DNA of 64,000 nt from positions 3,970,001-4,034,000 of the forward strand of contig NC_079875.1 in NCBI RefSeq assembly GCF_029227915.1, given 5' to 3'. The stretch comes from Hydractinia symbiolongicarpus. Lineage: Eukaryota > Cnidaria > Hydrozoa > Anthoathecata > Hydractiniidae. The notes below the pieces were generated by a model. The model saw only the letters and a list, made by a program, of their open reading frames with translations. It searched no databases and had not been told where the DNA came from. Both the position numbers and the translations under genes were made by a program. This document shows positions 1 to 64,000 of the stretch, one piece after another; position 1 is the stretch's first letter; every line of letters begins with the position of its first letter.

Positions 1-2419
1 ATACCTGATTTTTTCTGTACCCCCCATGGCGTACCCAGATATTTGTATGCCCAGAACTGTAGGGGGGTACAGAATAATTCAAGCATTAATACATAATTTT
101 TTCTGTACCCCCTATGGCGTTGCCAGATATTTACACGCCCAAAACTGTAGAGGGTACAGAATAATTCAGGCATCCATACCTGATTTTTTCTGTACCCCCT
201 ATGGCGTTGCCAGACCTTTATACGCCCAAAACTGTAGGGGGGGTACAGAATAATTCAGGCATCCATACCTGATTTTTTCTGTACCCCCTATGCCGTTGCC
301 AGATATTTGCACGCCCAGAACTGTAGGGGGTACAGAATAATTCAGGCATTCATACCTGATTTTTTCTGTCCCACCTGTGGCGTTGCCAGATATTGTACGC
401 CTAGAACTGTAGGGGGGTACAGAATAATTCAGGCATCCATACCTGATTTTTTCTGTACCCCCTATGGCGTTGCCAGACATTTATACGCCCAAAACTGTAG
501 GGGGGTACAGAATAATTCAGGCATCCATACCTGATTTTTTTGTACCCTCTATGGCGTTGCCAGATATTTGCACGCCCAGAACTGTAGGGAGGTACAAAAT
601 AATTCAGGTATTCATACCTGATTTTTTCTGTACCCCCTGTGGCGTTGCCAGATATTGTACGCCTAGAACTGTAGGGGGGTACAGAATAATTCAGGCATCC
701 ATACCTGATTTTTTCTGTACCCCCCATGGCGTACCCAGATATTTGTACGCCCAGAACTGTAGGGGGGTACAGAATAATTCAGGCATCCATACCTGATTTT
801 TTTTGTACCCCCTATGGCGTTGCCAGATATTTGCACGCCCAGAACTGTACGGGGTACAGAATAATTCGGGCATACATACCTGATTTTTTCTGTACCCCCT
901 ATGGCGTTGCCAGATATTGTACGCCTAGAACTGTAAGGGGGTACAGAATAATTGAGGCATTATTAATACCTGATTTTTTCTGTACCCCCTATGGCGTTGC
1001 CAGATATTTGCACGCCTAGAACTGTAGGGGGGTACAGAATAATTCAGGCATCCATACCTGATTTTTTTTGTACCCCCCATGGCGTACCCAGATATTGGTA
1101 CGCCCAGAACTGTAAGGGGGTACAGAATAATTCAGGCATCCATACCTGATTTTTTCTGTACCCCCTATGGCGTTGCCAGATATTTGCACGCCCAGAACTG
1201 TAGGGGGTACAGAATAATTCAGGCATACATACCTGATTTTTTTTGTACCCCCTATGGCGTTGCCAGTTATTTGCACGCCCAGAACTGTAGGGGGGGTACA
1301 GAATAATTCAGGCATTCATACCTGTTTTTTTCTGTACCCCCTGTGGCGTTGCCAGATATTGTACGCCTAGAACTGTAGGGGGGTACAGAATAATTCAGGC
1401 ATCCATACCTGATTTTTTCTGTACCCCCCATGGCGTACCCAGATATTTGTACGCCCAGAACTGTAGGGGGGTACAGAATAATTCAAGCATTAATACATGA
1501 TTTTTTCTGTACCCCCTATGGCGTTGCCAGATATTTACACGCCCAAAACTGTAGAGGGTACAGAATAATTCAGGCATCCATACCTGATTTTTTCTGTACC
1601 CCCTATGGCGTTGCCAGACCTTTATACGCCCAAAACTGTAGGGGGGGTACAGAATAATTCAGGCATCCATACCTGATTTTTTCTGTACCCCCTATGCCGT
1701 TGCCAGATATTTGCACGCCCAGAACTGTAGGGGGTACAGAATAATTCAGGCATTCATACCTGATTTTTTCTGTCCCACCTGTGGCGTTGCCAGATATTGT
1801 ACGCCTAGAACTGTAGGGGGGTACAGAATAATTCAGGCATCCATACCTGATTTTTTCTGTACCCCCTATGGCGTTGCCAGACATTTATACGCCCAAAACT
1901 GTAGGGGGGTACAGAATAATTCAGGCATCCATACCTGATTTTTTTGTACCCTCTATGGCGTTGCCAGATATTTGCACGCCCAGAACTGTAGGGAGGTACA
2001 AAATAATTCAGGTATTCATACCTGATTTTTTCTGTACCCCCTGTGGCGTTGCCAGATATTGTACGCCTAGAACTGTAGGGGGGTACAGAATAATTCAGGC
2101 ATCCATACCTGATTTTTTCTGTACCCACCATGGCGTACCCAGATATTTGTACGCCCAGAACTGTAGGGGGGTACAGAATAATTCAGGCATCCATACCTGA
2201 TTTTTTTTGTACCCCCTATGGCGTTGCCAGATATTTGCACGCCCAGAACTGTACGGGGTACAGAATAATTCGGGCATACATACCTGATTTTTTCTGTACC
2301 CCCTATGGCGTTGCCAGATATTGTACGCCTAGAACTGTAAGGGGGTACAGAATAATTGAGGCATTATTAATACCTGATTTTTTCTGTACCCCCTATGGCG
2401 TTGCCAGATATTTGCACGC
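1..2419. repeat. 1404-bp higher-order repeat of the satellite
   Basis: Positions 1-1015 recur at 1405-2419 with an offset of exactly 1404 bp and only a few differences (for example TATGCC versus TACGCC near base 48). 1404 bp is 16 monomers of 87.75 bp on average. The match decays beyond about 1016/2420, where CCTAGA becomes CCCAGA. Other segmental copies with different offsets occur further right: blocks near 6322 and 8417 (offset 2095), and 6497-6916 and 10779-11198 (offset 4282). Confidence 0.85.
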
Positions 2420-5400
2420 CCAGAACTGTAAGGGGTACAGAATAATTCAGGCATTCATACCTGATTTTTTCTGTACCCCCCATGGCGTACCCAGATATTT
2501 GTACGCCCAGAACTGTAGGGGGGTACAGAATAATTCAGGCATCCATACCTGATTTTTTCTGTACCCCCTATGGCGTTGCCAGATATTTGCACGCCCAGAA
2601 CTGTACGGGGTACAGAATAATTCAGGCATCCATACCTGATTTTTTCTGTACCCGCCATGGTGTACCCAGATATTTGTACGCCCAGAACTGTAGGGGGGTA
2701 CAGAATAATTCAGGCATCCATACCTGATTTTTTCTGTACCCCCTATGGCGTTGCCAGATATTTGCACGCCCAGAACTGTACGGGGTACAGAATAATTCGG
2801 GCATTCATACCTGATTTTTTCTGTACCCCCTATGGCGTTGCCACATATTGTACGCCTAGAACTGTAAGGGGGTACAGAATAATTCAGGCATTAATACCTG
2901 ATTTTTTCTGTACCCCCTATGGCGTTGCCAGATATTATACGCCTAGAACTGTAGGGGGGGGTACAGAATAATTCAAGCATTAATACCTGATTTTTTCTGT
3001 ACCCCCTATGGCGTTGCCAGATATTTGCACGCCCAGAACTGTAGGGGGTACAGAATAATTCAGGAATTCATATCTGATTTTTTCTGTCCCCCCTATGGCG
3101 TTGCCAGATATTGTACGCCCAGAACTGTAGGGGGGTACAGAATAATTCAGGCATCCATACCTGATTTTTTCTGTACCCCCTATGCCGTTGCCAAATATTT
3201 GCACGCCCAGAACTGTAGGGGTACAGAATAATTCAGGCATCCATACCTGATTTTTTCTGTACCCCCTATCACGTTGCTAGATATTTGCACGCCCAGAACT
3301 GTAGGGGGTACAGAATAATTCAGGCATACACACCTGATTTTTTCTGTACCCCCTATGGCGTTGCCAGATATTTGCACGCCCAGAACTGTAGGGGGTACAG
3401 AATAATTCAGGCATTCATACCTGATTTTTTCTGTACCCCCTATGGCGTTGCCAGATATTGTACGCCTAGAACTGTAGAGGGGTACGGAATAATTCAGGCA
3501 TTAATACCTGATTTTTTCTGTACCCCCTATGGCGTTGCCAGATATTTATACGCCCAAAACTGTAGGGGGTACAGAATAGTTCAGGCATCCATACCTGATT
3601 TTTTCTGTACCCCCTATGGCGTTGCCAGATATTTGCACGCCTAGAACTGTAGGGGGGTACAGAATAATCCAGGCATTAATACCTGATTTTTTCTGTACCC
3701 ACTATGGCGTTGCCAGATATTCATACGCCCAAAACTGTAGGGGGGTACAGAATAATTCAGGCATCCCTACCTGATTTTTTCTGTACCCTCTATGACGTTG
3801 CCAGATATTGTACGCCCAGAACTGTAGGGGGGTAGAGAATAAATCAGGCATCCATACCTGATTTTTTCTGTACCCCCTATGCCGTTGCAAGATATTTGCA
3901 CGCCCAGAACTGTAGGGGGTACAGAATAATTCAAGCATTCATACCTGATTTTTTCTGTACTCCCTTTGGCGTTGCCAGATATTGTACGCCTAGAACTGTA
4001 GGGGGGTACAGAATAATTCAGGCATCCATACCTGATTTTTTCTGTACCCCCCATGGCGTACCCAGATATTTGTACGCCCAGAACTGTAGGGGGGTACAGA
4101 ATAATTCAGGCATCCATACCTGATTTTTTCTGTACCCCCTATGGCGTACCCAGATATTTGTACGCCCAGAACTGTAGGGGGGTACAGAATAATTCAGGCA
4201 TCCATACCTGATTTTTTCTGTACCCCCTATGGCGTTGCCAGATATTTGCACGCCCAGAACTGTAGGGGGTACAGAATAATTCAGGCATACATACCTGATT
4301 TTTTCTGTACCCCCTATGGCGTTGCCAGATATTTGCATGCCCAGAACTGTACGGGGTACAGAATAATTCGGGCATTCATACCTGATTTTTTCTGTACCCC
4401 CTATGGCGTTGCCACATATTGTACGCCTAGAACTGTAAGGGGGTACAGAATAATTCAGGCATTAATACCTGATTTTTTCTGTACCCCCTATGGCGTTGCC
4501 AGATATTTGCACGCCCAGAACTGTAGGGGGTACAGAATAATTCAGGCATTCATACCTGATTTTTTCTGTACCCCCTATGGCGTTGCCAGATATTATACGC
4601 CTAGAACTGTAGGGGGGTACAGAATAATTCAAGCATTAATACCTGATTTTTTCTGTACCCCCTATGGCGTTGCCAGATATTTGCACGCCCAGAACTGTAG
4701 GGGGTACAGAAGAATTCAGGAATTCATATCTGATTTTTTCTGTCCCCCCTATGGCGTTGCCAGATATTGTACGCCCAGAACTGTAGGGGGTACAGAATAA
4801 TTCAGGCATCCATACCTGATTTTTTCTGTACCCTCTATGACGTTGCCAGATATTGCACGCCCAGAACTGTAGGGGGGTACAGAATAATTCAGGCATCCAT
4901 ACCTGATTTTTTCTGTACCCCCTATGCCGTTGCCAGATATTTGCACGCCCAGAACTGTAGGGGGTACAGAATAATTCAAGCATTCATACCTGATTTTTTC
5001 TGTACCCCCTTTGGCGTTGCCAGATATTGTACGCCTAGAACTGTAGGGGGGTACAGAATAATTCAGGCATCCATACCTGATTTTTTCTGTACCCCCCATG
5101 GCGTACCCAGATATTTGTACGCCCAGAACTGTAGGGGGGTACAAAATAATTCAGGCATCCATACCTGATTTTTTCTGTACCCCCTATGGCGTACCCAGAT
5201 ATTTGTACGCCCAGAACTGTAGGGGGTACAGAATAATTCAGGCATCCATACCTGATTTTTTCTGTACCCCCTATGGCGTTGCCAGATATTTGCACGCCCA
5301 GAACTGTAGGGGGTACAGAATAATTCAGGCATACATACCTGATTTTTTCTGTACCCCCTATGGCGTTGCCAGATATTTGCACGCCCAGAACAGTAGGGGG

Positions 5401-8400
5401 GTACAGAATAAATCAGGCATTCATACCTGATTTTTTCTGTACCCCCTTTGGCGTTGCCAGATATTGTACGCCTAGAACTGTAGGGGGGTACAGAATAATT
5501 CAGGCATCCATACCTGATTTTTTCTGTACCCCCCATGGCGTACCCAGATATTTGTACGCCCAAAACTGTAGGGGGGTACAGAATAATTCAGGCATCCATA
5601 CCTGATTTTTTCTGTACCCCCTATGGCGTTGCCAGATATTTGCACGCCCAGAACTGTAGGGGGTACAGAATAATTCAGGCATACATACCTGATTTTTTCT
5701 GAACCCCCTATGGCGTTGCCAGATATTTACACGCCCAGAACTGTAAGGGGGTACAGAATAATTCAAGCATTAATACCTGATTTTTTCTGCATACCCCTAT
5801 GGCGTTGCCAGATAATTGCGCGCCCAGAACTGTAGGGGGTGCAGAATAATTCAGGCATTCATACCTGATTTTTTCTGTACCCCCTATGGCGTTGCCAGAT
5901 ATTGTACGCCTAGAACTGTAGGGGCGTACAGAATAATTCAGGCATTAATACCTGACTTTTTCTGTACCCCCTATGGCGTTGCCAGATACTTCTACGCCCA
6001 GAACTGTAAGGGGAAACAGAATAATTCAAGCATTCAAGCTTGATTTTTTCTGTGCCCCCTATGGCGTTGCCAGATATTTGCACGCCCAGAACTGTAGGGG
6101 GTACAGAATAATTCAGGCATACATACCTGATTTTTTCTGTACCCCTATGGCGTTGCCAGATATTTGCACGCCCTATTCTGTATGGGGGTACAGAATAATT
6201 CAGGCATTCATACCTGATTTTTTCTGTACCCCCTTTGGCGTTGCCAGATATTGTACGCCTAGAACTGTAGGGGGGTACAGAATAATTCAGGCATCCATAC
6301 CTGATTTTTTTTGTACCCCCCATGGCGTACCCAGATATTGGTACGCCCAGAACTGTAAGGGGGTACAGAATAATTCAGGCATCCATACCTGATTTTTTCT
6401 GTACCCCCTATGGCGTTGCCAGATATTTGCACGCCCAGAACTGTAGGGGGTACAGAATAATTCAGGCATACATACCTGATTTTTTCTGTACCCCCTATGG
6501 CGTTGCCAGTTATTTGCACGCCCAGAACTGTAGGGGGGTACAGAATAATTCAGGCATTCATACCTGATTTTTTCTGTACCCCCTGTGGCGTTGCCAGATA
6601 TTGTACGCCTAGAACTGTAGGGGGGTACAGAATAATTCAGGCATCCATACCTGATTTTTTCTGTACCCCCTATGGCGTTGCCAGATATTGTACGCCTAGA
6701 ACTGTAGGGGGGTACAGAATAATTCAGGCAATAATACCTGATTTTTTCTGTACCCCCTATGGCGTTGCCAGATATTTATACGGCCAAAACTGTAGGGAAG
6801 TACAGAATAATTCAGGCATCCATACTGATTTTTTCTGTACCCTCTATGGCGTTGCCAGATATTTGCACGCCCAGAACTGTGGGTGGGTACAGAATAATTC
6901 AGGCATACATACCTGATATTTTCTGTACCCCCTATGGCGTTGCCAGATATTTGCACGCCCAGAACTGTAGGGGGTACAGAATAATTCACGCATTCATACC
7001 TGATTTTTTCTGTACCCCCTATGGCGTTGCCAGATATTGTACGCCTAGAACTGTAGGGGGGTACAGAATAATTCAGGCATTAATACCTGATTTTTTCTGT
7101 ACCCCCAATGGCGTTGCCAGATATTTATACGCCTAAAACTGTAGGGGGTACAGAATAATTCACGCATTCATACCTGATTTTTTCTGTACCCCCTATGGCG
7201 TTGCCAGATATTGTACGCCTAGAACTGTAGGGGGGTACAGAATAATTCAGGCATCCATACCTGATTTTTTCTGTACCCACTATGGCGTAGCCAGATATTA
7301 ATACGCCCAAAACTGTAGGGGGGTACAGAATAATTCAGGCATCCATACCTGATTTTTTCTGTACCCTCTATGACGTTGCCAGATATTGCACGCCCAGAAC
7401 TGTAGGGGGGTACAGAATAATTCAGGCATACAAACCTGATTTTTTCTGTACCCCCTATGGCGTTGCCAGTTATTTGCACGCCCAGAACTGTAGGGGGGTA
7501 CAGAATAATTCAGGCATTCATACCTGATTTTTACTGTACCCCCTGTGGCGTTGCCAGATATTGTACGCCTAGAACTGTAGGGGGGTACAGAATAATTCAA
7601 GCATCCATACCTGATTTTTTCTGTACCCCCTATGGCGTTGCCAGTTATTTGCACGCCCAGAACTGTAGGGGGGTACAGAATAATTCAGGCATTCATACCT
7701 GATTTTTACTGTACCCCCTGTGGCGTTGCCAGATATTGTACGCCTAGAACTGTAGGGGGGTACAGAATAATTCAAGCATCCATACCTGATTTTTTCTGTA
7801 CCCCCCATGGCGTACCCAGATATTTGAACGCCCAGAACTGTAGGGGGGTACAGAATAATTCAGGCATCCATACCTGATTTTTTCTGTACCCCCTATGGCG
7901 TTGCCAGATATTTGCACGCCCAGAACTGTAGGGGGGTACAGAATAATCCAGGCATTAATACCTGATTTTTTCTGTACCCCCTATGCCGTTGCCAGATATT
8001 TGCACGCCCAGAACTGTAGGGGGTACAGAATAATTCAGGCATTAATACCTGACTTTTTCTGTACCCCCTATGGCGTTGCCAGATATTGTACGCCTAGAAC
8101 TGTAGGGGAAACAGAATAATTCAAGCATTCAAGCTTGATTTTTTCTGTGCCCCCTATGGCGTTGCCAGATATTTGTACGCCCAGAACTGTAGGGGGTACA
8201 GAATAATTCAGGCATACATACCTGATTTTTTCTGTACCCCTATGGCGTTGCCAGATATTTGCACGCCCTATTCTGTAGGGGGGTACAGAATAATTCAGGC
8301 ATTCATACCTGATTTTTTCTGTACCCCCTTTGGCGTTGCCAGATATTGTACGCCTAGAACTGTAGGGGGGTACAGAATAATTCAGGCATCCATACCTGAT

Positions 8401-11400
8401 TTTTTTTGTACCCCCCATGGCGTACCCAGATATTGGTACGCCCAGAACTGTAAGGGGGTACAGAATAATTCAGGCATTCATACCTGATTTTTTCTGTACC
8501 CCCTGTGGCGTTGCCAGATATTGTACGCCTAGAACTGTAGGGGGGTACAGAATAATTCAGGCATCCATACCTGATTTTTTCTGTACCCCCTATGGCGTTG
8601 CCAGATATTGTACGCCTAGAACTGTAGGGGGGTACAGAATAATTCAGGCAATAATACCTGATTTTTTCTGTACCCCCTATGGCGTTGCCAGATATTTATA
8701 CGGCCAAAACTGTAGGGAAGTACAGAATAATTCAGGCATCCATACTGATTTTTTCTGTACCCCCTGTGGCGTTGCCAGATATTGTACGCCTAGAACTGTA
8801 GGGGGGTACAGAATAATTCAAGCATCCATACCTGATTTTTTCTGTACCCCCCATGGCGTACCCAGATATTTGAACGCCCAGAACTGTAGGGGGGTACAGA
8901 ATAATTCAGGCATCCATACCTGATTTTTTCTGTACCCCTTATGGCGTTGCTAGATATTTGCACGCCCAGAACTGTAGGGGGGTACAGAATAATCCAGGCA
9001 TTAATACCTGATTTTTTCTGTACCCCCTATGGCGTTGCCAGATATTTATACGCCCAGAACTGTAGGGGGGTACAGAATAATTCAGGCATCCATACCTGAT
9101 TTTTTCTGTACCCCCCATGGCGTTTCCAGATATTTATACGCCCAGACCTGTAGGGGGTAGAGAATAATTCAGGCATCCATACCTGATTTTTTCTGTACCC
9201 CCTATGGCGTTGCCAGATATTTGCACGCCCAGAACTGTAGGGGGGTACAGAATAATTCAGGCATTCATACCTGATTTTTTCTGTACCCCCTTTGGCGTTG
9301 CCAGATATTGTACGCCTAGAACTGTAGGGGGGTACAGAATAATTCAGGCATCCATACCTGATTTTTTTTGTACCCCCTTTGGCGTTGACAGATATTGTAC
9401 GCCTAGAACTGTAGGGGGGTACAGAATAATTCAGGCATCCATACCTGATTTTTTCTGTACCCCCCATGGCGTACCCAGATATTTGTACGCCCAGAACTGT
9501 AGGGGGGGTACAGAATAATTCAGGCATCCATACCTGATTTTTTCTGTACCCCCTATGGCGTACCCAGATATTTGTACGCCCAGAACTGTAGGGGGGTACA
9601 GAATAATTCAGGCATCCATACCTGATTTTTTCTGTACCCCCTATAGCGTTGCCAGATATTTGCACGCCCAGAACTGTAGGGGGTACAGAATAATTCAGGC
9701 ATACATACCTGATTTTTTCTGTACCCCCTATGGCGTTGCCAGATATTTGCTCGCCCAGAACTGTAGGGGGTACAGAATAATTCAGGCATTCATACCTGAT
9801 TTTTTCTGTACCCCCTTTGGCGTTGCCAGATATTGTACGCCTAGAACTGTAGGGGGGTACAGAATAATTCAGGCATCCATACCTGATTTTTTTTGTACCC
9901 CCCATGGCGTACCCAGATATTGGTACGCCCAGAACTGTAAGGGGGTACAGAATAATTCAGGCATCCATACCTGATTTTTTCTGTACCCCCTATGGCGTTG
10001 CCAGATATTTGCACGCCCAGAACTGTAGGGGGTACAGAATAATTCAGGCATACATACCTGATTTTTTTGTACCCCCTATGGCGTTGCCAGTTATTTGCAC
10101 GCCCAGAACTGTAGGGGGGGTACAGAATAATTCAGGCATTCATACCTGTTTTTTTCTGTACCCCCTGTGGCGTTGCCAGATATTGTACGCCTAGAACTGT
10201 AGGGGGGTACAGAATAATTCAGGCATCCATACCTGATTTTTTCTGTACCCCCCATGGCGTACCCAGATATTTGTACGCCCAGAACTGTAGGGGGGTACAG
10301 AATAATTCAGGCATCCATACCTGATTTTTTCTGTACCCCCTATGGCGTTGCTAGATATTTGCACGCCCAGAACTGTAGGGGGGTACAGAATAATCCAGGC
10401 ATTAATACCTGATTTTTTCTGTACCCACTATGGCGTTGCCAGATATTTATACGCCCAAAACTGTAGGGGGTACAGAATAATTCAGCCATCCATACCTGAT
10501 TTTTTCTGTACCCCCTATGGCGTTGCCAGATATTTGCACGCCCAGAACTGTAAGGGGGTACAGAATAATCCAGGCATTAATACCTGATTTTTTCTGTACC
10601 CACTATGGCGTTGCCAGATATTGTACGCCTAGAACTGTAGGGGGGTACAGAATAATTCAGGCATCCATACCTGATTTTTTCTGTACCCCCTATGGCGTTG
10701 CCAGATATTTGCACGCCCAGAACTGTAGGGGGTACAGAATAATTCAGGCATACATACCTGATTTTTTCTGTACCCCCTATGGCGTTGCCAGTTATTTGCA
10801 CGCCCAGAACTGTAGGGGGGTACAGAATAATTCAGGCATTCATACCTGATTTTTTCTGTACCCCCTGTGGCGTTGCCAGATATTGTACGCCTAGAACTGT
10901 AGGGCGGTACAGAATAATTCAGGCATCCATACCTGATTTTTTCTGTACCCCCTATGGCGTTGCCAGATATTGTACGCCTAGAACTGTAGGGGGGAACAGA
11001 ATAATTCAGGCAATAATACCTGATTTTTTCTGTACCCCCTATGGCGTTGCCAGATATTTATACGGCCAAAACTGTAGGGAAGTACAGAATAATTCAGGCA
11101 TCCATACTGATTTTTTCTGTACACTCTATGGCGTTGCCAGATATTTGCACGCCCAGAACTGTGGGTGGGTACAGAATAATTCAGGCATACATACCTGATT
11201 CTTTCTGTACCCCCTATGGCGTTGCCAGATATTTGCACGCCCAGAACTCTAGGGGGTACAGAATAATTCAGGCATTCATACCTGATTTTTTCTGTACCCC
11301 CTATGGCGTTGCCAGATATTGTACGCCTAGAACTGTAGGGGGGTACAGAATAATTCAGGCATTAATACCTGATTTTTTCTGTACCCCCTATGGCGTTGCC

Positions 11401-14400
11401 AGATATTTATACGCCCAAAACTGTAGGGGGTACAGAATAATTCAGGCATCCATACCTGATTTTTTCTGTACCCCCTATGGCGTTGCCAGATATTTGCACG
11501 CCCATAACTGTAGGGGGATACAGAATAACCCAGGCATTAATACCTGATTTTTTCTGTACCCACTATGGCGTTGCCAGATATTCATACGCATAAAACTGTA
11601 GGGGGGTACAAAATAATTCAGGCATCCATACCTGATTTTTTCTGTACCCTCTATGACGTTGCCAGATATTGTACGCCCAGAACTGTAGGGGGGTACAGAA
11701 TAATTCAGGCATCCATACCTGATTTTTTCTGTACCCCCTATGCCGTTGCCAGATATTTGCACGCCCAGAACTGTAGGGGGTACAGAATAATTCAGGCATT
11801 CATACCTGATTTTTTCTGTACCCCCTTTGGCGTTGCCAGATATTGTACGCCTAGAACTGTAGGGGGGTACAGAATAATTCAGGCATCCATACCTGATTTT
11901 TTCTGTACCCCCAATGGCGTACCCAGATATTTGTACGCCCAGAACTGTAGGGGGGTACAGAATAATTCAGGCATCCATACCTGATTTTTTCTGTACCCCC
12001 TATGGCGTACCCAGATATTTGTACGCCCAGAACTGTAGGGTGGTACAAAATAATTCAGGCATCCATACCTGATTTTTTCTGTACCCCCTATGGCGTTGCC
12101 AGATATTTGCACGCCCAGAATTGTAGGGGGTACAGAATAATTCAGGCATACATACCTGATTTTTTCTGTACCCCCTATGGCGTTGCCAGATATTTGCTCG
12201 CCCAGAACTGTACGGGGGTACAGAATAATTCAGGCATTCATACCTGATTTTTTCTGTACCCCCTTTGGCGTTGCCAGATATTGTACGCCTAGAACTGTAG
12301 GGGGGTACAGAATAATTCAGGCATCCATACCTGATTTTTTTGTACCCCCCATGGCGTACCCAGATATTGGTACTTCCAGAACTGTAAGGGGGTACAGAAT
12401 AATTCAGGCATCCATACCTGATTTTTTCTGTACCCCCTATGGCGTTGCCAGATATTTGCACGCCCAGAACTGTAGGGGGTACAGAATAATTCAGGCATAC
12501 AAACCTGATTTTTTCTGTACCCCCTATGGCGTTGCCAGTTATTTGCACGCCCAGAACTGTAGGGGGGTACAGAATAATTCAGGCATTCATACCTGATTTT
12601 TTCTGTACCCCCTGTGGCGTTGCAAGATATTGTACGCCTAGAACTGTAAGGGGGTACAGAATAATTCAGGCATCCATACCTGATTTTTTCTGTACCCCCC
12701 ATGGCGTACCCAGATATTTGTACGCCCAGAACTGTAGGGGGGTACAGAATGATTCAGGCATCCATACCTGTTTTTTTCTGTACCCCCTATGGCGTTGCTT
12801 GATATTTGCACGCCCAGAACTGTAGGGGGGTACAGAATAATCCAGGCATTAATACCTGATATTTTCTGTACCCACTATGGCGTTGCCAGATATTTATACG
12901 CCCAAAACTGTAGGGGGTACAGAATAATTCAGGCATCCATACCTGATTTTTTCTGTACCCCCTATGGCGTTGCCAGATATTTGCACGCCCAGAACTGTAG
13001 GGGGGTACAGAATAATCCAGGCATTAATACCTGATTTTTTCTGTACCCACTATGGCGTTCCCAGATATTCATACGCCCAAAACTGTAGGGGGGTACAGAA
13101 TAATTCAGGCATCCATACCTGATTTTTTCTGTACCCCCTATGGCGTTGCCAGATATTTGCACGCCCAGAACTGTAGGGGGGTACGGAATAATCCAGGCAT
13201 TAATACCTGATTTTTTCTGTACCCACTATGGCGTTGCCAGATATTCATACGCCCAAAACTGTAGGGGGGTACAGAATAATTCAGGCATCTATACCTGATT
13301 TTTTCTGTACCCTCTATGACGTTGCCAGATATTGTACGCCCAGAACTGTAGGGGGGTGCAGAATAATTCAGGCATCCATACCTGATTTTTTCTGTACGCC
13401 CTATGCCGTTGCCAGATATTTGCACGCCCAGAACTGTAGGGGGTACAGAATAATTTAGGCATTCATACCTGATTTTTTCTGTACCCCCTTTGGCGTTGCC
13501 AGATATTGTACGCCTAGAACTGTAGGGGGGTACAGAATAATTCAGGCAACCATACCTGATTTTTTCTGTACCGCCCATGGCGTACCCAGATATTTGTACG
13601 CCCAGAACTGTAGGGGGGTACAGAATAATTCAGGCATCCATACCTGATTTTTTCTGTACCCCCTATGGCGTACCCAGATATTTGTACGCCCAGAACTGTA
13701 AGGGGGTACAGAATAATTCAGGCATCCATACCTGATTTTTTCTGTACCCCCTATGGTGTTGCCAGATATTTGCACGCCCAGAACTGTAGGGGTTACAGAA
13801 ATATTCAGGCATACATACCTGATTTTTTCTGTACCCTCTATGGCGTTGCCAGATATTTGCACGCCCAGAACTGTAGGGGGGTACAGAATAATTCAGGCAT
13901 TCATACCTGATTTTTTCTGTACCCCCTTTGGCGTTGCCAGATATTGTACGCCTAGAACTGTAGGGGGGTACAGAATAATTCAGGCATCCATACCTGATTT
14001 TTTCTGTACCCCCATGGCGTACCCAGACATTGGTACGCCCAGAACTGTAGGGGGGGTACAGAATAATTCAGGCATCCATACATGATTTTTTCTGTACCCC
14101 CTATGGCGTTGCCAGATATTTGCACGCCCAGAACTGTAGGGGGTACAGAATAATTCAGGCATACATACCTGATTTTTTCTGTACCCCCTATGGCGTTGCT
14201 AGTTATTTGCACGCCCAGAACTGTAGGGGGGTACAGAATAATTCAGGCATTAATACCTGATTTTTTCTGTACCCCCTATGGCGTTGCCAGATATTGTACG
14301 CCTAGAACTGCAGGGGGGTACAGAATAATTCAAGCATTAATACCTGATTTTTTCTGTACCCCCTATGGCGTTGCCAGATAATTGCGCGCCCAGAACTGTA

Positions 14401-15040
14401 AGGGGAAACAGAATAATTCAGGCAACCATACCTGATTTTTTCTGTACCCCCTATGGCGTTGCCAGATATTTGCACGCCCAGAACTGTAGGGGGTACAGAA
14501 TAATTCAGGCATTCATACCTGATTTTTTCTGTACCCCCTATGGCGTTGCCAGATATTGTACGGCTAGAACTGTAGGGGGGTACAGAATAATTCGGGCATT
14601 AATGCCTGACTTTTTCTGTACACCCTATGGCGTTGCCAGATATTTATACGCCCAGAACTGTAGGGGGGTACAAAATAATTCAGGCATCCATACCTGATTT
14701 TTTCTGTACCCCCTATGGCGTTGCCAGATATTTGCACGCGCAGAACTGTATGGTGGTACAGAATAATTCGAGCATTCATATCTGATTTTTTCGGTACCAC
14801 CTATAGCGTTGCCAGATATTGTACGCCTAGAACTATAAGGGGGTACAGAATAATTCAGTCACCAATACCTGATTTTTTCTGTACCCCCTATGGCGTTGCC
14901 AGTTATTTGCACGCCCAGAACTGTAGGGTGGTACAGAATAATTCGGGCATTCATATCTGATTTTTTCGGTACCACCTATAGCGTTGCCAGATATTGTACG
15001 CCTAGAACTACAAGGGGGTACAGAATAATTCAGGCATCTA
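1..15040. repeat. ~87-bp satellite array with hairpin monomers
   Basis: The whole stretch is a head-to-tail tandem repeat with a unit of 86-88 bp, roughly 170 copies, reaching the left edge of the window. Each monomer has a 50-bp dyad: a 21-nt arm starting GGGGGTACAGAA, an 8-nt loop (mostly CATCCATA) and a 21-nt return arm ending TTCTGTACCCCC, with two mismatches between the arms. A 37-nt spacer follows that holds a second, weak 5-bp inverted repeat (GGCGT and ACGCC). Monomer subtypes differ in the spacer (GTTGCC versus GTACCC; TTTGCACGCCC versus TTGTACGCCTA). The last ~350 bp are the most divergent, as is usual at a satellite edge, and the array stops near CCTAATTAGG. Long open frames on both strands are period artefacts, not genes. 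Confidence 0.98.
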
Positions 15041-15922
15041 TACCTAATTAGGTCGCGATAGAATAATGTTTTGTTTTTCGCCCCCCTGCAAACCAGACGC
15101 GCTTCGCAACTTCGATCGATTTTGATACGCTGGTGTTTTCTATTTTCTGAAAATAATACGCATGCACATTAACGACTTGCCTTCCAGAACATGCTAACGA
15201 GGTTATAGCTCCCAATCCCCTCTTTTCACCAAATGTGAACGACTAAGGCGAAGTGCACAGTCTATAAGTAGGCTAGAGTGTGCTGTGATATTTGATAGTC
15301 GTTTTTTTCATGGTGATCAACATAATACTTCTGGTCGCATTTCCAACCTCGTTTCTAGAGCTTCTTCTTCTTCTTTTTGACTCACTGGGGACGGTTCAGG
15401 TTCCGTCCCGATGTTAAGACCTAACAAGGGGGGACGATTATGGCCGCGTTTTTTATCTATATCCAGCCGTCATTCTTAAAATTACTCTTGATTTGATCCA
15501 TTTTATCGTACGTACGTTCATAAAATAATGTTCACCCTAAATGCAAAACAGTATTTATGTATCATGAATGCTTTATATGCATTGCATAATGAATTTTATA
15601 TTATATGGCGCACGATCTTGACGCAGCGAATTGCGTACGTATGACCATTAGATTTCTCCCGCAGCGCAGATGTTAAAGACGCTGTCTTCTTCTTGTTCTT
15701 ATTTATTCTTTTTGTGCGGAAAATATAAAAACACACATTTGATATGGCTATTCAAACGTTTGAAGTTAAGTGATTGTATCTTACAATAAAATATGAAGAA
15801 AAGGAACACCATTAGATCAACAGGAAAGTCTGACACATACACATATTCCACTGTATTTTAAAGAACATTTTCGTCATAGAACAGTCATAAAATACAATCT
15901 CTATAAAAAAAACTTGATAATG
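15041..15922. other. No gene seen; satellite flank
   Basis: Unique-looking sequence between the satellite edge and the last exon of the Ginger-type gene. It contains a short CTTCTT tract near 15361 but no exon I can support. If the Ginger-type element is complete, its left terminus should lie here. Confidence 0.5.
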
Positions 15923-16246
15923 CTAAAAATTCTTGTTTTTCCTTAAATCCACCCCGTTTTGTTTAAATATATCTAGGTTTTCTTTTGAGATGAAGACGTT
16001 CATCGGATTTAATATATTCTGTGCTTCAAATCCTCTGCCCAAACACTTTTGATCTATGTGGTAGTGCACATTTGTTTTCTTGCGTTTCCCGTGTGGTGCC
16101 TATTCTCCTCTTAATAATCTCAATTCTGTTGTCATGACACACACATCTGTGCCTGTGAAATCTCCGCCACACCCGGCACATTTCCTCATGTAATTGTTTT
16201 TCCTTTTTATAACGAAGCAGCCCTCATCAACTTCATTTACGTTCTT
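15923..16246 (-). pseudogene. Ginger-type gene last exon: Cys/His domain with in-frame TAG
   Basis: Phase 0 exon, 108 codons to a TAG at 15925-15923. It encodes MRKCAGCGGDFTG, later NVHYHIDQKCLGRGF and then a basic tail, a CxxC...HxH...C pattern that may bind zinc. Codon 49 is TAG (16102-16100), splitting the domain. Coding resumes in the same frame, so this is a single nonsense change, not decay throughout. It joins exon 22 in phase, which is the main reason for placing it in this gene. Confidence 0.65.
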
Positions 16247-17142
16247 CTAAAGGTGTATTTATTGGGTCAAACAAGGTTATACACACATTAATTTTAACAA
16301 AAAAGCTTTGTTTCTTTGCATAAAATGTTGTATAAAATCTTGAAAAATATTTTTTTTAAATTATACGTTGTCCACTTTATACACATGGGTTCATTATAGA
16401 TTTCATAGAGCTAGACACATACCTTGACTGTACCGGTGTCTTGGTTATTCTAAAAATAATTTGTATATATAATAATAATACAGTATCATTTTTCTTCAAA
16501 GCCCCTGAAAAATGCATGTCTTAGATGTTACCACATCAATACATTAATTTAACGTTAATTAATAAAAAGTCGTTAGTCCATTGAAACTAAACTGGGATTC
16601 ACTCGTAGTTCACGTCAGCAAATTTTTTAAATCTCTATATTTTCTTAACCTTTATTGGTCTTTCACGTTTTCTTAAGTGTTTTAAGCTTTAAGTAATCAA
16701 ATCCCTTAATATCAAATTTTACTGTCAAAGTGGATCTTCTAACGATTAGAATATCTTAATCAGTAGTATTCCAAATAAAAGGAAAAAAGCTGCCCTAACC
16801 CTTAAGTAAGAGTTTTGATGATTACGATTTTTTAGATAATTGTATGTACTTTATGAGAATGGTTTCCTTTGTTAGGAGAATTCAACGACGACCTTCATAT
16901 TGACCACAACACAAATTAAAGAAGCATTTAAATTGACGTGCTCTAATTTCGTAACATTTTTTTATTTGATTGTTACCTTGCTGTAAGTAACTGATATTCA
17001 TCCATCAAAACTTGTTTTATTTGTAGCTCAAGTTCTCGTACAAGGAGATTATAATACGTTCATTGTAAGGTTCCCTTTAACTTTGATTTGACACGCAAGA
17101 ACAAAGCAGGCAGATGCATATCTATTTTTAGATAAACCTTAC

Positions 17143-17910
17143 AAAAAGACGTACATTAATATCTTCGTCTTTTATGACAAGTACCTCCACTTTTTCATTT
17201 TTTTGTACAGTCCACAACTTCTCATTAAATTCCGGAGGAGCGACTTGCAGCATATCACAATTAAATGGGAAATTACTGTACGATTTTCTTAACGACTTGT
17301 GTAAACACTGCTGATGATACCACCTGGCTGGTAAGCAAGTATCGCAGCAAACCTATTAAATCAAACGACACGTTCAAACATAATTTTCGTTAGCAAAGGT
17401 AAAAAGATATTTATCAGGTATTACTGCAGTTTATATTTTTATTGGTTATTAGTCGTTTTTGCCCGTCCTTTATATATCGCATTTGGTGTTTCCGTAACAG
17501 ACAGACAAACGATTAATATAGAGATTAGGCCTTATTCCGTGAAATATTCATGGGAGCTCACCTGTCGCAGAGAAGTCAGTAAAAATATATATTATTTGTT
17601 ATTTGTAGCATGAATATTTTGCGTGTTGTTCAACATGGCCTGGTTTTGACAATAAACAGACAAAATACGGCTACTATACAGAAAACTAGTCCGGCGAACC
17701 CGTGGAAACATCCACGGGTTTGCTTATGCTTTATTTACTGCCTTTTGTGTTTCCGTAAAAATACTTTTTTCGTATGCAGACAGACCAAATAAGAGTATTA
17801 ATAATATAGAAATATATCTCATACCCACGCATCAGTTGGTTTTCCTTGTACTTTAGGACCCTCTGCCTTTCCACATACTCGACATACGCTATTGCACCAT
17901 CGTTCTTGAC
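17143..17910 (-). CDS. Ginger-type gene exons 21-22: PHD-like zinc finger
   Basis: Exon 21 (17910-17825) carries WCNSVCRVCGKAEGP and ends DAW; exon 22 (17352-17143) continues VCCDTCLPARWYHQQCL. Together they give CxxC, then W-V-x-C-D-x-C, then WYHxxC, the first six ligands of a PHD finger. The expected final CxxC is reduced to a single Cys in FPFNCDM, so it may be degenerate or divergent. PHD fingers usually read histone tails. Exon 22 ends at a strong donor (TTT then GTAAGG); read through, it would stop four codons later. Confidence 0.75.
17447..17527. repeat. Dispersed hairpin/CAGA repeat family, short copy
   Basis: Begins near TTAGTCGT, contains GCCCGTCCTTTATAT and GTGTTTCCGTAACAGACAGAC, and ends in AATATAGAGAT. 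It shares these blocks with copies near 17.7, 20.4, 26.3, 27.0, 27.5 and 49.6 kb. It lies upstream (plus coordinates) of exon 22, in an intron. Confidence 0.6.
17684..17812. repeat. Dispersed hairpin/CAGA repeat family copy
   Basis: Starts ACTAGTCCGGCG. It holds the hairpin AACCCGTGGAAACATCCACGGG and GTGTTTCCGTAAA, has a degenerate CAGACAGAC tract, and ends TAATAATATAGAAAT. Intronic in the Ginger-type gene. Confidence 0.6.
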
Positions 17911-17980
17911 CTAAATATATTAAAGTCGTCAATTGCACCATCAAAAACAATTTGTAAGGTTAAAAAGAAATTCATCGTAC

Positions 17981-19476
17981 CTCCCTCTTCAAGCAATTTT
18001 TTAACAATTTCCTCTCTGTAGGTTGTAACGCTTGATGTTGTTAAAGTTATTGGCACCTCTTGTTTTTCCAAAATAAGGCACTCTGCAAACTAAAACAAGC
18101 TATTGTTGTTACAAGTCTATTTGGACAAAGGGCTATTTTTATAAAGTGGTTTTTGAGTGATGCTTACTTTCAAACAGTATACACCACAGGAAATGCTATC
18201 TTTCTGTCGTGCATGTGGCACAATTTCCACGTTAAAGTTATCTTCTATTTGATATTTCGCCGCAAGATAAGAACTAAGAAAGTACAGAATATAAAATCGT
18301 AAAGCGGTTTTTTAACTTAAAAATATATTCTTTTTAATTCATCATTAAATTCTACTTACTTCCATTGCTGTTCAACCATTACAATTTCTTCAGGTAATTC
18401 ACCGAGTGGGTTAAAGTAAATTATGGTTGAAGCAGATGGAATAACAACCTGAAAGTAAGTCCCAGCTGTTAGAAGTATTTTGAAAGACAAGATACATGGT
18501 ATTAATAAAACGCTAATAAACAAGTAAAGGTTTTGGTACCGAAAGCGTCCAGTGGTATCCTGAACAACGACAACCAATAATTTGATCGTATTTTGTTATA
18601 TCACGCTGAAATAAAGTACTGCATTTAGAAACATGATACAAACTATTTACACCACCAGTAACATGTTTTTCAAGGCGGAGAAGGGCTGGCACGAAATGGG
18701 GTCTAACATGGTTGAGCGCTAATTTTACGTAAATAGCAGTATATTTTCAGTATTACTTTCTTTTTTTAATAAAATTCAAATGTCGAAATCATAACATGTG
18801 CGATCATACTTTTTTAGTAAACTTATTTACTAAAAAAGTAGAGTAAAAGAAAATTGTTAACGCGATATTTTTTCCCATTCACAATTTGAATGATAATGAT
18901 TTGACTTGTTAGTGATTTTATTCTTATTCTTTTTGATCACTTAAATTTGAAGTCCGTAAAGATGCACTTACTTGGAACACCTTTTATTTTGTATAGTTAT
19001 TTGTAGACATGCACGTGCTTTGAATAATAAAATTTTTTTATTCAGAAACTCTTATTTGGGAGATAGACTAAGATCGTAAGTTAAAGAGCTAAACTTTATG
19101 TGAGAGAGGTGTATAATGGATCTTAGCCCTAAATTTGCCTGAACGGTAAAAACCACTCACCTGTTTCATTTTTGACGCTGGTTCATCAAAAATCAGAGAC
19201 ATCTCGCCTGGAGTAATAATCTTTACACTCTGTGAAGAAAATATTTTTATCAATTTGTTTTAAGACACTTGAAAAGTTTAGAAAATAGAATTCAAATCGT
19301 TACCTTATGTTTACTTTGCCGGGAAAGAATACACAAATAGGTGTATATGACTTCGTCATTTACAGAGCTATGCAGAGCTTCCTTTAGTAAAACATCTGTT
19401 ACCGGAGTACTTCCAAATTCAGGAAACAGGCTGAGAACAATTTTCTTTGTTTCCACTGATTTCAACGCAACCATTT
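17981..19476 (-). CDS. Ginger-type gene exons 15-20: Ulp1/C48-type cysteine protease
   Basis: Exons 19476-19304, 19229-19161, 18605-18540, 18448-18360, 18273-18168, 18080-17981 join in phase. The series reads SVNDEVIYTYLCIL (compare the family's WLxDExIxxYL), YDQIIGCRC-SGYHWTLS with the catalytic His-Trp, IIYFNPLGELP at the usual Asp position, and ARQKDSISCGVYCLK, which holds the Gln of the oxyanion hole and the nucleophilic Cys. So His, Gln and Cys are present, but the acidic residue is Asn. In the family, C48 enzymes cleave SUMO-like modifiers. Whether this one is active is unknown. No stops or frameshifts are seen. Confidence 0.85.
18650..18722. repeat. 72-bp intronic repeat, copy 1
   Basis: Nearly the same as 21176-21247: CACCACCAGTAACAT, then CAAGGCGGAGAAGGG and GGGGTCTAACATGGTTGAG. 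Both copies are in introns of the same gene, 2.5 kb apart and in the same orientation. Confidence 0.75.
18807..18840. repeat. Perfect 14-bp hairpin
   Basis: Arm TACTTTTTTAGTAA, a 6-nt loop and the exact reverse complement. Intronic and AT-rich. It could be a tiny MITE relic. Confidence 0.8.
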
Positions 19477-20040
19477 CTACATAAAAATACTTAATATCTC
19501 ATAACATGTGGATTGTGTAATATTTAACTATCTATTGTAGCAGCACACCTTTACAACATTTTAATATCGCAATAGCTTAAATGATAAGTTTCATTCTTTT
19601 AAAGGAAAAAGTACACTCTTGCTGTTGTAACACTTGTTCTAGTAGAATCTAATTATCACAGAAGACAAATTTTTGGTAGTTTTTATCAAATTTTTAAATC
19701 CAAATTCGCTTTATTAATTCATATAATAAATTTCCCAGATATTCCCTCTTTCAGGATCTGCGGCAAATTCTTCCAAACCAAAATTTGAATTTATATACGG
19801 AAATGCTAGAAGTTTTTTCCATATCGCTTCGAAATAGACATCTTGGACTTCTGAATACACCAGTAGACAAAAATTGAAGTTTTTTTTACAGGGAAAACAA
19901 ATCTTCTCCGTAAAAAGACAAATGAATAATAAGTAAACGTTTTAAAGTTGTATTTTTTTATTTTATAAGAATTTTTAATTAATTATTTTTTAATCAATCA
20001 TGTACAGTACATGAAAAGATTACAAATGATACACACTTAC

Positions 20041-23000
20041 GTTCATGAACCGTTGCTGCACAAAAACACACCCCATTTGTGTTCGAATACATTTCCATTT
20101 CATCTAAAAAAAAGAGATATAGAGATCATCTAAAGTCAGGTGGTGATTTTTTCCAGTGCAGGATAAATCTTGCGAATCCAATCAGGCAAAAAATATGCGT
20201 CAGGCTTTAGTCACATGTTAAAAGTTCTACATAAAGGAAAATTGGAAAAAGCTATCACGAAACTTTATTAAATCAGCTTTACTTTTTATAATAAAATGTG
20301 ATTTCATTGCACAGTTGCAATTCTATTTTAATTAGCAAATCTATGTAATAATAGCCTTATTTCGTCTGTCTGTCTATGCGCCTCCGCCTATGCAGACCCC
20401 CCGCTGAGTTAGAAACTAATGTTGCGGTAACACGAATATCAAATGCGGTATATTTTTATCCACTTTGTTGCCACGGCTGAATATAAAGGACGAGCGACCC
20501 CGTGGATTTTTCCACGGATTAACGACTAGTCTCTTTAGTAATAGCCGTCTTCTTTTTGTGTGTCCGCAAAAGACGCGTTCTGTTATGGAAACATGAAATT
20601 TTTATAATACCAACGAATGCAAAATGCGATATATGTTTGTCTATTTTGTTGCAACGAGTAAATTTAAAGGACGGGCGAACCTGTGGACGACAAGTCTATA
20701 TTGTAATACCCGTATACGTCTGTCTGTCACGCAAAATAGTACCGCAAGTAGCAAGATGCAATATCTCTCCTAAATATTATAAACAGTAGACAAGCTCACA
20801 AATAAAAGGCCCATAAACTATCATTTCCCCCCTTAAACTGTCAGATTACATACCAATAATGTTCTGATATAAATAAAGGCTAAAAGCAACAGTGCGACAA
20901 ATGACACACACGCACACAAAAAGAATGACTTGAAATGTCTTTATTTTACTTTTCTTGAGCCAAAAAAGTCTAAGATGAAAGCGCAATATTGGATTAGGAA
21001 AAAAAAAATAATAAATAAAAAAAAAAAAACAATTTAATTATCTCAAAAGATATAAATAAAAAAATGTTAATGGAATAATACCGTTATCGATCTTTTTTGT
21101 CTGCTTCTCTTCAGCTTTGATATTTAGGCCAGTAGCTAATAGATTGAACAAAATGATAACAACAATACCAAATATACACCACCAGTAACATAGTTTTCAA
21201 GGCGGAGAAGGGTGGTACGAAATGGGGTCTAACATGGTTGAGCGCTAAAAACGGTTTGAGTTCAGAGCGACAATAATATCTTCAAATTGCTTCAGAATAC
21301 AGCAAAAGGTGGGGTCCTACTGGACACACCAGCGGGTACAATTATCGCTAAACTTCACATTTCTTTTATAGATAAAGAAATAGTAACTGAGGAGTACCGC
21401 TATAAGTACCATCAGCCTGTTCCTTGTTGTTAAATTCTGTTGTTGGTTCAGAAACTAAGATAAAAAATAAAACAATGATAAGTATAAGATTAACATATAT
21501 TCCGACTCTTTTGATAAGAAAGATTTTTGTACTAACCGCATCTTATAATATCTTCATCAGATATTTCATCTGTGACATCAGCTATTAAACGCCCTTCTAG
21601 CAATGAAAAGTCGAGTAATAGAGGTTACTTCTTTGAACAAGTAATGAAAAATAAATTTAAAGTAATTCTTTACCTTTTTCTATAATATTTTTAACTGGAT
21701 ATTCGCAAGCATAGTCATGGTCGAGAATGGTAGCTAAATAAATCATATGGAAATGAATGCATTTTGTCTTTCCAAATTTATGTAGTTTTGTTCTTAAACG
21801 ACCATATAAAATAGTTAGGTTAATAACCCTCTCGCAAAACGTAGCTATGACTTCTTACATCGATTTTTGGTAATATTACATCATGTTTAGCAATATGGTT
21901 GTTCAAAATGGAATCAACACGTGGAAATGTCAATATAACTGATTTTATTTAAGGACTAGTGCAGTGTAAAACATGTGGGTAGGCGACCGCCGGCGGGCTG
22001 TACACGAAATTCTAAATGTATGCATTTATCATTATGCGAGACTTTTCAAGTGCAAAATATGCAAACCTCTGAATTTCGCAAAAGTTTTTTCCGCAAAACT
22101 GCGTAAGTATTGTCTACGTGAGAAGTTTCAACTTTCGCGGGTTACAAATTTTCGCGAATAAAGCCCGATTTTACATTTCGCGGGTTCGACAAAAATGTTT
22201 TTTTCTTTACTAGCCTTTAGTATTTCATCCGAAAAAGGCCATGATGACACTGCTTATTTTTGCTTTTGGAAATTGGTATACTTCCACCATTCGCGAAAGT
22301 TTTCGCACTAAAATTCTCCATTAACACGAAATCGCGAAAGTTTGTTCATCGCCAAATTAGGTCTAAATCGTGTATTTGCGAAAGTAAAATTTTTTTCGAT
22401 ATTTCCATCGGACTAAGCGTACGCGTGAGTTGATGGAGATAATGCTTCTTTTTACGGAGCTAATTAACTCCGTCATTCTTCGCCACTCATTTCAAAAATG
22501 GTAGGCGTTTGCAGCGAGTCGAGATTTCAGTTCCTTCACCGCTGGTGGGACCGCCTTTAGGCGGTCGATAAATAAAAAATTGCAGTTTATGATTGCAAAA
22601 AAAATAATAGGCAAACATTTGATTAGTACTGTTTTATTACCATCAATCTGTTGCAAACCGCAATCTTTAATGCTTGGCTTAGAAGCCGAGATAGAAAAGA
22701 AAACAATGATTAACGTAACTGTAATTCGATGTGTTAATTTTTCTTTAAATTTTCCAAAAAATGTATGTCTTAAATGCAATCGGCAAATTGAAAATCACGA
22801 CTTCGATAACATCATTTTAACATAAACAGTTTAATATAAATTAACGAAGCATTATAACTTTAATGCTAAATAACTTGGAAACGGGGGAAAATAACTGACT
22901 TTATCTCCTGCGTTGGTAACTGAGGACCATTTCAAGGCAAAAGAAGGATCAATTTTTCAAAAATAGGACAACCCATAAGTTTATAACTCTACAGAGACGG

Positions 23001-23189
23001 TTAAAAATGAAAAAAAAATGTGCATAGACGGGTCAATGCTACCGTTAATAAAATTTAAATGACAGGGCTTTTGGATTGTTCTGCCAAAGTGTAACACGGG
23101 CTTATCGACCAATGAATAAATAGTACCGTTATCAATACCACCTTCATCTATCAGCATTTCTTTAATAGACATGGTGGTTGGTTCAGAAA
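20041..23189 (-). CDS. Ginger-type gene exons 9-14: phase 1-1 mini-exons, acidic linker
   Basis: Six exons of 54-63 nt, every one phase 1 at both ends: 23189-23127, 21733-21674, 21596-21537, 21454-21398, 21135-21082, 20103-20041. Exons 9 and 12 both begin with the same acceptor context and VSEPTT, suggesting exon duplication. The peptides are short, charged and low in known motifs (for example TDEISDEDIIRC, YACEYPVKNIIEK, AEEKQTKKIDN). The last includes NGVCFCAATVHE. They join integrase to protease. Because all are 1-1, any can be skipped or duplicated without a frameshift. Exon 13 is the least certain. Confidence 0.62.
20345..20745. repeat. Two tandem copies of the hairpin/CAGA repeat family
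   Basis: Contains CGTCTGTCTGTCT, GTAACACGAATATC, AAAGGACGAGCGACC, the hairpin CCCCGTGGATTTTTCCACGG and GACTAGT. A second unit follows with AAGGACGGGCGAACC, CCCGTATACGTCTGTCTGTC. Intronic. Confidence 0.6.
21176..21247. repeat. 72-bp intronic repeat, copy 2
   Basis: Second copy of the block at 18650-18722, with a few substitutions (GGGTGGTACG versus GGGCTGGCACG). Confidence 0.75.
22020..22400. repeat. Region of repeated TTCGCG motifs, probable MITE
   Basis: TTCGCG or its complement CGCGAA recurs many times (for example CTTTCGCGGG, TTTTCGCGAATA, ATTTCGCGGGTT, CATTCGCGAAAG, AAATCGCGAAAG) in otherwise AT-rich DNA inside the largest linker intron. I did not find clean termini. Confidence 0.5.
22456..22571. 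repeat. Two short palindromes in an intron
   Basis: ACGGAGCTAATTAACTCCGT is a 6-bp-stem inverted repeat, and GACCGCCTTTAGGCGGTC is a near-perfect palindrome about 90 bp further on. Function unknown. Confidence 0.6.
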
Positions 23190-23504
23190 CTAAGATAGAG
23201 AGGAAACAATAGAATAACTATCACCAAACATGTTATAGTAAAACATCTAATAACTGAGTCGTACTATTATCATATTTATCATATTTTGAATGACTACAAG
23301 ATCAAAGAAAATTATTTTTCAGTGTAGGTTCTCTGAAAGGGGTTTATCTTTTGTGTAGCGAAATAGTAATTTCAGGAAAAGAAAAATTCAACTGTGTAAT
23401 TAGTAAGGTGGTGTTGGCCTCATTCTCCCACTCCCACCCGTTCACTTGTCCTCATATCTGTCAATTGTATTTTTTAGGAATATTGTATGTGTAGTGAAAC
23501 CTAC

Positions 23505-23748
23505 CTTCAACGAATTTTTTTAAATTTTTCGCATGATGGCTGTTTTTGCTTTCTCTAAATTTTACATTGCCATGGGGTGTCACTGACTGCACGATGAAGG
23601 GACCTTTAAATCTGGCTTTAAGGCCCCTTTTTTTCGATTGATCCGCCAATAGAACTTTGTCTCCTTCTTTGAAATCTCTTTTTATGTCCGTTACTCTGAC
23701 GCGCTTATCGTAGGCCTTCTTTTGCTTTTCTTGCGCATGTTCTATGTT
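23505..23748 (-). CDS. Ginger-type gene exon 8: GPY/F-type module
   Basis: An 81-codon exon with KKAYDKRV, then FKEGDKVLLADQ and LKARFKGPFIVQSVTPHGN. The KGPF core is the GPY/F motif found after the catalytic core in Gypsy and Ginger1 integrases, with the preceding GDKVLL also typical. It starts in phase 0, ends in phase 1 (GAAG then GTAGGT), and is intact. Confidence 0.9.
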
Positions 23749-24288
23749 CTAAATATGGAATATTAAATAATACAGTAGCATACTCAAACTCGCAAGAGAT
23801 CGACTTTTTGGTTTTAACTAGTAGATGTTACCTAGGTTTAAGGAACAAAATCAACAAAAATTTTTAATTTTTACGAATGTGACATAAACTCTTGGATAAC
23901 TAACTTTACAAGGAAAATCTTGATGATGGGGAAGGCCTTGAAATTCCCACCCTGCAAACTCGATTCTATTAAAAATTATATCGTTGATAACACAAAATGA
24001 CGTAATTCTACGTCAACGAATATATTTGGGCTTGAGGAGCAAAAGATTAGAGAGAAATGACTAAATTATTCGAAGTTCAAGCTAAGCAGCAAAAATATCT
24101 GCCTTTCTTATTCTAAATTTATAAAAATCATTACCATCAGCATTCAAATTAGCAGATGTATACTATAGTCTTTAAATACTATGATGACGTTAAATTTAAA
24201 AAAATAAAAGACCAAGTAAAAAAAAGGAGAACGTAAGCCTATTAACGAATTTTTTGTTATCATTACCCTAAAAATACAGAATACTTGC

Positions 24289-24391
24289 CTCTTTTACGAT
24301 TTTAGTAGCTTTTTCTATATTTTTAGCCGCTAAATTCATTCATGGCATCTACAACTGCTTCATTGGAAGGCATTCCATCCAAAACTCTACT
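24289..24391 (-). pseudogene. Ginger-type gene exon 7 with +1 frameshift and GC donor
   Basis: Starting in phase 0 the exon reads SRVLDGMPSNEAVVDAMNE, then hits TAA three codons later. Shifting by one base gives LAAKNIEKATKIVKE, which runs into exon 8 in phase. The exon is 103 nt where 102 are needed, so one extra T in the GAATTTAGCG stretch is the simplest explanation. The downstream donor is GAG then GCAAGT, an otherwise ideal GC-type donor. The T-run makes an assembly indel possible. Confidence 0.75.
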
Positions 24392-24582
24392 CTAGTATAT
24401 TTAAAAGTATCACGCAATTAAACTTATTACGAGGACATAACGAATTTCCATAGCCTCAAATGGGAGGACAGTTTATATTTCTTGAAGTACCTTATGAAAA
24501 CGCTTCCTTTATCTTCTTCACTTATCTTAAATTTCAGCCTATCGCTCCTGTACGGGTGGTGCATATAAAAAGATATTCTTAC

Positions 24583-24745
24583 CTCATTAAAATTTTCTTC
24601 AAATTTTGGTGGTCGGCCACCAAACATGATTTCGAATGGCAAAACCTTCGTAGAGGTTTGCCGTTCTGTCCTCATGGAGAAGAGGCAGACGTCGAGATAG
24701 TCATCCCAGTCTGCCACTGTCTCACTGACCATTTTTTTTAATTTC
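24583..24745 (-). CDS. Ginger-type gene exon 6: integrase C-terminal core
   Basis: Continues the integrase fold with VADWDDYLDVCLFSMR and the motif TSTKVLPFEIMFGGRPP, the standard end of Gypsy-type cores (consensus xTGxSPFxLxYGRxPxLP). It starts in phase 2 and ends in phase 0 (GAG then GTAAGA). Confidence 0.92.
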
Positions 24746-24814
24746 CTAAATAGATAAACACATACAAGTATGGTTACTGCAATTAAATGCAATGGGAAAA
24801 AACAAAGAGTGTAC

Positions 24815-24921
24815 CTTTTCAACGTTTTGTTGGTGTTTTCATCCTGCCCGTTCGATTGGGGATGGTATACCGCTGTTTTTCTCCTTTCAATACCCATTTT
24901 ATTATATATCTCGTCGTTCAA
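24815..24921 (-). CDS. Ginger-type gene exon 5: integrase core, catalytic Glu
   Basis: A 107-nt exon with AVYHPQSNGQDENTNKTLKR. The Gypsy consensus here is YHPQxNGQxER; the Glu of QDE is the third acidic residue of the DDE triad, so the triad is complete. Acceptor TTGTTTAG, donor AAAAG then GTACAC, phase 2. Confidence 0.92.
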
Positions 24922-25017
24922 CTAAACAAACAATAAACGTAAGAATCATGGTAACCCCAAGAAAATGTTGTGTACAAGACTAATTTCATTTTTAAATCTT
25001 GAATATTTTATTTGTAC

Positions 25018-25251
25018 CTTGTTGTTGAATTCACTCCCGTTGTCTGTTAAAATCGCCTTTGGAATTCCAAACGTTGTGAGTACTTTCAACATACTAATTG
25101 CCACAGTTTCGGCATGCTTGTTGGGCAATGCATACGCAAGAGGCCATTTGGAAAATAAGTCTGTACATGTTAAAATGTACTTATTCCCCCTGTTGGTTTC
25201 TTGCAATGGCCCAACAAAGTCAATGCCAATTAACTCCCACACCTTGCTCGT
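25018..25251 (-). CDS. Ginger-type gene exon 4: integrase core, first and second Asp
   Basis: A 78-codon exon holding the start of the rve (retroviral integrase) core. WELIGIDFVGPL supplies the first catalytic Asp and ILTDNGSEFNNK the second; between them are YILTCTDLFSKW and KHAETVAI, typical of Gypsy-type integrases. It is phase 0 at both ends. In retroviral-type integrases these acidic residues bind the metal ions used for DNA cleavage and strand transfer. Confidence 0.93.
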
Positions 25252-25430
25252 CTAAACCATTTCATAGATTATAAATTACATTAATACATAAAGCATAATG
25301 CGCATCAAGAAGCTTTTCTCGAGAAAGCCATCTTTTTACACGAGTGTACACCTCTAAACTCGAAAACGACTTATACATATCGTGTTCCAATCAGGCTTAC
25401 AAGCTTAAAATTATTATTAAGAAATCCAAC

Positions 25431-25502
25431 CTGAATAGGCGTCATTTCTTTTTTTAACGATGGCAACGCCCCATGCTTCTGACAAGTTGCGCATTGTTTA
25501 AT
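25431..25502 (-). CDS. Ginger-type gene exon 3: Cys pair of H2C2 finger
   Basis: A 72-nt phase 0 exon with IKQCATCQKHGALPS, giving the CxxC that completes the HHCC finger. The acceptor is a good pyrimidine tract ending TTCGCAG; the donor is CAG then GTTGGA. Confidence 0.88.
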
Positions 25503-25702
25503 CTGCGAAGGAAAATGACATACTATTTCGTTGAAAGTCTAATTTTCTAATTGGATAAATGTTACAAGGACTTTTTATTGAAAAGTTATAAATGTTAAAA
25601 TATGCTTTTACAAAATAGGATAATTTCATCCGTAATACTATATACACCATACGCCATCGAGAGAAAGAAAAAGAAAGCAATGAAACCTTGAAAATAACTT
25701 AC

Positions 25703-25929
25703 CCAAGATTTGATTTCGACAGACATCCCAGGCCAGTAAAATTTTTCTCTTATTTTGTCAATAGTCTTCGTTTCCCCTGAATGGCCACCTATAGAGCTAT
25801 TATGGTATTCTGTATAAATACTTTGCTTTTCTTCTGCAGATAACACAACTTTAGCGTAACATCTCTGCCCACAAATCGCAACACGTCTTACAAGCCTACC
25901 TGTTTGATACAAAAAATTAGTGTTTGTTT
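25703..25929 (-). CDS. Ginger-type gene exon 2: N-terminal integrase and His pair of H2C2 finger
   Basis: Encodes FLYQTGRLVRRVAICG followed by YHNSSIGGHSGETKTIDKIR and FYWPGM. This is the HHCC zinc-binding region of retroviral-type integrases; the two histidines are here and the cysteines are in exon 3. The donor is TTGG then GTAAGT, phase 0. The frame stays open upstream to a better acceptor at 25958, but only a start at 25929 keeps phase with exon 1, so either the acceptor is weak (CTCGAAG) or one short exon is missing. Confidence 0.8.
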
Positions 25930-26150
25930 CTTCGAGACTATATTTCTCGAATTTACGTCTGGAAATAAAATTTAAACCAGAAAATTTGATTTTAACATAG
26001 TCGATTCACGTCGAAGCATGGAGGGGTCAAATGGTGCTTAGGGCGTAAACTAGCTATGCTATTTATGGCACGAGTACTCACTATTTTCCACTTTTCCTTT
26101 GCAAAGTGTTAAAAAAACTTGGAATACTTAGTGTTAAATCCTAAAAAAGT

Positions 26151-26316
<166 letters not shown>

Positions 26317-26337
26317 TATACGGGCATTATAATATAG
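26317..26337. repeat. 3' end of hairpin/CAGA repeat family
   Basis: The block ATACGGGCATTATAATATAG is shared with 27037-27058 and nearly so with 49699-49719. Confidence 0.75.
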
Positions 26338-26504
26338 ATAACGCTCTTTAATGTAAGGGGCGATAATTCGAGAGAGGTCGTTAAATCGAGCATATAACGT
26401 ATGTGTTTTTACTTCGGTGAGTAAATCAGGCGTTATTGAAATATAATTCCAGATGCTGATTCTCTTCGGGGAGTTCATCCTAACGGCTAACTCTTCCTCC
26501 GACT

Positions 26505-26790
26505 TATCGGTAAAAGAAGTCGGCAAAAACATCAGTCGGCAAAATAAAAAGCGGTAAAAATATTAGTCACTTGGAAAACTTTTTGCCAACTAAATTTTTG
26601 AAATTTGTCACTTTTTGCCAACTAAATTTTTGAAAAAGAAAAGGAAAAACGGTAAAAAGGTGGTTGGAAAAAAAAAGTCGGAAAAAAGTAAGGTCGAAGA
26701 AAAAATGTCGGCAAAAAAGTCAGTCAGCAAAACATATTAGTCACCCAGCCAAAATTTAGTCACTTTTTGCCGACTTTTTTTTACGGATAA
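26505..26790. mobile_element. Foldback MITE with ~27-bp terminal inverted repeats
   Basis: Left end TTATCGGTAAAAGAAGTCGG at 26505 and the complement of TTATCCGTAAAAAAAAGTCG ending at 26790 agree over about 27 bp with three mismatches. The interior repeats GTCGGCAAAAA and CTTTTTGCC several times, also in opposite orientations. No coding capacity. Target duplication unclear. Confidence 0.75.
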
Positions 26791-26947
26791 GGTATATTAC
26801 CGCCAGAGATGCGTACAGTATTGCTCTAACTTGCTTGCCGCTGCACAAGCCAATTCGCAGTTGGGTAACAACACCCTATTTAAAGTATGTCTGAGTGGGG
26901 TTATGTGGAAAAAATTAAAATTTTTAAGGCAAATAAACATTTATAAA

Positions 26948-27060
26948 AAGACTAGTCGTTAGCCTGTGGAAGAATCCACGGGTTCGCCCGTCGCAGCTAA
27001 GCTACCATTTTGCGTGACGGACGGACGGACAGACGTATACGGGCATTATAATATAGATTA
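26948..27060. repeat. Hairpin/CAGA repeat family, clean copy
   Basis: The best short example: GACTAGTCGTTAGC, hairpin CCTGTGGAAGAATCCACGGG, GCTAAGCTACCATTTTGCGT, a short GGAC/AGAC run, then ATACGGGCATTATAATATAG. It suggests the order start, hairpin, GCTAAGCTACC block, AGAC tract, end. Confidence 0.75.
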
Positions 27061-27419
27061 AGGAATTATTTTAGCTAGATGGCGTAATGACAGGCTGTTG
27101 CCCTTTAATCACATTTTTTTTAAGATATCGCACCCTAATAGGTTGAAGTATTTGCTTCACATTGATGTCCGACAGGCTTTACCTGCACTAAACGCTCGTT
27201 CTGCTGTCACTCACAATCAATTTTGGACTTTTTCGGACAAAAATTCAAACAGACTTTATTTCTTATTTTGATTTTCAAACACACACCAAAACCAAATTAA
27301 AACGTACGGCTATGTTAGGCGCTCCACCTGAAGTTCGACACCATTTACCTGAACTTAAGCACTCAGCCTGAAGCTTGACGCTCAATTAGGGTGGCTTAAG
27401 CCCGCGTTTTGTGTTTAAA

Positions 27420-27556
27420 AAAAAGGTCGTGCTACGGAAACACAAAATGCGATATATGAAGGAAGGGTGAACCCGTGGAAGAATGCACGAATACCGATCC
27501 GACAAATATTCGCAAAGTGAGGATTGCCGTGGATTTTTCCACTGACGACTAGTATA
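27420..27556. repeat. Hairpin/CAGA repeat family, degenerate inverted copy
   Basis: Contains GGAAACACAAAATGCGATAT, AACCCGTGGAAGAATGCACG and GCCGTGGATTTTTCCACTGACGACTAGT. Intronic. Confidence 0.5.
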
Positions 27557-27855
27557 TTCAAACTTTGTTTTCAATGCAAATGAGTTCATTTATAGGTTTG
27601 ACCAGTTTTATTTAGGCGGTAGTCAGGCTAACAATATATTAGGAATACAGGAACGTTGAAGGCTGAAATAAGAATTATTCTTTAAAAAAACATGTATGTT
27701 TATGATTGGTCATAATAATTGGCATAATTGGCCGGAATATGTACAACGGGAACAACCATGAGTTTTTTCACTGGCTATTTACTTGTGTAATTCTTTTATA
27801 AAAAACGTGCATCTACAGACAAACTAAAACTAGTTTAAGTACAAAAGTTGCTTAC

Positions 27856-27985
27856 CTTCTAGGACGGAGTAACATTTTGATTTTAGGCGCAACAACCTCT
27901 TTTGTGTTTTAGTAAATTTTTCTGGATACGATCCTTTCTTTAAATAATTTGTCAAATACTCAATTTCGTTTTTAAAGGCATCCAT
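27856..27985 (-). CDS. Ginger-type gene exon 1: start codon and YP-motif N-terminus
   Basis: ATG at 27985-27983 opens a 43-codon frame that includes YLKKGSYPEKFTKTQ and ends at a good donor (GAAG, then GTAAGC) in phase 1. The pattern YP, a run of basic residues, then a Tyr shortly before the next exon's FLYQTG matches the N-terminal region of Gypsy/Ginger1 integrases (the YPYY-type motif). I chose this ATG because it precedes the motif by a family-typical distance. The intron to exon 2 is about 1.9 kb and contains the CAGA microsatellite and other repeats. Confidence 0.7.
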
Positions 27986-28711
27986 ACTTTAGCTTTGAAT
28001 AAACTTTCACCGTTTTCTTATAAATTGAAAAAGACCTTCTTCTCTTTTCAACAAAAATAGTGATACCGCATGATAGTGGTTACTCCTCAGCTGTCCGATG
28101 ACGCACAAGTGTTACAGATCAACACAGGTCATGGAAGGCGTAAAGATTTACGTTTACGTGTAAAACGTGTGAAGGCTATTCATTCAAAAGGTGTAAGTTG
28201 AATTCATGCTCTTTCGTATGCAACATTTTGAAATACAAAGTTCAAAAACAACTAAGTCCGGCCTGAAGCGGCAAAACTAAGACTAATAAAAGGCGAAAAG
28301 AGGAATTATTAACAAAGGGTCCCGCTAAAAATATCTAATTTCGAAAGTTTTATAAGTTCAATACAAAAAAGGCGATAAGAACTAAAGTTTGCGCAATTAC
28401 CAAATGGCAAAACACAATATTCTTAATTTTGATTAAATGTCAGCTTACATGTTCTTTTTGTAGTCGTATAGGTACAAACGTGTAGATGGTTAAACCTAAA
28501 GTTAATCTCGGTGAAGTATTTCACGGATTCCAGATTTTAGTGACTTACATTGTAGCCAGGGAAGAGTGAAGTGAATTGACGAAAAACTAGATGATGAGAT
28601 ACCTTGGTGTGGACATCTGGTCATATACTAAAAAACAAATATTTTATCACTCTTAAATTTAAATCAGCGCCAAAGTATATTTACGCTAATTTTATCCGAC
28701 ACGGCTCTAAA
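27986..28711. other. Upstream of the Ginger-type start; no gene seen
   Basis: About 700 bp ahead of the presumed ATG on the minus strand. Any promoter, 5' leader or right terminus of the element should be in or beyond this stretch. I could not identify a terminal repeat. Confidence 0.4.
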
Positions 28712-29322
28712 CAGGGGCGGATCCAGACTTTTTCAAGACTTAGTCAAAACTGAGTCTTGAATTTAGCAGCTGTGGGCTAAATTTTAAGCTTTGCGGGTAC
28801 AAAAATCGCCGAAAAATTGTCTTCCGATTTATCTAGTTATTAATAAAATTGACCAAAAGAAATGCTAAGCTATAACAAAATCTCCTAAGAACATTTTTTA
28901 TAAGAATCAACTCTCCGTCTTACACGTCTTATTTTAGATAGATAAAACCACTAAAATTAACAGGGATTAACTACAATAAAGTGAGACAATTGTGAATATA
29001 TTTCATTATTTATAAACTCCTGCTGTTTCTGCCAATATCAGGCTTCATCAGCATGACTAGGTGAATCAAATGATCACACCAGCCATGGACAGCAAAATAA
29101 AACACAATAATAACAAAAACAATAAGAATATGGAAAGATCAGGATAATGAAAATGAAATATACATACATGTGATATGATACAAACACACCTCAACCCATG
29201 TATTTGTTCAGATATATTTGTTTATTCATACGGCTAAACTCAAGTTTCGTTGGAACTTTAAAAGAAGAATTAAGAAGGGCTTTTTACTGCTTTTTGCATG
29301 CTGAAATAGGAAAATGCAACTT

Positions 29323-29718
29323 TCAGTTAAGAAAGTTGCAACCTGGAAAAAGGGGAACGTAATGATTTGGCTTGAAGTCTACACCAGACTTAACAATATC
29401 TTCATAACAAAATAAATTTTTTAACTGATCTTCATCAGGTAAAATAGATGGGTGTGGCGATATACACTGTGTAAAGAAAGTTGTAACAAACTGTAACAAA
29501 CCGAATTGTGGGTAAAATGTGTTAATTTTTCTCTTTATTACTGTTGACAAGGCAAGTGTTGATAGAAAAGGAAACCATGTCTTGGGGGTACAGTTGTTGA
29601 TTGCTTCTGCTTTAACTGCCTCCTCAGGAGAAAGAGTCACAAACAATATGGGAAAGGGAAAATCTGAATAAACTTTTCTCAGATATAAAAATATTTGCCT
29701 TTTGGTTTTTAAATGCAA
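29323..29718 (-). CDS. Unrecognised open frame
   Basis: 131 codons ending in a TAA at its 3' end. The product includes FPILFVTLSPEEAVKAEAI, a Pro/Phe-rich middle and VDFKPNHYVPLFPGCNFLN at the C-terminus, which looks more protein-like than a random frame. No family recognised. It sits inside the candidate hAT element and could be its last exon. Confidence 0.3.
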   Translation of the reverse strand: MHLKTKRQIFLYLRKVYSDFPFPILFVTLSPEEAVKAEAINNCTPKTWFPFLSTLALSTVIKRKINTFYPQFGLLQFVTTFFTQCISPHPSILPDEDQLKNLFCYEDIVKSGVDFKPNHYVPLFPGCNFLN

Positions 29719-30589
29719 ATTGAAAACAAGGATGATTGGAATAAAAGGAAGGATGCAAGAAAAGTTCTATGGATGTCAGGATTCTCAAAACATCAACAAG
29801 AGAATTATCACCTATACCTATATCAACGATGCTGAGCTGTATAGACAGTCTCCTGATGGATTAGATCTAAAAATAATATATTTTACCATGACCTTTTACT
29901 CAACAAACTTTGTTTCTTAATAGTCATTCGAAGAGTTGTTTTTTTTCATCACCAACCTTACTTATCCAGATGTCAAGTTCTTGCTTCTAATAACAACACA
30001 ATATTAATTGAGAAAGAATTCCTCCGCAATGCTGAAAATTCTGTTCAAAGCTCATATTACAAAAACAATACACCTTTATGATAATTCAATTGTACATGCG
30101 TTCCTACGGCTCTCCATCGTTTTACAATATCGGAAAAAAGGAGGTAAAACTCGTGTTTTTATGAGAGTTTGTTAAGAACGAAAGCGTGTTTTCTCCAGTT
30201 TTTTAACTTCTGTCGTATCAATTTCTTTCAAATTTTTAGGAAACGTTAATAATAATAAGATACAACTTATGTGTACTTTTCATTAAAAACAAAACGTGGC
30301 AAGAAAAGTTATCACGAAAAAACGTGTTTTTTCCTTAATAAACTCTTATAAAAGTGTAATGTTTACCTCCTCTGATTGCAAAATAAGCTGCAATGGAGTG
30401 TTATTTTTTCCGAATTATCGTAAAGGTGTATTAGCCCTAGCTATTAGCTAATTAAATCTTTTTGTATTTGGTTTTAATAGTCTGTTGTATAAAGCTCTCC
30501 CCAACTAGCTTTTCGTAGCAGATATACTGAAAACCTTTAAATAAATGCAAGGTGTGTTGGAGAGTAAAAAACATACTTCTCACCTTAAA

Positions 30590-30918
30590 GCAATAATTCC
30601 TTTATCTTCACACCTCGCCTCAGATGGAAGGTATATATCTGGACCTAAATTCCGATGAAGACTTTTACCAACCAAGGGATAAATATCCCCAGACAACAAA
30701 AATGCTCGAGAATAAACACTTTCTAAAAGTTCTTTTTGCATTTTACGAACAGATTCAAAATTATCACACTTTAAATCAGTAAGCACCCGCGCCAACATAT
30801 CTGATGCAGCCATAATCAATAATAGTACGGAAAGAATCCAAGCCAAAAGGCGTGAGTCTTCGACTAATCCTGACGGATGGGAGTTAAAACTATAGCTTAA
30901 CAGGTTATTAGTAACCAC
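30590..30918 (-). CDS. Unrecognised open frame, possible exon
   Basis: The frame includes a hydrophobic stretch (LLAWILSVLLLIMAASDMLA) followed by FESVRKMQKELLESVYSRAF and LVGKSLHRNLGPDIYLP. It ends at a plausible donor (CTTTAAG then GTGAGA). No family recognised. It could pair with the frame at 29323-29718 in the same direction. Confidence 0.3.
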
Positions 30919-30990
30919 GCAGTACGGAACCTAAATTTCCTTCGCCGGCTGCGGGCCACATATTGTTGGACTACGCATAGAGTGTGAAAA

Positions 30991-31170
30991 TTACGTCACG
31001 ATTTTGACGTCACAGGCCCCTTAGGTGAGATGGGGAGGGTTGCGGGCCATAGCTATTTGATTTTTGACTGACTGAGTGACTGATTAGTCAAGATGAATCA
31101 GTCAAAATCTGTAAGCTATAATTTGCAACCCTCTCAGTCTATATGGTAGCGACGTCACAACTTTGACGTC
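30991..31170. repeat. ~180-bp imperfect palindrome with CRE-like sites
   Basis: Left arm 30991-31073 and right arm 31099-31170 are inverted copies. GGAGGGTTGCGGGCCATAGC pairs with the complement of GCTATAATTTGCAACCCTCT, and TTTTTGACTGA with TCAGTCAAAA. The outer parts carry TGACGTCA-like cores in ACGTCACGATTTTGACGTCA and GACGTCACAACTTTGACGTC. A third, diverged copy of the arm follows to about 31225. Probably a foldback MITE. Confidence 0.7.
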
Positions 31171-31539
31171 AACATCGCTATAGGCGAATTGGAGAGGGCT
31201 GTGAACCATGACTTTTCGCCGTAAAAAAATTACAATTTTTAACGCCCTCCGTTTGCAACGCCTGGATCGTCGACATCTTCGCTTGGCTAACATTTTTCGT
31301 CAAATTTACACTTAGTCACGCGACTTATCTGACTAACCCTGGATCCGCACCTGCTAAATATTTTTAATGAGACAAAGTTTTTTGACACCATGACATGTCT
31401 CCGGTGTAACAAGGTGCACGTTGTTATAAGTTTTTGTGTGGGATAAAGTTCCGTTCGTTTAGAAAGCAGAATTTTTAAAACGAACTTTATTGTTTTCTTT
31501 AATTTATTTTTTTGGACAATAAATGAAAACATCCGTTTT

Positions 31540-31709
31540 TTGCTAGCATTCTTGGACAGTACACACAGTTTTATATTTACAAATTTCACGTCTGGAATGC
31601 TTGTATTCTGTAATTTGTAACCGTTATGTTCTTTTACAAGTTCATATCTTACGTTATTAATCTTTACAAGAAACTGATGCAATAAAGCTAGGAGCCAAAC
31701 CAAAAACAC
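31540..31709 (-). pseudogene. Possible PAN/Apple-like domain fragment
   Basis: The frame begins FLVWLLALLHQFLV (hydrophobic, signal-like) and continues VRYELVKEHNGYKLQN and FVNIKLCVLSKNASK. The spacing is reminiscent of the N-terminal part of PAN domains, but the following Cys residues are lost and no ATG is in frame. Weakly supported. Confidence 0.2.
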
Positions 31710-33297
31710 TTTTGTCTATGATGAAACATCCAGGCAAGACTGCTCAATCGTGTTTTCACGACGCCTGCGTATAAACATCTCCTTCGCGGATGCAAAGCTT
31801 TCTTCCCAAAAACAGAAAGAAACTTCTTTTAATTCTTTCCTACGTGGCAAAGGCAATCTTGCGTTTATTTTATTAATTTTTTTTCTCCATTATCTCTCTC
31901 TTTATTGAAATTTCTACAATTTTGTTATGGAAGGAACAAGAAAATTGTGGTCTTAGATACTAAAAGAAGGAACTAACAGTAACGAGCAGTTTATAGAATA
32001 CCGTGTGATGACTAGTAAATATCGGAAAAAACCGGGAGAGAAATGAATATTTTTTCCCCCTGATTAAAACTTCTTATCCCAGGACATACTTTTCGTTTCT
32101 TTTCACAGTTGTAAATTTTTTAGCAAAAATTTCTGACATGTTGAATCGTATAAATAGCGAATATATTTGCACAGATATAAGAGAAAATTCTAAAGGTTAG
32201 ATTTTATACGGTAACTTAGATTAAATGATTAAGTGATTAAACAAAAGTCTGATTTCAATTTGAGGCACTATCCTAATTCAGCAAGCAAACACGTGAATTC
32301 TTTTCCCAAGTTAATGGCCAACAAGGCAGCAAGAAAGCAGCATTGAGCATCAGCGAAGAATTTGTGTTGCTTATTATGGAAAGTGTTAAATAGAGAATAA
32401 AAGTTTGGCCTACTGAAAATTATTTTTACATACATGCAATTGCAATTGTCACTTTTTTTCGGTATAAATACACAAAACATTTCAATCCAACTCAAAAATA
32501 TATGAGATTACAAAGTCTGATAGGGTGGGATTACAAAATGCGACATAAAAAAGATTACAGATTGCGATAGGTTTGGGAAAACAAAGTGAATGGATATTAG
32601 AAAGTGATACCCTACACCAGGATAACTTTAATCTTAAGTCGAAGGTTCTTAACGCCAGCTAATTCGACAAATTACCAAGTAAAGCATGACTTTTGTATTC
32701 TTTTGCTTCTGTCTATGGGTTTTACCATACCACGGCGTTTCGCTAGAATTTCATTCTTTGTTTTAGCTGGTGAGAATACGTTAATCAACGAATAAAAAGT
32801 TCAGATAGATTAATAAACGAAACACATTTTACGTTATCTGCATTTTTTGTCACCGTTGGAACAATGCGAAACAGAGTTTCAAAAAACGACAAAAAATGTG
32901 TGTCTGGGGAACGTAAACATATAAGTTAGCAGTAATAGGTAGTAATTTGTGTTTTGCAATTCGTACGTGCAATTCAAATCACATGTTTCTTGAAAAATAT
33001 ATCTTCTTATTTTGCTCGTTACATCATCATGGATGTATACCTTCTATACCTCCATGCCTCAGTCGAATACAAAGTCAGTAAATTCAATTTCCTCATAAAA
33101 TTATTTTATACTAATTGAATTTCCGCGCCCGAAGGCGTAGGAAATTCTTTAAAACCGTCGTTTTTTTCTTTTGGAGCATTTTTTGAGAAAAAATCGACCC
33201 TGGGATTTCACGTTGACGGACAGAGATGCAAACTTCGTACCCAAGCTCCTTAACTACTGGGAAGTTTAGTATTGACGCTTCAGGCCAAAATTGGTAT
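31710..33297. other. AT-rich, no gene supported
   Basis: Short open frames only, without splice-flanked coding appearance or family motifs. Confidence 0.4.
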
Positions 33298-33430
33298 TTG
33301 TTTTCGACAAAATTTGGCACAGTTAACAAAAAAAGTATGCTGAACATAATGGTGACATAATAATTTTGATTTTTGTCACCTAAATGTCATTTTAGGCCAA
33401 AATTGGTCCAAAAATTAGAACTACTTTATT
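33298..33430. repeat. Solo copy of the 129-bp minisatellite unit
   Basis: One unit (TTTTCGACAAAATTTGGCAC, AAAAAAAGTATGCTGAACAT, GTCATTTTAGGCCAAAATTG) that is tandemly repeated at 42199-42800. It is followed by a GC-rich palindromic GTGCGCGCCAGCGCAC. Confidence 0.9.
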
Positions 33431-34385
33431 GCGGAGAGTAGCGAAGTGCGCGCCAGCGCACGGAGCGTAGCGGAGCCTATTTCCTCATTATATAAGCCAA
33501 ATATAAGGAAAAAGAAGTACGATGGAGAGTATATAGCATTTCTATGCGATTTCGTCCCTATACATCCGAATTATAAAAATTCAAACAAAAAATCACAGTA
33601 ATCCAGCAATTTAATGTGGTCATTCTTTGGTACAGTTTATAGTAAGCGAGACAAGGTGTTTATCAAGGAGCAAAGCGATGGAGTGTTTGTTGTTTTTTAA
33701 AGATGGTGCCAAGCGGACGAACTGATATTTTCAAGAAAACGAAAGAGGGAAGTATGAATAGCTAGCTAGTATATCACTATTTTTTACATGTAATGAACCT
33801 CTTCTCACCCACACCTAACTAGCAAATAACTACCAACATATGTGGCAAAATAAGCTGGTATAACACTACCAAATTGGCTAGCTAGCAGCATAAACTAGGT
33901 AGTTAACCAGCACAAAACTGTTTTTCTCACTAGCTACTTATCTGACATAAAACTGGCTACTTGGCCGGCATAAAATTAGCTATATAGCTAGAATTAAATG
34001 ACCCTTAAGACATATTTTCTAGTCATACACATACTGCACAATGAGTTAATTATGCTCTGATTAGGAAAGTACCATCAAATATCTACAATTATCCACAAAA
34101 TATGTTGGTTCTAACAATTTTAGACAAAAAACTAAGAACCAAAAGTTTAGCCAAATCAGCAAAAGAACATTGGTATAGACATATATTCTTTTTAGCAGAA
34201 GAGCCTGGACTTTTTTTATAAATAAAAGAATAAATGCAACCTCCATAATGTGTTTTTTGCAACCTTGTCCCTAGTATTTATTTGAAAAATATAGTGAAAA
34301 TGGAAGGTTATGTAGAGCTATCACTATTTTTCACTTTTAGGTCATTTAACCCCTAAAAAGCTCCCTAACTAAAGCATAAAACATA
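33431..34385. other. AT-rich, no gene supported
   Basis: Contains several CTAGCTAG-type clusters around 33750-33990 (for example TAGCTAGCTAGT and GGCTAGCTAGCAGC) that look like simple-sequence degeneration. Confidence 0.4.
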
Positions 34386-34620
34386 ATTTAATTGCTATGG
34401 TTCTGAAGCAACAACACGAAAGCAAACAACAACAATGACAGATAATGTTAGAAGTATATTTCTCTTGTTTCATGTCATAACTACACTTGAGTTTGGGGAA
34501 AGGGGGGGGATGTCAGGCTTGGTATCAGGGGGGCCCAAACCAGATGCGCGTGTTTCCATCCTTACCCTTAATAAGACGTATCTCGTGGAAACGTCTGCGT
34601 ATCTCGTGGAAACGCTAACT

Positions 34621-34890
34621 CAGCAACTCGCTTGGAAATTGCCTATATCTGAGCGACTCACTTGGAAATCGCCTACACCTCAGCAACTCGCTTGGAAATT
34701 GCCTACATCTGAGCGACTCACTTGGAAATCGCCTACACCTCAGCAACTGGCTTGGAAATTGCCTACCTCTCCGCGACTCACTTGGAAATCGCCTACACCT
34801 CAGCAACTCGCTTGGAAATTGCCTACATCTCCGCGACTCACTTGGAAATCGCCTACACCTCAGCAACTCGCTTGGAAATTGCCTACTACC
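34621..34890. repeat. 60-bp minisatellite (4.5 units), copy 1
   Basis: Period exactly 60 bp, each unit two related 30-bp halves (CAGCAACTCGCTTGGAAATT and GAGCGACTCACTTGGAAATC). Preceded by two 24-bp repeats of GTATCTCGTGGAAACG. It lacks stops on both strands. Confidence 0.95.
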
Positions 34891-35400
34891 TGCTATGGCG
34901 TATCTCGTGGAAACGCACCTCATTTGTTAGGGAAACAAACGCATCTTCATCCCATTTGGCTGACGAAGGAAGCCCGACATCCCCACCAGCGCGGGTCAAC
35001 AGTGCCTCTACCTCTGGACAAAAAACTTGGCAATCGCAAGTAGCCAAATTTGGATCACCAAGAAAACCTTGAGGCAAGAGCACTGGTGTAAGCGAGCGCG
35101 CGTCTTTGATGCCAATTGATCCCTCCATCTTGCGTTGTAGATCGTTGCGTGTTGTAGTTCGTAGTATCGTTGCGTGTTATAGTTTGTTGTAGAAGACCCT
35201 CTGGGGCTACATCAATTGGTATCGTATGCACTCGTCATGTGTCGGATGATGGTCCGGTTATCAAGTTAACATAAGGGTTGTGGTTGATTGTAGAATTAGT
35301 TAATATGGTGACAGTTGTGGACATTGATGCCAGTACATGAAGTGATTGACGTACATAAAAGAAAAAGAAAAAATATATAATAACAGGGTGGGTGGGTGGG

Positions 35401-35749
35401 CAAACCAAACTATTAGCAAAATGTGATGATGGAAACTAGTTGACTTTAGCTGCTCCGAATTTATAGGTAGGCAAGGCAATCTTAGGGGCCTGGATCTACA
35501 ACAGTATTGGTTAGTTACCTTGAGGGCCCCTAGTGTTCATGCCTTGTGACCACCCTTTTCACTAGTCTACCATTCTAGATTTGAAATAACATTGAGTTTC
35601 TAAAGTATATCCTTCAATGATGCTAGTAGCCATCTTTGTTGACACTTGAATACTGAATGCAATCAAAGCCAAGCCTCTCAACAAGGTATAAGTACTTACT
35701 TCAGGAACCGCAATTAACATGTGGTGAACTGTTGGTCCACCACCATTTA
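35401..35749. repeat. Copy of the 40567-40915 segment
   Basis: 349 bp, one substitution seen (CTGGATC versus CTGTATC), offset 5166. Read on the minus strand it contains GGGPTVHHMLIAVPE followed by a GTAAGT donor, so it looks like part of an exon plus intron. Confidence 0.95.
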
Positions 35750-35979
35750 ATTGCTATGGTTCTGAAGCAACAACACGAAAGCAAACAACAACAATGACAG
35801 ATAATGTTAGAAGTATATTTCTCTTGTTTCATGTCATAACTACACTTGAGTTTGGGGAAAGGGGGGGGATGTCAGGCTTGGTATCAGGGGGGCCCAAACC
35901 AGATGCGCGTGTTTCCATCCTTACCCTTAATAAGACGTATCTCGTGGAAACGTCTGCGTATCTCGTGGAAACGCTAACT

Positions 35980-36249
35980 CAGCAACTCGCTTGGAAATTG
36001 CCTATATCTGAGCGACTCACTTGGAAATCGCCTACACCTCAGCAACTCGCTTGGAAATTGCCTACATCTGAGCGACTCACTTGGAAATCGCCTACACCTC
36101 AGCAACTGGCTTGGAAATTGCCTACCTCTCCGCGACTCACTTGGAAATCGCCTACACCTCAGCAACTCGCTTGGAAATTGCCTACATCTCCGCGACTCAC
36201 TTGGAAATCGCCTACACCTCAGCAACTCGCTTGGAAATTGCCTACTACC
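35980..36249. repeat. 60-bp minisatellite, copy 2
   Basis: Same array as 34621-34890, carried by the duplication. I saw no unit-number difference between the copies. Confidence 0.95.
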
Positions 36250-36650
36250 TGCTATGGCGTATCTCGTGGAAACGCACCTCATTTGTTAGGGAAACAAACG
36301 CATCTTCATCCCATTTGGCTGACGAAGGAAGCCCGACATCCCCAATTTACCCCAAACTGGATTTTTTAAAGAAGACAATTTTGCAATCCATCATGTTATT
36401 AGCTAACTTTCAAAATCTGATAATACACAACTTTAAATTGACAAATAATAACTACAATTGCTGTCAATAATACAAAATCAATGAATAAGGATTGTACTTT
36501 AATTTAGAGTTATAGCAGTAATAGCACTATCAATTGTTAGTGGCAAGAATAAACTTTGGATAATTTGGCGGAATCGGGTGAGGATGCTAGGCTGAAGAGA
36601 AGATATTGTCTCAAGCTCACGTGCGTGTTCCCAATAAATTCGCTCTTCTG

Positions 36651-36777
36651 CACTACATCCGGAGCTATTCTCCTAGTAGTGTTCGCTCTTCTCCACTACA
36701 TCCGGAGCTCTTCTCCTAGTAGTGTTTTCTGGCTTAACTAATCTCTCAATCACATCCGGAGCTCCTCTCCTGTGATT
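36651..36777. repeat. Three related hairpins with different stems
   Basis: Hairpins at 36651-36681 and 36694-36724 have CACTAC/GTAGTG outer stems. The third (36748-36777) has AATCACA/TGTGATT. All share ATCCGGAGCT and an inner GGAG/CTCC stem. Confidence 0.8.
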
Positions 36778-38580
36778 CCATTTCCTCTATCATACCTCAC
36801 AAGAACCTACTCTTTATGAGCTCTAGCTTCTTTTGCATTTCACACCTGTTATTATCCTCTTGGTGCACCACCTCTGACTGTCAGCGCCGCATCCCTCTGC
36901 TGTTATTTCCCCAGTCATCTGTCATGCTCGCGTGGTGCACCGTCGTTCATCTCCTCGCACCTGTACTTAATTCACCATACTCTTCCAGGGGTACACGCAC
37001 ATCTCTACACTTTGTGGCTGCCCAGGGCAGCCCAGCACCTCCAATTCCCCAAATGAAAATTCATTATCTATCAGGCAATATTTTTGACGAGAACTACGAC
37101 GAGATAATTCAACATGCCATAACAGGCTTAACAAATAGACATGAAAAAAAAAACTACATGCAAGTGCCTATAAATTAGCCTTTTACAATTCGGGTAATAA
37201 AATCCCCATTTGATAAAACGAACAATGGGCCAGCCTTAGCCCTTTCCTAAATGGAGCTTGCCTTGATGTTAAATGTAAATAGCAGTTCTGAAAATAGAAG
37301 CCTGACCTTATTTATTAATCACTCTAGGGCAAATGTATAATGGCTAATATGGAAGATTTCTTCATAAAAAACATCAGAAACTTTTTTCATGTGGATTAGT
37401 TTTACATTAACAAAATTAAAAATTTGAAGATAAACTTTTGGGATTTTGTCATTCATTAGTTTTCAAATTTCTCCCTGGAAATTTTAAAAGTTTTAACGAA
37501 TAGCGGCGATAGAAATGCTTTTTTAGATCGTGTTTTAAAGTTTAAAATCGAAAAGAGGCGATAGCATTTTTTAAACGAAAAGCGGCATTTAATAGTTGTG
37601 AACAATGCTTCTCGAATGTTTCTTAGATGAAACGCGCTTTTTTTTTTTTTTTTTTTTTTTTTTAAGTAATTAAATCAACAATACATTCCCGCGCAATGTA
37701 TTATAAAACTTCGCGAAAGATTTTTATTATTTGCTCCAATATTTCTTCACGAGCGCATTGTTTTTTAACACGCAAATATAAACTCGCAAAACGCTCAAGG
37801 GATTTAATTATAACAAAAGACAAACGACTGCCGTCCTCCACGCAAAGGTGTGATATTAGCGTGTACGCGGTAGATTACATTCAGACTGTACTGTACTTAA
37901 TCACTCTACAATGACACTTATTTAAATGCCTAATATAAAGGGAATACAATCGGAAGCATAACCGTATTTATATGCCCAGCCATTCTAAATTAAGGGCACT
38001 GACAATAAAAGCATTTCCAGATTTCCAAATTGCACAAAAAATATAGCCTGATCGAACAATTTTGAGTAGCATTCAAAATACAGCTATGTGAAATGTTTAT
38101 AAAATTGATCCTAAAGACTGGACACATATTGCAAAAAAAATTTAAAAAAATCCAACTTAAAGTGAGGTAGGATCGCCTAAGTAGAAATTGCCAATGAGAA
38201 GATCATGTGGATCTAAACTAGTAATCGGTTGATTTTTGGCGTTTAAAAAGGTTCCTTACGCCCAGGAGTCGAGTTAAAATTTATCTAAACTACTCAGGAG
38301 TGTTTCACGAGGCTCAACTCTCTGGTTTCACGGTAGTTTAACTACATTTTGCCGCTTTTTGCCGATTGTTGCGCGATTCCCTGTTTTCTGCCGCAAAATA
38401 GTCGACTTCGGCGGCAGCCAAAGTGTGGCCTTTTGACCCTCTTAAACAAACAAATAATTTTGACGACAAGAAGAATCGCGCCGAAGTGTGGACTTTTGGA
38501 CTCCCGTAAAACAAAGAATATGTGACGTCAAGAAGAATCCCGCCGAAGTCGTCGAAATTTACAGTAAAGAAAGATTGAAA
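36778..38580. other. No gene supported
   Basis: Contains a plus-strand 120-codon frame (36816-37178) that looks fortuitous, a palindromic GGCTGCCCAGGGCAGCC near 37016, a poly-T run at 37641-37662, and low-complexity AT-rich sequence. Confidence 0.4.
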
Positions 38581-38589
38581 TTAATTTAC

Positions 38590-38826
38590 TCTACCTATTG
38601 TTATTGCCTCCCGGTAGCCGGTCGGTTGGATAGGGTAGGATTCAACATGTCCAAAGGCTAAGAAAGTTTTGTATTGACTTGCAGCAAGTAAATGGAAGGC
38701 TTGAATATATGATTGCGGAATGAAATTGAGCAATGTTGCTAAGAAGAAACATGACTGGAAAACATTTATGCTCTGTGTTGCCTGGGATTGCAGAAGAAAG
38801 CAGTTTGGCAAAATAAACAGACTTTT
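38590..38826 (-). CDS. Unrecognised open frame, possible exon
   Basis: Includes QSYIQAFHLLAASQYKTFLA and HVESYPIQPTGYREAITIG and ends at a possible donor (ACAATAG then GTAGAG). No family recognised and no phase-compatible join to the frame at 38857-39160. Confidence 0.25.
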
Positions 38827-38856
38827 TTGAGTTAACAAAATTATAGCATTAGCTTT

Positions 38857-39160
38857 ATAATGAAAACGCCTTCAGGTACATCTGTTTACTTTTAATTCCA
38901 TTGATTCTTGAGCTTTCTATTGCTGTGCTAGCGAGTTTGAGCATGAAACTGTTTATAGTCTCACTTTCAACAACTCCAAAAAGGCCTGTCTCAAACTCAA
39001 AGTTCTTGTGTTGTCTTGGGGTACCCACAAGTAACAAGACATTTGATAACAATACAATAAATCGAATAGCTGCATAACAACTTGTATGTTTGCTTTGTAG
39101 ATTCAAAGCTCCTGGCAATAAACACTTTTTAATCGATTTCTTAAAATGCCACAAGGCCAC
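38857..39160 (-). CDS. Unrecognised open frame
   Basis: About 100 codons including HTSCYAAIRFIVLLSNVLLL and NFEFETGLFGVVESETINSF, ending YLKAFSL and a stop. Codon content looks protein-like, but no family is recognised. It could be a mobile-element fragment. Confidence 0.25.
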
Positions 39161-39172
39161 AGACGAGAACAC

Positions 39173-40566
39173 TAGTCGTGACTAGTTTTGGGAGAATGAC
39201 TTCGACAAGACTTGATGATGATTGTTTTTAAAGCTCTAATCTTATATCGAGATAATTCCTGGGAACGATGTTAATTATAAAAATTAGGAAAAAAGCATGG
39301 TTTTAATTAATGGGTGAAATGACGAAAGTTTTTCACATTTCACTAAAGAAGTTATGCTGACAGGCATGGAAAATGTTTGTGGTTCTACCAACATAACGAA
39401 ATGACTTAGCATATATACATATACAGCGCTATCCTGATTGACACAAAATGTGTAAATGTAGTTAACGATATCTGTTTTTAAATGATTTGTTTTGTTAAAA
39501 ATTTTAAGTAGTTAGTGTTTATCGCATAACAGCTAGGTATTTCCAAGTTTGTTAACATTTTAGAGTCTTAGCCAATAAGGGCTACATATTTTTGACTGAA
39601 TGTTGTGCCAAATCAGTGGTCATTCACTTGTTGTGGTAGGGTGTGTTGTTTTTAATAAGCTATTGCTGCGTAAAAACCAAATTTTATATAGCGGCCTTTA
39701 CTTGTGCAAAATCATGATATAATTTTGCTATTTTTATTTTATTTTTCTGTTGTTGTTTATGGTGTACTATGATCTAATAACACAAATAAAGCCTATTTAC
39801 AATGCAGTTTGTTTTGTTGTTGTTGCTTATTTCTCTATATTTCTCCTTTTCCATGTGATTAAATGTTTCAAATAGGTTAAATATCAAAATTTTTATTAGT
39901 AATAGATACCGTTTTGCATGTCTTTTACAGAATATAGTTTCTCCAAATTTATAGCCTGAATATTGCCCCCAAAGCAATTATATTCACCAACAACCTACGA
40001 AAAAAAGCCTGCAAATATTATTTTGGATGTGGAAGAAAGAAGTTTTTCTGGCTAGCTAAGTACAGTCTATTATAAGATTAAAAAGGAAAAACACGAGGCC
40101 AAATTTTCACGCAGATACAATTTACTATACACAGGTTGGAGCAGGATCGTATCATGATCGTCTATTGCGGTGAATGACCACAAACAACACTATACATAAC
40201 ATAACGAGTTATCATAATGGCAACCTGGCTACAAGGCTGGCATTACTTGTATAAAAGCCATAATGGCTCTAGGGTGGTTAAAAAGTGACAGTGGGCTCCT
40301 AACATGATATAATATATAAAATGAAACAAACCGACCCGGCTACATGCAATATCTGTCCTGAAGAAATATCTGAAGGTTTCTCCTGATACCAGAGGTACAT
40401 GATCCAAAATTTGCTACAGTCATTGGTTGTCATTGGATGCACTGCCATTATATAGTAATTGAAGCCAAAAGATGGAGTTGATGATATTAGTAGGTTGCAG
40501 TGATAGATGCTTCCTGAAAACGTGGAGCTAGCTTAAAATTATTTCAGTTAAGCAAAATGTGATGAT
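39173..40566. other. No gene supported
   Basis: AT-rich spacer with no exon or repeat that I can defend. Confidence 0.4.
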
Positions 40567-40915
40567 CAAACCAAACTATTAGCAAAATGTGATGATGGAA
40601 ACTAGTTGACTTTAGCTGCTCCGAATTTATAGGTAGGCAAGGCAATCTTAGGGGCCTGTATCTACAACAGTATTGGTTAGTTACCTTGAGGGCCCCTAGT
40701 GTTCATGCCTTGTGACCACCCTTTTCACTAGTCTACCATTCTAGATTTGAAATAACATTGAGTTTCTAAAGTATATCCTTCAATGATGCTAGTAGCCATC
40801 TTTGTTGACACTTGAATACTGAATGCAATCAAAGCCAAGCCTCTCAACAAGGTATAAGTACTTACTTCAGGAACCGCAATTAACATGTGGTGAACTGTTG
40901 GTCCACCACCATTTA
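40567..40915. repeat. Probable parent copy of the 35401-35749 segment
   Basis: Unlike the 35.4-kb copy, the exon-like frame here continues past the shared boundary into KSEPLNGGG, consistent with this being the original locus. Confidence 0.85.
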
Positions 40916-40933
40916 GTGGCTCAGATTTTCTAG
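40876..40933 (-). CDS. Exon-like segment of an unrecognised gene
   Basis: Minus-strand frame ARKSEPLNGGGPTVHHMLIA then VPE, followed directly by GTAAGTACTT, a near-ideal donor. An acceptor-like TTTATTTAG lies just upstream, at the edge of the MITE insertion. The product is unknown. The upstream part of any such gene would lie beyond the MITE. Confidence 0.35.
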
Positions 40934-40940
40934 CTAAATA

Positions 40941-41425
40941 AAGAGGGTGCCGATAAGCCGCAAACGCCCGCATATATACGGGCGAGTTCGGGCGACTTTT
41001 CGAATTAAATTGACGGTTGTCGGCCGAAACCGCCCACACTTTCCCGAACACGCCCGAACTCGCCTGGAACATTCCCGAAATGCAACACCTTGTAACATAA
41101 ACATGGCGGACGACAGTTAAAAGAATGCGTTTGAAGAGAAAGGAGTTAATAAAGTTTATATATAAGTTATTTATCAAGTAAATCTTATCACAAATCATAA
41201 AAAACAGTTCTTTTAAGAACTTCGCTATCACATAGTTCATTTTAATTTTTATACTTTTTTAAATAATTATTCGAGAGTCATTTGTGGTGAATCTTTTTTT
41301 TTTCGGGCATTGTTCGGGACTATGCGGGTTTTTTCAGGCAAATACCCGACCTTTTTCCAAAAAGCCAAACTCGCCCGAAAACGCCCGCACTTTTTACGGC
41401 GTATGCGGCTTATCGGCACCCTCAT
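40941..41425. mobile_element. 485-bp MITE with 8-bp target duplication
   Basis: GAGGGTGCCGATAAGCCGCA at 40943-40962 is exactly complementary to 41404-41423, and similarity extends inward to about 28 bp. GCTAAATA occurs immediately outside both ends (40933-40940 and 41426-41433), a perfect 8-bp target duplication. The interior is rich in CGCCCGAA/TTCGGGCG motifs, and no transposase is encoded. Eight-base duplications fit hAT, P or Merlin-type elements. Confidence 0.92.
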
Positions 41426-41519
41426 GCTAAATATACCAAACTAGGTGCCATATTTTTTAGTAAAAAGACTGAGCATATATAAGATGCACATGTAAAGTTT
41501 TTCATATATATATAATCAT

Positions 41520-41587
41520 GCCCTGTTGGTCTAATGGCTATGACACTCATGCAAATGAGAGATCCAGGTTCAAATCCTGGACAGGGC
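41520..41587 (+). tRNA. tRNA-like sequence, short anticodon arm; pseudogene or SINE-like
   Basis: A perfect 7-bp acceptor stem (GCCCTGT/ACAGGGC), a D-arm TGGTCTAATGGCTATGAC resembling an A box, and a perfect T-arm (CCAGG, TTCAAAT, CCTGG) with B box GGTTCAAATCC. The anticodon arm is CTCAT-GCAA-ATGAG, only 14 nt with a 4-nt loop, so no normal 7-nt anticodon loop exists. Total length is 68 nt. No identity is assigned. Confidence 0.6.
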
Positions 41588-41956
41588 TAGGAAAAACATA
41601 ATTATCTTGCACTTACAACAACCAGGTAAATGTTTCGCCTTTTTCGTGGACTTCTCTAATTATTTCTATATCTTGACTTTTTAATGTTGTTGTCATTGGA
41701 ACCAAGTTAACTTTTAATCTCAGATTTATTAAACAATGATAGTTTTTTTGGCGTTATGACCGATTGTTTAAATATTTGTATTGGCACATAATTCTGCTAA
41801 CATGATTTACTGTATATATATTGACTGGATATAAATTTGAGAGCTTTGTTTGAGCTACTGAATTTGAAATATTTGCATCTCAATATTTTCTATACTCCTG
41901 GATTAATCTTAGATATATCGAGTATACGAATCTTTCAGTTGTAGGGGGATTCTCTA
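41588..41956. other. No gene seen
   Basis: AT-rich spacer between the tRNA-like sequence and the C/T-rich tract. I looked for a SINE body or A-rich tail downstream of the tRNA-like block and found none convincing. Confidence 0.4.
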
Positions 41957-42182
41957 TTAAGGTGCCTGCCCCTGCCTTGCCGTTCCCTTGCCTTGCTGAT
42001 TCCTCTTCCTGTTTCCTTGCCTGCCTTTGCCACCCTTCCTATGCCTTTTCTGGTGCCTGGCTTCTATACCCTTGCCTGTGCCTCTATGCCTTGCCTACCC
42101 CTGCCTTGCTGATTCCTCTTCCTGTTTCCTTGCCTGCCTTTGCCGTGCCCTTTCCTTGCCGTGCTTTGCCTTGGCAACCTCT
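41957..42182. repeat. C/T-rich CCTTGCC-type degenerate tandem tract
   Basis: Strong strand asymmetry: TGCC, CCTTGC and TTCC repeat irregularly, and CTTGCTGATTCCTCTTCCTG occurs twice, about 120 bp apart. The open frame across it (41962-42246, Pro/Leu/Cys-rich) is compositional. Confidence 0.85.
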
Positions 42183-42198
42183 CCGCAACACTTTCTAT

Positions 42199-42800
42199 AT
42201 TGATTTTCAACAAAATTTGGAGCAGTTAACAAATAAAGTATGCTGAACATGATGGTGACATCAAAATTTTGATTTCTTCTTACCTAAATGTCATTTCAGG
42301 CCAAAATTGGTCCAAAAATTAAGACTACTTTATTTTTAACAAAATTTGGCACAGTAAACAAATAAAGTATGCTGAACATGATGGTGACATCAAAATTTTG
42401 ATTTTTTGCCACCTTAAATGTCATTTTAGGCCAAAATTGGTCCAAAAATTAAAACTACTTTATTTTTGACAAATTTTGGCACAATTAACAAAAAAAGTAT
42501 GGTGAACATGATGGTGACATCAAAATATTGTTTTTTGCCACCTTAAATGTCATTTTAGGCCAAAATTGGTCCAAAAATTAAGACTACTTCATTTTCAACA
42601 AAAATTGGCACAGTTAACAAATAAAGTATGCTGAAAATGATGATGGTACAAAAGTTTGATTTTTTGTAACCTAAATGTCATTTCAGGTCAAAATTTATAT
42701 AAAAATTAAAATGTTTTATTTTCGACAAAAATTGACACAGTTAATAAAAAAAGTAATTCAAAATTTTGAAAGTTAGTCAAAATTTTAATTTTTTGTCAAC
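42199..42800. repeat. 129-bp minisatellite, about 4.6 units
   Basis: Units start near 42205, 42333, 42463, 42591 and 42720, each with a variant of CAACAAAATTTGGCACAGTT, AAAGTATGCTGAACATGATG and CATTTTAGGCCAAAATTGGT. The last unit is truncated and most diverged. Confidence 0.95.
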
Positions 42801-44636
42801 TAATGCCGTTTAAGACCATAAACGTTTCAATCGCAAGACTCTCAACCATGAATGATAAGCTGTATTTTTTGTTAGCAATCTCTTTTATAATGTGAGTTTA
42901 TTATGACACGCTTCGTTTTGTTTGCGTTTGTTGTAAGATATAATGTCACTGGTGTGCTTTATCTTCGGAGGTTCATGCACCAAACCCCTTCGAATGTTTG
43001 GCACAATAACACAACGAATTAGCAGGTTTTCATCAAATATTTTCGTAGCGCGCGGAAATTCTTAGAGCCCCCAGGGCTTCTTGTTCTATCTGAAACGTTA
43101 CTCGTAGCAAAAAAAAACGTATTTCTAGACATATATACACAAATAAATTACCGCCATAGCTCAAGTCAATATCCGAATAAAGTAAACTACAATTTCAGAA
43201 CATTACGAACGTCTAGTCTATAAGTGCCAGAGTCTTTCTTTTCAAAGTTACTTTTCATAACCATATTGTAAAGAGGGGGCTTACTAAGAAGGGGTTGTTA
43301 ATTACCTTCAAATCGATAGTTGGAGTTGGTGTTTATAAATTATGTAGGTGGATTTTTATTCAGATGGATGAAAGAGGGTGAAAGGGAATTGGTAATATTT
43401 GGGGGGAGGGAGTCGAATCAAAGACATTCGTGAAACACAACGCTTGAATTGTTCTGAAAGGTATAGGCGGAAGTTACAATTCTTTAATGAAGGGTGTGTT
43501 AATTAAAATAGGTGGTACAACTTTCCAAATTTGGTGTAACAAATATAGACTAGCGATCGATTCGACCGTTATTTAATGCGAAAACTTTTTTCCAAAAATT
43601 TTAACCCGAAACAAGACAAAACTAGTCAGCAAACAAATAACGACAAATTAATTGCTGAAGAAAGGTTATATATATCGCATTTATGCTCTATCATTCCCGC
43701 ATCTTTAATATTCCCGTCTCTTTACTAAACTTGACTTTTTGGTGTGGGTTAAAAAAATAACCCCGTATCTCTAATATTACGCTTCGAAATTGCTGTAATT
43801 TCTATTATGTGCAGTATCTACGCGTTTCAACAACTTTTCTTGCACCGATGATGTTCACTTCAGTGGGATTCCACTGTACAACAATTTTGAATACTTTCAA
43901 CTTAGAATTTCTATTAAAAGTTGTAAAAGCTGCGTTTTTTAAATACACATCTTTACAATTCCCAATTGAAAGTTACGGGGCAGCCTGAAATTCTTATCCA
44001 GAAACTAATCTAAAGTATATCTTCCTGTAACTTTTCCAACAACACAACCTTTTTATATACATTTTCGTCACCAAGTTGTAGCTCGGCTTCTTGTAAATAG
44101 ACTACCGTTGAACCTTTATCAGCCTCCTTGAAACAATAGAAGTACCATTTGGCGCAGTGTTCTAATGTTCTTCTTTCACCTTTAGTTAGATTAGAATATT
44201 GGATATTCGTGTCCAGGCTAAGATCTTCATCCTAGCCAAGTGGTAAAGCTCGATAGCTGGATCCTTTCTGTTTAGTTTCGGTTGAAATGGGTTAAGTTCT
44301 GAGTTAACGATTGACACATTTTCCACCAATAACTTCTAACAGAGCTTTAATTGACATCACTCTTTATGTGGACAAGTCGACGTGAATTGAAGTTTTTAAA
44401 CTTAAAATAAAATGAGGAACAACATTAGAACCACCTTCAGGATTTTGCAGCCAAGCACTGCGAAGAACGACACATTCGATAATACAAAAAGGTCTTAAGA
44501 CTGCGGATTCCAATTTCTTTATTATTTGCAAAAAGGTTTTTTCCATTGCGAAAATAAAAACAGGCGCTGATAGCATAAAAATACAAATATTCAAGTCTTT
44601 TTCCAACATTAAAGCAAAAAAAATGTTTGGGCTAAC
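42801..44636. other. No gene supported
   Basis: AT-rich sequence with only short frames. No repeats found that recur elsewhere in the window. Confidence 0.4.
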
Positions 44637-44710
44637 CTTCACTTGTTGCAAGGATACTTGTTCACTAATTCTCTCACTATCAGTTTTGTCAGCAAAATTG
44701 ACTGTCCAGC
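44637..44710 (-). pseudogene. Exon-like segment paralogous to 51713-51789
   Basis: Between TTGTGTAG and GTTAGCCC: reads GWTVNFADKTDSERISE then QVSLQQVK. The DNA aligns with the plus-strand exon at 51.7 kb through the donor and into the intron. The matching downstream terminal exon is not intact here. Confidence 0.45.
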
Positions 44711-45595
44711 CTACACAAAGGAAGAAGCAGGACAAAGAAAAAAGGGAAATAAATGTTAATGTATACATGAAAAAAAAGATATGCAAATTCTTTTAAATAG
44801 TTATGTGAATGTTTACCAAACGCGAAGTTCCCTTAAATAATTATCTTGTTGAAATAAAAATAGATATTAGTCAAAATTCGAAATCAACAAATAAAAATGT
44901 CATAAAAACATGCCTGTATTAGATACCTAAAAGTATTTAGCATTTAAAATATCAACTATAATTGCAGGTTGTTGCTTAACATGATACTTACACAGACCAA
45001 AACGAATAAAGTACTACTTTGTAGAAGGATCCACAGGAGTCGAAGGATCCACTGCATTCTATTATGGATTTTTTTCAATTTTTTAAAACTTTTTGATACC
45101 AGAAAAAATACAATCTCAACACATGTTTTGTGGTATACTGTTCAAACAAATCACATACAAGTACAACATGACCAATGCATAAAACTTTAGTGGTCTAAAT
45201 TTTGTATGGAACTGTTTACTGGTTAAATTGAGCCAGTTGACTTATGTCACTTTTAGATTTATATACTTCCTCAGAATTTTAGTTACAATTTCTGCTGCCA
45301 CGTCTCGAGTGTGAAGAGAGTCTACTTTTTACCACATGATAATGTGACAATAGTGATCAGCCATAAAGTTTATTTTTACTTTATCTTTTTTCTATACAAA
45401 GTGCTTTCTTCCTTCCTCTCCTTTGCAGCCATTCATTATGTGTAGCTTTAAATGAGTTATAAAGCGTTGTCGTTCGAAACACAAACAAAACATTCGAATC
45501 ATGCATTCAAACAATATAAGGCCCACAACACACGTAAACATTAAAATATGAAAATGATAATTCGTTCGAGTTAAGGAGACGTTCGAGTAATAGAG
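44711..45595. other. No gene supported
   Basis: AT-rich; includes AGGATCCACAGGAGTCGAAGGATCCAC, a short internal duplication near 45027. Confidence 0.4.
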
Positions 45596-45621
45596 GTTCG
45601 AGTTATGGAGACTCTACTGTA
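45564..45621. mobile_element. pogo/Tc1-like terminus (single end)
   Basis: GTTCGAGTAATAGAGGTTCG then AGTTATGGAGACTCTACTG followed by TA. The complement, CAGTAGAGTCTCCATAACTC, is the kind of terminus seen in pogo/Tigger elements with TA duplications. The opposite end was not found, so this is a solo end or a decayed copy. Confidence 0.45.
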
Positions 45622-47166
45622 TAAAGACAAAAAGGAAACACTTCACGTAGTACATTCAATTTTGGATAGGCAAATAATAGGTTTTCTTATTGTTTACTAA
45701 CAGTATTCACGATTTGGTACTACAACCATATTTTATTAATTCTTGATACAGTACCATATTCAATCAAATATAAGTAGTTAGAATGAGATGAGTGCAATTT
45801 GGTGGCTGTATATTATATTGTACAATAATAAGATATATTATGTAAATATGAACACAAAAGTGGAAGTTAGAAGTGGAAATACCTAAAAGTGGAATGAAGT
45901 TTATAAGAAATTTTGAAGTACTTGAAACAATTACAAACAAGTATGTAGTAGTTAATGCAGTAAATGAAACTCTATTTTATTTAATAAAATGATGGATTGT
46001 AGTTAGTCATAATTTAGTAATTTTATGGAATGGAATCAACTGTATGGCATTTTAAAAAGCCTTTGAATTTTTAGAAGAATTTCTGCAAAATGGGTTAACA
46101 CAACTTAGTTATTTATTGTTTGTACCCCCAAGAGTGCGACAGGTGCGAATTTGGTCATTTTTTTATGCCTTAATGCTGGTTTCCAAAATCAAATTATATT
46201 ATTGTCCATAAGGCCCGTGGAAAGATATACTTAAACAGAAGGAAGGGCAACGGAAAAGATCTGTCATATAAATTTTAATGACGTCAGTAAATATTTCAGC
46301 ATCTTGCATAATGCCCTTTACCAAAAAATGAATCCGAAAATGTCAAAAAATTTAGTTTAGTATTTCTAGATATAAATTTAAATGCCTTTCAAACTCTGGT
46401 TTTGACATTGGTCTTAAAAATAATGTTGAAAGAACTGTTTTTTGTTGATTTTAAATGTACTCCTTGCAAATTGTTCTCCTGTGACATTTCCAATTAAAAT
46501 ATTGACACATTCTCAACAAAAACAAAAACGTGAAACCGTGGAGTTTTCTTCCAGCAAAACTGACATCACATATACTGTCCCCCCCTCCCCCCCAATAAAT
46601 ATATTTATAAAAAACATAAGTTACGTACAAGGGAATACATTAATTATGCAAAAAATGTAAACAAATATGCTGGCTAGCTTTTGAAACTTTAACAATTTTG
46701 ATAGCAGCTTTTTATGGGAATGCGAGTCTCCATGTAGCACTAGCTTACAAAAAAAATCTTAAAATCTTAAAAAGTCTTAAAATTATTAAAGTTCTTACTT
46801 TCTCTGAATTATAACCCACTTTAAACTCTTGCCTTCAACTACTACTTCCAATAGTTTCTAACTTATCCTTTCTACTTCTAACCTTTTTAATATGCTTTTG
46901 TAATCCACTCTACTTCTTCACTTTTTTTTTCTGCTTTACTATCTGCACCTAAAGAATTGTAGAAAATAAGGCATTTTTTATCCACTTCTTTATGATTTGC
47001 CTTTTGTGGAGAACTTTGTCGACAAATGTTCATGTTTGTTCGTTTTTACACCAAGGGAACTAACTTTCTACCTGAATGGTGTCCTGTTCGAAAGTACACA
47101 TTAGAACAAATCATAATTTCAAACATTATGACACCTTTTAAAGCTTAATAAATGTAGGTAGAGCAA
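45622..47166. other. No gene supported
   Basis: AT-rich; only short frames and a C-run near 46580. Confidence 0.4.
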
Positions 47167-47200
47167 TAATAATACAAGATTGTTAGACCTTGTATTATTA
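47167..47200. repeat. Perfect 12-bp hairpin
   Basis: TAATAATACAAG and CTTGTATTATTA separated by 10 nt. Confidence 0.8.
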
Positions 47201-48516
47201 TGGATTTAATCAGCTGCAATTTGGTACTTTTGTAGAACAGAATCAAATTTACATTATATCTTAGAATTCTTAATAGATTTCTGCTAACTTAGTAGTATTT
47301 TAAGAGATGTAAAGCATATTTCTGTAAAACGTTGTGGACACAAAAATTCACCATCTAATTTATGAACACATTCCTATTTATTTTTTATTACTTCAATGCT
47401 ACTTCCTAACTGCTACTGGTAAAAAATTGGTCTAAATTCCAATGGTTCCATCCTTATCAGACACAATGCTAACAATAGTCAATGGTCATTGATTTTGAAC
47501 AGCAAACAATGTTGGATATTTTAATTATGACGATGTTTGCAATCTCAAAGTTACGTTTAAATTGTGTTCAAGAGTCATTGTTCCCAAAATGTTTAAAGGT
47601 ACATTTTTGCCATCTAACTCCTTCGGTTTGTGTGAAACCTTACATCAATTGTTATTATACCTTTTCATCCTACTTCTCCTGACTTGGATCCAGAAGCAAG
47701 TCTACAATATTTGTATAGTGGAGGGTCCTTGAACCTTTCTTACAGCAAGTCAGCCATCTTTTGCTCCACAACAGGTGCTCTCTGAGATCTGAATTTGATA
47801 AACTTAGGAATTACCATTCCTGTTAGAGAATATATATATCACAATCCAAGTATTACACCTCTGCTTGCTTGTAGGAAATTTTCATAATAATATTGAATAA
47901 TCAACATGTTAATTGTGCTATCTTTTGCATGATGTACATGCAGGGTTCAGACAAGGGCTGACAAAATAAATAGAGTTTTTGGTCGTTTTGAAGGCATTTT
48001 TTCCTGAAACTGCCCTGGTTTTGGCACCTTTTTCCCTGAGCAAATATAAGTAGGAAACGTTAGATGTCAAATATAAATCTTGTTACTGTAACAAATTGTA
48101 ATAAATAAAATCTAACAATGCAAGTGTGATAAACAAAATATGGTTTGTAAAAATTCTTCAAATATGAGAAGAAAACATCAGTCAGTTGCCAACAATGAGA
48201 ATTAGAAAACTAAAACAACATATGAACAAGTGAAAAATTACAGCATCTTAAGTCTTCCGCAGGGACAGGGATAGTTAATAAAAAAAAATATCATACAACA
48301 TTTAAGAGTTTAGTGTTATTTCATCTGTTACTACATCAAAAATGATGAAGTGACAAAACAGCTGGCTGTTGTGATATAACTTGTCTAATGACAGCTGGTT
48401 AATTATTATAGAGGTTGTAACCCTCTGAAGATTCTGCACAATAGCAATAACCTCTTTTTAACTAGGATTCTCTTAGAAAAAATACATTGACCATTAAACA
48501 AGACACATAAAACAAG
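47201..48516. other. No gene supported
   Basis: AT-rich spacer without recognisable exons or repeats. Confidence 0.4.
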
Positions 48517-48572
48517 TTGTGTTGTAGGCAAAATTGTCAGATTTATATCTGACAATTTTGCCTACAACACAA
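48517..48572. repeat. Perfect 26-bp hairpin with TTAT loop
   Basis: The 26-nt arm beginning TTGTGTTGTAGGCAAAATTG (48517-48542) is the exact complement of 48547-48572, with a 4-nt loop. No flanking duplication is seen. It may be a recent foldback or a small-RNA precursor-like structure. Confidence 0.95.
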
Positions 48573-49324
48573 TTTATTTGTTGAAAAAGTACATAACTTG
48601 CCATAACCAAAATATTAGAGCTGGGGATCATCAATACGTAAAATTATAACCCATTTAAGTATCTTAAAGATCACTTTAGATTTAAACAGGTTTAGGACGT
48701 AAAAAGGTGGTAAAGCTGACAAGAAAAATTCCTGAGTTTTCCCTGAATTATTCCAGCAAGAAATGCCTTTTTTAAGCATGCTGATCACGTCACTTGTGAA
48801 CTTCCCCTTCCTGTTATTTTAATGGTTCTTTCTTCATCAGAATTAACCAAAGAAGGTTGATCTATCTTTTTCTGTTTTTATTGAACAAAAGAATATTATT
48901 TGTAGAAAATCTTAGTTATAATAATTTAGAGCACCCAAATTGGACAGATTTTTTAAAAAATAATTTTCTGAGGAAACTTTTTGATTATAGTTATTTGTTG
49001 TGGAGAGTCACGCACCATTGGAAGGTATATGTTGATTTCTTCTTTTTTGTGCTTTTGTTGAACATATATATCTTATGTACAATAATGGTTGTCAAAATAC
49101 ACATTCTGCTCCACATACAACTTCGCAATATGAGCCATAAAAGTTAGAACACAGAATAGAAAACAGCAATGAAAATGGCAACGACTCCATTTAGCACCAG
49201 GCTAAGTGGACCCAACACACAATTTATACAACATAGAGTAACACCGCTTCAAATCTCTATCAACATAAAAATTCTGACACACATTCATTGAATTACTTCA
49301 AGCAAATAGACCCAACACCCGAAC

Positions 49325-49925
49325 CCTCATTATACAACATCCTCACAACGCAAGCATATTTCCCTGTAAATAAGCCATAATCAACGTAATAACGCATAAT
49401 ACTCCCTATCAACCTTAGAATACTCTCATCGCTACATAACAAATATATACTTTCTTTGAAGATAAACCGTAACCAATGTAATATGGCATAATATTGGATA
49501 ATTGTAGTAATACGTTCTTTTACTACTTAACAAAAACATGTTTTCCCTGTAGATAAGCCATAACCAACGTAATATCTCATAATAGTCGGTGGCCCGTGGA
49601 AAGTACACATGTTCACCCGTCCTTTTTATACTGCATTGCGTGTGTCTCGCTACTTGCAGAGCTAAGCTACCATTTTGCGTGACAGATAGACAGACGTATA
49701 CGGTATTATAATATAGATATTCCATATTATCCTGAAAATACGCACTATCACTACATAACAAAAACATGTTTTCCCTGTAGATAAGCCACAACCAATTTAA
49801 ATCTCATAATATTCCATAAAATCCTTATAATACTCTCTGTTGCTACATAACAAATATATATTTTCCCTGTAGATAGGCAATAACCAAAGTAACATGCCAA
49901 AATATTTCGCATAACTGTAATAATA
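49325..49925. repeat. ~100-bp tandem repeat, about 5 units, with an insertion
   Basis: Units share CTACATAACAAAAACATG, TTTTCCCTGTAGATAAGCCA and AACCAACGTAATATCTCATA. A hairpin/CAGA family copy (49580-49719) interrupts one unit. The right end grades into the inverted-repeat family at 49.86 kb. Confidence 0.85.
49580..49719. repeat. Hairpin/CAGA repeat family, inserted copy
   Basis: GGCCCGTGGAAAGTACAC, CACCCGTCCTTTTTATACTG, GCTAAGCTACCATTTTGCGT, ACAGATAGACAGACGTATAC, then ATTATAATATAGAT. It splits a tandem-repeat unit, which shows it arrived by insertion. Confidence 0.8.
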
Positions 49926-50400
49926 CTCTATCGCCTTAACCAATATAAACAGGCGAAAGTCTTAATGCCGGCGAATCTGATGAAGACGTTATTTTATAAA
50001 ACAAAGGTTTAAGGTTTAATACATACCCATACACAAACAGAAACAATATTTTGCCCAAATAAATTCTCGCAAAAAGACTTGAAATAATATCAACCAATTT
50101 GAGGGAACACATTGTACTATAGCTAGTAATTAACAGGAATGCATTAGGGTAGGACACAAATCCTTCCACTAATAGAACAGATACTTTGACAAAATTTCCT
50201 CCTGCTAACTGGTCCAATTGCAAGGTAATTAGTGAGAAGCCTAAGCACTATACATGGAACAGGCTGTAAACAGGCTGTGGAACAAACAAACACTTATGTT
50301 AGATACACATCCATACACAAATAGAAACCGTATTCTGGACAAATACCCTCCAGCGAAATAACAGATTAAAAGTCTTAAGGCAGAATAATCTGACGAAAGA
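49855..50400 (-). repeat. Left half of a long imperfect inverted repeat
   Basis: The reverse complement aligns with 54720-55045. Shared blocks include TTCTGTTTGTGTATGG, AGTCTTTTTGCGAGA and AGAGTATTATTACAGTTAT. A second, more diverged unit lies at 50240-50400. Confidence 0.85.
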
Positions 50401-50922
50401 CCTTATAATTTTAACATATTTAGATAAAACTTACACTAAATGTAGATGAGTCTGCATACATAACTTGTGTAATACTTATTATTGGTTATTGTTATTAGCG
50501 TTTTTGATTGACAAAGCAACAACCTGCAGCTTTTAAAAATTAAATATGTGGTCTTCACTACTTTTGGATATCCCAACATAAGGAAATGCTTTTGTGTCTG
50601 CTTTTCCATGTGATAATTTAAATTAAAGAGATTAAATGTTTATCATTCATTTATTTTGTATGTTAAAAATAATTATTTGAGGAAACGTCTCAAACATTCA
50701 CATAACTATTTAAAAAAATGTGCAGATAGTAATTTTGTTTAGATAAATGTTATAATGCCAACCAATGGTAGCTGTTTTTAAAATTTGATTTTCAGAAAAA
50801 GAATATGAAAGTAATGTTGTGTGGGTTGCACTTACTATCACTTCAAGCTAAAAATCTGCAAAATCAACATGACAGTACACAAATAATTGGCGATATCAAC
50901 TTCTGAGCATATAACATATTTC

Positions 50923-51683
50923 AGGATTTGGTGGTAACTCAATTTTTTGTCAGACTTGCAAGCATTGGGTACATAAGAAGTGCAGTAGTATTGGTGGAAG
51001 GTTAAGAGCTGACATTCAGTTTGTATGCAAGCGTTGCAAAGGTGAGATAATAGAGAATGAAGTATTTCCAGCTTCAATGATGTACAACAGTGGCTCGTTA
51101 GAGATAGTTGAGAACTTCTGTTACTTAGGTGATATGTTGGGCAGTGAAGGGGGTGTTGGAAAAAGTGTTACTTGCAGGATAGGTTCTGCTTGGATCTTCC
51201 TTTGTTGACTAGCAGAGTCTTGTCAATTGAGTTAAAAGGTAGGTTGTATGAGGCCTGTGTAAGAAGTGTTATGTTGTAGGGTAGTGAGACATGGGCAGTG
51301 AAGCAGGAAGACCTTGACCGTTTAGAAAGGAATGATATGAGAATGGTTAGGTGGATGTGTAACACCAGAGACAGAAAGAGTTCAGATGAGCTAAGAAGCA
51401 GACTAAGTATCCGCAGAATTAAAGATGTTATCCAGATAAGGAGATTGAATTGGGTGGGGTACTTGGAAAGAATGGAGGGGGATAATTGGGTAAGAAAGTG
51501 TGGGGACTTGATAGATCCTGGGGCAAAGCCCAGAGGCAGACAAAGAAATACTTGGCAGGAGGTTATAAGGACAGACTTGATACAGAGGAAGTTGAGTTTA
51601 GATCTAACACAGTCTAGATCAGATTGAAAGAGGGTCATGGAGGTCATGGAAAACGGACGTTAAGCCGAGGATGATGATGATGA
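50923..51683 (+). pseudogene. 5'-truncated dead LINE copy
   Basis: Same family as 57218-58290 in the opposite orientation. It begins inside the PHD-like finger and retains CYLGDMLGSEGG and RLERNDMRMVRW. Damage: a deletion after ATAGGTTCTGCTTGGA, a TAG in place of a Tyr codon (ATGTTGTAGGGTAGTG) and a missing SLR stretch. It ends in a (GAT)n tail. Confidence 0.92.
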
Positions 51684-51712
51684 TTGCCATGTTGTGCTTT
51701 TTTTGTTTATAG

Positions 51713-51893
51713 AGAACGGACAGACAATATTGCCGACAGAAACAATAGTGAGATCATTAGAGAACGAAGAATCCTTACAACAAGTGAAGGTTAGTCCTAA
51801 CATTTTTACTGTTTTTATGTTAGAGAAATGCTTGATCTATTTTTGTTTATCTTATTATTTTTATTATAGGAACTCAAAGTTGCAATGACCTAA
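51713..51893 (+). CDS. Two short exons of an unrecognised gene 3' end
   Basis: Exon 51713-51789 (NGQTILPTETIVRSLE then NEESLQQVK) lies between TTTATAG and GTTAGTCC. An exon at 51870-51893 follows a good acceptor (TTTATTATAG) and ends ELKVAMT with a TAA. The same exon and intron start recur at 44.7 kb. No family recognised. Confidence 0.35.
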
Positions 51894-52119
51894 ATCCACA
51901 TCAAGCATGATGATTAAATTTAAAATAATAAATTAATAGATAGAAAATTTGTCAACCAGGGCAGAGCTTTTGAAAAGTTAAAGTATATACAATAGACAAG
52001 AATTAAAAATTAGAACCTACAAAATATTTTCCTGTGGATCTTAGTGTTTGTGAAGGTAAAACGTTATATGTAATAGTTTTGCATATTGGAAAAAGCTTTG
52101 ATTAACCACCAAAAAAAGC

Positions 52120-52620
52120 TCAGGGATGAGTTCCCATATTCAAAAGCAATCCATACACATTAAATTCAGTTGTTTTAGTAAATTTGGTCTTTGAAAAAAA
52201 AATTGGGGAGATAATATACCCGTATTAAGAAGCAATCCATACATGAGATTAGCCTGATTTAATAACTTTGGCATTTTGCAAAAAAAGATTCAGACTGAAA
52301 TCAAGAAATAATCTATTGACATGTGATTAGCTCGATTTTTTTAATTAGGCATTTACAAAAGGAAGGAGAAAATTTTCACATCAGGACCCATACACGCAAC
52401 ATTAGCCCGATTTCAGACAAAAAGCAATCTATACACATGAAACTAGCTTACATTTGTAAACTAGGCAATTGCAAAACAGAAAAAGAATTTCCAGATCAAG
52501 AAGTCATCCATACACACACTTTAGATTGAATATTCTAATTGAACAAGTAATCCATGACACACAAGATTAGCTTAAATTTGTAAATTGGGCATTTGCAATA
52601 AACAGTACTCTAAGGGTTAA
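52120..52620. repeat. Degenerate ~75-90-bp tandem repeat
   Basis: AAGCAATCCATACACATG, TTAGCCTGATTT and GGCATTTGCAAAA recur about six times with indels. Confidence 0.65.
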
Positions 52621-52624
52621 GAAG

Positions 52625-52995
52625 AGACCTCCCACTCCATTTGTCTTGTTTCCTTGAATTTAGGGACATAAAACAAATTTTCAGAAGAAAAAGATGCGAA
52701 TCGAATACTAGATCATGATAATGTTCGTAATGCACACTCCGTTTTTCTTGTTTTGTTGAATTTCAGAGACTGAAAACAAATTTTCAGAAAAAAATGTTCT
52801 GAATCGAATACTACACCAAGATATCATCCATAATGCACAGTCTGTTTCTCTTGTTTCGTTGAATTTAGGCCCAAAAACAAATTTTCAGAAGAAAAGGCTC
52901 CGAATCAAATACTAGACCATGATATCATTCGTAATGCGCACTCCATTGGTCTTGATTTGTTAAATTTAAGTCTGAAAACAAATTTTCATTTGTAG
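52625..52995. repeat. ~105-bp tandem repeat, about 3.5 units
   Basis: Units share CACTCCGTTTTTCTTG, AAAACAAATTTTCAGAA and CCGAATCGAATACTA. They start near 52630, 52737, 52845 and 52938. Confidence 0.85.
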
Positions 52996-53296
52996 TGCAC
53001 ACTTCGTTTAAACCAGAAATTGTTCTTAACTTAAAATATAAGTTAGTTTATTCAGATTTTAACCTGAGCTGTGGCATATGGAAATTAAATACATACAGTT
53101 TATATTTGTACTCAATAGTGTTTTAGATAAAATTCAACAAAAAATAATTTTTTGAGGAAACTAAACTCATTCATGTAAAACAAGGAAGGCAGTTTGTAAA
53201 GAAGCGTATATTTCAAATTCTACGTAAAATTGCCAAATACTGATGTCTTGCTGTTATTTCAATCAGTTTTGTTTCCCAGACCGGCAATTCTGTGTC

Positions 53297-53555
53297 TAAG
53301 AATGGAAGATGAGCAGAATGCAGTGGTACACCTATGAGTGTGTCGTTTTTTGAAACTATGTTCTTTCAATTTGATCAATTGGTGAATGAAAAACTGCAGA
53401 TACAACATGAAATGTGCTTGGCTCATCAATCTAACTGAACTTTTTATCCTCTGGATGAAGCTGTTAAAGTGTTCACAAGTCGACATATTCAGGCTTGTGA
53501 AACCAAGAATGGAATTTGAGAAAAATGCAGTGGTACACCTATGAGTGTGCCTGTG
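53297..53555. repeat. Pair of ~45-bp repeats
   Basis: AATGCAGTGGTACACCTATG then AGTGTG occurs at about 53316 and 53524, each after AAGAATGGAA, about 215 bp apart. Confidence 0.7.
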
Positions 53556-53559
53556 AAAA

Positions 53560-54400
53560 ACATCATGAAACAAGCGCGTATGTTGGTAGAATCCGGACTT
53601 TCTGTTCTTGACGTATTCACCTTAACTACACGTATGATTATAAAAAATATCTAATGGGACCTCTTCTAAATGTGTGTAAAAAGAAGCAGATGCATCACTT
53701 TGGCCTTCACTACCAGGTATGACGTGAAATCCATAGCAGTGGTCATGTAAGGAACAGAAGCAAAAGAACACAAACATCATGCCTTGCTTGGTAACTTGTT
53801 GAAATGACTTTTGCCAAACTTCATTGCAGACATCGTCGTATTTGAGTTGCTGGAGTCCACAGAAAATTTCTTAACTTGTTGAATTTGTTTGCTGTGGTTT
53901 GAAAAATAAAAGTTCTGAAGACTTATAATTATACATCTGTAACCTCTCGACAGAAGAATTGTTGCTGGTAACAAAATTCCAGTACAGACGAGCAAGTGCC
54001 CCTCCCTGCTTGACATGCAAATCTAAAATCTATAATAATATCTACTGCGCAGAATAGCATAAGAGTATTAACACAAGAATCGAAGGACAGCTGTTTAAAA
54101 GGGGACACTATTGATTTTTTTTCATTTATGTTGCATGATTGCTCCTAATGAAAACATAATGCTTCGTCACTTATCTAATCTTTATCTGAGATCTCCCCAA
54201 GAATACTTTTGCATACGTACAATAGATGGCTACGAAGAAAATGATATAATTTTCTACAATGCATTCTTGAATCCCATTTCAATCTTCGTACATGCAAGCA
54301 TGTTAGGCTTCCCATCATCTCGCAGGAGAATATTTCGCCATAAAACTATTTCTATTGGTGTATGAAAGTGTGTCCAGCCTTAATGATTGTTTATTTTACT
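53560..54400. other. No gene supported
   Basis: Only short frames on both strands, without splice support. Confidence 0.4.
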
Positions 54401-54439
54401 GTGTTGGGTCTTTGCATTTATTGGTCTGATTTAGAACTT

Positions 54440-55060
54440 TCGATATTTCATTTCCAGGGAGGATACTTGTTTCTACTGCTGTATGGATAAGTAAGGAACA
54501 CTACAGCCTGTTCAATGCATAGTATAAAAATGTCTCTTTGTTTAGCCTGCAATAAGGCCGTTAATATGTACATACTTCTGCAAAAGGGTAATTGAGCAAA
54601 ATATCGTTCCTGTTTGTGTATGGATGTGTATCCAACCTCAAACCTTGTCTATTTTATAGAACAAGATGTTTCCTTAGATTGGTTGATATTAAGACTTGAA
54701 TATGCCTTTACTTGGAACGCCATTTGTCCAATTTATTGTTTTTAATTGTGTATGGATGTGTATTCTACCTCAATGCTTGTCTGTTCCATAGTACAACGTG
54801 TTCCCTCAGATTGGCTGATATTAGGAATTTCAATAAGTCTTTTTGCGAGAGTGTCTTTTGCAAAATGTTGTTTCTGTTTGTGTATGGATATGTATCCAAC
54901 CTTGAAACTTGTTTACTTGAATAAAACAACGTTCTCCTCAGATTAGGACTTTTGCCTGTTAAGGCAATAAAGAGTATTATTACAGTTATTGGAAATACTG
55001 TGGTATGTTACATTGGTTATGGCCTATCGTAAGGGAAAATGTGCACTTGTTTGTTTGTGT
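54440..55060 (+). repeat. Right half of the long imperfect inverted repeat
   Basis: Partner of 49855-50400 in opposite orientation. It contains three sub-copies of a GTGTATGGATRTGTATCCAACCT-type block, and ends with GGTTATGGCCTATCGTAAGG, which matches the tandem repeat at 49.3-49.9 kb in inverse. Confidence 0.85.
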
Positions 55061-55506
55061 AGCTATGATATTAATTATTAGAAAGCAATTAAGTTCATAT
55101 GGAAATAAAACTTACTTTGATATATATATACAGGTATCGATTTAACTGTTAGGAGTAAGATATGTCTCTCGTTTATTTGATTAAACTGTGTACGTAACTA
55201 CAAGCTAGATAAAAACTGTGAAAACATCCTACCTTCTTAGTTTTTATATGTAAGAAAGCTGGAGCAAGCACTACCGTCTATTGCTTTTGTTATTAGTTAG
55301 TGTCTGTTCCATTTAGTGATATTAGAATAATCCAAGCTGCACAAAGGAAACATAAGTTTATTATGGAAAATGCTCTGTGCAACATATGAAAAAGCCATGT
55401 TCTTCTTCTCTTTTGCAAAAAAGTATAGTCACTGTCAATCTACCATTATGGACTTTTGAAGTTCCGGACATATAACCAAGTCTAAAAACCATTAGCCAAA
55501 ACCCGA

Positions 55507-55545
55507 GGGGGTACAGAAAAAATCAGGGGTACAGAAAAATTTATC
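55507..55545. repeat. Isolated satellite hairpin arm
   Basis: 55507-55527 is a 21-bp exact match to the reverse complement of the satellite right arm (starts GGGGGTACAGAA, ends ATCAGG), followed by a second partial GGGGTACAGAAAAA. It lies 40 kb from the array. Confidence 0.85.
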
Positions 55546-55994
55546 ACACACTTACTCTAAATTTGGCATGACTTTCGTTTTCGGAAGTTACTCCATCGCA
55601 GATCCAAATTTCAGCAAAAACGGGACGATAGCATAGTCATAAGACAAACTATATGATTATAGTTCCTGTCAGACAGTTTTCGAAAAATTTGGCTAGCTAT
55701 AAATATATTAAAACAGGTCTGGAGTTAAAAATAATGTTCACAACCTAGTGCATTTCTAATCAAAAAACGCGTGCCTGCTCATGTTGACCTGGGGTCGAGT
55801 TCACCCAAAGATTTGTTACCAATGAACGCCCCTTGTAAAGGTGGGCGTTTAGGGAGAATGTGGTCTACACAACAGTGGCTGGCTATATAGTTCGACAAGT
55901 CAACCTCAGTTTTTTCTCACGATTTCGTTCTGAAATCTAAGGTCTAATTTTACAATAATAACTGGGACTCCTGGCTTTCTTTGTTTACATTTTT

Positions 55995-56170
55995 AGACTG
56001 GCAAGAATAAGACATTGTACATCAACACTACCTTTAATGTTTACTTTGCATTATTTTACTCTCATCTAGCTTATACATCAATGGCGGTATGGGGCCAGTC
56101 AAGCTTTGATAAATAAATAAAGCTTTAAAAATTGTCACCTTAAAAACAGATTTGATCATCTAAATCCCAT
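55995..56170 (+). pseudogene. LINE reverse transcriptase C-terminal fragment
   Basis: VYFALFYSHLAYTSMAVWGQ then SSFDK and a stop. This matches the YxxLxxSHLxYGxxxWG segment that follows the RT palm in many LINEs. Only this block is left. Confidence 0.6.
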
Positions 56171-57217
56171 CTACTACAAAAAAAAATTTTTTCAAATTCA
56201 TTGACCACATTAAGTTGAGAATTGTCTTTTTGCACATAGTCAACAAAACAAAATCAGCGTTTTGTTTTTGATAGTTTTATTAGTGACAAACATACTTATA
56301 ATACAAAACACTGCAGTCTCAATTTTTTTGTTCCAAGGACCAACACTGTATGGAACATACTCTACTATCCCAAGTGGCCATATGTTGGAACAAAACTATA
56401 CCCAAAATTATGAACAATCCATTTAATAAGAGCAAATGGGTACTTGAAAAAACCATCAGGATTCACTTTGTTGCTAAATATGTCTGATTATATTTTGATA
56501 ATAAAAAAATACATTATTTTCTTCTTTTTGGGTTTGTGCTACATTAAACTGGTTAAAAACATCAAAACTCTTCGCTTTTGCTTTCACTTTTCTTCTCGTC
56601 ACCTCAAGTAAGTTTATACTCTTTTCTTGGTTTTTCTCTTTCGGATTTTATTATTATTTTATTTTATTTTTGTAAACAGGGAACTTTTCCTTACCATGCA
56701 AATCATTCTACTGTGCAATGGAGTTTCTTTTTTGTGTCAGATAAGTATAGGTAGTACTTTACGGTGTACATGCTATATAACTAGCAAACGCTTTTTCCAT
56801 GGATCTTCCTTTGTGAATCAATTACTAAAAATATATACATGTAAAGTATAAAGTAAACACACATGATAAATAAGAAAGAAAATATATAAAAAAAATTTAA
56901 GAACATATACAAAAGTATTTTAATTTGAAATATTATGCATGGGTTGGGCTTATTTGCACAACTTTAAGGGGATTTTTCTAGCAAGGTTGCAAATTTTGAG
57001 CAAAATAGATATTTTTTTACTTAATCAACACATTGGTTTGAGAGTTGGTTTAGATAAAAAAAAAATTGTTTACTTTCAATGCATGAGTTATATTTACATG
57101 CCAAAAACAGCGTTCTTGTTTCACACGTACAAACTTTTTTTAGCTCATGTAAACTGTGAAACCTATTACTGTTTCACACATGAATATTTGTATAAAAAAA
57201 AACAAGTTGTTTTATTC
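56171..57217. other. No gene supported
   Basis: AT-rich, short frames only. Confidence 0.4.
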
Positions 57218-58290
57218 TCATCATCATCATTCTCGGCTTAACGTCCGTTTTCTATGCTAGCATGGGTTGGACGGGGTATATTAATGACCCTCTTCCAATC
57301 TGATCTAGACTGTGTTAGATCTAAACTCAACTTCCTCTCTATCAAGTCTGTCCTTATAACCTCCTGCCAAGTCTTTCTCGGTCTGCCTCTGGGCTTTGCC
57401 CCAGGAACTATCAAGTCTCTACACTTTCTTACCCAATTATCCTCCTCCATTCTTTCCAAGTGCCCCAGCCAATTCAATCTTCTTATCTGGATAACATCTT
57501 TAATTCTACGGAGACTTAGCCTGCTTCTTAGCTCATCTGAACTCTTTCTGTCTCTCAGACTGGCATTACACATCCACCTAACCATTCTCATATCATTCCT
57601 TTCTAAACGGTCAAGATCTTCCTGCTTCACTGCCCATGTCTCACTACCGTACAACATAACACTTCTTACACAGGCCTCATACAACCTACCTTTTACCTCA
57701 ATTGACAGGACTCTGCTAGTCAATAAAGGAAGTAACTCTCTAAACTTTTTCCAAGCAGAACCTATCCTGCAAGTAACACTTCTTCCAACACCCCCTTCAC
57801 TGCCCAACATATCACCTAAGTAACAGAAGTTCTTAACTATCTCTAACGAGCCACTGTTGTACATCATTAAAGCTGGAAATACTTCATTCTCTATAATCTC
57901 ACCTTTGCAACGCTTGCATACAAACTGTATGCCAGCTCTTAACCTTCCACTAATACTACTGCACTTCTTATGTACCCAATGCTTGCAAGTCCGACAAAAA
58001 ATTGAGTTACTACCAACCCCTTTCCTGCAAACTCCACAAGGCCACTTTCCAACTACAAGGTCACACTTGGCTGCAATGCTACTTATCATGACTTTAGACT
58101 TTGCTGTGTTTACCTTCAGCCCTTTCTCTTCTAGTCCTTTCTTCCACTTCTCAAACTTTTCAACTAATTCTTCCATCGACTCTGCTATGAGAACCAAATC
58201 ATCTGCATACAATAACTCCCATGGACAACCTGTTCTGAACTCCATCGACAGCGCTTCTAAGACTAGAATAAACAACAAAGGACTAAGTTT
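57218..58290 (-). mobile_element. 5'-truncated LINE 3' end with RT palm and PHD-like finger
   Basis: A 346-codon open frame (58278-57241). Residues 24-27 are the catalytic YADD of the reverse transcriptase. Residues 81-124 hold C-x2-C-x10-C-x2-C-x4-H-x2-C-x14-C-x2-C, the C4HC3 spacing of PHD fingers. Then CYLGDMLGSEGG, LYEACVRSVMLYGSETW, RLERNDMRMVRWMCN and LERMEEDNWVRKCRDLI, the usual C-terminal block of such LINEs. Everything upstream of LSPLLFILV is missing. The 3' end reads through TTAAGCCGAGAATGATGATG into a (GAT)n tail. It cannot be autonomous. A second copy is at 50923-51683. Confidence 0.93.
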
Positions 58291-59363
58291 AAAGCTTTAA
58301 AATTACTGTATGTTGTAAAGTTTTCTTTTTTAATTGTCTTAACATTGCATGCTACTGTAGAGATGGTAAAGAGAGGTGGACTTTTTCTTCTATGCAAAAA
58401 CACTTTAGTGGTTGCAATCGAATTATATATTTGTGTTGGCAAAATTAATGGCAACTTATTGACATTGCATGCAACTCTGCCATCCACAATTTAATGCCAA
58501 CATATTTTTGGCTAATTTTAATAGCTGTTGAATTGCTTAAATCCATTTAAGTTTTCTAATGTAATGCAAGTCAAAATAACTTATGGTAAGGTTAGTGAAA
58601 AAAGAGAAAGTAATTTCTCAGCGGTGTTGGTCTTAAAAAAGTAAAAAGGACATGACTAAATTTTCCTCTACTGGAATTTAAATCTATATACAAGCCAATA
58701 ATTTTTGCCAGTTTTTTTATTCACCTGCAATATTTGATGATGATCAAGCTGCAAAACAAGTAGAAAACAACTGCAAAATGCTAGGTTTGCTCAATTAAAT
58801 AAACACGTTTTCTGATCTTGTGACTGTGCTAAATCAATCAATCAAGCCATTGTAACTTGTAAAAACATGTGTAAACAAAAAAATAAGTGTAAATGGTAAA
58901 AATGCACAAATTCCACAAAACCTTATGAAAATGTTAATTTCTTTATTGTTTTTTAAAACTGATATAAACAGCTGCAGAAACAGACTTTAATGATGGTAGA
59001 GTTTGCTCTTTAACATTGTTAATAATTATTTTTTAAAACACTGGAGCTTTTTTATTTTTTATTTGATATTTTAAATCTTGGAAAAAATTAGAAATGTTGG
59101 AGATCAGGAGATTTTCTTAATTGTCTTTATCATTACATAGCAGGCAAAAACATGCTAAAGATGATGAAGAGGGAGAGTGAATTTTTTATCATAGAATTAT
59201 TGTTGAGGTTTTCAACTTGAATTTTCATATAATAAGTCTCAAAAAAGTGTTTTATTTTGTTTCTTAACACTAACACAAAAAACATTATGCCTCCATGGGA
59301 TTCACTGTGTATTAAACTATACACAATTCTCTTTTCTTTAGAAAATAGCTAAATAATAAGGTA
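58291..59363. other. 5' flank of the RIIAD1-like gene
   Basis: AT-rich. A good acceptor (CTCTTTTCTTTAG at about 59328-59340) lies just before the ATG, implying a non-coding upstream exon somewhere to the left that I could not place. Confidence 0.45.
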
Positions 59364-62300
59364 ATGGATGACAAAAGAGCAACAGAAAAAAACGATATCG
59401 GAGCACTCACTGATGACCAACAAACAAAACTAAACAGTTTTAAGGTATTTCATGCAATATTTTTGTTATTTTTATCATTCTACCTGATGATTTTATGAAA
59501 AGTGTGTGATCACCTCCATGTGTTACAGGCGTATGTATCCATACAAAAAATGGTTCCATAAATGTGACTGTCCAGGGGAATTTGATAACAAAAACTTATC
59601 GTTAATTAGCGTTTAAAACGCTAATATTAACTCTTTAGCGCTAACATTTAACACTATAATGTTAATAAACCTAATACAATTTTTTTTGCAATGATAATAA
59701 CGTTAAGACGATAATAATAATTAGCGTTAGAATAGCGCTATTAACGTTAAAAAGCGTGAGTATGCTATTTTGACTTTACGTGTGGCAGCAAAATTTGTTT
59801 TTCAGCGAATGTCAAATAATGCGAACAGAGTTGAGAACTTTCCTGCACGACTGACTGCCCGTAGCTCGTTTCGAACTTTCGTTGGACAAAACGTCTGATA
59901 GATTTCCGTCTTGATTGCACACTTTTAGATCTCAGAATTATTGAATAGTCTTGGTCCTTTTAATCCATGAGCAAGCCTATTCATAGCCGACCTGACCATC
60001 CTAGCTAATTCAGAGACTCCTGCCTTAGTTAAAAAGACTACGTAGACATAAATCTCTTTTTTTTTCGTCGTTGGTAACCAGGTCTTACACAAGAAATCCA
60101 GCCATGCGGTTCTTAACTAATGCAGAGGTGAACGCCAACAACAGATTAAGCAAGTCTGCAAAACTACGCTTACAGGCAGGACAGCATTTTATCATGGATT
60201 TAATTGTAGATAATTTCTTCATTGGAAACCATAGCAGGTCCGAATTTAATGGATTTTTTTCTTTGTGCAGCAAACAATTTTAAAAATGAAACCCACATTG
60301 GGTATATTTTTTTAAGTCACGTAGATAAAGATTTTTTTTAATTTGAAAAAAAAGCATGTTTTTGCCTATTCACTTGTGATGATCTGAAAAATAAACAATA
60401 AGTTTATGAAAATAACAGTATAGTCATGCATGCTATTTCGGACATGTGGAAAAGGAAGTTAAGGTTAAGAGTTTCGCTATACCAGTAGACGCTCGATCTT
60501 TGTGTTTGGGGCTCACAATTCAAAACATCCCCCACTTTTCTACCACAAAATAAATGTGCAACAAAGATCAATCCTTATACCAAGTCCCTATTAATTTTTT
60601 TAAAAAAATTCTTAAGCTTCAGAATATGTAGACAATGTTAAATTATATTAACGCTTTTACCGTTAATTTAGCGTTATTAACGTTATTAGCCAACATTAGC
60701 GCTTTTTTGCAATGATAATTAACACTGCAGTGTTATCTGATGTTAACGCTATAACGTTAAAGTGGACTTTTTCTAGCGTTATTAGCGTTTTTTCTTTTGT
60801 TTTTCGTTGTGATATAACGTTAAAATTTAACGCTAAGTGTTTGTTATCAAATTCCTCTGGACCGTCACAAATAACGAATCATGCACCATAAGCCTGTAGG
60901 CGTGATCCTAACAATAAAATTTGTTAAAATAAGAATTTTAAAGTGATCAAGGAAAATATAGCCAAGAACCCCTTACACTGGTGGGTCTGTAGTATGGCTA
61001 TAAGCTCCATCCAATTTATTTTAAAAGGATAATTGAAGTCAAAAAATACAATTCTTTAATTGATAATGTATAACTAAAAATTAGCAGTTTTTAATGAGTA
61101 AAAATGTGACGTCACTTGTGCAAGACAATTTTGAGCAGTGTGTGTCAACATTCATTCCTGTGTTATTGTTACAATTGTTGTTACAATGACAGAATACCTT
61201 TTTTTTATAATAATCTGCTGCTAGTAACTATGATTATTCAATTAACAATCTGTCTAGGTAACAAGTTATAAAGCTTTGCTGCCATGGCGAAAAAGCCTGA
61301 CTTCGCAAACTCTAGCCTGACCTTAGGCACAACAAGTAGAATATCTTTGTTTCTTGTTGTTTTTTCTATGACGGTTTACTTTAAAATAATCTTGAAAATT
61401 TGAACATGCATTCAATGCATTTTCTCACAAGCTTGATTGCATGCCTATATAAGTCATTTTATATAAAAACAGTTTTTATCATCATGATCTTACTCGCGTC
61501 TTTCGAAATTTTTTAGTTTTTCTTTCTGAGTCGATGTCAAGTTAAATTGAACAATACAGTTATTTTAATGCTGATAAGATTATTCTTGTGTAAATTGCAA
61601 CAGTAGCTTCTGGTGTTAATAACTGTCTCAACCTTTTCAGAAGGTAAAGTTTAGATGTGGCTTTTTTCAGTTTAACATCAAAATTCGTTCCAAGGTTAAG
61701 GTTTTGGTCGATACAAGTACAAGATACTTGTATGAATCTGTGCAGTTAATTTTATTTCTGTTGTAAAAAATATCAAGTTTCCTAGGCCCACTAGCGATAT
61801 GTTTTGCAGTTCCCAGGAGCATGCATTCTGTTTTATTTTTTTTTAAATTTATAACTCATCCGTTTGCTTGGAAGAAAGATGCATTTCCTTTTAGATCTTT
61901 GTTTAACAATTTCTGCACTACTTCTTGTCTTTTTGCAAAAACAAACGCTACAGTATCGTCATCAAATGCAATGACGTTGTAATTGATGAAGCAGTCTTCA
62001 AAGTCATTAAAAAATATAAGGAATAAAATTGGTCCCAGTATTGATCCTTGCGGAATGCCGCATAACAGTGGCAACTGGTTTGACATTTCATTTTAAAATT
62101 TTACTACTTGATGACGTTCAAACATGTAGTCAGCAAACCATTTTATAACAAACCATTTTATTCCATAATTTTCTAATTTCCATAATAAGTTGTCATGACT
62201 CAACGTATTAAACGCCTTGGATAAATCAATAAAAACAGCACCTGATAATAGTCCTTTGTCGCCTGCTTTTCTGATGGTGTCAATAAATAAAGTGGTCACT

Positions 62301-63677
62301 AGCTTCGTTGAATGCTTTCTCCTGCAACCGAACTGTTTATCTGTAAGGAGGTTATTTTCTTCCAGGTAGTTCATAAGTTGGTGTTGAACAGCCTTTTCTA
62401 GTATTTTAGAAACAAGGGGAGTAAAGATATGTCTATAATTATTTGCATCTGCAACGTTTCCACTTTTGTGTACTTGAATTATTTGTGCAGTTTTCCAATC
62501 TTTGGGTACAGTTGCTGTTTTAGGGGAAAGGTTGATGATGTATGTTAAATGTTTTGCTATATCCTCCCTACAATCCTTTAGCATTTCATTTGGAAAATCA
62601 TCTATGCCGGTAGCTTTTGTACGTTTCAGGTTTTTTAACTCTTTCTTTACGAATAAATTTAAAACATACCCAAAGGCAATAACCGTTTTTGTTTTAATAT
62701 TACTGGGACGCGGAACACTCCATACAAATTTTTTCAACAGGAACGTGATTTTCTTTAGTTTGCCTGCTTCTGTGGCAAAAAACTTGCAAGTGTTTGAGTT
62801 TGAAGTAGTATTTTCTTTAACGTGTTTCCTGTTATAAAAGAAATAGGTGAATCAGGTATACAGGCCAACCTGGGCAACTCACATCTTGTAAAGTTGCAAA
62901 AAATAATGCATATCTTGTACTTCATAGTCCAGACTTCAACATTTATATTTTAATATTTATACTCTCTTATCCTCTTTAAAGCAACTATTATGGAAATAAA
63001 TACTATATACAACTTGAAGTCTATAGTTTAATAATATTGTGTATTTCTTCGTTCCAACCATCCTGCCCTCTTTCAATATTCAAACCTGTAACGTCACCAT
63101 TTCAAAAGTTAGCTTGAAAGTGATTAGAAAATTCATTGTTTGCTAAATTTGTGAAAATTCGGATTTTTTTTTTTAATATTTTTTGAATGATATACGTTTT
63201 GTTTTCTTCTGTTTTACGTAGCATTTATAAGAAATATGTGAATTTCATTTCCAGCAGTTATTTCGTCTCTTATATTAAAAAGGTATATATAAATTGGGGA
63301 AAAAAATCCATTAACTTGTGTAATATAGTTCTTGCACAATATTTATTTTTTTGTTGTTGTTGAAAAATTTCCTGTAAAAATTAATTCTCACGAAAACAAT
63401 AAGCATGATATTTTTTGATAATTTGAAAAAGTTACATTTGTGCATTGTTAATATGTTACGTAGCAGTGAACCGAATTTAATGCATGATTTTCAGAACTGT
63501 GGAGCACAAAGGAACTCACTATACAGTGCACAATTAATATCTTACATTACCTCAAGTTACCACTTATCTAAATGTGTTATTTATCTTGTTGTTTTATTAG
63601 GTTAAAACAAGAATAAGCAATGAAAAGTATCTGAGAGATCATCCAGAAGTTGATTGTCTCATCCAGAGTTTTGTAAG
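59364..63677 (+). CDS. RIIAD1: RIIAD1-like gene, first two coding exons (partial)
   Basis: Exon 59364-59444 encodes MDDKRATEKNDIGALTDDQQ and TKLNSFK, then GTATTT. Exon 63601-63677 follows TTGTTTTATTAG and encodes VKTRISNEKYLRDHPEVDCL and IQSFVR, then GTAAGC in phase 2. The join KLNSFK-VKTRISNEKYLRDHPEV matches the start of RIIa-domain protein 1 (family pattern: L-x-x-x-Q, then K-T-R-x-x-N-E-K-Y-L-R-x-H-P-E). RIIa domains are the dimerisation/docking fold first described in PKA regulatory subunits; RIIa-like proteins are often linked to cilia and flagella. The rest of the domain lies beyond 64000. The 4.2-kb intron carries two mobile elements. Identification is from the motif, without a search. 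Confidence 0.78.
59563..60869. mobile_element. 1.3-kb TIR element with AACGTTA-type subterminal arrays
   Basis: Left end TGTGACTGTCCAGGGGAATT and the complement of the right end, TGTGACGGTCCAGAGGAATT, agree, and the match continues through TTGATAACAAA to about 45 bp. Subterminal stretches (59597-59760 and 60645-60835) are packed with GTTAACG, AGCGTT and AACGTTA. The middle has two overlapping ~62-70-codon frames on opposite strands (60071-60283) with no recognised domain. Target duplication not clear. Non-autonomous element in the RIIAD1-like intron. Confidence 0.85.
61250..62850 (-). pseudogene. Degenerate LINE reverse transcriptase in RIIAD1-like intron
   Basis: RT motifs in order on the minus strand: KRTKATGIDDFPNEMLK, FIDLSKAFNTLSHD (motif A), GIPQGSILGPILF (motif B), IAFDDDTVAF at the motif C position (usually YADD), LKKNKTECMLLGT, then NKDILLVVPKVRLEF and AAKLYNLLPRQIVN at the C-terminus. 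In-frame stops occur after RHQVVKF (62096) and after FFQANG (61859), and more further down, so it is dead. Antisense to the host gene. Confidence 0.9.
62851..63600. other. Intron of the RIIAD1-like gene
   Basis: AT-rich intron sequence ending in the exon 2 acceptor; no other feature seen. Confidence 0.5.
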
Positions 63678-64000
63678 GTAAGCATAACGATGATGTAATT
63701 ATTAGAAATCAAGATGGTAACCACTCTTGTCAATCTGCTTCATGATGCAAATGCAATTGACACCCTAAAATGTATGGTCCTCTTTTATGGTTTTCTACAA
63801 AATCAATAATTTAAACTACCTAAATAACAGCATCTTAAGGATGTTACACCAGTTTGCACTCTTAAATCTTTTAATCTTAACTGTGCTATGAATATGCTAA
63901 TATGTCAATTTTTTCCCGAAAGTTAAGAATATTCATGTTTAAACGAAAAAACGCTGTTCTTACAAAGAAAACGTGTATAGAAAATCATGATTAGTCTTTC

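Follow-up and report, generated by a model that had tools for sequence, protein, structure and literature searches.

The gene of 23 exons found in the window (the whole 64,000-nt stretch of Hydractinia symbiolongicarpus DNA analyzed here) very probably belongs to a giant DNA transposon from a lineage resembling Ginger1, as that element's own transposase gene, with a satellite of end-like motifs lying inside the same element. Directly visible in the sequence are an element bounded by terminal inverted repeats (TIRs), its 4-bp target duplication, collinear copies, an integrase gene, and an 87-bp satellite; the 23-exon gene would supply the transposase.

Element boundaries and genomic copies

The element measures 72.7 kb; its left end, at C1:3952842, lies 17 kb to the left of the window, and its right end is at window position 55548. 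Its inverted repeats (TGT...ACA) are 42 bp long and identical at 39 of 42 positions, and its termini, TGTAA and TGTGA, fit TGTNR. A preliminary description of this DNA had suggested looking for TIRs around 15.0-15.9 and 28-31 kb; the real ones lie elsewhere (C1:3952842 and window 55507-55548), and the sole inverted pair of at least 25 nt near the suggested intervals spans 31 nt at 71% identity (16248/30048). That earlier reading missed both the size of the element (>50 kb) and its inclusion of the neighboring 87-bp satellite. The parts of the element other than the gene, in window coordinates unless marked C1, are as follows.

C1:3952842-3952883, outside the window: left TIR
1..15049 (+): right-hand part of the 87-bp satellite, inside the element
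28712..31353 (no strand): nested insertion of 2,642 bp, in the window copy only (one of five copies)
33117..43083 (no strand): nested insertion of 9,967 bp, in the window copy only (one of five copies)
53378..53832 (-): relic of a KDZ transposase, within the element, broken by a stop
55507..55548 (-): right TIR, 42 bp
55549..55552 (no strand): CACT, the 4-bp target-site duplication, right-hand copy

Besides the KDZ relic, the 23-exon integrase gene is the only transposase gene found in the element. Pfam profiles were run over six frames of 43084-55548, the three minus frames of 27990-33116, and, within 15050-27990, the exons. In the parts scanned, the search for cargo genes yielded nothing beyond the KDZ relic and, in a LINE-like frame, a match to PHD; no viral genes were detected. 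The relic raises the alternative that a Ginger1 of normal size (2.6-7 kb as published; PMC2836005) was inserted in an unrelated element of greater size (a KDZ transposon, for instance) and later mobilized with it. The 11 inverted pairs in 15050-34000 (the best being 54 nt long at 83% identity and 38 nt long at 89%) could be taken the same way, but they sit in introns or have motifs in common with further dispersed repeats of that region. The KDZ stretch was rejected as a mobilizer, given its stop, and it is the outer ends that carry TGTNR and 4-bp duplications, as in Ginger; we regard this alternative as improbable.

A pattern built on the TIR matched 16 sites genome-wide and its reversed control none. 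Five left-right pairs were recognized, four of them gene-bearing (52-146 kb) and one a 4.6-kb deletion derivative, and perfect 4-bp duplications flank all five (CACT, ACGG, AATA, TACT, and TGAG); the ends of C2a and C2b were paired by orientation and duplication, not by reading the copies end to end. The gene itself is present in five copies, in the window and at four collinear loci, on four chromosomes, with 95.4-99.8% identity in alignments >1 kb. An N gap affects the right end of the C5 copy; the window copy and the three others are TIR-bounded with target duplications. On C10, the edge of the main array was rejected as the left boundary when the TIR was found 6.5 kb further out; of the roughly 6.5 kb between TIR and array, the 0.6 kb adjoining the TIR matches the left end of the window copy and 2.7 kb matches no other copy. 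A search with exon 4 gave 17 matches at E <= 1e-18, all in exon-sized frames, the next being at about 1e-7. A retroelement-type match (a 1454-aa frame) within the C2a span, at C2:11370000, is taken as nested, because equal-scoring matches were found elsewhere.

The blocks are long, satellite-rich, and collinear, and tandem repeats are reported to form 15.7% of the H. symbiolongicarpus assembly (PMC11067881), all of which would suit segmental duplications that carry a Ginger1-derived host gene and spread by recombination between satellite arrays. TIRs at both ends, independent perfect 4-bp duplications of different sequence at all five pairs, and a 4.6-kb derivative with a duplication of its own make this explanation very unlikely.

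The 23-exon gene and its predicted product

Across 22 junctions, the minus-strand gene links an integrase (H2C2-DDE-GPF) to a C48 (Ulp1) domain, a PHD-like finger, and an exon rich in Cys/His motif residues. The model and the stretches discussed with it are listed in gene order.

27986..28190 (-): 5′ flank, conserved with the C13 relative (324 of 365 positions identical in an alignment that includes exon 1)
27856..27985 (-): exon 1, with the start codon and a possible YPYY region
25703..25899 (-): exon 2, H2C2 zinc finger
25431..25502 (-): exon 3, H2C2, CxxC
25018..25251 (-): exon 4, rve core with two catalytic Asp
24815..24921 (-): exon 5, catalytic Glu, D-35-E spacing
24583..24745 (-): exon 6
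24289..24391 (-): exon 7, GC donor; frameshifting indel in the window copy only (one of five copies)
23505..23748 (-): exon 8, GPF motif
23127..23189 (-): exon 9, related to two other exon-like stretches; no counterpart recovered in the C13 relative
22641..22685 (-): decayed repeat resembling an exon; lacks an AG acceptor and is left out of the exon count
21674..21733 (-): exon 10
21537..21596 (-): exon 11
21410..21454 (-): exon 12, no in-order match in the C13 relative
20041..20103 (-): exon 13
19779..19850 (-): rejected open stretch, not an exon
19304..19476 (-): exon 14, C48 region begins
19161..19229 (-): exon 15
18540..18605 (-): exon 16, C48 His
18360..18448 (-): exon 17, Asn where the catalytic Asp is expected
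18168..18273 (-): exon 18, C48 Cys
17981..18089 (-): exon 19
17825..17910 (-): exon 20, first half of the PHD-like finger
17155..17352 (-): exon 21, second half of the PHD-like finger
16423..16449 (-): exon 22, 27 nt, no in-order match in the C13 relative
15923..16246 (-): exon 23, Cys/His C-terminus; of the five copies, only that in the window has an in-frame stop (16102-16100)

Modeling started from 25 candidate exons, two of which were discarded, and arrived at the count of 23 exons and 22 junctions already given in the preliminary description. The candidate at 22685-22641 lacks an AG acceptor in all five copies; that at 19850-19779 was rejected for its weak donor, for a stop that interrupts the frame in three other copies (the fourth shares the substitution), and for the lack of an in-order counterpart in the diverged C13 relative. 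A phase mismatch between exons 1 and 2 disappeared once the start of exon 2 was placed at 25899, which also fits a Hydra protein. The window copy carries two lesions absent from the other four, the short frameshifting indel and the in-frame stop, where the earlier description counted a single lesion. One of the five copies was shown to be open through all 23 exons with GT/GC-AG sites, and disruptions differ among loci.

The C13 relative (dS 1.2; dN/dS 0.12 over 860 codons) retains 20 of the 23 exons and almost all boundaries. At the predicted positions it has AG in 18 of 19 cases and GT in 19 of 19, four candidate exons without a usable match having been excluded beforehand. The predicted 23-exon model is thus not a chance arrangement of open frames, since splice sites occur in this relative where they are expected. 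A domesticated host gene, which the many introns and the low dN/dS might suggest and which the preliminary description offered as an alternative reading, is scarcely credible at this locus: constraint is expected of a transposase lineage too, and the gene is multicopy inside elements with TIRs, with near-identical copies at four other loci (the window copy and three of these are TIR-bounded with duplications), the copies being broken in differing ways.

The spliced product would be a protein of 927 aa. Profile searches found the integrase (Integrase_H2C2, 2.9e-19; rve, 4.1e-13), the protease (Peptidase_C48, 8.2e-13), and the PHD-like finger (2.6e-4; 21.4 bits, under the cut-off of 24), bearing out the earlier placement of all three on one strand. 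The closest relative of the integrase with a solved structure is PFV integrase (7.2e-24). A GPF motif in the exon 8 translation aligns with GPY of the Hydra protein. A YP...Y stretch in exon 1, possibly the YPYY motif, can be aligned with that protein too. The C48 domain matches SENP1 (3.4e-5), with Asn replacing Asp in its triad. No reliable fold was obtained for exon 23 (mean pLDDT 50.7, from three sequences).

The Hydra protein with both integrase and C48 (Hydra vulgaris LOC124807812, P0001) matches at E 4.1e-178. It has an integrase region 58% identical, the same Asn in C48, and a weak C-terminal PHD match (0.01), but differs in an N-terminal extension and in an 835-aa model without the Cys/His exon. 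The two form a joint clade (support 100/99).

In the proposed mechanism, the integrase domain would recognize CTGTACCCC motifs in the element ends and join those ends to target DNA elsewhere with a 4-bp stagger, in a movement of either cut-and-paste or copy-out type; introns would persist, as it is DNA that moves. SUMO-type modification would be the target of the Ulp1-like domain and chromatin that of the PHD-like finger, while the array of end-like motifs, present in both orientations, would bind or titrate the transposase.

Relation to known transposons

Published Ginger1 elements are 2.6-7 kb long, with 0-4 introns and proteins of about 500-800 aa (Bao et al. 2010, PMC2836005). The Hydractinia element shares with them, and especially with Ginger1-9_HM of Hydra, the H2C2, DDE, GPY/F, Ulp1, and PHD domains, TGTNR ends, a 4-bp duplication, and TIRs of about 40 bp; its 42-bp TIRs are within the published range of about 40-270 bp (PMC2836005). 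It departs from that description in size (52-146 kb in four copies), in its 22 introns and 927 aa, and in its long internal satellite of end-like motifs. Duplications reported for Ginger1 in Hydra are CCGG (75%) and CCGT/ACGG (24%) (PMC2836005); those found here are not so restricted, one of five (ACGG) matching a published sequence. The earlier Ginger1-type assignment agrees with the protein architecture, the ends, and the duplications. Its phrase "unusually elaborate" is apt for the introns; the PHD finger is not new, as Ulp1 together with PHD is already listed for Ginger1-9_HM (PMC2836005, Table 1). Judged by its sequence, the element is a new giant, intron-rich variant, Ginger1-like in protein architecture, TGTNR ends, and duplication length. 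A word search of the main texts of two Hydractinia genome papers, one of them PMC11067881, found no mention of Ginger elements.

Other giant transposons of eukaryotes, Teratorn among them, are likewise very large DNA elements with transposon ends (PMC10175614, PMC6431247). Teratorn is described as a 180-kb composite that includes a piggyBac-like element; in the Hydractinia element, Pfam found no viral genes in the parts scanned. It also differs from Gypsy LTR retrotransposons in having inverted-repeat ends; in the scanned parts (six frames of 43084-55548, minus frames of 27990-33116), no Gypsy-type RT, RNase H, or Gag of the element itself was found, in keeping with the earlier report of no RT or Gag. 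Polinton/Maverick elements resemble it in combining a Gypsy-like integrase with a cysteine protease. Their hallmarks are a protein-primed DNA polymerase B and capsid genes, and their duplication is 6-bp; here C48 and integrase are in one protein, the duplication is 4-bp, and no DNA polymerase or other Polinton gene was found by Pfam in the same frames of 43084-55548 and 27990-33116.

Bao et al. called the enzymatic mechanism of Ginger1 excision unknown (PMC2836005); for this question, the present lineage offers recent copies, defined ends, and one unbroken gene copy in a laboratory animal. An integrase-type transposase gene keeping so many exons in a diverged relative, a mobile unit reaching 146 kb, and a satellite of end-like motifs within a transposon indicate that a cut-and-paste-type transposon can exceed its described relatives in size, introns, and satellite content.

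The internal satellite

The whole 87-bp array occupies C1:3953191-3985049 (31.9 kb) and contains 353 end-like motifs in forward and 359 in reverse orientation (up to 4 substitutions in 21). It may have expanded on the spot once the element had inserted. A homologous array adjoins the last exon of the C13 relative (its consensus scores 73, whereas none of 200 shuffles exceeded 19). We tentatively suggest that the satellite belongs to the element as one of its organs, retained by different subfamilies downstream of the transposase gene, with a motif that changes along with the ends and the transposase; this reading is possible but somewhat doubtful. The significance of the tandem repeats in the assembly has been called unclear (PMC11067881), and an end-like satellite inside a transposon provides one testable source for them. 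If the satellite is indeed such an organ, the unexplained tandem repeats, which account for much of the Hydractinia genome, could have one of their sources in transposons.

Downstream of a 79%-identical, three-copy subfamily (C8/C4/C7), a 2.5-kb stretch was picked blind (C8:2824000-2826499). It consists entirely of a 187-bp tandem array, and contains no exon that would link it to the gene; meeting an array there may be chance, given the abundance of tandem repeats (15.7% of the genome). Its C-rich doublets are spaced at 18 bp as in the TIR of the present family, a likeness noticed afterwards.

The element, its ends and its copies

The genome searched (480.9 Mb in 76 contigs, with the window at C1:3970001-4034000) is slightly smaller than the published HSymV2.0 of Hydractinia symbiolongicarpus, for which the source gives 84 sequences and 482.9 Mb, from HiFi reads (PMC10411563). 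A copy-number check on the window gene, as proposed in the preliminary description, identified four near-identical matches to exon 8 outside the window locus, in the copies C10, C5, C2a and C2b. Copy surroundings are 95.4-99.8% identical to the window in alignments longer than 1 kb; collinearity begins in a satellite array, is interrupted by two insertions that only the window copy has, and ends at about 55.5 kb (C10) or 54.5 kb (C5, where an N gap follows).

On the right, the window and C10 share sequence as far as ...TTTATCACA and then diverge; an inverted match to this right end (39/42 identical) is located at C1:3952842. The element is thus bounded by C1:3952842 and a window right end at about 55.5 kb, instead of by terminal inverted repeats (TIRs) at 15.0-15.9 and 28-31 kb as had been anticipated. 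The 42-bp TIR pattern has 16 matches in the genome, and the reversed pattern has none. Five inverted left/right pairs span 72,707, 94,822, 145,654, 52,150, and 4,595 bp. Each is flanked by a perfect 4-bp duplication (CACT, ACGG, AATA, TACT, and TGAG, respectively). Four of these pairs contain the gene. The 4,595-bp pair is without it and joins approximately 750 bp of left end to sequence from window 51711 onward; judged from these two end parts, it is therefore a deletion derivative. The C5 gene copy stands outside the duplication count on account of N gaps. Also outside it are two facing right-type ends 22.4 kb apart (C1:19871988 and C1:19894414), at which a duplication cannot be judged because both ends are of the right type and their flanks are identical over 16 bp; this is perhaps a large palindrome. 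The remaining four matches have no partner in the list.

In the window copy, for which alone element size was apportioned, about 28 kb remain once the array (31.9 kb) and the private insertions (12.6 kb together) are subtracted.

Insertions and other transposon-related features of the window
28712-31353: private insertion, 2,642 bp, ends CAGGGGCGGATCCAG / CTGGATCCGCACCTG, apparent CTAAA duplication
33117-43083: private insertion, 9,967 bp, containing 30/60-bp tandem arrays as well as an internal 600-bp repeat whose copies are identical
53378-53832, minus strand: relic of a KDZ (Kyakuja-Dileera-Zisupton) transposase, broken by an in-frame stop (E 7.5e-7)
57238-58296, minus strand, and 50915-51627, plus strand: LINE-like frames with a zinc-finger stretch

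The KDZ relic falls in a stretch common to the window, C10, and C5. A Pfam PHD match near 50.93 kb lies in the region of a LINE-like frame. Within the C2a element span, a retroelement-type integrase match in a 1454-aa frame (C2:11370000-11370212) is likely a nested insertion.

The gene and its relative on C13

The proposed 23-exon gene held up, with 23 of 25 minus-strand candidate exons kept. Profile searches matched Integrase_H2C2 (2.9e-19), rve (4.1e-13), and Peptidase_C48 (8.2e-13), as expected from the preliminary description; the PHD finger fell under the Pfam cut-off (2.6e-4). The D-35-E spacing of the integrase was taken from the sequence. In alignment, the C48 part has Asn in place of a SENP1 Asp that we take to be catalytic, and a Hydra vulgaris protein (LOC124807812) likewise has Asn at this position, so protease activity is uncertain. 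Three related exon-like stretches (21443, 22674, and 23178; acceptor lost in one) represent an apparent exon triplication inside the gene.

The window copy carries two lesions, against one in the preliminary description: a frameshifting indel in exon 7 and an in-frame stop in exon 23. Neither is found in the other four copies. C5 has a stop in exon 14; in C2b, exon 6 contains a stop and two donors are gone; and C2a, read by eye, has lost the exon-7 donor. One of the five gene copies is open through all 23 exons, encoding 927 aa, and its splice sites are GT/GC-AG, the exon-3 donor included.

A diverged homologous locus on C13, examined over 20 kb that stop short of the element ends, has the same exon order. 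Twenty of 24 candidate exons tried were recovered (9, 12, 22, and a rejected candidate lacked a usable match), with GT at the predicted place in 19/19 donors and AG in 18/19 acceptors, the remaining one being 3 nt off. Over 860 codons, dN is 0.142 and dS 1.19 (ratio 0.12). Directly past the last C13 exon is a tandem array of at least 5 kb, with a period of 87/174 bp; its unit is homologous to that of the window, with a consensus score of 73 versus a maximum of 19 in 200 shuffles. This shared exon order and homologous array suggest, most simply, that gene structure and array both predate the window/C13 split. Exon 1 and its 5′ flank (window 27827-28190) are 89% identical to C13, with synonymous sites near saturation; either a conserved control region or later exchange may be responsible.

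Family placement and proposed working

An exon-4 search gave 970 candidates, of which 150 were scored and 146 matched. Seventeen separate at E <= 1e-18, in frames of 63-101 aa, all open; five of the 17 have internal stops. Subsequent matches are at about 1e-7, many in long frames as in retroelements. The short frames of the top 17 suggest introns, exon status having been checked in the window family and C13. In a tree of 45 integrases (bootstrap not settled), the window, C13, and Hydra proteins cluster (100/99); deeper branching order is weakly supported.

The earlier Ginger1-type assignment is borne out by protein plan, ends, and duplication length. However, the published duplication sequence is absent from four of the five window-family pairs, and element size and intron number are far beyond those in Table 1 of the Ginger1 description (Bao et al., PMC2836005). 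For these reasons we file the element, on sequence features, as a giant, intron-rich, Ginger1-like variant and do not simply assign it to Ginger1.

The sequence itself establishes the ends and their duplications, the copies, the structure of the gene and the constraint on it, and the array; the element looks built for a Ginger1-like working. The 23 exons would be spliced to yield one protein, which would recognize CTGTACCCC motifs and insert the element with a 4-bp stagger; the PHD-like finger may read chromatin, and the C48 part may do SUMO-related work.

The satellite array

The array unit (period 87; TRF consensus 88 letters) has CCTGATTTTTTCTGTACCCCC in common with the TIR. In the 31,859-bp array, the end-like motif occurs 353 times forward and 359 times reverse with up to four substitutions, 348 and 247 times with up to two, and 225 and 0 times exactly; the reverse arm is therefore a diverged version. 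Whole-unit dyad symmetry is modest (22/40 positions, attained in 8 of 500 shuffles). A unit 35-mer with up to one mismatch has at least 1,253 plus at least 186 matches genome-wide, elements included.

The simplest alternative is that end-like repeats grew passively. The reading we tentatively prefer, at less than even odds, is that the array serves the transposase as a platform for binding or as a titration sink. That the satellite is an organ of the element across subfamilies, its motif changing with ends and transposase, is rather doubtful, its odds being slightly reduced by the modest whole-unit symmetry and by an array on C8 that could be a chance hit. This C8 stretch (C8:2824000-2826499), with a related three-copy subfamily upstream, consists wholly of a 187-bp array with C-rich doublets spaced 18 bp.
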